Shown here: positions 1 through 37,131 of the stretch, piece by piece
Layout of the letters: each line of letters begins with the position of its first letter
How positions within the stretch are numbered: position 1 is the stretch's first letter
From: a virus
Reading direction: 5' to 3' (one strand)
Virus record (IMG/VR): IMGVR_UViG_3300049459_000188
Coordinates: 1-37,131 of that record
Length of the DNA stretch: 37,131 nt
Notes under the pieces: model-generated
What the model saw: only the letters and a program-made list of their open reading frames with translations
The model's database searches: none
What the model was told of the DNA's origin: nothing
Program-made: the position numbers and the translations under genes

Positions 1-3000
1 CTTTTTTTGCTGTCACTGATGATCTGGACCGCAACGGCTGACGCGCTGACTCTGACCGATGAAGAACGTAGCTGGCTGGCGGCTCACCCGGACTTGCGCC
101 TGGGTGTCGATGCGTCGTGGCCGCCCTTTGAGTTTCGCGACGATCAGAACCGCTACCAGGGCCTGGCGGCGGACTATATCGACGTGATTCGCCAACGCCT
201 GGCGATCAAGTTGACGCCGATCGAGCCCGTGAGCTGGACGGTGGTACTGGAACAGGTCAAATCGGGCAAGATCGACCTTCTGCCCGGCATCATGTCCACC
301 CCTGAACGCCAGACCTACCTGTCGTTCACTCGCCCCTATCTTGATTTCCCGATCGTGATCCTCGCGCACATCGGCGGCGCGCAACCGCGCAAACTCGACG
401 ACCTGTACGGTTTGAAAATCGCCGTGGTGGAAAACTATGCGCCCCACGAACTGCTGCGCACCCACCACCCCGATCTGAATCTGGTCGCCATGCCCAATGT
501 CAGTTCGGCGCTGCAGGCGTTGGCGACCGACGAAGTGGACGCTGTGGTCGGCGACCTCGCTTCGAGTGTCTGGAGCCTGCGCCAGCTCAAGCTCGACGGC
601 CTGTACGTCAGCGGCGAAACCCCCTATCGCTACCAACTGGCAATGGCCGTGCCCCGCGACAACAAAGTACTGGTGGGAATTCTCGACAAAGTGCTCGCGG
701 ACATGAGCCCTGATGAAATCAGCAGCATTCAGGAGCACTGGGTCGGCAACGTCCTTGATCATCGGACATTCTGGTCGGATCTGTTGATCTACGGTTTGCC
801 GGGGCTGTTGCTGTTGGTGACGATTCTTGCCGTGGTAATCCGCATCAACCGCCGCCTGAGTTCGGAAATCGCCCGACGCATCGACCTCGAACAGGAACTG
901 CGCAGCAGCGAATATCACTATCGCGGCCTGGTCGAGAGCCTGTCGGCCATCGCCTGGGAAGCGCGGATAAGCGACTTCACCTACAGCTATGTCTCGCCCC
1001 ACGCCGAAGATCTGCTCGGCTACCCCCAATCCCATTGGCTGATCCCCGGCTTCTGGCACAACATCATTCACCCGGCAGATTTGACCCGTACGCAAAGCTA
1101 CTGCAAGGAAGCCCTGCGCGAAGGCCGTGATCACATCGTCGACTATCGAGTGATCACCGCCGATGGTCGCTGCTTGTGGGTGCGCGACATCGTCAGCCTG
1201 ATCGAACATGGTCATGAGCCGCTAATGCGCGGCCTGATGATCGACATCAGCGAAATCAAGCGCACTGAAGAGGCGTTGCAGCTCTCGGAGCAAAAGTTCG
1301 CCTCGGTCTTCCAGCAATGCCCGGACATTCTGGTGATTGCACGGCTGTCCGACGGTTGCCTGCTGGAGGTCAACGAAGCGTTTGAAGAACAGATCGGGCT
1401 GAAAGCCGAGGAAGTCCTTGGGCAGACGGCGACCGAGCTGAATATCTGGGGCATTCCCGGCGTTGGTCCGGGACTGCTGCAACGTTTGCAGGCGGGCAGC
1501 ATTCGCAACCTGGAGATGCCCTTTCGCCGCAACAACGGCCAACTGTTCACTGGTCTGATTTCCGCCGAGCCGTTCGATCTGGACACCACGCCAGCCTTGG
1601 TGGTCGTTGTACGTGACATCACCCAGCTCAAGGAAACCCAGCAGCAGCTGCAAACCTCCGAAGAGAAATTCGCCAAAGCCTTCCATGCCTCGCCGGATGG
1701 TTTGTTGTTGTCACGCCAGAGCGATGGCCTGCTACTGGAGGTCAACGAGGGTTTCAGCCGTATCACCGGTTTCAATAGCGCCATGTCGGTGGATAGGTCG
1801 GCGCTGGATCTGGGCATCTGGGTCAACCTCAACGAGCGCAAACAGATGCTCGACCTGTTGCACCGCGACGGCTTTGTGCGTGACTTTACCTGCCATATCC
1901 GCCGCAGTGACGGGCAGATTCGCCTCTGTGAAGTCTCCAGCCGTCCGCTGCCGATCGGTGAAGAAGACTGCATGCTGACCATCGCCCGCGACATCACCGA
2001 GCGTCATCTGATGCAGGAAAAACTGCAACAGGCCGCCACTGTGTTCGAAAGCACTGCCGAAGGCGTATTGATCACCGACACCCAACAGCACATCAGTGCG
2101 GTCAACCGCGCCTTCACCGAGATTACCGGTTACAGCGAAAGCGAAGCGCTCGGCCATACACCGCGCCTGCTCGCCTCCGGCCTGCATGACAGCGCGTTCT
2201 ACGCGGCAATGTGGCACCAGTTGACCGACGAAGGTCACTGGCAGGGCGAGATCTCCAACCGGCGCAAGAACGGCGAGTTGTACCCGAGCTGGCTGACCAT
2301 CAGTGCCGTACGCAATCGCGACAAGTTCATTACCCACTTTGTCGCGGTGTTTGCCGACATCTCCAGCCTCAAGCATGCGCAAGCCAAACTCGACTATCAG
2401 GCGCACCACGACCCGCTCACTGGCCTGCCGAACCGCACGCTGTTCGAAAACCGCTTGCTGATGGCACTGAACAGTCAGCAGGAAAACGGCGGTCAAGGCG
2501 CCGTGCTGTTTCTCGATCTCGACCGTTTCAAACACATCAACGACAGCCTCGGTCACCCGGTCGGCGACCTGCTGCTCAAGGGCATCGCCGTGCGCCTGAA
2601 AGAGCAACTGCGCGACATCGATACCGTGGCGCGTCTGGGTGGTGACGAATTCATCATCCTGCTGCCCGGCCTGCAACAGGCCAGCGACGCCGACAACATC
2701 GCCACCAAACTGCTCAATTGTTTCGGTGCGCCGTTTCAGGCCGGCGAACACGAGTTCTTCATCAGCGCCAGTATTGGCACCAGCCTCTACCCACGGGACG
2801 GTTGTGACGTCGCCACCTTGGTGAAAAACGCCGACGCGGCGATGTACCGCTCCAAGGCCAAGGGCCGCAACCGCGTCGAGAGCTACACTCGCGATCTCAC
2901 GGCCCAGGCCAGCGAGCGCATCGCGCTGGAACACGAACTGCGCCGGGCCATCGAGCGCGATGAACTGTTTCTCTACTACCAGCCGAAAATCAGTCTGGAG

Positions 3001-3726
3001 GATCACAGCCTGGTCGGTGCCGAAGCGCTGATCCGCTGGCGCCATCCGACCTTCGGCGACGTGCCGCCAGAGCATTTCATTCCGCTCGCGGAAGAGAACG
3101 GCATGATCCTGCAGATCGGTGACTGGGTGCTGGAGACCGCGTGCCGGCAGATGTTCGAATGGAATCAGGTCTACGACAGCCTCGGCCCGCTCTCGGTGAA
3201 CCTCGCCGGCGCGCAACTGCGTCAGCCAAATCTACTCGGACGCATCGAACAACTGCTCAACGACAACCGCCTGCAGCCGGATTTACTGCAACTGGAAATT
3301 ACCGAGAATTTCATCATGAGTCAGGCCGAAGAGGCGCTGGCCGTGTTGCACCAGCTCAAACACCTCGGCGTACAACTGGCGATCGACGACTTCGGTACCG
3401 GATATTCTTCGCTCAGTTACCTCAAACGCTTGCCGCTGGACATCCTCAAAATCGACCAATCATTCGTTCGCGGACTGCCCGACGATCCCCATGATGCGGC
3501 CATTGTCCGGGCCATCATTGCGCTGGGCCGGAGCATGCAATTCACGGTCATCGCCGAAGGTGTGGAAACCCAGGCGCAACAACAATTTCTCGCCGCCGAA
3601 GGCTGCGAACAGATCCAGGGCTACATCGTCAGCCTGCCGCTACCGCCGGAAGAATTCGCCGCGACGTTTCTTCGTGTAACCGTATCGGATTATTCGGATA
3701 GCACAGCCGAGAAACCGTCGCTATAA
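1..3726 (+). CDS. rmcA: RmcA-like sensor: periplasmic binding domain, PAS repeats, GGDEF and EAL (5' end outside window)
   Basis: Inner-membrane c-di-GMP turnover protein. Counting from codon 7-9, residues about 15-245 form a periplasmic solute-binding (SBP_bac_3) domain and about 259-280 a membrane span. Four PAS-type modules follow (about 300-418, 430-550, 553-670, 680-800), then a GGDEF domain (motif intact near residue 878) with an RxxD inhibitory site five residues upstream (RDID), then an EAL domain. EAL signature residues are present: EALIRW, VNLAGAQ, LEITE, DDFGTGYSS, LKIDQSF and AEGVE. Both catalytic domains therefore look competent. The reading frame is open to base 1 and starts inside a hydrophobic leader, so the true start lies upstream. 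Domain order and length of about 1240 residues match P. aeruginosa RmcA (PA0575), a redox-responsive c-di-GMP phosphodiesterase in colony biofilms; the name is inferred from architecture. Confidence 0.85.
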   Translation, partial: LFLLSLMIWTATADALTLTDEERSWLAAHPDLRLGVDASWPPFEFRDDQNRYQGLAADYIDVIRQRLAIKLTPIEPVSWTVVLEQVKSGKIDLLPGIMSTPERQTYLSFTRPYLDFPIVILAHIGGAQPRKLDDLYGLKIAVVENYAPHELLRTHHPDLNLVAMPNVSSALQALATDEVDAVVGDLASSVWSLRQLKLDGLYVSGETPYRYQLAMAVPRDNKVLVGILDKVLADMSPDEISSIQEHWVGNVLDHRTFWSDLLIYGLPGLLLLVTILAVVIRINRRLSSEIARRIDLEQELRSSEYHYRGLVESLSAIAWEARISDFTYSYVSPHAEDLLGYPQSHWLIPGFWHNIIHPADLTRTQSYCKEALREGRDHIVDYRVITADGRCLWVRDIVSLIEHGHEPLMRGLMIDISEIKRTEEALQLSEQKFASVFQQCPDILVIARLSDGCLLEVNEAFEEQIGLKAEEVLGQTATELNIWGIPGVGPGLLQRLQAGSIRNLEMPFRRNNGQLFTGLISAEPFDLDTTPALVVVVRDITQLKETQQQLQTSEEKFAKAFHASPDGLLLSRQSDGLLLEVNEGFSRITGFNSAMSVDRSALDLGIWVNLNERKQMLDLLHRDGFVRDFTCHIRRSDGQIRLCEVSSRPLPIGEEDCMLTIARDITERHLMQEKLQQAATVFESTAEGVLITDTQQHISAVNRAFTEITGYSESEALGHTPRLLASGLHDSAFYAAMWHQLTDEGHWQGEISNRRKNGELYPSWLTISAVRNRDKFITHFVAVFADISSLKHAQAKLDYQAHHDPLTGLPNRTLFENRLLMALNSQQENGGQGAVLFLDLDRFKHINDSLGHPVGDLLLKGIAVRLKEQLRDIDTVARLGGDEFIILLPGLQQASDADNIATKLLNCFGAPFQAGEHEFFISASIGTSLYPRDGCDVATLVKNADAAMYRSKAKGRNRVESYTRDLTAQASERIALEHELRRAIERDELFLYYQPKISLEDHSLVGAEALIRWRHPTFGDVPPEHFIPLAEENGMILQIGDWVLETACRQMFEWNQVYDSLGPLSVNLAGAQLRQPNLLGRIEQLLNDNRLQPDLLQLEITENFIMSQAEEALAVLHQLKHLGVQLAIDDFGTGYSSLSYLKRLPLDILKIDQSFVRGLPDDPHDAAIVRAIIALGRSMQFTVIAEGVETQAQQQFLAAEGCEQIQGYIVSLPLPPEEFAATFLRVTVSDYSDSTAEKPSL

Positions 3727-3727
3727 T
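3722..3727 (+). promoter_or_regulatory. -10 box of the tRNA gene, overlapping the rmcA stop codon
   Basis: A perfect TATAAT hexamer overlaps the TAA stop of the upstream gene and lies 14 bases before the first tRNA base. The spacer to the transcript is very G+C-rich (CCGCGGCC), the discriminator type associated with stringent control of stable RNA genes. No good -35 box was found at 16-18 bases upstream. Confidence 0.55.
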
Positions 3728-3741
3728 CCGCGGCCTACTGA

Positions 3742-3818
3742 GGGCCTATAGCTCAGTTGGTTAGAGCAGAGGACTCATAATCCTTTGGTCCACGGTTCAA
3801 GTCCGTGTGGGCCCACCA
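3742..3818 (+). tRNA. tRNA-Ile2 (anticodon CAT, lysidine type)
   Basis: 77-base cloverleaf. The acceptor stem GGGCCTA pairs with TGGGCCC, followed by discriminator A and an encoded CCA. The anticodon stem GAGGA/TCCTT encloses loop CTCATAA (CAT at 3776-3778), and the T stem CACGG/CCGTG encloses TTCAAGT. CAT could be read as elongator Met, but C4-G69 and C5-G68 are the pairs used by lysidine synthetase TilS to recognise tRNA-Ile2, and the TTGGTC variable region resembles E. coli ileX. Bases 3774-3818 are duplicated at attR, so the 3' part of this working copy was probably supplied by the prophage. Confidence 0.9.
3774..3818 (+). repeat. attL core (45 bp direct repeat)
   Basis: Identical base for base to 35314-35358. 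The repeat begins in the anticodon loop (CTCATAA) and ends at the CCA. The flanking bases differ on both sides (GGA before this copy, CGGG before the other). Confidence 0.93.
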
Positions 3819-3822
3819 TCTT

Positions 3823-3850
3823 GAAAGCCACGTATTACGTGGCTTTCGTC
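3823..3850 (+). terminator. Phage-supplied terminator behind the rebuilt tRNA
   Basis: Hairpin with an 11-bp stem, GAAAGCCACGT (3823-3833) and ACGTGGCTTTC (3837-3847), with a 3-base loop. The downstream T tract is poor. It lies on the phage side of attL and occupies the position of the different hairpin at 35364-35386 beyond attR, so the phage seems to bring a replacement terminator with the tRNA 3' end. Confidence 0.6.
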
Positions 3851-3897
3851 GTTTCTGGCAACTGAAAAAACCGGTCAGGCGAATTGCAAAAAATGCG

Positions 3898-3936
3898 GTC
3901 CGTCCAAAATTCGTCCAATTTCAATTTTGGACGGAC
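3898..3936. promoter_or_regulatory. Integrase arm-type sites and inverted repeat
   Basis: CGTCCAAA (3901) and CGTCCAAT (3912) are direct repeats 11 bases apart. A related pair, again 11 apart, lies inside the right end (35200 and 35211). The first left copy is also half of a 14-bp inverted repeat (3898-3911 with 3923-3936). Paired short repeats in both arms are typical of binding sites for the N-terminal domain of tyrosine integrases. The inverted repeat may also end the int transcript. Confidence 0.6.
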
Positions 3937-3938
3937 AT

Positions 3939-5003
3939 TTACGCTACCTCAGCGATCACCGGTTTCGCTTCCAAGAGGCTGGCCAGTGGATTCAGATTGA
4001 CGACTTCGGCCAAGTGTCCAGGACTGAAGTGAGCATACTTTTGAGTCATGGCCAACGTCGCATGCCCAAGCACTTTTTGAAGCGTCAAAATATCCCCGCC
4101 GTTCCTCATGTAATGGGATGCGAATGTGTGTCGCAGGACGTGCGTCATCTGCCCATCGGGTAACTCTAATCCGATCGCCTCAACACTACGCCGAAAGGTG
4201 ATGGCGCAAGGTCTGAAAGGCAGAGCAGCTTTCAACCGCTCCTCAAGCCGTTTCGAGATTGGCACAGACCGATTCTTGCTGGATTTGGTGCGGCTGTAGT
4301 GCACCATCTGATTTCGCACCTGGCGCGGTTGAAGCGCTTCCGCTTCGCCCCACCTGGCACCGGTGGCCAGACACACTTCAGCGATCAACCCGGCGTCGGA
4401 ATCCCGTTTAGCCAGATCGCCCAATAGTTGCTCGATCTGCTCGCTCAGCAGGTAGGCCATCTCCGTTTCGTCGAACTTGAGTTTGCGCACCTTGCCCAGC
4501 GGGTTGTCGACGTCCCACTCCCCCAGTCTGGCCAGCTCGTTGAATACAGCACGTAGATACGTCAGCTCATGATTCAGCATGTTTGCGCTGATGGGCTTCG
4601 GATCCGCGCCGTCTTTGGAGTAACCAGTGCCTGGCGTCGATCTGGAATGCTTCCCCTCTGCGCGCTCGGCGCGGTACTGCGCAAAGTGAGCAGAAGTGAA
4701 CTTATGCGCCTTCGGGTTCCCCATTCGATTCACCATACTGACCAACAACGCTAGGCGCTGTTTGCCGGTCTTCAGGTTCTGGCCGTGGACGACGTACCAG
4801 CGATTGACCAGGTCGAGCATAGTTCGCGCATCGTGCTTGGCGGGCTTAGCAACTTGCCCCGACGCACCTTCCCCCATGACCTTGCTGTGGTAATGGGTTG
4901 CTTCGTTTTTGGTAGGGAAAATCCTGCGGGTTCGATAGCCGTAGCTGCCGTCAGGGCGGCAGTCCACTTCGTAGCGGCCATCCGGTAGTTTTCTTATCGG
5001 CAT
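3939..5003 (-). CDS. int: Tyrosine-family phage integrase
   Basis: Site-specific recombinase of 354 residues that would insert and excise the prophage at tRNA-Ile2. The catalytic set is visible: Arg in ATGARWGE (about residue 216), a Lys-containing strand ([12 protein letters not shown]), HxxR in HVLRHTF (about 291), LGH (about 316) and the nucleophile Tyr in TQKYAHF (about 325). An N-terminal arm-binding region and a SAM-like core-binding domain precede these. The gene points at attL, with its stop 120 bases from the tRNA, as usual for tRNA-targeted integrases. The ATG at 5003 ([11 protein letters not shown]) is preferred over the upstream extension to 5030 because it matches family N-termini and leaves a 16-base gap after the repressor gene, so C and int are probably one transcript. 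Confidence 0.95.
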
Positions 5004-5019
5004 GGTGTCGCGTCCTACG

Positions 5020-5268
5020 TCACTGGCCAATCACGGGGCTGATCTGACCCGCTTCAGGTGCGACCTCATCAGTCACCAGCCACAGCGCATATTTTTTGAA
5101 CCGCGGATGCATGGTGACCTTCAACAACTCAACCGAGCTGACGGACTTACTGCGTCCATACTCATAGCCCTTCCAAGTATCCATTTTGACGCCGGTGAGT
5201 TCGCAAATTTCGGTTTGTGTCAGTCGCTCTGTCAGCCGCACTTCCTTGAGCTTGCTTCCTAAATCCAT
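5020..5268 (-). CDS. C: P2 C-like immunity repressor (helix-turn-helix)
   Basis: 82-residue protein. An N-terminal helix-turn-helix ([20 protein letters not shown]) is followed by a short C-terminal part ending [15 protein letters not shown], closely similar as recalled to the P2 C repressor ending (TNQIAPESGQIAPAL). It should bind the divergent control region, hold off cox and early genes, and transcribe int with itself. There is no S24-type autocleavage domain, so direct RecA-driven self-cleavage is not expected. The ATG at 5268 has AAGGGG upstream on its strand; the longer frame runs through the promoter region and is unlikely. Confidence 0.85.
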
Positions 5269-5277
5269 GACGACCCC

Positions 5278-5327
5278 TTGATTTTGTGTATGTACATACA
5301 TATTCTGTGGGCGCAGATACATATCTG
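5278..5327. promoter_or_regulatory. Lysis-lysogeny promoter and operator region
   Basis: TTGATT (5278-5283) and TATTCT (5301-5306), 17 bases apart, make a plausible sigma70 promoter for the Cox-like gene and early operon. The whole spacer is nearly filled by a perfect 14-bp palindrome, TGTATGTACATACA (5287-5300). A second near-palindrome, CAGATACATATCTG, lies at 5314-5327. The 14-mer recurs exactly at 11043-11056 upstream of ogr. A protein bound here would block the rightward promoter; whether it is C, Cox or another regulator is unknown. Confidence 0.65.
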
Positions 5328-5355
5328 CTGCATATATACCCACGGAGCTTACCAA

Positions 5356-5577
5356 ATGCAGATCACGATCGACACGCCCTACACCACTGTCAGAGAACTA
5401 GCCCGACGCTCCGGCCAGTCGGAACGAGCCATCCGAAACGACATCGAGCGCGGCCGCATCCTGATTCGTGAAAAGACGGAAGGCTCGAAAGAAGCGGTGC
5501 TGATCAACATGCTCGCCTTGGCCATCGAAGCAGCTCAGCAGGCCGAGCGCGTTATGTCCGCATCGGCCAAGCGCTGA
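5356..5577 (+). CDS. Cox/excisionase-like DNA-binding protein
   Basis: 73-residue protein with a predicted helix-turn-helix (TVRELARRSGQSERAIRNDI) followed by a basic segment and a helical tail. Its size and its position, divergent from C and first in the early operon, match Cox of P2 and HP1, which represses the lysogenic promoter and directs excision. The ATG at 5356 has GGAG nine bases upstream; the longer frame starts within the promoter. The function is inferred from position and fold, as Cox sequences diverge strongly. Confidence 0.7.
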   Translation: MQITIDTPYTTVRELARRSGQSERAIRNDIERGRILIREKTEGSKEAVLINMLALAIEAAQQAERVMSASAKR

Positions 5578-5587
5578 GGGGCTGGAA

Positions 5588-8242
5588 ATGCAATTCGAAG
5601 ATATCTACCGCTTGGAAGTGGTCGAAGCCCTGAAGCATGACAACGACCTGGACTTCAAAGACATCGGCACCACCTACTTTCAAAAAGGTGTTTGTCCTGG
5701 GTGTGGGGAACGCACCCTGTACATCGCTCGAAAGCAGCCTTATCAGCTCAAGTGCAATCGCTTGAACCAATGCCAATTCGAGGAAAAAACCCGGGAGCGC
5801 TACAGCCACCTGTTCGAAAACCTCAGTGAGCGGTTCCCTCGTACCGAGCTGAATCCAAACGCGACGGCCGATGCTTACCTACAGCGTAATCGCGGCTTTG
5901 ATATCAGCAAGATGAAGGGCTGGTATGAACAAGGCCGCCGTCCAATGAAGGACGGCCAATGGGCTGACACTGTCCGGTTCCCGCTTTGCAACGGTCATTG
6001 GGAACGCATCATTGACGTCACCATGGTCAAGGCAAACGAGGGAGATAAGGCGGGGATCAAAAAGGGGATGGACTACAAGGGCGGATGCTGGGCGCCGCCA
6101 GGAATGACCATCGAGCCAGGGGATACCGTTTATGTCGTTGAAGGCATCTTCCACGCTATCGCTTTATTCCTTGCCGGCTACAAGGCCGTCGCTTCGATTT
6201 CAGCCAATAACTTTCCCTGGAATCTGATCGAGGAACACAAGGGCAAGAAAGTCCGCTGGGTCATCGCCCTGGACGACGACGCCGCCGGTCACTCTGTCAT
6301 CCCGAAATACCGCAGTCAGTTGCACGCCAAAGATGAAAAGGCATGGGTAGCGCTCGCTGGGGCGGACCGCGATTGGGACGACGTTTACCGCGATGGCCAA
6401 CTGAATGACGACTTCATGCGGGAAGCCTGCTACCAGGGCCGCTTGTTCGTGGCGGTCAGCGCCGCCAAAAAAGCGTTTCTTCTTTACCTCAAGAGGCCGC
6501 GTAGCTTCTTCCTGGTCGAATTTCAGAATCGCCTCTACTCCGCCAAGATCAACACCGACGAACTGAACAAGGATCTGGACGGCGATAACGTGAACGGCCA
6601 CTGGCCAAAGTTCGAAAAGCATTGCGACATGAAGCAAGTGGCCAACTGCGTTCCGCATTTTGAGTACATCCAGCGAGATGCCATCACCGGTGACCAGCAG
6701 TTCTTTTTTCAATTCAACTTCCCTAACACCGCACAGAACTGCAAGGAACCGCTAGCGCCGAACTCCATTGGTGATCCCCGCAGCTTTGCCAAATCTTTGC
6801 TGGAGCGCACCCCGGGCGGCAACTTCGAAGGCGGTGAAAAGGTGCTGGCCATGCTTCGCAGTAAGTGGCTGGACAATGCGCTTACCGTTCGATCGCTACC
6901 GTTCGTAGGGTATGACGCGGCGAGCAAGACCTACTGCTATCAGAAGTTCGGTTACCACAAGGGCCGCGAGTACCTGGCGAACGATCATGGCTATTTGGAA
7001 GTGGGTAAGACCGGTCTGAAAACCTCACTCAACAGCCTTGTGATCGTTCGAGGTAACCCGTTCGATCCAAGCTGGTTTTCCGACTTTCTCGCCGTGCACC
7101 ATTTGAATGGACTGGCGGCGCTATCGTGGTGGACGGCAACGCTGTTTGTTCAGCAGATCCGCAGCAAACAAGAGTCGTGGCCTTTTCTGGAGTTGACCGG
7201 TGACGCCGGTGCCGGCAAATCCAGCTTGCTCAGGTTTCTATGGCGCCTGTTCGGCCGATCCAACTTTGAGGGCATCAAGCCCAACAGTACCGGCGCCAGT
7301 GCGATCGGTTTGACCCGCGCCCTGTCCCAAGTCAGCAATTTGCCGGTGGTGCTGATCGAATCCGACAGCCAGTCTGTCGACGCGCAAGGCCGCACGGTAG
7401 TCAGTCAGTACAACTGGGAAATCTGGAAACAGTTGTTCGACCACAACGCTACGTTGCGAACGGTTGGCGTGAAATCCTCGAGCAACGACACCGACAGCCT
7501 GGTCTTCCTCGCCGCTCTGTGCATCGCACAGAACGCCAGTGTGGAAGGCTCAGAGCCGATCCTGACTCGTATCAGCCACTACCACGCAACCAGAGCACAC
7601 CACACACCTGCGTTAAAGGTTCTAGCCGTACGCCTGAACAGTCTGCCGGTGGAGCACTTGGCGGGATATCTAGGGCATTGCATAGGCCAAGAGTCGGAAT
7701 GGCTTCAACGTTACTTCGACGCCTTTGCGGAGTACGAACAACGCCTGCAAGCCAATACGGCAATCCAGCATCAGCGGATTGTGCTGTGTCACGCACAGAT
7801 GATGGCAGCAGCCAAAGCCACTCAGGCGCTGTTTCCCGAGTGGAGCGACGACACCCTGGTCCAACTGATCAAACACATCGAACGGCGCGCGATTGACCGC
7901 CAGCAGCGCGTCAGCACTGAGAACCCGACAGCCGGCCGCTTCTGGCAGATCTATCACTACCTGAACGAGCGGACGATGTTCATCAGCGACAAGGATGGGG
8001 ATCGCGAGGTCACGCAGGAAACGCTCAATCACAGCGCCGATAAAGATCTGATCGCGATCAACATCGAACACTTCCACAACGCTTGCCGTCTGGCTGGCCA
8101 AGAAGTCATTCACGCGACTCAACTGCACCGAGCTTTACCGCTCAGCACCACACACACGTTCATCGAAACCCGCAAAGTCCGATCGGTAATCGAGAAACGC
8201 TCGCTCAACTGCTGGTTGTTCCGGAAGGGGAGCAAGTCGTGA
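5588..8242 (+). CDS. Toprim primase-helicase replication protein
   Basis: 884-residue phage replication protein, probably combining primer synthesis and DNA unwinding. A zinc ribbon lies at about residues 36-60 (VCPGCGERT, then KCNRLNQC). A Toprim domain follows, with its glutamate in YVVEGIFHA (about 180) and ALDDDAAG (about 227). A P-loop ATPase domain has Walker A TGDAGAGKSS (about 538) and a Walker B-like LPVVLIESD (about 586). The start has AGGGG about eight bases upstream and lies 10 bases after the previous gene. Its position corresponds to P2 A or HP1 rep, but a Toprim primase-helicase is a different enzyme type from the rolling-circle A protein, so replication is probably not P2-style. 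The repeat cluster just downstream is a likely substrate. Confidence 0.85.
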   Translation: MQFEDIYRLEVVEALKHDNDLDFKDIGTTYFQKGVCPGCGERTLYIARKQPYQLKCNRLNQCQFEEKTRERYSHLFENLSERFPRTELNPNATADAYLQRNRGFDISKMKGWYEQGRRPMKDGQWADTVRFPLCNGHWERIIDVTMVKANEGDKAGIKKGMDYKGGCWAPPGMTIEPGDTVYVVEGIFHAIALFLAGYKAVASISANNFPWNLIEEHKGKKVRWVIALDDDAAGHSVIPKYRSQLHAKDEKAWVALAGADRDWDDVYRDGQLNDDFMREACYQGRLFVAVSAAKKAFLLYLKRPRSFFLVEFQNRLYSAKINTDELNKDLDGDNVNGHWPKFEKHCDMKQVANCVPHFEYIQRDAITGDQQFFFQFNFPNTAQNCKEPLAPNSIGDPRSFAKSLLERTPGGNFEGGEKVLAMLRSKWLDNALTVRSLPFVGYDAASKTYCYQKFGYHKGREYLANDHGYLEVGKTGLKTSLNSLVIVRGNPFDPSWFSDFLAVHHLNGLAALSWWTATLFVQQIRSKQESWPFLELTGDAGAGKSSLLRFLWRLFGRSNFEGIKPNSTGASAIGLTRALSQVSNLPVVLIESDSQSVDAQGRTVVSQYNWEIWKQLFDHNATLRTVGVKSSSNDTDSLVFLAALCIAQNASVEGSEPILTRISHYHATRAHHTPALKVLAVRLNSLPVEHLAGYLGHCIGQESEWLQRYFDAFAEYEQRLQANTAIQHQRIVLCHAQMMAAAKATQALFPEWSDDTLVQLIKHIERRAIDRQQRVSTENPTAGRFWQIYHYLNERTMFISDKDGDREVTQETLNHSADKDLIAINIEHFHNACRLAGQEVIHATQLHRALPLSTTHTFIETRKVRSVIEKRSLNCWLFRKGSKS

Positions 8243-8622
8243 AAAACGTCGTGGGTGTTAAACCAGGTGCGTGGGGGAGCACCCCTAGTTTTGTGCAAAT
8301 GCGTGTGTGGCTACTGACTGGGCGGAACATCTGGAACATGAATATCTATAAGAAAAATATCTATAAAAAACAAATAGATAACAAGCATAAACCCACCATC
8401 ACCGACCGGAACAAACCGGAACGCACTGGAACAACTTTCCAATCGCTGTTCCGGGAGTGTTCCGCCATAGGCATTTGCCGGAACAACCCGCAAAGCCTTG
8501 TGCTTCAAGGGCTACAGCGATTTTTCCGAATTCGCTGTTCCACAATGTTCCAGTTATCCGTTCCACCGCAAAGGCGCGCTGAAAGCCCCGTAAACCTCGG
8601 GTTCGCGGTCATCAACTTTTAA
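8239..8622 (+). CDS. Uncertain 127-residue ORF overlapping the repeat cluster
   Basis: A GTG at 8239 overlaps the TGA of the replication gene (GTGA), and an AAGGGGAG ribosome site precedes it, so translation could be coupled. The predicted protein has no recognisable domain and contains a Lys/Ile/Asn-rich stretch where the DNA is AT-rich. Most of the frame lies over the GGAAC/GTTCC repeats, so its sequence may be dictated by the DNA repeats rather than by protein selection. It could equally be non-coding origin DNA. Confidence 0.3.
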   Translation: MKNVVGVKPGAWGSTPSFVQMRVWLLTGRNIWNMNIYKKNIYKKQIDNKHKPTITDRNKPERTGTTFQSLFRECSAIGICRNNPQSLVLQGLQRFFRIRCSTMFQLSVPPQRRAESPVNLGFAVINF

Positions 8623-8638
8623 TTGTTCCGGTTGTTCC
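8324..8638. repeat. GGAAC/GTTCC repeat cluster with AT-rich block, candidate replication origin
   Basis: Thirteen copies of GGAAC or its complement GTTCC lie in 315 bases. GGAAC starts at 8324, 8333, 8408, 8418, 8428 and 8480. GTTCC starts at 8448, 8459, 8537, 8547, 8560, 8625 and 8634. Several neighbours are 9-11 bases apart, about one helical turn. Between the first pair and the next triplet is an AT-rich block with AATATCTATAA twice (8341 and 8356). Iterons beside a DNA-unwinding-like block directly after the replication gene suggest an origin. Confidence 0.6.
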
Positions 8639-8711
8639 GGGGGACGCCGGGGCACACGCGACATTTTTTCAGGCGCGGCCTGATCCAACCAGCAAAACAA
8701 GGAGCAACACC

Positions 8712-9005
8712 ATGCAAGTACAAGTCATAACTGGCGGGCAAGCCACGGGCAAAACAACCCAACTGCGCGCCATTCAAGCCGAACTGCAAGCGCAGGGCAT
8801 CGAGGCGCCAATCCTCGTAGGCCAGCACTGGACAACCCCGTACTTCGTGAACTTGATCACAGAGAAAGCCATGACGGGGGCCAAGCATTTCCTGGCCGAC
8901 GACTGCACCCAGTTTCAAATCAAAGCGGCGATGAATCTGAAAGCACAGGGCATTCACTCGGGCATCCCCTCTGACTTTGTCGTTCATTTGGTGCGCCAAG
9001 CGTAA
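8712..9005 (+). CDS. Small P-loop protein
   Basis: 97-residue protein with a clear Walker A motif near the N-terminus (GGQATGKTT, about residues 8-16) and an acidic HFLADD strand near residue 60 that could serve as Walker B. It is very short for an NTPase: only a minimal nucleotide-binding core is present, so it may act as a subunit or be a reduced descendant of a larger ATPase. A strong AAGGAG site precedes the ATG. It is the first of five closely spaced small early genes. No specific function can be assigned. Confidence 0.7.
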   Translation: MQVQVITGGQATGKTTQLRAIQAELQAQGIEAPILVGQHWTTPYFVNLITEKAMTGAKHFLADDCTQFQIKAAMNLKAQGIHSGIPSDFVVHLVRQA

Positions 9006-9018
9006 GGAGGGGGAAGCC

Positions 9019-9270
9019 ATGATTATTCGATACGTCGCCAACAAGCTGCCCGGCGAACTGGCTCTACCGACCAGTTACGTCGACCAGCGCACCCCTGAAG
9101 ACTTGGCCGAACTGGCAGCGGCTGCACATTGGAGGGATCACCCGGAGGACACGCCGACATTCGTCACGGTCGTGCACATGCGCGACGTCGATGGGCATGA
9201 CCTGGGACTATTTGAAGTGCGCTGTGAACAGCGCCCGGTATTCACGGCAAGCCAATTGCGGCAGGCGTGA
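9019..9270 (+). CDS. Hypothetical early protein
   Basis: 83 residues, no recognised family. The ATG at 9019 has a strong ribosome site (GGAGGGGGAA) and lies 13 bases after the P-loop gene, so the two are probably co-transcribed. The protein is mixed alpha/beta and acidic in its middle (TPEDLAELAAAA), with no membrane segment or metal motif. The frame also has an earlier start inside the previous gene, which is less likely. Confidence 0.65.
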   Translation: MIIRYVANKLPGELALPTSYVDQRTPEDLAELAAAAHWRDHPEDTPTFVTVVHMRDVDGHDLGLFEVRCEQRPVFTASQLRQA

Positions 9271-9331
9271 GAGAGACGGTGTCGAGGAGTTGCAGCTCCC
9301 CGACACCAACCACCACGAAAGGAGCAACACC

Positions 9332-9613
9332 ATGCAAGCACAGCACCTAAGCAGCAGCGGTAACAAGGCTATCACACCGCCGGATCAAGGCCGCAGCACC
9401 TTTAAGCCCACTCGCCCATTGTTGGCCACGGCGGTAATAGGCGCGGCCCTGATCGGTTACGTGGTTCACAAGACCCCTGACGCCCGGCAACGACTCGAAA
9501 GCTTAGCGGCAATGGCACAGAACCTTGGCGACCTGTCCGACCGTGACGCTGACGTTGTCGCACAGGTACTCGCAAAACCGACCACACCACTACTGAAAGG
9601 AAATGCCCAATGA
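9332..9613 (+). CDS. Small single-span membrane protein
   Basis: 93 residues with one hydrophobic segment ([17 protein letters not shown], about residues 30-46) between a polar N-terminus and a helical acidic C-terminal part. No family was recognised. The start is set by AAGGAG seven bases upstream; the 20 bases covering this ribosome site and first codons are identical to those of the P-loop gene at 8699-8718. It overlaps the next gene by four bases (ATGA). A role in the host envelope during early infection is possible but unsupported. Confidence 0.65.
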
Positions 9614-9831
9614 TTGATTCTCGCGAGCAAGACAAATTTGTGGTTCGTCTGCCCGAAGGCTTGCGCCCTGAGATTGCGGCAGTCGCCCGAATGAATAATC
9701 GCAGCATGAATGGAGAGATTATTTCTCGCCTACAGCAGTCGCTCGCCTTCGAACAACTGGCACAACAGCAAGGCCAGTTGATTGCCCAATTACTGAAGCG
9801 CATCAGCGCCTTGGAGACTGAACCATGCTGA
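9610..9831 (+). CDS. Arc-family ribbon-helix-helix DNA-binding protein
   Basis: 73 residues. The strand [12 protein letters not shown] followed by helices ([25 protein letters not shown]) is the Arc-type ribbon-helix-helix fold, with a glutamine-rich helical tail that may form a coiled coil. Such proteins bind DNA as dimers of dimers and usually repress phage promoters. It starts within the end of the membrane-protein gene (ATGA overlap) and overlaps the next start by seven bases. It may shut down early transcription; its operator was not identified. Confidence 0.8.
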
Positions 9832-10067
9832 TAGATGGTCAATTCATCGCTGTCAGTGAGGCCGAGTACGACAGCGCCCGAAAACAGGCTGAGCTACCCA
9901 ATGACTTTCACCTGGTGGAGGCCACCGCTCTACTACACCACGACACGGGGAATGGCATTGCGCGCATTCGCTTGCCAGTAGGACTGGTGGTCGCCGCATT
10001 TGAAGATCCGCAGGGTCATCGCCGATACGGGGTGGTATCGCTACCGATGCCCCGCAATAAACCGTAA
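9825..10067 (+). CDS. Hypothetical early protein, last gene of the operon
   Basis: 80 residues, no recognised family. The N-terminus ([18 protein letters not shown]) and the later beta-rich portion suggest a small globular protein. It overlaps the Arc-type gene by seven bases, indicating translational coupling, and is followed about 40 bases later by a strong terminator. Confidence 0.6.
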
Positions 10068-10107
10068 TAATTTTAGCGGCTAAAACTACACTGCTTTGCT
10101 GATTCAC

Positions 10108-10136
10108 AAGGGCGCTTTGGCGCCCTTTTCTTTTTT
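10108..10136 (+). terminator. Strong intrinsic terminator of the early operon
   Basis: An 8-bp stem, AAGGGCGC (10108-10115) and GCGCCCTT (10120-10127), with a 4-base loop, is followed by TTCTTTTTT. Just upstream lies a short inverted repeat, TTTTAGCGGCTAAAA (10072-10086). Confidence 0.85.
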
Positions 10137-10392
10137 CTGTAAATCACCAATCAAATCGAAAACTGTTGTTTCTTGACATACATGAAAACATACTTTCATG
10201 CAATTCATTGCCCCCAAGACCAACAGCACGAAAAATCAAATCACATAGAAACACCGCAAGAGTTTAGCTATACACAACCTATAGCGGCGGATCTGAACTA
10301 ATAAACACTGAACATGAAGCGGGCTAGCGCATTGGCCATGATCTAACCGCGATTACATGAAACTATAAAATCATGCATGCGATTGGGAACTA
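10137..10392. other. Non-coding AT-rich stretch with possible promoter elements
   Basis: No credible gene. TTGACA at 10173-10178 is a consensus -35 box but has no matching -10 at normal spacing. It overlaps an inverted repeat, CATGAAA (10181-10187) and TTTCATG (10194-10200), that could be an operator. TATAAA at 10364-10369 lies just before the next gene. These may serve the two small genes downstream. Confidence 0.4.
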
Positions 10393-10575
10393 ATGGCATT
10401 TTGCAATGTCACACAAAACCCCACTCTACGCGGCTTCCCGGACGATTCAGGATGGCATAGTGTGAGCTTTGAGATGTGCCGACTAGTTCAAAAAGCCTCC
10501 AAAATACTATTTGACAATCTATTTTTTAAATTCGTAAAGTGCGCCGCAATTGATCCGCCCAGCATGGAGCCGTAG
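10393..10575 (+). CDS. Hypothetical 60-residue protein
   Basis: The ATG is preceded by GGGAA and the stop lies two bases before the next start, so the pair looks translationally coupled. No family was recognised. The protein has a hydrophobic middle (KILFDNLFFKFVKCAAI) that could be an amphipathic or membrane-associated helix. Base composition is lower in G+C than the early operon, and the gene sits beyond the early terminator, so it may be accessory cargo. Confidence 0.45.
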   Translation: MAFCNVTQNPTLRGFPDDSGWHSVSFEMCRLVQKASKILFDNLFFKFVKCAAIDPPSMEP

Positions 10576-10577
10576 TA

Positions 10578-10790
10578 ATGGACGAGCGCGTAATCATCAA
10601 TACGAGAGATGTTTTAGAAGAAGTCGCAAAAGTAATAATGTCGTTAAGCGTGTCAGTCGGTGCTCGACCACTGAACGAGGAAGAAAGCGGCGGAGTAGTA
10701 GCGACCATGACTTGGAGTCATGGTCGATTACTGGAATGTTCTAAAGAACTGGGAGAACTGTTTAATCAGGCGGGCAATGAACTAATTTGA
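10578..10790 (+). CDS. Hypothetical 70-residue protein
   Basis: Small, mostly helical acidic protein (MDERVIINTRDVLEEVAKVI at its start) of unknown function. It follows the previous gene by two bases. Its last 25 bases overlap the end of the convergent ogr gene, a tight arrangement suggesting both are real. No motif allows a functional call. Confidence 0.5.
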   Translation: MDERVIINTRDVLEEVAKVIMSLSVSVGARPLNEEESGGVVATMTWSHGRLLECSKELGELFNQAGNELI

Positions 10791-11023
10791 TCGAATAGCT
10801 GACGCTGCTGAGCAATAGGCATTTCACGGAGTCGGTCGAAAATCAACTGGTCGACCGACTGAGCAGATGGACGCAAAGGATGTGAATAGGTAAGGCTCAT
10901 TACGAACGTATGCCCGCAGCGCGGGTTGAGACACTGGCAATACAGCTTCGCATATTCCAGATTCATGTTTTCACGCGAACCAATACGAGCCTTACCCCCA
11001 CATTCCCTACAAGTAATCCGCAT
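10766..11023 (-). CDS. ogr: Ogr/Delta-like zinc-finger late transcription activator
   Basis: 85 residues. The cysteine pattern is CREC near residue 5, then YCQCLNPRCGHTF near residue 30, the Ogr/Delta C-x2-C...C-x4-C finger. Ogr proteins contact RNA polymerase alpha and turn on P2-type late promoters. The ATG at 11023 gives the family N-terminus (MRITCREC) and has AAGGGG upstream; the longer frame would begin within the palindrome. It is transcribed leftward behind the portal gene. The palindrome at 11043-11056 lies 20 bases upstream of the start codon, implying control by the same regulator as the lysogeny switch. Confidence 0.88.
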   Translation of the reverse strand: MRITCRECGGKARIGSRENMNLEYAKLYCQCLNPRCGHTFVMSLTYSHPLRPSAQSVDQLIFDRLREMPIAQQRQLFDQISSLPA

Positions 11024-11042
11024 TGCGCCCCTTCCCCAATGG

Positions 11043-11056
11043 TGTATGTACATACA
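11043..11056. promoter_or_regulatory. Second copy of the 14-bp palindromic operator, upstream of ogr
   Basis: TGTATGTACATACA, identical to 5287-5300 in the lysogeny control region. It lies between the portal stop and the ogr start. No convincing -35/-10 pair was identified around it on the minus strand. Confidence 0.65.
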
Positions 11057-11076
11057 CTATTCTACGTGAAGCAACC

Positions 11077-12096
11077 TCAAACTGCTGCGCCTGCCTTTAC
11101 TGGGTCACGCCATCCAATACGCCGATCGGCCCGCAGTGAGTCGTTCAACTGTTCGAATAATTGGCAGATCGGATGGATTTCATTGTTGGTGTAAACCCGA
11201 TCGATCTTTTCGATGTCACCAAATCCACCGCTGTTCTCCGGGATAATCCCCGCCAGCGCCGGGTTCATCCGCCAGGCCGCAATGACGTCGTTACGGGTGA
11301 TGTTTTTCACCTTCTCCAGCTCGTCTTTCGCCTGGAAGTCCCCCACGGGGATAATTTGAATCGCCTTTTCGGTACCGCCCGGAATGTTCACGAACATCGA
11401 CCTGAAGTTACCCACACCCTTGCTTGCACTGATCTGCGCGCGCAGCTCATTTTCGTCGTCTTCGGTCAAGTTCGGGTCGTTGGTGTAGAAGATATAACCC
11501 GCGTGGGCACCGTTGCTGTAATAGCGTCGGCGGAATAGGGTCGCGGCCTCATTGAGCAACAATGCCTGCATGCCGCCCAGGTAATCGGGAATGCCGTAGA
11601 CGTCCTGCTCCACGTCATAATTCATCACATGCTCGACGTCTTCCTGGTCGAATTCCACTTCCTTGCCGTCCGGCAGCAACATGACAAAGCCGCCGTCCAC
11701 TTTTACGCGCATGTTGATCGCCGCCAGGTGTTCCATCTCCAGGACTTCGCCGAACACGTTACGGCTCTTCAGGAAATAGGACTCGCCGAACACCATGAAA
11801 TCCAGCCCTGCACGGCTCATAGTGCGGATGCTACACCCCGCCGAGGGAACGAACTCTCGCAACAGCAGGTTGCGCTTGAAACCCGGAATGGCGCCGTGGT
11901 GCGCGTTGGCGCGCAACAGCTTCGCCAGTCCTTGGCGTGACACTGGCGGCGTGTAAATACGGCCGTCGTGGCTGGCAAACGTGCCCAGGTATTGCCCGAT
12001 GTTTTCGGTCAGCACCTGCTCGGGAGCGCCGAACGAAAAGGCCCGCGCTCGCCCGCGTGGTGGATTGACGGTTTGCTGGTTTCTTCGCTTGCCCAT
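11077..12096 (-). CDS. Q: Portal protein (P2 gpQ-like, PBSX family)
   Basis: 339 residues, close to P2 gpQ (344). It forms the dodecameric portal through which DNA enters and leaves the capsid. Family-like segments include FGAPEQVL near the N-terminus, the YGIPDYLGG region and the conserved C-terminal half (NDVIAAWRMNPALAGIIPEN). The ATG at 12096 (MGKRRNQQ) is chosen over the upstream frame extension because the latter lacks portal similarity and lies in the terminase gene. The first 266 bases overlap the 3' end of the terminase reading frame, an unusually long overlap. Confidence 0.92.
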   Translation of the reverse strand: MGKRRNQQTVNPPRGRARAFSFGAPEQVLTENIGQYLGTFASHDGRIYTPPVSRQGLAKLLRANAHHGAIPGFKRNLLLREFVPSAGCSIRTMSRAGLDFMVFGESYFLKSRNVFGEVLEMEHLAAINMRVKVDGGFVMLLPDGKEVEFDQEDVEHVMNYDVEQDVYGIPDYLGGMQALLLNEAATLFRRRYYSNGAHAGYIFYTNDPNLTEDDENELRAQISASKGVGNFRSMFVNIPGGTEKAIQIIPVGDFQAKDELEKVKNITRNDVIAAWRMNPALAGIIPENSGGFGDIEKIDRVYTNNEIHPICQLFEQLNDSLRADRRIGWRDPVKAGAAV

Positions 12097-13888
12097 GTGT
12101 ACCTGTTCCGCTGAGTGTGTAGGAGCTTCGGCGCTGCTTGTTGGTGTTGAGTGGTTCGTGGGCCAGCGCGTGCATGATTGCCCAGGCAATGTCCGCGTGG
12201 CCTGTCGCGTCGGTGCGAGAGGCGCTATAGGTGATCTGGCCGCTGCTGGTCGCACCGCGCTTGATGGTCAAGAAGGCCTGCGCGATGTCGTTCCAACCAG
12301 CGTCCCATTCGATTCGACTGCCTTGGATGGTGTCCTGGGCTTTCAGTACCAGGCTGTTTTTGGTTTCAAGGCTGTAGTGAATTGAGGTCGCTCGCGGGTA
12401 GAAGTCGCGCACCAGGTCAAACACCCCGTAGCCGATACCAGTGGTATCGATGCCGATGTGCTGGACGTTGAAACGCTCCGTGAGCTTTTTGATTTGCGCT
12501 GCCTGGAAGGTGAACGAATGCCCACGCCAGCTGTGTTTTTCCAGTATCCGAAACTTGGCGCCAGGCTCTAAAGGTGGAGCTAGGACAACACAGGTCGCGT
12601 CGTCTCGCGTTCGACTCGGGTCGTAGCCGATCCATACCGGACTGTTTCCGTAGGGGCGATCGTCCTCGGGTTCGAAGTCCGTCCACAACGACAGATCCGA
12701 GTAGCACCGCTCCAGATCGGCCAGTGCGAATACTCCTTGGGTGCTGTCGATGAATTTGCAGTAGAACAGCTGCTGGAACTTGTCCGCGTCGTACTCAAGC
12801 TGCAATTGCTCCAGATCGAACAGATCGCAGCCACCGGCGATTGCGTCCTCAATGGTGATGATCTTGCGCCACTGGCCATCGGGGCACAGCGCGCCGGCGG
12901 CAATTTCCTTTTCGCTTGGCCATGGATTCTTCGCGGCCTTGCGCTTGCTGTTGCGGAAAGTCTCACCAGTCCAGAACGGATAGGCCTGATGCGTTACTGC
13001 GCTCGGAGTAGAGAAATACGTCTTGCGCCACTTCTTATGCGTGCCCATAGCACTGGCCACAGTGCTGAGTTTTTCGAAGTCGCGAATCCAGAAATACTCG
13101 TCGATGTAGACGTGACCGTGGTGCCCCTGGGCAGTGCTGCTGTTGGTGCTGAGAAACCGCAGTTCGGCACCGTTGCTCAACACAATAGGATTGCCGGTCA
13201 GCTCCAATCCGAACCACTGCTGGGCGAACTGGATGATGTAGCTACGGAAAATCTCGGATTGCGATCGGCTGGCCGACAAGAACATTTGATTGTCCCCGGT
13301 CAGCACCGCGTCCATGAACGCTTCGCCAGCGAAATAGTAGGTCAAACCTACTTGCCGACTCTTCAGAATGTTGCGGATCCGGCGTGTCAGCGGGTTTTGT
13401 TTGGCTTCAAACAATTCCTTTTGATAGCCGTACATCTTGCTGATGAACTTATCAAGGAAGTCGACTTCGGTTAGACCGGAAACGTCGTTCTTCACTTTCT
13501 TTTCGCGCTTCTTACCGCCTCTGTCGCCACGTTCCCGGCGCCTGTCTTGGCGATCACCTTGGTCGTGTGCGGGCGCCTCACCTGCGATCGCTGGCGAAGC
13601 TTTGTTGGACTGCTTCAACAGTCGATCGCGTACGGTGGTCAGTCGGTCCAGTTCGTCCAACTCACCTTTGGTCAGAGTGGTCTGTTTCTCAAGGATCAAC
13701 GTCAGACGCCGGCTGACCGCTGTCAGCGGTTCTTCATCCGAAAGCATCTCGTCCCAGCCGCCCTTGGCGATCCAGTAATAGACGATCCGGATATTCGGCA
13801 GCTTGAGCTGGACCTGAATCTCTTTCGGCTTACACCGACGCAAATAGAGACGTTTTGCGGCTTCTTTGACTTCGATTGAATAGAGCAT
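11831..13888 (-). CDS. P: Terminase large subunit (P2 gpP-like ATPase/nuclease)
   Basis: 685 residues against about 590 for P2 gpP. An N-terminal helix-turn-helix (KPKEIQVQLKLPNIRIVYYW) precedes the ATPase motor, with a Walker A-like SRQVGLTYY (about residue 174) and Walker B VYIDEYFW (about 260). RNase H-like nuclease acidic residues follow in IGYDPSRTRDD (about 416), HIGIDTTGIG (about 475) and HADIAWAIMHAL (about 561). A very basic low-complexity linker (QGDRQDRRRERGDRGGKKRE) sits at about 110-130. Similarity to the family ends near HEPLNTNKQRRSS; the last roughly 90 residues read through the portal gene in another frame and are Arg/Ala-rich, so the original stop may have been lost. Confidence 0.9.
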   Translation of the reverse strand: MLYSIEVKEAAKRLYLRRCKPKEIQVQLKLPNIRIVYYWIAKGGWDEMLSDEEPLTAVSRRLTLILEKQTTLTKGELDELDRLTTVRDRLLKQSNKASPAIAGEAPAHDQGDRQDRRRERGDRGGKKREKKVKNDVSGLTEVDFLDKFISKMYGYQKELFEAKQNPLTRRIRNILKSRQVGLTYYFAGEAFMDAVLTGDNQMFLSASRSQSEIFRSYIIQFAQQWFGLELTGNPIVLSNGAELRFLSTNSSTAQGHHGHVYIDEYFWIRDFEKLSTVASAMGTHKKWRKTYFSTPSAVTHQAYPFWTGETFRNSKRKAAKNPWPSEKEIAAGALCPDGQWRKIITIEDAIAGGCDLFDLEQLQLEYDADKFQQLFYCKFIDSTQGVFALADLERCYSDLSLWTDFEPEDDRPYGNSPVWIGYDPSRTRDDATCVVLAPPLEPGAKFRILEKHSWRGHSFTFQAAQIKKLTERFNVQHIGIDTTGIGYGVFDLVRDFYPRATSIHYSLETKNSLVLKAQDTIQGSRIEWDAGWNDIAQAFLTIKRGATSSGQITYSASRTDATGHADIAWAIMHALAHEPLNTNKQRRSSYTLSGTGTHGQAKKPANRQSTTRASAGLFVRRSRAGADRKHRAIPGHVCQPRRPYLHAASVTPRTGEAVARQRAPRRHSGFQAQPAVARVRSLGGV

Positions 13889-14050
13889 GGTCCGCAGTCT
13901 ATGCGGCGAAAACGCCGGAAACGCGGTGTTAAATTCCGCGAATCTCCTAGATCGTAAAAATAGGAGAAAAGCAAAAACGAAGCGTTTGTTTGGTGGTCAG
14001 CGGCTCCCTATCGTGGCGGCTCAAACCACCGATTGAGCGCAGAAACGCCA
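13889..14050. promoter_or_regulatory. Divergent late promoter region between P and O
   Basis: This gap must carry the promoters for the leftward P-Q and rightward O-onward late operons, normally Ogr-activated. A P2-type TGT-N12-ACA site was not found. Visible structure: TCTCCTA (13943-13949) with TAGGAGA (13961-13967), and CGCGG (13923-13927) with CCGCG (13936-13940). Either inverted repeat could be the activator site. Confidence 0.45.
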
Positions 14051-14977
14051 ATGCCCCGTTCCCTTGTTTCTTTCTGGAAACGTGTCGCCACCAGCGGCAC
14101 CACCGCTGATAACCGCGAAATTCTGCCCCAGGAACTGCGCGACATTGCCGAGACCTACAAGCCGTCTTTTTACACGGCAGTGATCTGGTGCGAACACGAA
14201 CGTGGTTATGGATCCCATGGGACGGTCTACGCCGTGCGCCTGGTAGAAGACGACGAGGATCTGGAACCAGGCCAAGTCGCGCTGGAGGCCCAACTCAAGC
14301 CCAACGATCAATTGTTGTGGCTGAACGACCAGGGCCAGAAGCTGTTCACCAGCATCGAGATCACTCCTAACTTCCGTGGCAAAGGCAAAGCCTATTTGAC
14401 CGGTCTGGCTGTGACCGACTCCCCTGCCAGCACTGGCACCCAAGAGCTGTATTTCTCCCGCAAAAAGGCCTCCCCCACCGTTTATTACAGCGCCGCCCTC
14501 CCGCTGGGTTCATTTGACGAATCTGAACCCAAGGGCGAGCTGCAAAAACTCCTTTCGATGTTCTCCGGACTGTTCAAACGCTTCGGCATCGAAGAACCCC
14601 CAGCAACCCCGAACCCCCAATCAGAGAGCCAAACCCCAATGGATGAAGCCCAAGCCAAAGCGCTGGCCGCACTGGTCGAACAGCTGTTGCTCGTCGCTGC
14701 CGGCATTCAAACCTTGATCGAGCCAGACACGGCTGAAGTTGAAGCAGACCAGGATCAAATCGACGCGGTCGGCACCTCCGTGCAGGACATTCTCGACACC
14801 GCTGAAGAAGAGCGCGAGTACTCCCGTCGCCGCAAGGGCGCGACCGGCAACCTGGCGTTGGCCAAAGCCGTAGCCAACCTGGACAAGAAATTCACCGCGC
14901 TACTGGATACGCCGAAGGGCCGCAATGTGCCGCGCACCACCGGCGCGACACAAAGCCCGAAGCGGAGAACCTTGTAA
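14051..14977 (+). CDS. O: Capsid scaffolding protein/protease (P2 gpO-like)
   Basis: 308 residues (P2 gpO has 284). The N-terminal half carries the gpO-type protease domain (TYKPSFYTAVIWCEHERG, the GYGSHG turn and TGLAVTDSPASTGT with the candidate catalytic serine). The C-terminal half is helical scaffold rich in Ala, Glu and Gln, with a likely coiled coil. It assembles the procapsid around gpN and is then cleaved. The ATG at 14051 is preferred to a TTG at 14033 because MPRSLVSFW is the usual family start. It is first in the late run and ends directly before the capsid gene. Confidence 0.9.
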   Translation: MPRSLVSFWKRVATSGTTADNREILPQELRDIAETYKPSFYTAVIWCEHERGYGSHGTVYAVRLVEDDEDLEPGQVALEAQLKPNDQLLWLNDQGQKLFTSIEITPNFRGKGKAYLTGLAVTDSPASTGTQELYFSRKKASPTVYYSAALPLGSFDESEPKGELQKLLSMFSGLFKRFGIEEPPATPNPQSESQTPMDEAQAKALAALVEQLLLVAAGIQTLIEPDTAEVEADQDQIDAVGTSVQDILDTAEEEREYSRRRKGATGNLALAKAVANLDKKFTALLDTPKGRNVPRTTGATQSPKRRTL

Positions 14978-16003
14978 ATGGGCGCCTCTCTCAGCAGTCA
15001 CGCCCAGGAACAGTTCGCGCTTCTGCAGGACGACATGGCCGAGTCGTACAACGTCCATGACGTGTCTCGGCAGTTCGCGGTAGAACCGAGTATTGCCCAA
15101 GAGCTGAACGACAAAATCACCGAAAAATCCGACTTTCTCAGTCGCATCAACGTGGTTCCTGTCAATGAAATCAAGGGTCAAAAAGTCATGCTTGGCGTGA
15201 CCGGCCCGGTGTCCAGCCGCACCAACACCAAAACCAAAGACCGCGAAGCCAAGGACTTCAGCGATGTGTCCGGCTTGGATTACGAGCTGTATCACACTGA
15301 ATCCGACGTAGGTCTGCCATTCGCGAAGATCGACAGCTGGGCCAAGTTCCCGGACTTTGCAGAGCGTTACGGCGCGGCGGTGCAACGCCAGATCGCGCTG
15401 GATCGCATCATGATCGGCTGGCATGGCGTCGAAGCGGCGGCACAGACCGACCTCGCGGCTCATCCGATGCTGCAAGACGTCAACAAAGGCTGGCTGCAAT
15501 TGGCCCGAGAGCAGATCCCTGCTCAGGTGCTGAAGGAAGGCAAGACCGCCGGGAAGATCACCCTCGGCGCCGGCGGCGACTACGCCAATCTTGACGCCCT
15601 GGTGCATGACGTCAAACAGATGATCGATCCGGTTTTCCGCGATGCTGGCGACCTGATCGCAATCATCGGCAGCGATCTGCTGGCCAATGACAAGGGCAAG
15701 CTGTACGCCAAGCAAGGCGACACGCCGACCGAAAAGGAGCGTATCGAGAACGCTCAGGTGATCGACACCTACGGCGGTTTGCCGTCCTTCGTGATCCCTC
15801 ACTTTCCATCCACCGGCGTCGTCGTCACCAGTTGGGACAACCTGTCGATTTACTTTCAAGACAGCAGCTGGCGACGCCATCTGATCGAAAACCCAAAACG
15901 CTCTCGCGTTGAGGATTACAACGGCCGCAACGAGGGCTATGTGATCGAGCAGCTGGAAAAGTTCGCGGCGATTGAAGCCAGCAATCTGGAGCTGCTGCCG
16001 TGA
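14978..16003 (+). CDS. N: Major capsid protein (P2 gpN-like)
   Basis: 341 residues (P2 gpN has 357). The N-terminus has the gpN-type start (SSHAQEQFALLQDDMAESY) followed by an HK97-like capsid body; conserved stretches include EKSDFLSRINVVPV and DRIMIGWHGVEAA. P2 gpN is processed near its N-terminus by gpO, and this protein probably is too. The start follows the gpO stop directly, and the last four bases (GTGA) overlap the small terminase start. Confidence 0.93.
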   Translation: MGASLSSHAQEQFALLQDDMAESYNVHDVSRQFAVEPSIAQELNDKITEKSDFLSRINVVPVNEIKGQKVMLGVTGPVSSRTNTKTKDREAKDFSDVSGLDYELYHTESDVGLPFAKIDSWAKFPDFAERYGAAVQRQIALDRIMIGWHGVEAAAQTDLAAHPMLQDVNKGWLQLAREQIPAQVLKEGKTAGKITLGAGGDYANLDALVHDVKQMIDPVFRDAGDLIAIIGSDLLANDKGKLYAKQGDTPTEKERIENAQVIDTYGGLPSFVIPHFPSTGVVVTSWDNLSIYFQDSSWRRHLIENPKRSRVEDYNGRNEGYVIEQLEKFAAIEASNLELLP

Positions 16004-16704
16004 GTATCGCCCTTGCCCACAAGCGGCGTGTTCTCGCGGAAGGTCCGGGCACGGTGCCCCGTGCGGAGCCGTACAGCTCCAGCACGGCTCTGGCCAGTCC
16101 AGCCAATGCGCAGAAGCACCTCAAGCTGATGGAGAGCGCGCTGGCCGTTGATTTGGAACGACTCAGCAACATCAACAACCACGAAACCCGCCGGCTGATT
16201 AAGCGTGACGAGTTGCTGCCCAAGTACATGGAATACGTCGAGCGCTACCGCGACTCAGGATTGAATCACCCGAACCCGGTGTTAGTGCATGTACTGGTCT
16301 GGCTCTTCGATACCGAGCAGTTCGAGTTGGGCTTGCAGGTCGCCATGTTCGCTATCCAGCAAGGCCAGGCAATGCCCGACGGATTCAAGCGTGACGTGCC
16401 GACGTTCGTGGGTGACGCAGTGATCGACTGGGCCGAGAACGAGCAAAAGTGCGGGCGCAGCCCCGAGCCATACCTGAGCGACATGATGCCGTTCGTGGAT
16501 GGTGAATGGGATCTGCCGGCACAAATCCCGGCGCGCTATCACAAGTTGCTCGGCATCCGCGCTATCGACGCCAAGGAATGGGAAACCGCCGTCCGCCACT
16601 TTGAGCGTGCCCAAGAACTGCATTCCGAAATTGGCGTGGGAACGCGCCTGAAAGGCGCTCGCAAGGCACTGGAAAAACAACAGGCTCAAAGCGCCCCCGA
16701 ATAA
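16000..16704 (+). CDS. M: Terminase small subunit (P2 gpM-like)
   Basis: 234 residues (P2 gpM has 247). It should recognise the cos site and recruit the large subunit. It has an all-helical C-terminal half and the gpM-type segment HVLVWLFDTEQFELGLQVA. It starts with GTG in a GTGA overlap with the capsid gene. It is followed by about 100 bases without a gene before L, containing a small CCCC/GGGG hairpin (about 16714-16726). Confidence 0.88.
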   Translation: MSIALAHKRRVLAEGPGTVPRAEPYSSSTALASPANAQKHLKLMESALAVDLERLSNINNHETRRLIKRDELLPKYMEYVERYRDSGLNHPNPVLVHVLVWLFDTEQFELGLQVAMFAIQQGQAMPDGFKRDVPTFVGDAVIDWAENEQKCGRSPEPYLSDMMPFVDGEWDLPAQIPARYHKLLGIRAIDAKEWETAVRHFERAQELHSEIGVGTRLKGARKALEKQQAQSAPE

Positions 16705-16802
16705 CCCGACTACCCCCCCTGCGGGGAACTGTGGACGTGAGTCGGCCATTTATGGCCCGCCCCATGAGAAACAGTTTCCCCGCCCTATTTGAGTGCCCAG
16801 TA

Positions 16803-17264
16803 ATGAGCTTTTCCGGGAAACCCACGACCTTTGTGGAACAGGCCATCGAGAACGACGGCTTTTGGCCAAACCTCTCCGTGTCTGAGTTTCAGAAGGGTTA
16901 CCGCCTGCCGGCGGAGTACCTGGTAGACATGCTGGTCACCGACTTAAAGACCGCAATGATTGAGGTAAACGGCGATCTAACCAAGCGCAAAAGCGACTGG
17001 CAGAACGTCGGTGTCACCACCGTGGAAACGGCGGATCCTACGGTCCTGCCTGAACGCACATTTCACTCTGCGACGTACAAGCGCGCCGTTTACTGCCGTG
17101 CAAAAGCCAGCCTACTGACCCAATTCGCCACCGTGAACCGTCGCGAAAGCGCCGAAAATATCGGCAAGGAATTGCCCGAGCGCGGCGAAACCTTTCTGGA
17201 ATTCAGCCAGCAAGCCATCCGGGTTCTGCAAGGCCGTGGCCGTATAACGGCGGCGCTGCTATGA
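16803..17264 (+). CDS. L: Head completion/stabilisation protein (P2 gpL-like)
   Basis: 153 residues (P2 gpL has 169). It is a connector subunit that seals the portal after packaging. Typical gpL features are the N-terminal FWPNLSVSEFQKGYRLP and the region around residues 95-125 (RTFHSATYKRAVYCRAKASL). The ATG at 16803 gives MSFSGKPTTF; frames from 16731 or 16764 add residues unlike the family. Its ribosome site is weak. It overlaps the next gene by four bases. Confidence 0.85.
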   Translation: MSFSGKPTTFVEQAIENDGFWPNLSVSEFQKGYRLPAEYLVDMLVTDLKTAMIEVNGDLTKRKSDWQNVGVTTVETADPTVLPERTFHSATYKRAVYCRAKASLLTQFATVNRRESAENIGKELPERGETFLEFSQQAIRVLQGRGRITAALL

Positions 17265-17713
17265 CCAAGCTGCAAGGACTGACCGCCTACCTTTTGGAGC
17301 GCCGCCTGGTTGCACCTGAACAGCTCGACAGCTTCACCGAGCAGGTAAAGCTTTCGCTGATCTGGAAACCCGACGTCGAAGGCATGCACTTCGCCGATAT
17401 GCACTATCGCGCCGCGATCGTGCTGGAGCGCTTCGCCGACCATCCGGCACGCCTGATGGCCCTGGTCGGCAGTTGGCTGGAAAACCACGACGCCGATCGC
17501 GATCGCCATGAATTGCCGGCGCCGGAGTTCGCGGTGGAGCCGTTGGACACCGACCTTTTCGACGTGGAAGTCACGCTGGAATTCGCCGAGCCGCAATATC
17601 TGGCCGAAGACCCGGACGGCGAGATCGAAGCCTTCGGCAAGACCTGGGCCTTTGTCCCGTTTGATCTGTGGATTGCAGAGCGCGGCGAGGTGGCCACCGA
17701 TGGCCGGGCGTAG
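17261..17713 (+). CDS. R: Tail completion protein (P2 gpR-like)
   Basis: 150 residues (P2 gpR has 155). It acts at the tail terminus during head-tail joining. The family pattern is visible in MHYRAAIVLERFADHPARL and the C-terminal EAFGKTWAFVPFDLWIAE. It starts in an ATGA overlap with L and ends 14 bases inside S. Confidence 0.88.
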   Translation: MTKLQGLTAYLLERRLVAPEQLDSFTEQVKLSLIWKPDVEGMHFADMHYRAAIVLERFADHPARLMALVGSWLENHDADRDRHELPAPEFAVEPLDTDLFDVEVTLEFAEPQYLAEDPDGEIEAFGKTWAFVPFDLWIAERGEVATDGRA

Positions 17714-18383
17714 CACGTTCGAACTCGACATTCGCGGTCGCTTGGGCGTACGCGAACAACTGGCGTTGTTGAGCCTGCCGCCGCAATTGCGCCGCCGCTT
17801 GCTGAACCAGGTCACCAAACGCGTGCGGACGATGAGCCGCAAGCGTGTGCGTGAGCAGAAGAACCTGGACGGCACGCCCTTCGCCCCACGCAGGGGCGAC
17901 AGCAAGGGCAAAAAGAAGATGGAAGCCGGCCTGGCCAAGTTGATGGTGGTCACCCGGGTGTCCGCTGATGAAGCGGAGTTGGGCTGGAAAAACGCCCTGA
18001 CCCGATGGGTCGCCGCGCAGCAACACAACGGCGTCAGTGAGCGCCGCACCGCCCAGCAGATGCGCCGATGGAACAAGACCCCACCGGGTTTGGCAGCAAC
18101 CGACAAGCAAGCAAAGCGCCTGCGGCGGTTGGGCTTCCGTGTGCGCCAAGCAGGCAAAAAGACGCTGACCCGGCCGTCGGTGGCGTGGATTCAAGAGCAT
18201 GTGAACTACGCCAAAGCCGGTTTGCTGATCCGGATCCTGGACGACCAGCGCAGCGAAAGCACCGGCGCGCAGAGCTGGGAAATCACGCTGCCGAAGCGCC
18301 AGTTCATCGGCGCCGAAACCGAACGCGAAACCAATCTCCTGATTAACCAGGTGTTGCAACAAATCCTAACTTCACCCCGCTAA
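17700..18383 (+). CDS. S: Tail completion protein (P2 gpS-like)
   Basis: 227 residues, longer than P2 gpS (150). The protein is very basic; the N-terminal half matches the gpS/virion morphogenesis type (SLPPQLRRRLLNQVTKRVR, then GTPFAPRR). The extra middle segment is Arg/Lys-rich. It probably joins heads to finished tails. The ATG at 17700 overlaps gpR by 14 bases; earlier starts in this frame would lie deep inside R and give a shadow sequence. Confidence 0.8.
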   Translation: MAGRSTFELDIRGRLGVREQLALLSLPPQLRRRLLNQVTKRVRTMSRKRVREQKNLDGTPFAPRRGDSKGKKKMEAGLAKLMVVTRVSADEAELGWKNALTRWVAAQQHNGVSERRTAQQMRRWNKTPPGLAATDKQAKRLRRLGFRVRQAGKKTLTRPSVAWIQEHVNYAKAGLLIRILDDQRSESTGAQSWEITLPKRQFIGAETERETNLLINQVLQQILTSPR

Positions 18384-18394
18384 CGAGGCACTGC

Positions 18395-19510
18395 ATGGCA
18401 CTCGGTCAAGTCACCGTCGACAATCTCAATCTAGGCCAGGGCGCCGTCACCGAGGTTGAGCGTTACTTTCTTTTCATCGGCCCCGCCGCCAAAAACGTCG
18501 GCCAGGTCATTCCGCTGAACACCGACAGCGATCTGGACGCCGCCCTGGGCGTCCCGGCGAGCGATCTGAAAACCCAAATCACCGCCGCACGTTTGAACGG
18601 TGGCCAGCGCTGGGCCTGCATGGCGGCCCCGATCGGCCCCGAAGGCGACTGGGCCACCGCTCTGGAGAAAACCCAGCAACAAGGGGTGTCGGTGGAAGCG
18701 GTCATCGTCACCAAGCCTGTCGCGAAGGGTGATGAACTATCGGCCATGAATGACGCGGCCGTCGCCCTGAACAACACCTACGGCCGTCGTGTTTTCTTTC
18801 TGGCAAGCACTGCCGGCATCGCCGTCGACCAGACCTGGGCGCAGTACCTGAGCGAGCAAAAAGCGTTGGTAGCGGGTCTGGCAGCGCCGCGCGTTTCACC
18901 GGTGCCGCAACTGCACGGTAATGACCTGGGCGTGCTGGCTGGTCGCTTGGCGAATTCGGCAGTCAGCATCGCGGATAGTCCAATGCGCGTGGCTACCGGG
19001 CCGGTGTTGGGGCTTGGCGACGTGCCTATCGATATGGAGCTGATACCGCTGCCGTCCGCTGTGCGCAGCGAACTGGATCGGGCGCGGTTCTCCGTCACTC
19101 AGACCTACCCAGACTATCCAGGCGTGTACTGGGGTGACTGCAACATGCTGGACACCCCAGGCAGTGACTTTCAAGTCGTGGAATACCTGCGCATCACCGA
19201 CAAAGCCGCTCGGCTGATTCGCCCGCTGCTGATCCGCCGTGTCGCCGATCGCCGCTTGAACAGCACGCCCAACAGCATGGCGGTGAACACCAACCAACTG
19301 ATGGCGCCACTGCGTGCGATGGCCAAGTCCATCAAGTTCAACGGCGAGGTGTTCCCCGGTGACATCGAGCCGCCGAAAGACGGCGACCTGGTGCTGGAGT
19401 GGCAGAGCAAAACCAAAGTCGCGGCCTTCATCAAGCTCAAACCCCTCAACTGCCCGAAAGACCTCACGGCGAATATCGCCCTGGATCTTTCCACTGACAA
19501 AGCGGAGTAA
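18395..19510 (+). CDS. Tail sheath protein (DUF2586 type, HP1/K139-like)
   Basis: 371-residue structural protein. It follows the tail completion genes and precedes the tube, so it is the best candidate for the contractile sheath. Sequence features (ALGQVTVDNLNLGQGAVTEV at the N-terminus, a conserved middle with VGVPxxD-like turns and C-terminal KLKPLNCPKDLTANIALDL) suit the DUF2586 family rather than P2 FI. A contractile tail is implied. There is an 11-base gap after gpS. Confidence 0.8.
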   Translation: MALGQVTVDNLNLGQGAVTEVERYFLFIGPAAKNVGQVIPLNTDSDLDAALGVPASDLKTQITAARLNGGQRWACMAAPIGPEGDWATALEKTQQQGVSVEAVIVTKPVAKGDELSAMNDAAVALNNTYGRRVFFLASTAGIAVDQTWAQYLSEQKALVAGLAAPRVSPVPQLHGNDLGVLAGRLANSAVSIADSPMRVATGPVLGLGDVPIDMELIPLPSAVRSELDRARFSVTQTYPDYPGVYWGDCNMLDTPGSDFQVVEYLRITDKAARLIRPLLIRRVADRRLNSTPNSMAVNTNQLMAPLRAMAKSIKFNGEVFPGDIEPPKDGDLVLEWQSKTKVAAFIKLKPLNCPKDLTANIALDLSTDKAE

Positions 19511-19516
19511 CGCCCC

Positions 19517-19969
19517 ATGGCAAAAATTGGCGGCAAGAACTTCGACGTGAGCCTGGGCGATCTGTCGCTGCACGTCGAGAGCTGCACCCTGGACATTACC
19601 GACAACTCGGCTGTGGTCCAAACCCGGGGCGTGCCTGACGGCTACGTGGAGGGCGACGTGGCCGCTGCGGGCGAACTGGAACTGGACAGCTCCAACTTCC
19701 AGTTGCTGATCGATGCGGCGCGATCGGCCGGGAGCTTTCGCAAGCTCAAGCCGTTCGATGCGGTGTTCTTCGCCAAGGCCGGCGAGGACGAGGAACTGCG
19801 CGTGGAGGCCTTCGGCTGCAAGGTGAAGATCTCCAGCTTGCTGTCGATCGATCCCAAAGGTGGCGAGAAGACCAAGCACAAGGTGCCGTTTGACGTCACC
19901 AGTCCGGACTTTATTCACATCAACGGCGTTCCGTACCTCGACGCTACCGAGATCGAGGGGATCCGTTAA
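19517..19969 (+). CDS. Tail tube protein (DUF2597 type)
   Basis: 150 residues, beta-rich and of mid acidity. It begins MAKIGGKNFDVSLGDLSLHV and has the size and position of a tube protein directly after the sheath. Assignment to the DUF2597 family, found in HP1/K139-type phages, is from recall of family sequence. It overlaps the next start by one base (TAATG). Confidence 0.78.
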   Translation: MAKIGGKNFDVSLGDLSLHVESCTLDITDNSAVVQTRGVPDGYVEGDVAAAGELELDSSNFQLLIDAARSAGSFRKLKPFDAVFFAKAGEDEELRVEAFGCKVKISSLLSIDPKGGEKTKHKVPFDVTSPDFIHINGVPYLDATEIEGIR

Positions 19970-20178
19970 TGGTGGATTGGTTCGACCGCGCCCAGGAGCT
20001 GGAGCAGCGCCAACGCGACCAGGCGATCAAAGCCCAGTTGCTGACACCTGTGCCGGCCGGGCCGAGCCTGACCCATTGCCAGGACTGCGACAACGAGATC
20101 CCGCCGGCGCGGCAGGCACTGGGCGGTAAAACGCGGTGCGTCCCGTGCCAAACGGGCTTTGAGCAGAGTAAACGCTGA
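19969..20178 (+). CDS. TraR/DksA-like C4 zinc-finger protein
   Basis: 69 residues. A helical N-terminus (DRAQELEQRQRDQAIKAQLL) leads to a four-cysteine finger, CQDC then CVPC, of DksA/TraR type. Full DksA binds the RNA polymerase secondary channel through a long coiled coil; this protein keeps only a short helix, as TraR does. It may tune host transcription during late infection. It is joined to both neighbours by one-base start/stop overlaps. Confidence 0.85.
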   Translation: MVDWFDRAQELEQRQRDQAIKAQLLTPVPAGPSLTHCQDCDNEIPPARQALGGKTRCVPCQTGFEQSKR

Positions 20179-20474
20179 TGACCACTGACGCCTTGCGCCT
20201 TGGAGCGCTGGAACAGAAATTCGCTGTCTTCGAACACAGGCTGGGCGAGCTGGAAGACCGCCACGAAACCGTGCCAACCCGCGTGACCAAACTGGAACAA
20301 GGGTTTGAACATATGGCCGGGCAACTGTCGGAACTGAACGCTGGTCAGCAGACCCTGACGGTCGCGGTGAACGACATCGGCGCGAAGGTCGGCCGCTTGC
20401 TGACCATTCTCACGGTGGTCGCTTCCGTGCTGCAAATGGTCGTGCCGGCACTGTTGCGAGCGTGGTTCCCATGA
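20178..20474 (+). CDS. Putative holin-like protein with C-terminal membrane span
   Basis: 98 residues. The first 65 or so form heptad-like helices (LGALEQKFAVFEHRLGELED), probably a coiled coil. The end is one hydrophobic segment (LLTILTVVASVLQMVVPALL). The architecture resembles XhlA-type proteins linked with phage lysis, and its place immediately before the endolysin fits a holin or holin partner. Single-span C-tail holins are diverse, so the call rests on topology and context. It overlaps the endolysin start by four bases. Confidence 0.6.
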   Translation: MTTDALRLGALEQKFAVFEHRLGELEDRHETVPTRVTKLEQGFEHMAGQLSELNAGQQTLTVAVNDIGAKVGRLLTILTVVASVLQMVVPALLRAWFP

Positions 20475-20998
20475 GCCTGCGCGGCAGGGTTCAGGCCGGT
20501 GTGATTGCGCTGGCCAGCGCTCCGTTGGTGATCTTCCTGGGCACTTGGGAAGGCAACGGCCAGAACACCGTTTATGCGGACAAGCTCGCCGGGGGACTAC
20601 CCACGGTTTGCAAGGGCATCACTCGGTTTACCAGCCCATATCCGGTCATCGTTGGCGACTACTGGTCACCCGCCAAGTGCGCCGAGGTGGAGCAACTGGT
20701 GATCCGCAAAACGCAGTTGCAGCTTGCCGAGTGCATCACCAACCCGAATGCCAGCCAGAACACGTTCGACGCCCTCACCAGTCACGGCCACAACTTCGGT
20801 GTGACCAGCACCTGCGCCAGTCGAGCGGTCGCGCTTATCAACGCCGGCCGGATCGCCGAGGGCTGCAACGCTTTGGCATGGGCGCCGGACGGCAAGACGC
20901 CGGTATGGGCTTATGTGACCGACGCCCAGGGCCGCAAGCACTTTGTTCCAGGCCTGCACAACCGCCGGCTGGCTGAAGTGGAGGTTTGTCTGAAATGA
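20471..20998 (+). CDS. SAR endolysin (T4-type lysozyme, GH24)
   Basis: 175-residue muramidase that cuts peptidoglycan at lysis. An N-terminal Ala/Gly-rich, weakly hydrophobic segment (AGVIALASAPLVIFLGTW) is a likely signal-arrest-release anchor. Catalytic residues are Glu in TWEGNG, Asp in YADKL and Thr in LPTVCKG. SAR lysozymes are exported by Sec, wait tethered and become active when the membrane is depolarised. The ATG at 20471 (ATGA overlap with the holin-like gene) is preferred over a GTG at 20462. Confidence 0.9.
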   Translation: MSLRGRVQAGVIALASAPLVIFLGTWEGNGQNTVYADKLAGGLPTVCKGITRFTSPYPVIVGDYWSPAKCAEVEQLVIRKTQLQLAECITNPNASQNTFDALTSHGHNFGVTSTCASRAVALINAGRIAEGCNALAWAPDGKTPVWAYVTDAQGRKHFVPGLHNRRLAEVEVCLK

Positions 20999-21525
20999 CG
21001 ATTCCACCGCTACGGCTCGCGCTGATCGTGATGCTGATTACTGCCCTGGTGCCCTTGTATTGGTTCATCCGGGTTGTGGATCAACGTGATGAAGCGCTGA
21101 AAGACTTGAAAGGCCTGAAAACGGAGGTCGTCGGGTTGCGCGAAGCGGCCCGAATCAGCGGCGAAATGCTCGCCGAGCGGGACGCGATCGACCAACGAAA
21201 CACCAAGGAATTGACCGATGCACTCACTGAAAACGAGCGCCTGCGCCGCGCTGTTAGCGGTGGCACTGGCCGGCTGCATGTCCGCGCCACCTGTCCCGCC
21301 ACCGGATCTGTGCCCGCCGCCGCCGGCACCGCCCGCGTGGCTGATGCAGGACGCGCCGAACTCGCAACAGACGCTCGACCGGATTATTTCACCCTCCGTA
21401 ATCAGCTGGCCCTAAGCCGGCAAATGATTCTCGGACTCCAGCAATACGCCCGTGGCGTGTGCCTGCGATCGCCAGCACCCCAGGACACCACTTTTCCCAA
21501 CCTCTACAAGAGACCAACCCCATGA
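20995..21525 (+). CDS. Rz-like inner-membrane spanin
   Basis: 176 residues. An N-terminal membrane anchor (LALIVMLITALVPLYWFI) is followed by a long charged coiled coil (DQRDEALKDLKGLKTEVVGL) and a low-complexity Ala/Gly region. With the nested Rz1 it would link inner and outer membranes and disrupt the latter at lysis. The ATG at 20995 overlaps the endolysin stop (ATGA). The C-terminal half carries the Rz1 gene in another frame, which explains its biased composition. Confidence 0.85.
   Translation: MTIPPLRLALIVMLITALVPLYWFIRVVDQRDEALKDLKGLKTEVVGLREAARISGEMLAERDAIDQRNTKELTDALTENERLRRAVSGGTGRLHVRATCPATGSVPAAAGTARVADAGRAELATDARPDYFTLRNQLALSRQMILGLQQYARGVCLRSPAPQDTTFPNLYKRPTP
21218..21415 (+). 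CDS. Rz1-like outer-membrane spanin lipoprotein, nested in Rz
   Basis: 65 residues encoded in a shifted frame wholly inside Rz. It has a lipoprotein signal with lipobox LAGC (residues 16-19) and a mature part very rich in proline (PPVPPPDLCPPPPAPP), both classic Rz1 traits. A ribosome site, AAGGAA, lies seven bases before the ATG. The mature lipoprotein should sit in the outer membrane and bind the Rz C-terminus. Confidence 0.88.
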   Translation: MHSLKTSACAALLAVALAGCMSAPPVPPPDLCPPPPAPPAWLMQDAPNSQQTLDRIISPSVISWP

Positions 21526-21815
21526 GCCAACAGAACAACACCGAAATCACCCTGGAAGTCGGCGAAGCGGAATTCACCTTCAACCTGACCCCGGCTGACG
21601 TCACCAAGTATTTCAACGCCCTGACCCAAGCCAACAAGGTCGCCCCAGGCAACAACCTGTTGATGACCACCGTCAAGCAAGAGGAAAAGGCCACGTTGAA
21701 ACCGTTGCTGGCCAACCCGGTAATGGTGATGCAGATCGCCGGCGCGCTGCTCGAGGAGTACGCGCCGAACGTTGAGGTGATCGTAAAAAAGCGCACGAGC
21801 ACGCTGAGCGCCTAA
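21522..21815 (+). CDS. Tail assembly chaperone (short, 0-frame form)
   Basis: 97 residues. The gene lies between lysis and tape measure genes, the usual place of tail assembly chaperones that coat the tape measure during tube growth. The N-terminal half is an acidic beta sheet (ITLEVGEAEFTFNLTPADVT) and the rest helical. It begins in an ATGA overlap with Rz. Codons 88-90 (GTA AAA AAG) contain an A AAA AAG slippery heptamer, eight codons before the stop. Confidence 0.8.
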   Translation: MSQQNNTEITLEVGEAEFTFNLTPADVTKYFNALTQANKVAPGNNLLMTTVKQEEKATLKPLLANPVMVMQIAGALLEEYAPNVEVIVKKRTSTLSA

Positions 21816-21979
21816 GCGAAAACGGCTTGGGCCAGCTCATGGCCCTGACGAACCGATGGCTACCTGGTACGGAACCCACGCCCGAGGCGATGGGAACCGC
21901 CAAGTGGTTGGAGGACGAATACTGGAAACGCATGGAGTTCGCCGTGGCTAACGGCATCGCCCTTGCGCTGAACGGATAA
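21522..21979 (+). CDS. Frameshifted tail assembly chaperone (long form, -1 at 21791)
   Basis: If ribosomes slip back one base at A AAA AAG (21785-21791), translation continues from 21791 for 62 more codons and stops at TAA 21977-21979. The added segment starts AHEHAERLSENGLGQLMALT, then has Trp-rich helices (KWLEDEYWKRMEFAVANG). It looks like a real protein, has no initiation codon or ribosome site of its own that would produce the whole segment, and fills the gap before the tape measure. Lambda G-GT and P2 E-E' use the same arrangement, in which the extension binds the tape measure. Confidence 0.8.
21785..21791 (+). promoter_or_regulatory. Programmed -1 frameshift slippery site (A AAA AAG)
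   Basis: The heptamer is in the exact phase X XXY YYZ relative to the chaperone frame, the same sequence as the E. coli dnaX site. No stimulatory pseudoknot was modelled. Confidence 0.85.
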
Positions 21980-21984
21980 CGACT

Positions 21985-23970
21985 TTGGCAGACCGTAGCG
22001 CCAGCCTGGCTTTCATTCTCAGCTTGCAGGACAAGGTCACCGCGCCGCTGGGCAAGGTGAAAATGGGCTTTTCCGAGCTTGCTGATCAAAGCGAAAAGCA
22101 CATTAAAACGATCGGCTTGGGCATGGGCGGTGTGACGGCGGCGGTCGTCGGGATTCAACAGGCCATGGCGCCGGCGTTGGAGGTCAATCGTGCCCTGGGC
22201 GATGTCCGATCGCTGGGCGTGGCCGACGACGCCTTGACTGCACTGAACAAAAAATCTTTGGAGTTCGCTGTGAATTACGGTGAAAACGCCAAGGACTTTG
22301 TAGCGTCGGCGTACTTGATCGAGGGCGCAATTAAGGGACTCGCCGGCAACCAGCTCGCCACCTTTACCAACACCAGCAACCTTCTGGCCAAGGCCACCAA
22401 GTCCGACGCCGAAACCATGGGCGAATACGTCGGCACGCTCTACAACCTGCAAAAGTCCCAAGCCGACGCGATGGGGAAAGGCGCGTGGGTAGAAAAGCTC
22501 GGCGGGCAAACGGCGCTGGCTGTGCAGCTGTTTCGCACCAGCGGCGCGGCGATGAAAGATGCGTTCAAGGAAGCCGGCGCGATCGCCACCACATCCGGCG
22601 TCGATCTTGCCGAACAGATGGCGGTGATCGGCACGCTCAGCAGCACCATGGAAGGCGGCGACGCCGGCGGACGCTACAAAGCGTTCTTCGAGAACATCGG
22701 CGCTGCGTCGGAAAAGCTCGGCATGAAGTTCACCGACCAACAGGGCAAGGTCCTGCCGATGATGGCCATCCTGGACAAGCTCCAGGGCAAGTTCGGCGAC
22801 CTGACCAGCGCGTCGGCCGGCGCCAAGCTGATGGAGGCTTTCGGCGGCGAAGGCGCCCAGGTGATCGGCGCGCTGGCCAAGGACACCGACCGATTGCGCA
22901 ACGGCATCGAGCAGTTGGGCAAGGTGCGCGGTCTGGAAAATGCCGAGCAGATGGCCAGGGCTATGGTCGATCCGTGGCAACAGTGGGCGTCCCTGGTCGA
23001 AGTCATGCGGGTGGTGTTTGGCCAGGTGCTGATCCCGGTACTGACGCCGTTCATGAGCAAGATGGTCGACATCGGCAAAACCCTGGTGCGCTGGTCGCAG
23101 CTGTTTCCCAACATCACCCGGGTGATAGGCATCACCGCACTGACCATCATGGCGATCGTCGGCGCCATGTCGTTGTTGACCGTCGTGGTCGGCGTAGCCC
23201 GGATGACCTGGCTGGGCCTGTTATCGGTGTGGAAGGTCATGCAGTTGCTGAACCTGCGCACCGTTGCCGGCTTCGTCCTGCAGAAACTGGCGATCCTGGC
23301 TTACATGGCCGTGATCTACACGCTCAGCGCCGGTCTTGCCCTGGTGCGCGGCGCCATGCTGCTTTGGCAGGGCGCGATCTGGCTGGTCAACGCGGCGCTG
23401 TTGGCCAACCCGATGGTGTGGATTGTGGTGGGTGTTCTCGCCCTGGTGGCCGTCATTGTCGCGGCGGTCTACTACTGGGACGAATGGACGTCCGCCCTGA
23501 TGAACACGGCCGCGTTCCAGTTCGTCGCCGACAAGCTGCAGAAGCTGTCCGACTGGTTCAACTCCATGGGCGGCTGGTCAGGCATGGCCAAGGCCGCGTG
23601 GGACAGCATCGTCGGCATTTTCACCAAGGCCGTAAACGGTGTGATCGAGCTGCTGAACAGCATCCCGGGCGTGAACATCGAAGCGCGCTTCGGCGGTATG
23701 CCTGAAGTGCCTGGCGTCGATGCCGCGACCAATGCCGCCGACACCGCCAACGCCGCACAGAAAGCCCAGCAGACCATCAACGCGGCAATCCCCAGCCTTT
23801 CACCGGCGCGCCCTTCAGCGGTGCCGCCCGGTGGTCTGCTGACCAGTATCCAGAACAACAACAGCAGCCAGAACAAGGGCACGCATGTTGAGAACGTGAA
23901 CATTCACACGGGCAAGACCATGACGCCGCTGGAGATGGAAAACATGGTCGCAATGGCGGTCGGCGGATGA
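21985..23970 (+). CDS. Tail tape measure protein
   Basis: 661 residues. Long helical N-terminal third, a phage tape-measure core region (TNTSNLLAKATKSDAETMGE and ALAVQLFRTSGAAMKDAF), then hydrophobic segments (about 381-410 and 435-495) and a Gly/Ala/Asn-rich end. It sets tail length and is ejected ahead of the DNA. The start is a TTG five bases after the stop of the frameshift product, so initiation may depend on ribosomes arriving there; no better ATG is nearby. It overlaps the next gene by four bases. Confidence 0.9.
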   Translation: MADRSASLAFILSLQDKVTAPLGKVKMGFSELADQSEKHIKTIGLGMGGVTAAVVGIQQAMAPALEVNRALGDVRSLGVADDALTALNKKSLEFAVNYGENAKDFVASAYLIEGAIKGLAGNQLATFTNTSNLLAKATKSDAETMGEYVGTLYNLQKSQADAMGKGAWVEKLGGQTALAVQLFRTSGAAMKDAFKEAGAIATTSGVDLAEQMAVIGTLSSTMEGGDAGGRYKAFFENIGAASEKLGMKFTDQQGKVLPMMAILDKLQGKFGDLTSASAGAKLMEAFGGEGAQVIGALAKDTDRLRNGIEQLGKVRGLENAEQMARAMVDPWQQWASLVEVMRVVFGQVLIPVLTPFMSKMVDIGKTLVRWSQLFPNITRVIGITALTIMAIVGAMSLLTVVVGVARMTWLGLLSVWKVMQLLNLRTVAGFVLQKLAILAYMAVIYTLSAGLALVRGAMLLWQGAIWLVNAALLANPMVWIVVGVLALVAVIVAAVYYWDEWTSALMNTAAFQFVADKLQKLSDWFNSMGGWSGMAKAAWDSIVGIFTKAVNGVIELLNSIPGVNIEARFGGMPEVPGVDAATNAADTANAAQKAQQTINAAIPSLSPARPSAVPPGGLLTSIQNNNSSQNKGTHVENVNIHTGKTMTPLEMENMVAMAVGG

Positions 23971-24284
23971 GTGAGTACGTGGATCTGCTGATCATCGACA
24001 ACGACCTGGCACTGGATCCGTCACACCAGCCGCTGCTGGTCGATGACCGCGCCTGCATCGCGCAGGACATCGCTCACATGATCCGCGACAGCGGGTTGCT
24101 GGTGACACTGGTGGCCGAGCGCGATCGGCTGCGACAGCGCGACTGCATCCAGCAACTGGAATTGTTGGTGGAGGACGACCAGCGCCTGGTGCCCGGTACG
24201 GCACGCATCACCCAGCAGGAACCAGGTGTGTACCTGGTCACTGCGAAAACCCTGAAATTCGGTTCGATTGAGGTAAGTCTGTGA
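23967..24284 (+). CDS. Baseplate protein (DUF2590 type, gpW/gp25-like position)
   Basis: 105 residues. The middle (ACIAQDIAHMIRDSGLLVTL) resembles the gp25-like wedge proteins that nucleate the baseplate, and the gene directly precedes the J-like wedge protein as W does in P2. The family name DUF2590 is from recall. It overlaps both neighbours by four bases. Confidence 0.72.
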   Translation: MSEYVDLLIIDNDLALDPSHQPLLVDDRACIAQDIAHMIRDSGLLVTLVAERDRLRQRDCIQQLELLVEDDQRLVPGTARITQQEPGVYLVTAKTLKFGSIEVSL

Positions 24285-25456
24285 GCCAGGTCGATTTTAA
24301 GAAGGTGATCGCCGACGCCGGCATCCCGACCACCGAGGCCGGTTTGAAAGCTGCGTGGGAAAAGGAAGTGGAAGCCCAGGGCGCGAAGGTGGCCAACACC
24401 AGCAGTTATTCGCCGTTCTGGCGGGTGATGACCGCGCTAGTGACCAAACCGGTGTTGTGGTTGTTGGACTTTCTGTGCCTGACGGTGCTGCCGAACTTCT
24501 TTGTCAAAACGGCTGTAGACGCCTGGCTGGACATGCTCGCTTGGGCGGTCAACGTCGAGCGTAAAGGCGCCACCAAAGCCCGCGGTAAATTGCTGTTTAC
24601 CCGAGCCTTGCCGGACGGCGTCATGGAGTTGGAAAAAGGCATTGTGGTGCAGTCGGCCGCCATCAACGGCAACGTGTACAAACTGATTACCACGGCGCCG
24701 GCGACGTTCGTAGCCGGTCAGTTACAGCAGGAAGTCCCCGTGGAGGCAATCGAATCGGGCAGTGGTTTCAACCTCGCCCCGGGTTACTACGCCATTCTGC
24801 CGGTGCCCATCCCCGGCATTGTTCAGGTAGTGAACAAGGACGGTTGGCTGGAATCACCAGGTGCGGATCCGGAGCCGAACGACCAGCTGCGTTTGCGCGT
24901 GCGCAACCAGTTCTCGGCCGTGAATCAGTGGCACACCGACGCGGTGTATCGCGCCATGATCTCGGCCTTTCCGGGCGTGCGTCCAGACGGCGTTTACTTC
25001 GAACACGGCGCACCGCGTGGCCCGGGCAGCGCGAATGCCTTTGTGTTGTTTGATGCAGGTGTGCCGGCGGCGACTTACCTGGAGCAAATCAATTCGCACA
25101 TCCGCGACCAGGGCAACCATGGCCACGGCGATGATCTGCTGGCCATGGTAATGCCCGAAGTACCCGTGAGTGTTGCAATGACGCTTTGGCCGCAACCGAA
25201 TCTGAGCGCCGAGCAGATCGACACGTTGAAAAGTGAGATCGAGCTATTCATCCGGGCCGCGTTTCGGGAAAGCACGCCCCGCGATTATCAGCCGACGCTG
25301 ACTTATCCCCAGTCGCGTTTCAGCTTCAGTCGCCTCGCGGAAGAACTGCATCAGCAGTTTGCCGATATCGCCTCTCTGCGGTTTACACCCGGCGTCGACA
25401 TCACCAGCGGGTTGGACATCCCGCGCCTGACGTCGCTGAAGGTGAACCTGCAATGA
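24281..25456 (+). CDS. J: Baseplate J-like wedge protein
   Basis: 391 residues. Shows the baseplate J pattern: helical N-terminus, the AKTAVDAWLDMLA-type core, a beta-rich middle (ARGKLLFTRALPDG) and the conserved run ADPEPNDQLRLRVRNQF and following. It forms the periphery of the baseplate with gpI. GTG start in a GTGA overlap, ATGA overlap with I. Confidence 0.9.
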   Translation: MSQVDFKKVIADAGIPTTEAGLKAAWEKEVEAQGAKVANTSSYSPFWRVMTALVTKPVLWLLDFLCLTVLPNFFVKTAVDAWLDMLAWAVNVERKGATKARGKLLFTRALPDGVMELEKGIVVQSAAINGNVYKLITTAPATFVAGQLQQEVPVEAIESGSGFNLAPGYYAILPVPIPGIVQVVNKDGWLESPGADPEPNDQLRLRVRNQFSAVNQWHTDAVYRAMISAFPGVRPDGVYFEHGAPRGPGSANAFVLFDAGVPAATYLEQINSHIRDQGNHGHGDDLLAMVMPEVPVSVAMTLWPQPNLSAEQIDTLKSEIELFIRAAFRESTPRDYQPTLTYPQSRFSFSRLAEELHQQFADIASLRFTPGVDITSGLDIPRLTSLKVNLQ

Positions 25457-25977
25457 TCAAACTCAAATTGCCGTTCTGGCTGGGCGGCACCGAGCTGTCA
25501 AAGCTGGTGGCCGCTGCACAGGCGTGGTGGGAAACCGTCACCGGCTGGTTGCGTTGGCCCTATTCGCAGATCGATCCAGACACCTGCCACATGAACATCC
25601 TTGAACTGTGGGCCTGGCAACGCGACGTGACGCGCTTCAAGGGCGAACCCGAGTCGCTGTTTCGACTGCGCGTGAAATACGCGTTTATCAACTCGGTCGA
25701 CGCCGGCAGCACCGCCGGGTTGAAACGCATTTTTGAACGCCTGGGTGTGGGTTACGTCGAGATCGAGGAGCGCCAGCCCGACCGCGATTGGGACGTCGTG
25801 CTGCTGAAGTTCAGCAACGCTCAGTTGTCTTTGAACCCTGAACTGTTGCGCGTGCTGATCCAACAGTACGGCCGCACCTGCCGCCGTTATGACTTCGTGA
25901 CCATCACCCCCGTAGGGCTGCAAATCGCCCTGATCGACTTCAACGACGACCAGCAAACGCTGGTCGCCAGCCTGTAG
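25453..25977 (+). CDS. I: Tail protein I-like baseplate protein
   Basis: 174 residues, as P2 gpI (176). Features: WWETVTGWLRWPYSQIDPDT near the N-terminus and the LEIWAWQRDV-like segment (ILELWAWQRDVTRFKGEP) typical of gpI. It connects wedge and tail fibre. Its stop is followed by a good ribosome site (TAGGAG) for the fibre gene. Confidence 0.88.
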   Translation: MIKLKLPFWLGGTELSKLVAAAQAWWETVTGWLRWPYSQIDPDTCHMNILELWAWQRDVTRFKGEPESLFRLRVKYAFINSVDAGSTAGLKRIFERLGVGYVEIEERQPDRDWDVVLLKFSNAQLSLNPELLRVLIQQYGRTCRRYDFVTITPVGLQIALIDFNDDQQTLVASL

Positions 25978-25986
25978 GAGCGCACC

Positions 25987-27684
25987 GTGAGCGCCAGTAT
26001 TACCTTGGCCGGCGAAAGCCAAATCGCCCTTAAACAAAGCCAGCAAAAGCCGCTGATCGTCAGCCGATTCATCTTTGCGAATGTGCCTGGACTTGATCCG
26101 ACCGCGCCGCTCGATCGCGCTGCCGGCAAGCCACCGGCTGCGCAGATTGTTCACGTCTACACCATCCCGGAAAAGAACGCGGGTTTCGTGAATCCGAACC
26201 AGGTGGTGTACAGCGCACAGTTGGGGTCTGACGTTGGTGACTGGGACTTTAACTGGGTCGGCCTTGAGGACGCCGACGGCACCTTGTTCGCCGCGTCGTC
26301 GGTGCCTCTGCAACAGAAGCGCAGGAACATTCCGCCGGAGCAGATCGGCAACAACGTCACCCGCAATTTTCTGGTGGCCTTCGACGGCGCCATGGAACTG
26401 ACCGGCATCAAGATCGATGCCAGTACCTGGCAGCATGACTTCACGGTGCGCCTTGCCGGCATCGATGAGCGCGAGCGTCTGAGCAATCGCAACCTCTACG
26501 GGCGTGCGTTCTTTTTCAGCAACTCGCTGATGTTCGAAAAGACAGACACCGGCTACCAGATCAATGGTGGCACGGCCTACGTCGAAGGCATCCGCGTGGC
26601 AATTGCGAAGTCAGAAGCGGTCCCCGGCGCCATTCCAGTAGGTAAGGTCTGGCTGGACGTTTGTCTTGAGCGCCAGTTGAACGATCGGGTGGCTGTGTGG
26701 AAAGTGGTATTCGGTGAACAGGCCGATTACACCGATGCTGCCGGCGTACGCCATTACTGCGTGCCGATCGCTGATTTCATTTCACCCAGCAATATCGAGG
26801 ATTTGCGGGACGCCGAGCCAGTCGGCGGTGCGTTGATCAAATATCTCGCATCCCGTACCGGCGACTATCCGCTGCTGCGTGCCCGGGCCACGACCAAAGC
26901 AGACGTCGGACTGGGCAATCTGCCCAATGCAATCAGCGACGATCCAGCAACCAACAGCAGCGAGATCGTGGCGTCGACCGCCGCCCTGAACAAGCTACAA
27001 AAACAGGTCGGAGATTCGATGACTGGAATGGTTGCGGCGTTCGCCATGTCCTGGGCGCCGCAAGGGTGGCTGAAGTGCAACGGGGCGGCCGTGTCTCGTA
27101 CCACATACGCGCAGCTCTTTGCCTGGCTTGGAACGCACTATGGCGCTGGCGACGGTTCAACCACGTTCAACTTGCCCGACATGCGCGGCTTGTTCCCTCG
27201 TGGCTGGGACGACGGGCGCGGTCTGGATCCTGGCCGAGCATTCGGCGTCTATCAGGACATGATGATCCACTCGCATGCGCACTCCGCGTCGGCTGCGGCC
27301 GTAGGCGACCACTTGCACGCTGCATGGACAGATGCGCAAGGAAACCATGTCCACGGCGCCTGGACTGATGCCCAGGGCAACCATGACCACGGTTTCCGCG
27401 TAGTCGATACCGGTGCTGGCGTGAACGTCGGCTATCCCGCCGGTGGCAGCGTGTGGACTGAACTTGAAATCGGGGGCGGGAAAAATGCCGACGGTCGCCC
27501 CATGCGCACTGATTACCAAGGAAACCATGCTCACAACGTCGGTATCGGCGCTGCTGGCCAGCACGCGCATAACGTCGGCGTTGGGGGCGGCGGCGCGCAC
27601 ACCCACGGAGTAACTGTAGCCGCTGCCGGTGGTACTGAAACCCGCCCGCGAAACTTGGCCCTTCTCTTCTGCATCAAGTATTGA
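25987..27684 (+). CDS. Tail fibre with collar domain and His-rich tip
   Basis: 565 residues, host-recognition fibre. Residues 1-160 attach to the baseplate (phage tail-collar fibre N-terminal type, beginning SASITLAGESQIALKQSQQK). A tail-collar domain lies at about 348-410 (SWAPQGWLKCNGAAVSRTTY, FNLPDMRGLFPRGWDDG). The C-terminal 150 residues contain repeated HxH and GNHxHG motifs, including a nearly tandem AAWTDAQGNH/GAWTDAQGNH, ending TETRPRNLALLFCIKY. HxH motifs in T4-type fibre tips coordinate iron. GTG start at 25987 with TAGGAG eight to thirteen bases upstream. Confidence 0.9.
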   Translation: MSASITLAGESQIALKQSQQKPLIVSRFIFANVPGLDPTAPLDRAAGKPPAAQIVHVYTIPEKNAGFVNPNQVVYSAQLGSDVGDWDFNWVGLEDADGTLFAASSVPLQQKRRNIPPEQIGNNVTRNFLVAFDGAMELTGIKIDASTWQHDFTVRLAGIDERERLSNRNLYGRAFFFSNSLMFEKTDTGYQINGGTAYVEGIRVAIAKSEAVPGAIPVGKVWLDVCLERQLNDRVAVWKVVFGEQADYTDAAGVRHYCVPIADFISPSNIEDLRDAEPVGGALIKYLASRTGDYPLLRARATTKADVGLGNLPNAISDDPATNSSEIVASTAALNKLQKQVGDSMTGMVAAFAMSWAPQGWLKCNGAAVSRTTYAQLFAWLGTHYGAGDGSTTFNLPDMRGLFPRGWDDGRGLDPGRAFGVYQDMMIHSHAHSASAAAVGDHLHAAWTDAQGNHVHGAWTDAQGNHDHGFRVVDTGAGVNVGYPAGGSVWTELEIGGGKNADGRPMRTDYQGNHAHNVGIGAAGQHAHNVGVGGGGAHTHGVTVAAAGGTETRPRNLALLFCIKY

Positions 27685-27692
27685 GATCGAGC

Positions 27693-28400
27693 ATGACTGA
27701 AAAACTCGTATTCCAGACCGACCACCTCGGTATCTTCATTGGTGCCGTGAAGGCTGAAGAATCGCCGCTGGAGCCAGGCGTTTATTTGATTCCTGGCGGA
27801 TGCGTCGAAGCGGAGCCGCCCGCGATTCCGGAACACAAAGCAGCGTGGTGGAACGGTAAGGCCTGGCAGTTGGTGGATTACTTCGGCGGCGTTGTGGTGT
27901 ACAGCACCGACACCGGCGAGCCGCGAACATTGGAAGGCTTCCAAGGGGTGCCGTCGGGTTTCACCATGAAGAAGCCCGGGCCTAGTCAGGTCTGGAAGAA
28001 TGGCGAATGGCGTGATGACATCGACGCCGTGTTGGCTGCACTTCGGGACAAGAAACTGCAAGCGATCGCCGCCGGCAGCACCGCTTATATCGCCGGTGGC
28101 TTTACCTCCAGCGCATTGGGCGAGCCATACCGGTACAGCAGCGCGATCGATGACCAGGTGAATTTAAACGGCCAGGTCCTGCTGGGCCTGGACGACGTTT
28201 ACCCATGCTATGACGTCGACCAGGTATTGGCTTTCCTACCGCACACCATCGAACAATTGCAGAAAGTCAGCCTTGACCTGGTGCGCTTCCGGCAGGCCGC
28301 ACAGCAGCACGCGGAAACACTGCGCCAAGCTGTGGCGAAGGCTCAGAAAGACAAAAATCTGAAGGCCATGAAAGCCATCACCTGGACGCCGCCGGCATGA
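27693..28400 (+). CDS. Tail fibre-associated protein with DUF4376-like domain
   Basis: 235 residues. The N-terminal part (KAAWWNGKAWQLVDYFGGVV) is like short tail-fibre assembly proteins, and residues about 110-220 look like DUF4376 (DDIDAVLAALRDKKLQAIAA, then YSSAIDDQVNLNG), commonly next to fibre genes. It probably helps fold or attach the fibre. The ATG at 27693 is preferred over the TTG at 27681. ATGA overlap with the next gene. Confidence 0.72.
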   Translation: MTEKLVFQTDHLGIFIGAVKAEESPLEPGVYLIPGGCVEAEPPAIPEHKAAWWNGKAWQLVDYFGGVVVYSTDTGEPRTLEGFQGVPSGFTMKKPGPSQVWKNGEWRDDIDAVLAALRDKKLQAIAAGSTAYIAGGFTSSALGEPYRYSSAIDDQVNLNGQVLLGLDDVYPCYDVDQVLAFLPHTIEQLQKVSLDLVRFRQAAQQHAETLRQAVAKAQKDKNLKAMKAITWTPPA

Positions 28401-29320
28401 CCTGGGCACCGGTGACAATGCGCTGGCCTGAGCAGGCCACGCAGTGGATGGCCGGGCTTTCAGCGGCCAAGGATCTGGCCGGCGGCGAGCTGGCCAGCAC
28501 CGCCCAGCGCCTGGCAGGCCTGAGTGGACTGGCCAACACCAACCCGGGGCCGGTCGGTGATGCAGCAATAGGCCCGATCGCGGCCGGACGCGCAGCGCTG
28601 GCCGAGCAGATGGGGCAGGTTCCGGCGTGCCTGGTCGTGACACCATTTCAAAGCGGTGTTGGCCAGGGCGCGGGCTATCAGCGCTTTCTGTCCGCGCCCA
28701 ACGCGCTGGAACATCTCGCCAAGAAACTGGAAGACGTCAGCGACAGCGGGCGTCCGACTGGGCCGCAATACGCGCTGTCGATCCTGTTCCTGGGCACGCG
28801 CCTGGAACAGCTGGCCAGCAGCCTGGCGCGATTCAATGCACTGCTGTCCATCCCTGACCTGGTGCGCACCGAGCGCCGGGCGCAACACCTGCTGAGACTG
28901 GAGAGCGAAAAGTGGGAGATCCCCGGCGCTGGGCCGCTGCCACGCTGGCAAGGTTTGCCGCTGGAACGTTGCACCGTGGTCAAAGCCGCCAAACAGTCGA
29001 TGGCGGGTCAAATAGCCGTGCTGGAAGGCTACGCCGCCGACAGCTCGCCGTTGGCCGATCTTGCAGCGCTGGCAGCGCGCAAGAGCGCCCAGCAGCAGGG
29101 GCGAGATAAACAATTGGCTGACCTGAAAGACCTGCTGGCCGGGGGCAATCCTGACGTCAGCATGCGCGCGCGGATGATTGGACCAGGCACTGCCGGCGAA
29201 TTACGCCGCGAGTTGTTGGCCGGCGATGCGCCAGGCCACGAATGGATTCAATGCGCCGGGGTTTTGTTGGTCGGCAGCAAAGAGGGACTGAGCTTTGTGC
29301 GGGAACTGGTGGGCCTATGA
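28397..29320 (+). CDS. Hypothetical tail/baseplate protein
   Basis: 307 residues, largely helical, Ala/Leu/Gly-rich, no recognised family. It has no signal peptide or membrane span. It lies between fibre-associated and baseplate genes with ATGA overlaps on both sides, the position held by uncharacterised structural proteins in HP1/K139-like phages. The N-terminal region (WPEQATQWMAGLSAAKDLAG) and hydrophobic middle might wrap the baseplate hub. A virion role is inferred from position only. Confidence 0.6.
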   Translation: MTWAPVTMRWPEQATQWMAGLSAAKDLAGGELASTAQRLAGLSGLANTNPGPVGDAAIGPIAAGRAALAEQMGQVPACLVVTPFQSGVGQGAGYQRFLSAPNALEHLAKKLEDVSDSGRPTGPQYALSILFLGTRLEQLASSLARFNALLSIPDLVRTERRAQHLLRLESEKWEIPGAGPLPRWQGLPLERCTVVKAAKQSMAGQIAVLEGYAADSSPLADLAALAARKSAQQQGRDKQLADLKDLLAGGNPDVSMRARMIGPGTAGELRRELLAGDAPGHEWIQCAGVLLVGSKEGLSFVRELVGL

Positions 29321-29871
29321 CGCTGCTACTCGACGGGCAAAAAGTCCAGGGCAAGAACCTCAAGGTCACGGCCAACCTGCGAATCGAAAGCGGCGATATG
29401 TCCGGCCAGACCAGCAACACCGACAAGGCTCACAAAGGCTTCAAGCCTAAGACGCTGGCAGTCTCACTGATGATTCCCTTTGTGGATAAAACTCAGCTGA
29501 CGGATCTGTTGCGCATGGCTGAAGCCACCGCCGGCGGTGGTCAGTTGCATCTGTATCGGATCGTGAACGACACGGCCGAAACCTTCGGCGTGCGTCAGGT
29601 GGAGTTCTCCGACGGAGTCAGTGCGCGGGAAGCCGACACCCTGAAAGCCTGGCTTGTGCAATTCACCCTGAGCGAGCGCGAATCGAACCCGGAGAAAGTC
29701 GAAGGCCGGCGCGCCGGCAACAAGGTAGACGCTCAAGGCGCCCCGGGAAGCCCGGTCGGTGACGGCGGTGCCGGCAACGGAGAAGGAACCAGCGACAACC
29801 CCGCGCTGAGCGGCTTCGAAAAGGTGCTGGGACGTGTGGATAAGTGGCTGGGCGGGAGTGAGCAGACGTGA
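29317..29871 (+). CDS. Baseplate complex protein (putative)
   Basis: 184 residues. The N-terminal domain (MTLLLDGQKVQGKNLKVTAN, followed by SNTDKAHKGFKPKTLAVSLM) is typical of proteins that sit under the hub in HP1/K139-type baseplates and resembles LysM-free hub adaptors. The C-terminal 60 residues are Gly/Asn-rich and probably flexible. The ATG at 29317 is in an ATGA overlap with the preceding stop; earlier frame residues are shadow. Confidence 0.6.
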   Translation: MTLLLDGQKVQGKNLKVTANLRIESGDMSGQTSNTDKAHKGFKPKTLAVSLMIPFVDKTQLTDLLRMAEATAGGGQLHLYRIVNDTAETFGVRQVEFSDGVSAREADTLKAWLVQFTLSERESNPEKVEGRRAGNKVDAQGAPGSPVGDGGAGNGEGTSDNPALSGFEKVLGRVDKWLGGSEQT

Positions 29872-30572
29872 AACTGCACAAGATACTTTCCATCAACGGC
29901 GCCCCGATTGCTCTCATCAAGGAGGACGTCCGGCTGGACGCTACCAGCCCCGGCCGGGCGAACTTCACAGTTCAATCCCCTGTGCCGCTGAAAGGTCTGG
30001 TGACGCTGGACATCGGCTACAACGAAGGCACGTTGCAACGCCACTTCATCGGCTACGTCGAGCGCTGCACCGCCGCCAATGCGGTCGAGCAGGTGCTGTT
30101 CTGCCGGGAACTGGCGGCAGTGCTGGCCAACCCGTTGCCGTTGAACCTGCGTCATGTGGATCTGCGCGCCGTGTTGGCCAAGGTCAGCGAACAAACCGGG
30201 CTGCGCTTCCGCGTTCCGGATCAACCATACGCCAGCGTGAAGACGCCGTACTTCTACAGCCTCGCCGCCGGTTACCAGGCCATGGACAGTCTCGCCCGGG
30301 TATTCAGCATTCCTGACTTCACCTGGCACCAGCTGGGCAACGGTGAAGTGTTCGCCGGCAGTTGGGCCGACAGTTTTTTCGGCGCACGTGCGCCGCTGCA
30401 AATCCCCACGGAGCTGTTCGACGGCTACCAAGGCAACCAGAGCGCAATGGTAGCGGCCCTTCCCGGCGTGCGACCAGGTGCAACGATCAACAACGGCGAG
30501 CGCATCACCACGGTGTCGCTGACCAATGACCAGATGGCTATCCGATGGAAGACGCAATCCGCCGCGCTGTAG
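29868..30572 (+). CDS. Baseplate hub protein (short gpD-like)
   Basis: 234 residues. Beta-rich N-terminal part with NFTVQSPVPLKGLVTLDIGY and a later LAKVSEQTGLRFRVPDQPYA pattern, like the gpD/gp27 family of hub proteins though much shorter than P2 gpD (387). It should form the trimeric ring that carries the spike. GTG start in a GTGA overlap, and it overlaps the spike gene by 28 bases. Homology is moderate and rests partly on order. Confidence 0.65.
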   Translation: MKLHKILSINGAPIALIKEDVRLDATSPGRANFTVQSPVPLKGLVTLDIGYNEGTLQRHFIGYVERCTAANAVEQVLFCRELAAVLANPLPLNLRHVDLRAVLAKVSEQTGLRFRVPDQPYASVKTPYFYSLAAGYQAMDSLARVFSIPDFTWHQLGNGEVFAGSWADSFFGARAPLQIPTELFDGYQGNQSAMVAALPGVRPGATINNGERITTVSLTNDQMAIRWKTQSAAL

Positions 30573-31522
30573 AGCGACAATTCCCCGAACTCACCGGCGG
30601 CTATCACCTGCCGCGCTTTGCCCAGGTTACCGCCGTGGCCGACGCGCCGGCGGACGCCGGACTGTGCGACGACTTCCGTCCGCGCTACGCCGTGGACATT
30701 GTCGTACTCGGTCCGGATGACGAGCCAGATCCGGCCATGCCGCCGCTCACTGGCGTTCCTTTACCGCTGCCCACCGGTGGCGAGGAAATGGGTATTTACG
30801 CCTTTCCGGAGGAAGGCGCGCGCGTGGTGGTGTGCTTCGCCTACGGGTTGCCGAACAAGCCCTACATTCAATCGATCTTGCCGCACGGTCTGAGCATGCC
30901 TAAGGTGCCGAAAGGTGATCAGGTGTGGCAGCACAGCCAGGCCGCTCAGCAGCGCGTCGACGCTGACGGCAACTGGCTACGCCAAACCGATGGAAAGATC
31001 CGTGATCAGGCGATCGAGCGCGAAGTGGAAGCCCTGGATAACCGCGAGCAGTTCCAGAGCCATACGCAGACGATCGATGACCACTCTACCGAGACGGTGG
31101 GTGGTGTGAAAAAGATCGAGGCGCTGGGCGCGCTCAAGCTAATGTCGGGTGGATCCGCGAGCCTGGCAGCGCTGGACGATCTGCACCAGGCGACCGGCCG
31201 AGATCTGAATTTGGTTGTGGGGCAGAAGCACAACGCCACGGTAGGGGGAGATATGCGGGAGCGTATTGAAGGGGCGCGTCAGAGTTTGGCAGGTAAAAAT
31301 CAAAAGCTACTAGCGCCCAAAACGTGGATAGGATCAGAAAGTGTCAACGTTTTGCAGGTAGTAATTGAACTCATTGAATTAGTGCAACAACTGAGTAGTC
31401 AGCTAGCCGCACATACTCATGTCCCGGGGCCGGCGCCCAGCCCCGCAAGTGCGATGGAGTTTACCGACGACGCCAGAAAAGCCTTGCAATTATCTGCAAG
31501 ATTAAAAAATATTACACTGTAA
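30545..31522 (+). CDS. Baseplate spike protein (gpV/gp5-like)
   Basis: 325 residues. N-terminal OB-like domain (FAQVTAVADAPADAGLCDDF, then GEEMGIYAFPEEGARVVVCF) and a repetitive C-terminal part with short beta turns (TVGGVKKIEALGALKLMSGG, VGQKHNATVGGDM) suitable for a beta-helical needle, as in P2 gpV and Mu gp45. It would puncture the outer membrane on contraction. It is the last gene of the late run. The DNA becomes visibly more AT-rich in its last 250 bases, next to the accessory region. Confidence 0.8.
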   Translation: MEDAIRRAVERQFPELTGGYHLPRFAQVTAVADAPADAGLCDDFRPRYAVDIVVLGPDDEPDPAMPPLTGVPLPLPTGGEEMGIYAFPEEGARVVVCFAYGLPNKPYIQSILPHGLSMPKVPKGDQVWQHSQAAQQRVDADGNWLRQTDGKIRDQAIEREVEALDNREQFQSHTQTIDDHSTETVGGVKKIEALGALKLMSGGSASLAALDDLHQATGRDLNLVVGQKHNATVGGDMRERIEGARQSLAGKNQKLLAPKTWIGSESVNVLQVVIELIELVQQLSSQLAAHTHVPGPAPSPASAMEFTDDARKALQLSARLKNITL

Positions 31523-31525
31523 TGC

Positions 31526-32560
31526 TTAGTCAGCTTCGTCGAGAAATTTAAATGCGCTGCAATAGTATGTAACATCTGTGAGCTTCTCTACTTCTGCAAC
31601 CTCACTTTTGGGGTATTTCATACGAACATGGGTATGAAAAAATAGTGCTACAGTAAAACTAAATGCAAGACCTACAATGCACAAGAGAAAACCTTTAAAA
31701 GAAAATACATTTGCATAAATTATAGGCAAAGAAAATCCTAGTACAGGTTTCCCAATAGCAGGGATGAAGCTCAAAGGATAAATTATTCCTAAGAAGAAAA
31801 TTATGAGTACTAGTATGAGCGCGAGTCCTATCTGCCTAGGGGACTCTGGGTTATTTCTAATGGAGGTCAAAAAATCAGCTGATAGCCGAGAATGATGCTT
31901 GGCCTCACGATACACTTTGCAAAAATTATCTTTGAAGATAGTCAGCGTGCCGGGGGAAAGCGTCCCGATGTCACCACAAGTTAAGTAGAACATGCGCCCC
32001 GCTTGATTTCCGTATATATCCACTTGATTAAAGTATGAAACGGCATTGGCCATAGCCGCCATATTCAAACTATCGAAGTAAGTTGCAAGTGGGGATATTG
32101 TTTTGGCTCGTTCCTTCTCTGCTTTCTCGTCAGCCTCTCGCTTCTCACGACTTAATATATTCTCTCCGAATATACATTTTGTAATGAAGAGCAGTTCAAA
32201 TACGATTTCACTGCGATCAGATAGCTCTGAGAAATCATTGTTAATAATGAACTCGTTCAAAATGTCTTCGGTGACATCTTCGATTGTTTCGCAACCAGTG
32301 AAGTGTTCGTCTAGGTAGTGATGAAACTTTATGTATTCGGGTCTATTGTAGTGGTCGTTGTACCACGTAATGTCGTAGTCCTTCGCACTGTCTTGGATTT
32401 TTTGAGCTTGAACCAACAAATCGCTAAGCTTGGCTTTTTTTTCATAGAATACTGTCTGGTTGGAAAATATCTTAGTGATAATGAAAGCGCCGAAAATACC
32501 TACAATTGCAGCTGCAGATTGTGAGAGAGTGCTGAAGAACGAATTCCAGTCCGGGTTCAT
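31526..32560 (-). CDS. AT-rich cargo membrane protein of unknown function
   Basis: 344 residues. One N-terminal hydrophobic segment (SQSAAAIVGIFGAFIITKIF, residues about 13-32), a soluble charged middle of about 200 residues with a Glu/Lys-rich coiled-coil-like patch (REKREADEKAEKERAK), and two spans near the end (about 243-275 and 282-310). No enzyme motif seen. G+C is very low: bases 31681-31740 have 15 G+C in 60, against 35 in 60 at 19381-19440 in the sheath gene. Transcribed against the late operon, its stop three bases from the spike stop, with AAGGATAG before the start. Typical of a recently gained 'moron'; superinfection exclusion or abortive defence is possible but unproven. Confidence 0.75.
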   Translation of the reverse strand: MNPDWNSFFSTLSQSAAAIVGIFGAFIITKIFSNQTVFYEKKAKLSDLLVQAQKIQDSAKDYDITWYNDHYNRPEYIKFHHYLDEHFTGCETIEDVTEDILNEFIINNDFSELSDRSEIVFELLFITKCIFGENILSREKREADEKAEKERAKTISPLATYFDSLNMAAMANAVSYFNQVDIYGNQAGRMFYLTCGDIGTLSPGTLTIFKDNFCKVYREAKHHSRLSADFLTSIRNNPESPRQIGLALILVLIIFFLGIIYPLSFIPAIGKPVLGFSLPIIYANVFSFKGFLLCIVGLAFSFTVALFFHTHVRMKYPKSEVAEVEKLTDVTYYCSAFKFLDEAD

Positions 32561-32650
32561 ATCCTATCCTTGAAGTGTGCTTTTTTTTTTCACATTTGAT
32601 CCAATGGTTTTCATTCACACGCATTGCGCTCGGGTTCACCTAGCGATGAT

Positions 32651-32947
32651 TTATTCCTGTCTACACCACCAAGCTTGAGCGTATGCGCAACCATCGATGT
32701 ACTCAATACCGCTCAACACAAAGCCCGTTACCGCCATTCCCGCCAGGGTCGCGTCTAGAAGCGGTGGCAACGGATCTGGATCAAGCGGCATTCCCACCTC
32801 AACGCGGGCCACGTTAGCTGCGCGTCCGAGCTCATGACAGTGAGTAGCGTTCACCATGACGTTGCCCCGGATCGCCGGGTAGCGGCGTCGCTCCTTCGGA
32901 TCCAGCGCTACACCACGTATGCGCATAGGCGTGACCAGTACGTGCAT
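32651..32947 (-). CDS. Hypothetical protein, second gene of LexA-controlled pair
   Basis: 98 residues, unknown family. The N-terminus is basic (MHVLVTPMRIRGVALDPKER) with a beta-like middle and a C-terminal segment containing TLAGMAVTGFVLSGIEYIDG. G+C resembles the phage core rather than the flanking cargo. It starts eight bases after the preceding gene and shares its promoter region with the LexA box. A regulatory or host-take-over role is inferred from context only. Confidence 0.65.
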   Translation of the reverse strand: MHVLVTPMRIRGVALDPKERRRYPAIRGNVMVNATHCHELGRAANVARVEVGMPLDPDPLPPLLDATLAGMAVTGFVLSGIEYIDGCAYAQAWWCRQE

Positions 32948-32955
32948 GGCTTCTC

Positions 32956-33207
32956 CTACTCGTCAGCGTCGAGATCAAGTAACGACTCAACCGCGTAGGC
33001 CAGCGCCGCGTCCGCTAACTCAAGCAAGTCGGCAAGTTCGTCAGCGTCAATCACTTGGCCCTGGTGCAGCGCATTCGCTTGCCTGAGCAACGCTTTGTGA
33101 TGGGCGCCAGGCATTGCGAGCAACGCCTCCTCATTGCGCAACATGACCCGCCATTGTGCAACCCCGGACGAAAGCGGGGTTAAAGCTTCCGCAGATTCTC
33201 TATTCAT
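32956..33207 (-). CDS. Hypothetical acidic helical protein, first gene of LexA-controlled pair
   Basis: 83 residues, mostly helical; the second half is strongly acidic and leucine/alanine-rich (DADELADLLELADAALAYAV). No recognised family. The LexA box at 33231-33250 is 24 bases upstream of the start codon. The ribosome site is weak (AAGG 13-14 bases upstream), so a downstream Met (residue 21) is an alternative start. Small acidic phage proteins often act by mimicking DNA or binding host factors; here that is speculation. Confidence 0.65.
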   Translation of the reverse strand: MNRESAEALTPLSSGVAQWRVMLRNEEALLAMPGAHHKALLRQANALHQGQVIDADELADLLELADAALAYAVESLLDLDADE

Positions 33208-33230
33208 CGGACATGTCTACCTTGCTGAAG

Positions 33231-33250
33231 TACTGTATATACAGACAGTA
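33231..33250. promoter_or_regulatory. LexA (SOS) box
   Basis: TACTGTATATACAGACAGTA matches the LexA operator pattern TACTGT-N8-ACAGTA with both ends perfect. It should repress the leftward pair at 32651-33207 until DNA damage inactivates LexA. Confidence 0.85.
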
Positions 33251-33873
33251 TATCGGCAGGCGAATGGGGCTACATCTACTCGGCGACTGACGGCAATGGC
33301 GTCACCGCGAAGGTCGGCCGGTTGGCTCTGGAAAATCCCACCGCTCATAAAAAAACAGCTGAAAAAGCACTTATCCCCCTCCCGCCGGCGGGCTATAAGA
33401 CAGGCTTTTGTGCAACATAGAGGAGTGTGCAAACGATGTAGAGCGCAAGGCGTGTATGAGGGCCTGCGTGAAAATTCCCTTTTCAAAATTTGCGAACTTT
33501 TGCAAAGTCGTGAAACCGCACGCACTAATCTTTCGACAGCGCATAGTCATGCCCGCGTGCGATCAGACCCCCGTATTCATTGCGCTAGCCTTAAAAAATT
33601 TGCAAATTCGGTGCATTTTTTTTCGAAGGAAGGTGGCAATTTTTTGCTTTGGTTAGAATTTTGCACCGTAGAAATCTATGGCTTAAGCCCATGTTTTATG
33701 GGTTCAGCGCATTTGAACCTTTTCACGGAGCTGCAGAAGTCGATTCCGCGACCAACCCACAAAAGCTCTGAGAAAAAAAACTTTACCTAGGCTAAGAACC
33801 GAGGTAGTAAATGCCATCACAACGCCACCTCTGCCCACTGATCAACAGGGTTAGCTAAATTCAAGGATTACGT
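33251..33873. other. Non-coding stretch with cos-like motif and AT-rich repeats
   Basis: No convincing gene. A protein-like open frame (33229-33420) lacks any start codon. Between about 33470 and 33670 are repeated TTTGCAAA/TTTTGC-type motifs in AT-rich DNA, and 33367-33386 resembles a cos sequence. Such a stretch between tail genes and attP is where HP1/K139-type phages carry the packaging region. Confidence 0.45.
33367..33386 (-). other. Candidate cos (packaging) sequence
   Basis: Read on the minus strand, GGCGGGAGGGGGATAAGTGC aligns with the P2 cohesive end as I recall it (GGCGAGGCGGGGAAAGCAC) with about 14 of 19 positions matching and one gap. The position, between tail genes and attR, agrees with HP1-type maps. 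The orientation relative to the late genes is opposite to P2, which weakens the call. Confidence 0.3.
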
Positions 33874-35148
33874 ATGAGTAGTTGGATAGACAAAATCGCG
33901 GACCATTCAGTATTCCAAATATTGGACACCTTGAATCAAATCCTTGAAGCCCCTGGCGCAATCGACAAAAAAGACATAGAGGCAATAGAGGCCGTCGAAA
34001 AAGCTAAAGCAATAGTTCAATTTGTTAAACTTCGTATTAGCCAAGCCGACCCTTTACTAACCTCAATAACAGTACTTAACAACATTCATAACTCACTACA
34101 AACGGCTTACCACAACATTACAAACTACGCACAAAACGGAAATTTTGGACACTGGATAAATGCTCTAAACGAACTCGAAACGTGCTGCATACTCACTACG
34201 CAAATACCGCTCCTGACTCGAGACGGTATTGACAGCATGATTCAGTCAGCAACTGAATTCCGATCGTCAATTTCGAAACTATTCAAATCAGTACAATCTG
34301 AAAGCGCTGAGTTACACAAGACACAAGAAGATTTAAAGCAAAAAATTTCCGACGCTGCTGCAGATATCAACGCTCAAAAACAGCGTTTAGACATAGCAAT
34401 AACTACCTACCAACAGCAATTTTCCGAGTCTCAACAAGCAAGACAGAACGAATTTTCTTCGTCAGAGCAGGCAAGACTCATAGCTGGAGCTGCAAGCGAG
34501 GAAGGCCGACAGCAGGCATTTGAGTTACTCAAAAACCAAAATATTGATGATTTTGCGCAAGTCATAGCTTCGTCCAAAAAAAATCACGCTGATGCGATAG
34601 TTGAATTAAAGGGCACTGCACAGTCTGCGTTGGATCTCATAGAGGCCCAAAAGGAACACTGCCAAAAGCTCGTTGGTATAATAACCAATACTGGCATGGC
34701 ATACGGTTTTCAAAAGACAGCTAACGAAGAGCAAAAACAAGCATTCATTTGGAGCATCATCGCGGTAGTTGCGATGTCCATCTGGATAATAATTGGATGT
34801 GTGTTTTTTGGTTTCACCTACGACAAAGAACTCACACTTCCCTCTGTCATCAGACAATTTCTGATATCTACTCCTTTCGTATTGCTATCCGGATTCGCCG
34901 CAATTCGAGTTAGCCAGCATCAAAAAACAGAAAGAAATATGCGTAAATCGGAATTAGAAATTGCCTCGATCGACCCATTCCTGGCCACCCTGTCTGATCA
35001 AGACCGGAACGACGTTAAACGTGAGTTTGCTACGCGATACTTTGGACAGAACGATGTGCCAGAGAAGCATGAGCCTGTCCCTTCGAATCTAGTGGAGCTG
35101 GCTGGCTCGCTGGTGAAGCTCGTCCAAGATCTGACAAAAAAGCCATAA
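33874..35148 (+). CDS. AT-rich cargo coiled-coil membrane protein of unknown function
   Basis: 424 residues. An all-helical N-terminal domain (about 1-135), a long coiled-coil region rich in Gln/Glu/Ser (about 140-285), two membrane spans (FIWSIIAVVAMSIWIIIGCV near 290-312 and FLISTPFVLLSGFAAI near 329-345), and a cytosolic C-terminus of about 75 residues. The layout is that of a membrane-tethered sensor or effector; no catalytic motif was recognised. AAGGA lies six bases before the ATG. G+C is low (22 of 60 at 34021-34080). It occupies the lysogenic-conversion position between the packaging region and attR. Possible roles: phage exclusion or host surface change. Confidence 0.75.
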   Translation: MSSWIDKIADHSVFQILDTLNQILEAPGAIDKKDIEAIEAVEKAKAIVQFVKLRISQADPLLTSITVLNNIHNSLQTAYHNITNYAQNGNFGHWINALNELETCCILTTQIPLLTRDGIDSMIQSATEFRSSISKLFKSVQSESAELHKTQEDLKQKISDAAADINAQKQRLDIAITTYQQQFSESQQARQNEFSSSEQARLIAGAASEEGRQQAFELLKNQNIDDFAQVIASSKKNHADAIVELKGTAQSALDLIEAQKEHCQKLVGIITNTGMAYGFQKTANEEQKQAFIWSIIAVVAMSIWIIIGCVFFGFTYDKELTLPSVIRQFLISTPFVLLSGFAAIRVSQHQKTERNMRKSELEIASIDPFLATLSDQDRNDVKREFATRYFGQNDVPEKHEPVPSNLVELAGSLVKLVQDLTKKP

Positions 35149-35198
35149 TTGAACATGCTGAGATCCTATGAATGCGAATGAAGGATGAACCACACTCT

Positions 35199-35220
35199 CC
35201 GTCCAATATCCGTCCAATTC
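35199..35220. promoter_or_regulatory. Right-arm integrase binding repeats
   Basis: CGTCCAAT at 35200 and 35211, spaced 11 bases, mirrors the pair at 3901 and 3912 in the left arm. The whole segment CCGTCCAATATCCGTCCAATTC is close to the left-arm one. Confidence 0.6.
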
Positions 35221-35313
35221 ACGCGGATTCCTTTGCTGCACATATCCACAGAAATCGTTTGAAATGACTGATTTTCCTAGGCTCGCCTTGTAAATTGGCC
35301 ACTCAAACTCGGG

Positions 35314-35358
35314 CTCATAATCCTTTGGTCCACGGTTCAAGTCCGTGTGGGCCCACCA
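35314..35358 (+). repeat. attR core, 3' fragment of the tRNA gene
   Basis: 45-base copy of 3774-3818. Without the acceptor 5' strand, D arm and most of the anticodon stem it cannot form a tRNA. It marks the original 3' end of the host gene displaced by integration. Confidence 0.93.
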
Positions 35359-35363
35359 AATTG

Positions 35364-35388
35364 AAAGCCGCGCTATGCGCGGCTTTTT
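35364..35388 (+). terminator. Displaced host terminator of tRNA-Ile2
   Basis: 10-bp stem, AAAGCCGCGC (35364-35373) and GCGCGGCTTT (35377-35386), with a 3-base loop and a run of five T. It lies at the same distance from the CCA as the different phage hairpin at 3823-3847. Confidence 0.75.
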
Positions 35389-35475
35389 CTTGGGCGATGG
35401 TTTGAGGTTCGAAGTCTTGGCGAGCGCAATGTTCGGAAACGCATTGTTAGGAATATAACCGCAAGATCTGTAGGA

Positions 35476-36141
35476 ATGTTCCCAAACTATGTTTTCTCCC
35501 CCTCTCCGCGCGTTGTCGACCAATTCTCCAGACAAGTAATCTCCGGACGCCACCGCCCGTCCAGGATTGTTTTTATGCTCGTGAATGCTGCGCCACTGAT
35601 AAAGGAAGCAGCCCACCAACCAACCTGGATCAACCTTGCGTTACCTGATTTGAGAACGTTATCGAGAGAACTTCGGTCAGCGGCAATCGACGAGATAAAA
35701 AGGGCTGACAACGCAGAAGACGCCCTCAAAATCCTTCTGGATCAAGTTGGGTTTCTCGACGAGTCCGTACTGACCGTCACTATCCTCACACCCATTGGGA
35801 GGGTGGCAGTCATGAGAGACAAACTGGCTCATATCGTTGAGAAACGTCCAGACTCCCGAGAGCGCTATGTTCGACATGCCATCGATACGCTCACGGGACC
35901 TTTCGAAGTCTGGAAAGTCCTTTACGATAATGGCGGTTACCGAATGGCATTCATCAATGCCTATGAGGCAAAAAACGACATGCTTGTCGTGGTCGATGTA
36001 CGAAACGGGCATGTCCTCTGGAACTTCATGCACGCACCGGCCAGAGCGATGAACAAACACCGCCAAGGCGAGCTTTTGTACAAGCGGTACATTCTTGAAG
36101 ACAAAGAAAAGGGCAGCCATTTGGCTGCCCTTGATGTTTGA
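35476..36141 (+). CDS. PBECR2-like nuclease-domain protein
   Basis: 221 residues. From about residue 95 the pattern matches PBECR2 (phage Barnase-EndoU-ColicinE5/D-RelE-like nuclease): MRDKLAHIVEKRPDSRERYV, then an IDTLTGPFEVWKV strand, a central beta sheet (MLVVVDVRNGHVLWNFM) and the end HRQGELLYKRY. Such domains usually sit at the C-terminus of Mu F/SPP1 gp7 head-morphogenesis proteins or act as toxins. Here it stands alone, outside the prophage, with a poor ribosome site (TAGGA directly against the ATG), so it may be a fragment of a larger gene from an earlier element. A later Met (residue 34) is an alternative start. Confidence 0.7.
   Translation: MFPNYVFSPSPRVVDQFSRQVISGRHRPSRIVFMLVNAAPLIKEAAHQPTWINLALPDLRTLSRELRSAAIDEIKRADNAEDALKILLDQVGFLDESVLTVTILTPIGRVAVMRDKLAHIVEKRPDSRERYVRHAIDTLTGPFEVWKVLYDNGGYRMAFINAYEAKNDMLVVVDVRNGHVLWNFMHAPARAMNKHRQGELLYKRYILEDKEKGSHLAALDV
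36109..36132. terminator. Hairpin overlapping the end of the PBECR2 gene
   Basis: 10-bp perfect stem, AAGGGCAGCC (36109-36118) and GGCTGCCCTT (36123-36132), loop ATTT. A T-rich tract follows only on the minus strand (TTTTCTTTGT), so it is a better terminator leftward than rightward. Confidence 0.6.
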
Positions 36142-36423
36142 ATCCTGATATTTGCACCCTCAGGAAATGGGATGAAGAGGTCTCACCTTACACCGATGTT
36201 GCAGCATCGCTGAGGTACCTACGTCCGCTAATGCCCTGCAAGGCAGCAGATTTCGCGCTCTTGCTGGCATTCTTGATAAATAGGCCAGGCAAGTCAAATC
36301 AAATATCCGATGTTTTGTTTCAGCGCAACGATAGCGTCGACGCTTGGATGAATCGCTCCAAATCACCCGCAGCGTATCGCTCGTAGTGCCTGTAACATTC
36401 GCAACTCACCGCCCACACACACC
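36142..36423. other. Intergenic stretch without a supported gene
   Basis: Short open frames exist on both strands (for example 36160-36366 minus and 36138-36386 plus), but neither has a clear ribosome site or recognisable domain. The minus-strand frame does end close to the leftward hairpin at 36109-36132, so a remnant gene cannot be excluded. Confidence 0.4.
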
Positions 36424-36897
36424 ATGGAGCCGCCCTTGCCAGACACCCGCCCGCCCGTGCTCGATGAAATCGACCGTCAACTAATTGCCGCCCTTCAGAT
36501 CAACGCCCGCGAAAGCGTGGCCATGCTCGCCCGGCAATTGGGCATTGCGCGCACCACCGTGACGTCGCGTCTGGCACGTCTGGAGAAGGCCAAAGTGATC
36601 ACCGGTTATGGCGTGCGCTTGGGTCAGCGGGTGGTCGATGGCGGATTGCAGGCCTATGTCGGGATCAAGGTGCAGCCGCGTTCCGGCAAAGAGGTGGTGC
36701 GCCGGTTGAGTGCGATGGCGCAGGTGCAACAACTGTGTGCGGTGAGTGGCGAGTTTGATTATGTGGCGTGGTTGCGTACGGATTCGCCGGAGCAACTGGA
36801 TCAGTTGCTCGATCAGATTGGCAGTGTGGACGGGGTGGAGAAGACCACGACGTCGATCATTTTGAGTAGCAAGATCGATCGGGGGCAGCCGGTTTAA
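36424..36897 (+). CDS. Lrp/AsnC-family transcriptional regulator
   Basis: 157 residues. An N-terminal winged helix-turn-helix (LDEIDRQLIAALQINARESV, then ARTTVTSRLARLEKAKVITG) and a C-terminal RAM ligand-binding domain (YVGIKVQPRSGKEVVRRLSA, then DYVAWLRTDSPEQLDQLLDQ). Members sense amino acids and regulate their transport or catabolism, often a divergent or adjacent gene. Base use is typical of the host chromosome. The specific target is not identifiable here; the gene starting at 37121 is a candidate. Confidence 0.92.
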   Translation: MEPPLPDTRPPVLDEIDRQLIAALQINARESVAMLARQLGIARTTVTSRLARLEKAKVITGYGVRLGQRVVDGGLQAYVGIKVQPRSGKEVVRRLSAMAQVQQLCAVSGEFDYVAWLRTDSPEQLDQLLDQIGSVDGVEKTTTSIILSSKIDRGQPV

Positions 36898-36934
36898 GGT
36901 TTTGATCGGGCTTCTCGGGCGAGTTTCAGGGCCT

Positions 36935-36959
36935 CTTCGCGAGCAGGCTCACTCCCACA
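36935..36959. repeat. REP element (Pseudomonas type)
   Basis: TTCGCGAGCAGGCTCACTCCCACA closely matches the common P. fluorescens-group REP palindrome (GCGAGC...GCTCxCTCCCAC). It lies in the gap after the Lrp/AsnC gene, the usual intergenic location. Confidence 0.75.
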
Positions 36960-37120
36960 TTTTGATCGGTGTGTAGTATCCGTTCGTCATATTGATCGCT
37001 AATTTGGCAAAACGACGACACTTTGCGTCTTATTAACGTGTTCTACGCTCCCTAGAATGGCTGGCATCTTTTCCTATACTCAGACGCGCATCCCGCGTCG
37101 GGTCGCCAGCAAGGTCAGCC

Positions 37121-37131
37121 ATGAACAAGAA
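37121..37131 (+). CDS. Start of next gene (first codons only)
   Basis: ATG AAC AAG followed by AA, preceded by AAGG at a suitable distance. The window ends after three full codons, so the product is unknown. The non-coding stretch 36960-37120 upstream is AT-richer and probably holds its promoter. Confidence 0.4.

What the first reader, a model, noticed from the sequence alone, without database searches (positions are those of the whole stretch)
5287..11056. The same 14-bp palindrome controls the lysogeny switch and sits upstream of the late activator ogr
TGTATGTACATACA occurs at 5287-5300, between the -35 and -10 of the putative early promoter, and again at 11043-11056, 20 bases before the ogr start codon. 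I saw no other copy. In P2, ogr is a distant gene not known to be under direct immunity control; here one regulator could gate both early genes and late activation. P2 C binds direct repeats rather than a palindrome, so the binder may be C, Cox or another protein.
Basis: partly seen in the sequence, partly recalled or inferred. Interest (0 to 1): 0.65.

Follow-up and report, generated by a model that had tools for sequence, protein, structure and literature searches.

The report
Prophage repressor also guards late activator
In a family of P2-like Pseudomonas prophages, the DNA site where the dormancy repressor shuts off the early genes is repeated at the promoter of the gene that switches on virus-particle production, so one repressor probably locks both steps, as the repressor of coliphage 186 is known to do.

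Summary
TGTATGTACATACA occurs exactly twice in the window (5287-5300 and 11043-11056; none expected by chance). The first copy lies in the spacer of the early promoter beside a P2-type C repressor. The second lies just after the -10 of the ogr promoter.

In 62 dereplicated relatives with C, cox and ogr, the ogr-upstream site changes with the C operator of the same phage (own pairs z=7.3 above permuted pairs; adjacent 19 bp z=-1.3; one phage per 80%-identity C cluster, median p 0.001). Partial Mantel tests favour C (r=0.30) over Cox (r=0.09). The C recognition helix tracks the switch operator. The dyad at ogr is weak or absent in relatives lacking this C, and enterobacterial P2-like phages show no match.

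Best reading: C binds O1 and O2 at the switch and O3 at ogr, and represses early genes and the late activator together. CI of coliphage 186 is known to do this, so the logic is not new. New here is the circuit with a P2-type C, its spread through Pseudomonas phages, and operator co-evolution. Binding is not shown, and about a quarter of relatives match poorly, consistent with mosaicism.

The parts
3774..35358 (.). prophage between 45-bp att repeats (3774-3818 and 35314-35358), integrated in tRNA-Met
   Evidence: repeat; tRNA 3742-3818
5020..5268 (-). C immunity repressor, P2 C family (phrog_147; homolog of PDB 2XCJ/2L49)
5278..5306 (+). early promoter Pe: -35 TTGATT 5278-5283, -10 TATTCT 5301-5306
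   Evidence: sequence; -35-like element at the same place in 67 of 67 distinct relatives
5287..5300 (.). operator O1 TGTATGTACATACA, in the Pe spacer
5308..5321 (.). candidate O2, degenerate copy (minus strand TGTATCTGCGCCCA, 9/14) 21 bp from O1; cleaner in relatives (L103 TGTATCGACATACA)
   Evidence: sequence
5356..5577 (+). cox, Cox-like excisionase/repressor (phrog_575)
10766..11023 (-). ogr, Ogr/Delta zinc-finger late activator (PF04606)
11043..11056 (.). operator O3 TGTATGTACATACA, overlapping the predicted ogr transcription start
11059..11064 (-). -10 of Pogr (TAGAAT)
   Evidence: sequence; similar -10 at the same place in relatives
11077..12255 (-). Q portal gene; ogr is the next gene downstream, so read-through from the P-Q late operon is possible

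Best explanation
The palindrome is the operator of the prophage's P2-type C repressor. In the lysogen, C binds O1 (with O2) and blocks the early promoter Pe, and binds O3 over the start of Pogr to block the late activator ogr. When C is removed, early genes and Ogr are released together, and Ogr then turns on the late operons. Shown: the sites, their positions and their co-variation with C across phages. Inferred: binding by C, repression at Pogr, and the effect on timing.
For: Two exact copies, zero expected, both in promoter-like positions. Relatives: own C-region/ogr-site similarity 536 versus 426.7 +/- 15.0 for permuted pairs (z=7.3, p about 2e-5), z=-1.3 for the adjacent 19 bp. One phage per C cluster: median z=4.1, 3.7 and 2.9 with 34, 22 and 17 clusters. 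Partial Mantel: O3~C given ogr and Cox r=0.30, p=0.0005; O3~Cox given C and ogr r=0.09, p=0.04; flank~C given ogr r=0.05, p=0.14. Clear cases: L197 C site GTACCCATACGGAACC and ogr site GTACCCATACGGGAACC; L124 C site GTTCCATATATGGAAC and ogr site GTGCCTTATATGGAAC; L173 C site GTTCCTTACAAGGAAC and ogr site GTTCCTTAGAAGGCAC, while its sister L170, with nearly the same flanks, differs within the site. The C recognition helix tracks the switch operator, e.g. VKMDTW with TGTATGTACATACA and VYLNTW with GTACACATACACAT. Dyad score at O3: 3.57 in C-bearing phages (shuffled 1.47), 1.73 in relatives lacking this C (shuffled 1.14). Precedent: 186 CI represses the promoter of late activator B (PMC8538670).
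Against: No binding data. Roughly a quarter of relatives have an ogr site that does not match their own C operator (for example L004, L107, L105, L172, L165, L009, L213), and three (L239, L293, L294) have no evident site. The relatives share ancestry, so permutation p values are optimistic; with only 7 C clusters median p=0.04. O3 also follows ogr ancestry (partial r=0.27). O3 is a single site, whereas P2 C binds two repeats cooperatively (PMC4752584). The window's O2 is poor.
Confidence: 0.83

Rival explanations
2. A third regulator, such as the Arc-like protein at 9610-9831 or a host factor, binds both sites.
For: An Arc-like DNA-binding protein is encoded in the early region; some phages have ogr sites that do not match their C operator.
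Against: O1 sits next to C directly after a -35 element in all 67 distinct relatives and changes with the C recognition helix. Co-variation with the Arc-like protein was not tested.
Confidence: 0.07
3. LexA/SOS box: TGT-N8-ACA has the spacing of the LexA site, so both promoters are controlled by host LexA.
For: Same spacing as CTGT-N8-ACAG; a genuine-looking LexA box exists at 33233-33248.
Against: The outer C and G are absent at both palindromes (GTGT...ACAT, GTGT...ACAC); in relatives the same positions hold GGTTCC- or GTACCC-type sites that are not LexA-like.
Confidence: 0.02
4. Coincidence, or a duplication without function at ogr.
For: Poorly matching relatives exist.
Against: No exact copy in shuffles; the position just after the ogr -10 and the dyad are retained while the sequence changes.
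Confidence: 0.02

Closest known systems
Coliphage 186 CI control of pR and of the promoter of late activator B (Ogr homolog)
   Same: The immunity repressor represses early lytic promoters and the promoter of the Ogr-type late activator (PMC8538670, citing Dibbens, Gregory and Egan 1992).
   Different: The repressor here is a short P2-type C of 82 residues. The ogr gene lies just downstream of Q. The third operator is a single palindrome over the predicted start.
Phage P2 C repressor and its O1/O2 operators at Pe
   Same: Homologous repressor (2XCJ/2L49, E=1e-13); O1 in the Pe spacer; O1-O2 distance mostly 21-25 bp here, 22 bp in P2 (PMC4752584).
   Different: P2 C is described as binding 8-bp direct repeats; here many operators are dyads. 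In a P2 record (L300) ogr lies at the other end of the genome and shows no C-like site upstream.
Vibrio phage K139 and Salinivibrio phage Smhb1 (P2-like, ogr between replication gene and portal)
   Same: Same position of ogr (PMC8537503).
   Different: K139 has a CI-type repressor; ogr-upstream regions of the more distant relatives, mostly Vibrio and enterobacterial, show no dyad signal.

Membership tests
P2 C repressor family | sequence homology to P2 C | tested here: met
   phrog_147 E=6e-27; PDB 2L49/2XCJ E=1e-13 over residues 5-80
P2 C repressor family | gene beside int, divergent from cox | tested here: met
P2 C repressor family | two operators about 22 bp apart flanking the Pe -10 | tested here: met
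   O1-O2 start distance mostly 21-25 bp in relatives; O2 degenerate in the window
P2 C repressor family | operators are non-palindromic 8-bp direct repeats | tested here: not met
   O1 is a perfect 14-bp palindrome and dyads are common in relatives. This concerns the form of the operator, not the homology of the protein
Ogr/Delta late activators | Ogr_Delta zinc finger | tested here: met
   PF04606, 46.2 bits against cut-off 26.3
Ogr/Delta late activators | activates late promoters | not testable with these tools
   needs a reporter or in vitro transcription
186-type control (immunity repressor represses the late activator) | repressor operator in the promoter of the late activator | tested here: met
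   O3 co-varies with C
186-type control (immunity repressor represses the late activator) | repressor shown to repress that promoter | not testable with these tools
   no binding or expression data
186 CI repressor family | homology of the repressor to 186 CI | not tested
   C is assigned to the P2 C family instead

The most novel reading that the evidence does not exclude
These phages rebuilt the 186 induction circuit from P2 parts: a third, co-evolving C operator locks ogr, and the LexA-controlled cassette near attR (P0003/P0004) encodes an SOS-induced factor that inactivates C, so DNA damage would release early genes and the late activator through one repressor in a phage type often regarded as not SOS-inducible.
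Probability: 0.2. Interest if true: 0.68.

Novelty: new variant of a known kind. Interest (0 to 1): 0.52.

Why it matters
It suggests that tying the late activator to immunity occurs with two different kinds of repressor (186 CI and P2-type C), so keeping Ogr off in lysogens may be a recurrent need. The phages also offer a natural data set in which C recognition helices, switch operators and a distant third operator change together, useful for decoding C specificity. Mismatched mosaics such as phita81A/2 predict lysogens with leaky ogr, which can be tested directly.

Tried and rejected
LexA reading of the palindrome: outer bases wrong and not kept in relatives. Ogr self-binding: the P2 Ogr site, recalled from memory, is TGT-N12-ACA, not TGT-N8-ACA, and GGTTCC-type ogr sites lack it; not tested further. 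Whole-locus best-match scan: too noisy for degenerate sites, replaced by region-limited permutation tests. Generic promoter scan: no hits. Enterobacterial P2-like phages and P2: own match no better than permuted (116 versus 116.5 +/- 5.2). Relatives lacking this C (PfPro group): other repressors lie near ogr and the site is nearly invariant with a weak dyad; whether their repressors control ogr was not resolved. Host copy count: not possible, the record is the viral contig only. Literature searches found no report of C control of ogr in Pseudomonas phages, within the open-access library only.

Full report
Observation. The 14-mer TGTATGTACATACA is at 5287-5300 and 11043-11056 and nowhere else; shuffles of the window contain none. 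The window holds a P2-like prophage in tRNA-Met, bounded by a 45-bp repeat at 3774-3818 and 35314-35358. The order is int(-), C(-), cox(+), primase(+), small early genes(+), ogr(-), Q(-), then the terminase and structural genes.

Anatomy. The first copy ends at the -10 of a promoter pointing at cox: TTGATT, 17 bp, TATTCT, with the palindrome as the last 14 bases of the spacer. The second copy begins 2 bp after TAGAAT, the likely -10 of ogr, so it would cover the transcription start. The generic scan does not score these as strong promoters. In relatives, however, the geometry is fixed: all 67 distinct switch regions have a TTGAC-like element before the operator, and the ogr sites lie directly after a [CT]A[AG]AAT-type element.

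Relatives. Loci with ogr or C were collected from GTDB genomes, IMG/VR and the phage records. Among phages with C, cox and ogr, the switch operators fall into classes: TGTATGTACATACA (window), TGTGCATTTGCACA, GTACACATACACAT, GTACCCATACGGAACC (phi3), GTTCC-N5/6-GGAAC, TTCCTATATAGG (JFK) and GGTGTACGAACGCGACC (phita). They usually come in two copies 21-25 bp apart, matching the P2 O1/O2 distance of 22 bp (PMC4752584). The residues of the C recognition helix track the class, which identifies these as C operators.

Co-variation at ogr. In 62 dereplicated phages, the 19 bp after the ogr -10 match the phage's own C region better than others' (536 versus 426.7 +/- 15.0, z=7.3), while the 19 bp immediately upstream do not (z=-1.3). 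Taking one phage per C cluster, median z is 4.1 (34 clusters), 3.7 (22), 2.9 (17) and 1.9 (7). Partial Mantel tests give r=0.30 for C and 0.09 for Cox. Phages with similar C but different ogr share more ogr-site sequence (mean score 7.5) than phages different in both (5.1). The dyad at this place is strong only in phages that carry C. Enterobacterial P2-like phages and P2 show no such match.

Exceptions. About a quarter of relatives do not match. In phita81A/2 (L004) C is of another class than its ogr site, GATTCCTATAACGGAGCC, which is the JFK site with two changes in its outer arms. L172 and L009 also combine an ogr site with a C of a different class. I read these as recent exchange of the C region with the distant operator lagging; this is inference. 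They could instead mean that another protein binds O3 in some phages.

Mechanism. C would repress Pe through O1 and O2 and Pogr through O3. Ogr could also be made by read-through from the P-Q late operon after induction, because ogr follows Q on the same strand; this would give positive feedback (inference). Coliphage 186 CI is documented to repress both pR and the promoter of late activator B (PMC8538670), so the logic has a precedent. The operator form and genome position differ, and the repressor here belongs to the P2 C family.

Side finding. A LexA-type box CTGTATATACAGACAG at 33233-33248 lies inside the prophage, 25 bp upstream of P0003 (32956-33207). All 33 P0003 relatives with enough upstream sequence have a CTG-N10-CAG box there, against about 0.05 expected per 90 bp. 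This resembles the SOS-controlled tum gene of 186 (PMC7708051). P0003 and P0004 match only PHROGs of unknown function, and P0003 relatives also occur in prophages in which this C was not found (contigs of L134/L311 and L156/L312), so an anti-C role is speculative.

Limits. No binding or expression data; promoter calls are by conservation; the host genome could not be searched; phylogenetic dependence makes the permutation p values optimistic. The P2 record L300 was used only for its C-cox and ogr-upstream stretches.

Noticed in passing
33233-33248 and 32651-33207: LexA-type box CTGTATATACAGACAG inside the prophage, 25 bp upstream of two small unknown genes (P0003, P0004). 33 of 33 relatives of P0003 have a CTG-N10-CAG box starting at about -26 to -43. 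Looks like an SOS-controlled cassette placed like tum of phage 186.
   Followed up: partly
3774-3818 and 35314-35358: 45-bp att repeat; the prophage is integrated in the 3' part of tRNA-Met (3742-3818).
   Followed up: yes
11064-11090 and the same place in relatives (e.g. L105, L119, L134): Many relatives, with or without this C, carry a second dyad such as GCCAC-N8-GTGGC or GACACAA-N4-TTGTGTC just upstream of the ogr -10; role unknown (activator site or hairpin). It is weak in the window.
   Followed up: no
31526-32560 (-): 344-aa protein with hydrophobic segments near its C terminus and no match in Pfam, NCBIfam, PHROGs or PADLOC; possible prophage cargo gene.
   Followed up: partly
5313-5328: Near-palindrome GCAGATA-CA-TATCTGC between Pe and cox, overlapping the candidate O2; may be a Cox site.
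   Followed up: no
L300 1530-1666: The switch region of this P2 record contains a perfect palindrome GGAACCTATATAGGTTCC and the related AGTCCCTATATAGGCACC, i.e. palindromic repeats in an enterobacterial P2-type switch too.
   Followed up: no

Follow-up and report, generated by a model that had tools for sequence, protein, structure and literature searches.

Does the small gene directly 5' of the tape measure gene encode one tail-assembly protein or two? The window, the whole stretch analysed here, is a 37,131-base IMG/VR virus record of a Pseudomonas-type prophage with relatives in the HP1/K139 group. Profile matches place its HP1-type tail genes in the order DUF2586 tail sheath, HP1 Orf24-like tail protein, Rz-type spanin gene, chaperone and tape measure. 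The tail assembly chaperone of 97 aa (21522–21815, plus strand, as are all features of this locus; phrog_1214) matches Pfam PF10963, Phage_TAC_10, with an E-value of 4e-18. Its ATG overlaps the stop codon of the spanin gene as ATGA, and its own stop codon is at 21813–21815. Within the spanin gene (20986–21525), an ORF with a lipoprotein-like start (21218–21415) is nested in another frame, as Rz1 usually is. The earlier note had proposed that a −1 shift on the heptamer A AAA AAG at 21785–21791 joins an extension of 62 codons to the chaperone. The heptamer is indeed in the correct phase, AAA (21786–21788) and AAG (21789–21791) being codons of the 97-codon ORF. The −1 frame is free of stops from 21776 onward, counted from stop to stop, and the extension (21791–21979; Pfam PF21830, DUF6890; phrog_7050) has 62 codons at 21791–21976 and a TAA at 21977–21979, just as proposed. 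The predicted frameshift product (21522–21979) is composed of 90 + 62 = 152 aa and carries Phage_TAC_10 and DUF6890. In the 0 frame, RTSTLSA and the stop codon follow the heptamer (21792–21815). Our answer, which we hold with a probability of about 95%, is that the gene would make two tail-assembly proteins by a −1 ribosomal frameshift on A AAA AAG, like lambda gpG/gpGT. The proposal is strongly supported by the conserved heptamer, phase and frame, and by protein-level selection that appears in the −1 frame only.

The relatives were collected in several ways. Viral contigs were scanned with the chaperone, which gave 80 loci, and also with the extensions of six lineages. Genome contigs were scanned with an alignment of Pseudomonas-type extensions, which likewise gave 80 loci, and 20 annotated phage records were added. 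The total was 530 sequences including the window, with many duplicated contigs. Both parts of the gene are present in 528; the other two (L291 and L423) were left out because a contig end cuts both just there. Removal of duplicates left 420 distinct sequences, which form 132 clusters at 90%. Because the clusters are themselves relatives, no probability is attached to cluster counts. As the extension served to find the majority of the loci, its presence in those is no test; the test is provided by the sets recruited by the chaperone. A second such set of 33 loci, 14 of them new in sequence, was obtained with the Pfam chaperone model in whole genomes (33 of 57 different matches listed). The chaperone was found in 2 of the 369 genomes of a class-wide draw and in 48 of the 398 genomes of a genus-level draw, and the latter was used.

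The plain heptamer occurs 9 times on both strands of the window against 5.6 expected. Therefore, the motif alone says little, and the case is carried by its phase, place and conservation. Runs of six As in phase are found at three places among the 5026 codons of the 14 window ORFs examined. Another in-phase A AAA AAG, at 35136–35142, lies two codons before the stop of the ORF 33874–35148, and its −1 frame closes after about 10 codons. It is probably due to chance and serves as a contrast case to the chaperone site. Among the relatives, A AAA AAN in the chaperone phase together with DUF6890 in the −1 frame was found in 526 of 528 loci, which bears out the conservation in HP1/K139-like phages that the earlier note had named as a check. 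One exception has five As only (L198). In the other (L364), an insert of about 1.1 kb splits the chaperone gene (about 880–1900) and the slip site is intact. All 113 loci recruited by the chaperone alone have the site and the −1 extension (80/80 from viral contigs and 33/33 from whole genomes). By comparison, the upstream part of the chaperone, with 31,080 codon positions over the 420 distinct loci, holds three other in-phase AAAAAA runs. The site takes four forms in the 132 clusters. In 55, the class of the window, seven codons separate A AAA AAG from the 0-frame stop. The stop adjoins the heptamer in the A AAA AAC form (49) and in one A AAA AAA form (27), and a single cluster, Pseudoalteromonas phage ACA1, combines A AAA AAA with seven codons. 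The codon containing the first A is GTA in 127 clusters, ATA in three and CTA in two. In the window's class, GTA precedes the slip in 55 of 55 clusters, although in the same genes GTA makes up 5.2% of the Val codons and AAA 25% of the Lys codons. Therefore, the conservation of GTA AAA AAG reflects a constraint on the nucleotides, not on the amino acids.

The extension behaves as a protein. It matches DUF6890 with 70.5 bits against a curated cut-off of 23.6 (E 1e-19), and the same match was obtained with 54 of 54 diverse extensions. Over 53 clusters of the window's class, the −1 frame gives a pN/pS of 0.24 from codon 10 onward, compared with 0.90 for the chaperone frame and 2.33 for the remaining one. 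In the short overlap 3' of the heptamer, the pN/pS is 0.41 in the −1 frame and 2.89 in the 0 frame. Because the overlap is constrained in the −1 frame only, the seven 0-frame codons look like throw-away sequence. In 523 of 526 loci, the extension is 60–64 codons long. Stops in the −1 frame are not frequent in close relatives, since exactly 62 codons are kept in all 80 relatives recruited by the chaperone from viral contigs. Early −1 stops occur in three loci (L243, L284 and L285); these and the locus with the split chaperone are probably decaying prophages. AlphaFold predicts a compact three-helix domain for the extension with a mean pLDDT of 96.1. No PDB fold matched it at E ≤ 0.001, the best being E 5.1. 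The chaperone is predicted with a pLDDT of 90.6. Its best solved match is a protein of unknown function (3fgx, Z 9.2), and the HK97 chaperone 2ob9 follows with a modest Z of 5.3. These middling scores are only suggestive of kinship to known chaperones. By sequence, nothing credible was found in the PDB for either part. NCBIfam gave no match, nor did Rfam for 21500–22100 of the window up to E 1.

It could be argued that DUF6890 is a separate small gene begun inside the −1 frame and that the A run is incidental. The domain indeed has a CDS of its own in 8 of the 20 phage records (e.g. phi3 gp26, phiO18P_37 and F108), and it is left blank in 11 and joined to the chaperone in one, ACA1. The window also holds an in-frame ATG at 21839–21841, whose counterpart in phage phi3 is annotated as the start of gp26. 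However, this ATG is not conserved. In 37 of 132 clusters no ATG, GTG or TTG precedes codon 24 in the −1 frame. The most frequent start position, an ATG at codon index 17, is present in 22 clusters only. One cluster of the 132 has a start codon ahead of the heptamer. Moreover, in the two stop-adjacent classes residues 2–17 are about as constrained as residues 18–60 (pN/pS 0.39 against 0.37, and 0.48 against 0.38), and a protein begun at codon 17 would lack helix 1 of the prediction and some of helix 2. A separate start also leaves GTA AAA AAG unexplained. Such a gene is therefore quite improbable. The Pfam model of DUF6890 starts at residue 20 of the window's extension, as would be expected of a model built from truncated ORFs; likewise, the Phage_P2_GpE model starts at residue 18 of P2 E'. 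On these comparisons, DUF6890, which is listed as a domain of unknown function, is very probably the end that the frameshift adds to the HP1-type tail chaperone. This gives the domain an identity and corrects its usual annotation.

A frame change in transcription was also considered. RNA polymerase might slip on the six or seven consecutive As of the site, so that a fraction of the transcripts would be one A longer or shorter. However, longer runs are usually needed for transcriptional slippage, and among the 420 distinct loci the run is exactly six (334) or seven (86) and never longer. The conserved phase of the heptamer and the folded RNA downstream fit slippage of the ribosome instead. We regard the transcriptional origin as even a little less probable than the separate gene. 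That a chance motif or a sequencing error stands beside an unrelated open frame, as the near-chance count of the heptamer in the window might suggest, is refuted by the comparative counts, with site and frame kept in 526 of 528 relatives and the extension under selection, and can be dismissed.

Possible stimulators were examined next. The folding of the 60 nt after the heptamer (+7 to +67) was compared with that of dinucleotide shuffles in the three site classes. The mean folding z is −2.11, −1.53 and −2.07, in contrast to control stretches upstream (−0.27 to 0.27) and further downstream (−0.42 to −1.08). The window itself gives −2.41 for 21792–21851. Its predicted hairpin, a candidate stimulator at 21805–21839, begins 13 nt 3' of the heptamer and has 8 bp, a 2-nt bulge and 5 bp. 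RNAalifold returned no consensus fold in any class. For the individual hairpins of the Vibrio-type and HP1-type subclades, and for that at +44/+60 in the window's class, 91–93% of cells pair, and compensatory changes are few (3, 5 and 7 cells). In the Vibrio-type relatives (L168, L169, L176 and kin), the region +14 to +45 from the heptamer holds a stem with as many as 13 bp, which begins 7 nt after the site and would be close to a textbook stimulator. The hairpins of the HP1-type and Pseudomonas-type lineages are placed elsewhere. With moderate confidence, we consider the downstream folds to be lineage-specific stimulators. An alternative register of the HP1 hairpin was rejected, as it is paired in 46% only. 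The Shine-Dalgarno-like stretch GAGGTGATC (21774–21782, duplex −9.9), 5' of the heptamer, was rejected as a stimulator of the class; the share at or below −6 is 0.22 against 0.21 in controls, and it is not conserved. It is a possible stimulator in the window itself. The exact GAGGTGATCGT occurs in 5 of the 55 clusters of the window's class.

The frameshift is of a known kind, and in GenBank it is already projected for one relative. The heptamer of lambda differs from that of the window. Lambda gpG/gpGT shares with the window a small chaperone, a −1 shift near its end and an extension before the tape measure (PMC5009743); the protein sequences differ, and the functions are those shown in lambda only. 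In P2, E and E+E' (NC_001895, P2p25/26) represent the same phage family, the same place just before the tape measure and the same −1 logic, and the start of the tape measure gene T likewise lies at the end of the extension. The P2 shift is reported at T6G (PMC3091744, PMC3931495), so that its heptamer is TTTTTTG and not A AAA AAG. P2 E' overlaps T, whereas the window has a 5-nt gap. The P2 proteins belong to Phage_TAC_7 and Phage_P2_GpE, of which the window's proteins are not members, and no profile similarity of E or E' to the two parts was detectable with P2 as a single sequence, which is a weak test. The closest precedent is ACA1 gp36/gp36a (OR438928), with a homologous Phage_TAC_10 chaperone and a DUF6890 extension. 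Its GenBank note joins the two by a projected programmed frameshift, by analogy to P2; its heptamer is A AAA AAA, unlike that of the window. The available text of the ACA1 paper (PMC10612066) does not discuss the frameshift. HP1, K139, F108, phiO18P and the Vibrio relatives have the homologous chaperone and DUF6890 with a −1 site at the same place, but their heptamer is A AAA AAC or A AAA AAA and the stop follows directly. For other chaperones, 6–7% frameshifting was reported for two HK97-like cases in E. coli (PMC3711429), and A AAA AAC was reported in phiCbK (PMC3556154) and possibly in Paenibacillus phage Dragolir (PMC6003738). The literature search found no paper on DUF6890. PF10963 and PF21830 were in none of the matches listed, which were unrelated 'TAC10' strings. 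Nor did the search, whose range does not take in the survey of Xu et al. 2004, find a paper that treats frameshifting with K139, HP1, tail and tape measure together.

From the frameshift reading, we infer a scheme for the two proteins. The 97-aa chaperone would come from the majority of ribosomes, which stop at 21815. On A AAA AAG, a minority would move back by one base, probably aided by the folded RNA just 3'. The shifted ribosomes would read 62 more codons and give the 152-aa protein, in which the chaperone is followed by the helical DUF6890 domain. If the parts act as in lambda gpG/gpGT, the chaperone part may coat the tape measure protein. The DUF6890 part may bring the tail tube subunit to the coated tape measure, and the proportion between the two products would then matter. 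Ribosomes ending at 21979 may also promote initiation of the tape measure gene at its TTG, five bases downstream.

The predicted tape measure protein has 661 aa (21985–23970). Its TTG at 21985 follows the −1 stop at 21979 by 5 nt, in agreement with the earlier note. In the relatives, the start was sought between −8 and +45 relative to the −1 stop, with ATG taken first, then GTG and finally TTG. Fifteen of the 420 loci were dropped because they were cut or without a long frame, which left 405 usable distinct loci. TTG is the start in 66 of the 405, all in the window's class, and the others have ATG or GTG at a like place. Therefore, the TTG at 21985 is a credible start. The earlier note also suggested that translation of the tape measure could depend on the shift, and here the result is divided. 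In the window's class, the gap from the −1 stop to the tape measure start is 5–7 nt in 40 of 50 clusters; in the AAC class, a 4-nt ATGA overlap is seen in 14 of 47 clusters. The leader of the window's TTG scores −3.3, which is weaker than eight other starts examined and stronger than the chaperone's own (−2.9). Short gaps and a weak ribosome-binding site make the dependence plausible, and it fits the window's class. On the other side, gaps of 21–38 nt occur in part of the AAA class, where the ribosome-binding sites are also stronger (mean −5.4 against −3.6).

The relatives also differ in where the 0-frame stop lies. The slip site touches this stop in 76 of 132 clusters (HP1/K139/Vibrio-type, e.g. 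L160–L179), whereas seven codons lie between the two in the window's class. The type of heptamer and the placement of the stop go together almost perfectly, although as few as two or three ancestral events may account for this association. In a bacterial test, a stop in the stop-adjacent place lowered slippage and the release factor competed; Rous sarcoma virus and barley yellow dwarf virus are given as natural −1 cases with such a stop (PMC4373837). The sites of the HP1 type would represent stop-adjacent −1 slippage as it occurs naturally in bacteria. A wider reading, which we consider rather unlikely, distinguishes two kinds of site. In the first, a strong A AAA AAG would be followed by seven throw-away codons. 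In the second, AAC or AAA would touch the stop, the release factor would compete, and the slip would be post-translocation with the stop in the A site. In both, the shifted ribosomes would mainly feed the tape measure gene. If this were true, a single slip event would determine the dose of the tape measure along with the chaperone ratio. The relatives supply naturally occurring bacterial −1 sites, some with an adjoining stop and others lacking one, on which the moment of slippage, a debated point, could be tested.

Two further observations concern the ends of the record. Positions 1–3726 code for a PAS/GGDEF/EAL signalling protein, and a tRNA-Met gene follows at 3742–3818. Therefore, the left end is probably host chromosome, that is, the record would be a prophage with a host flank. 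Near the right end, a PBECR2 nuclease-like protein is encoded at 35476–36141 (Pfam PF18810, 1.8e-12).
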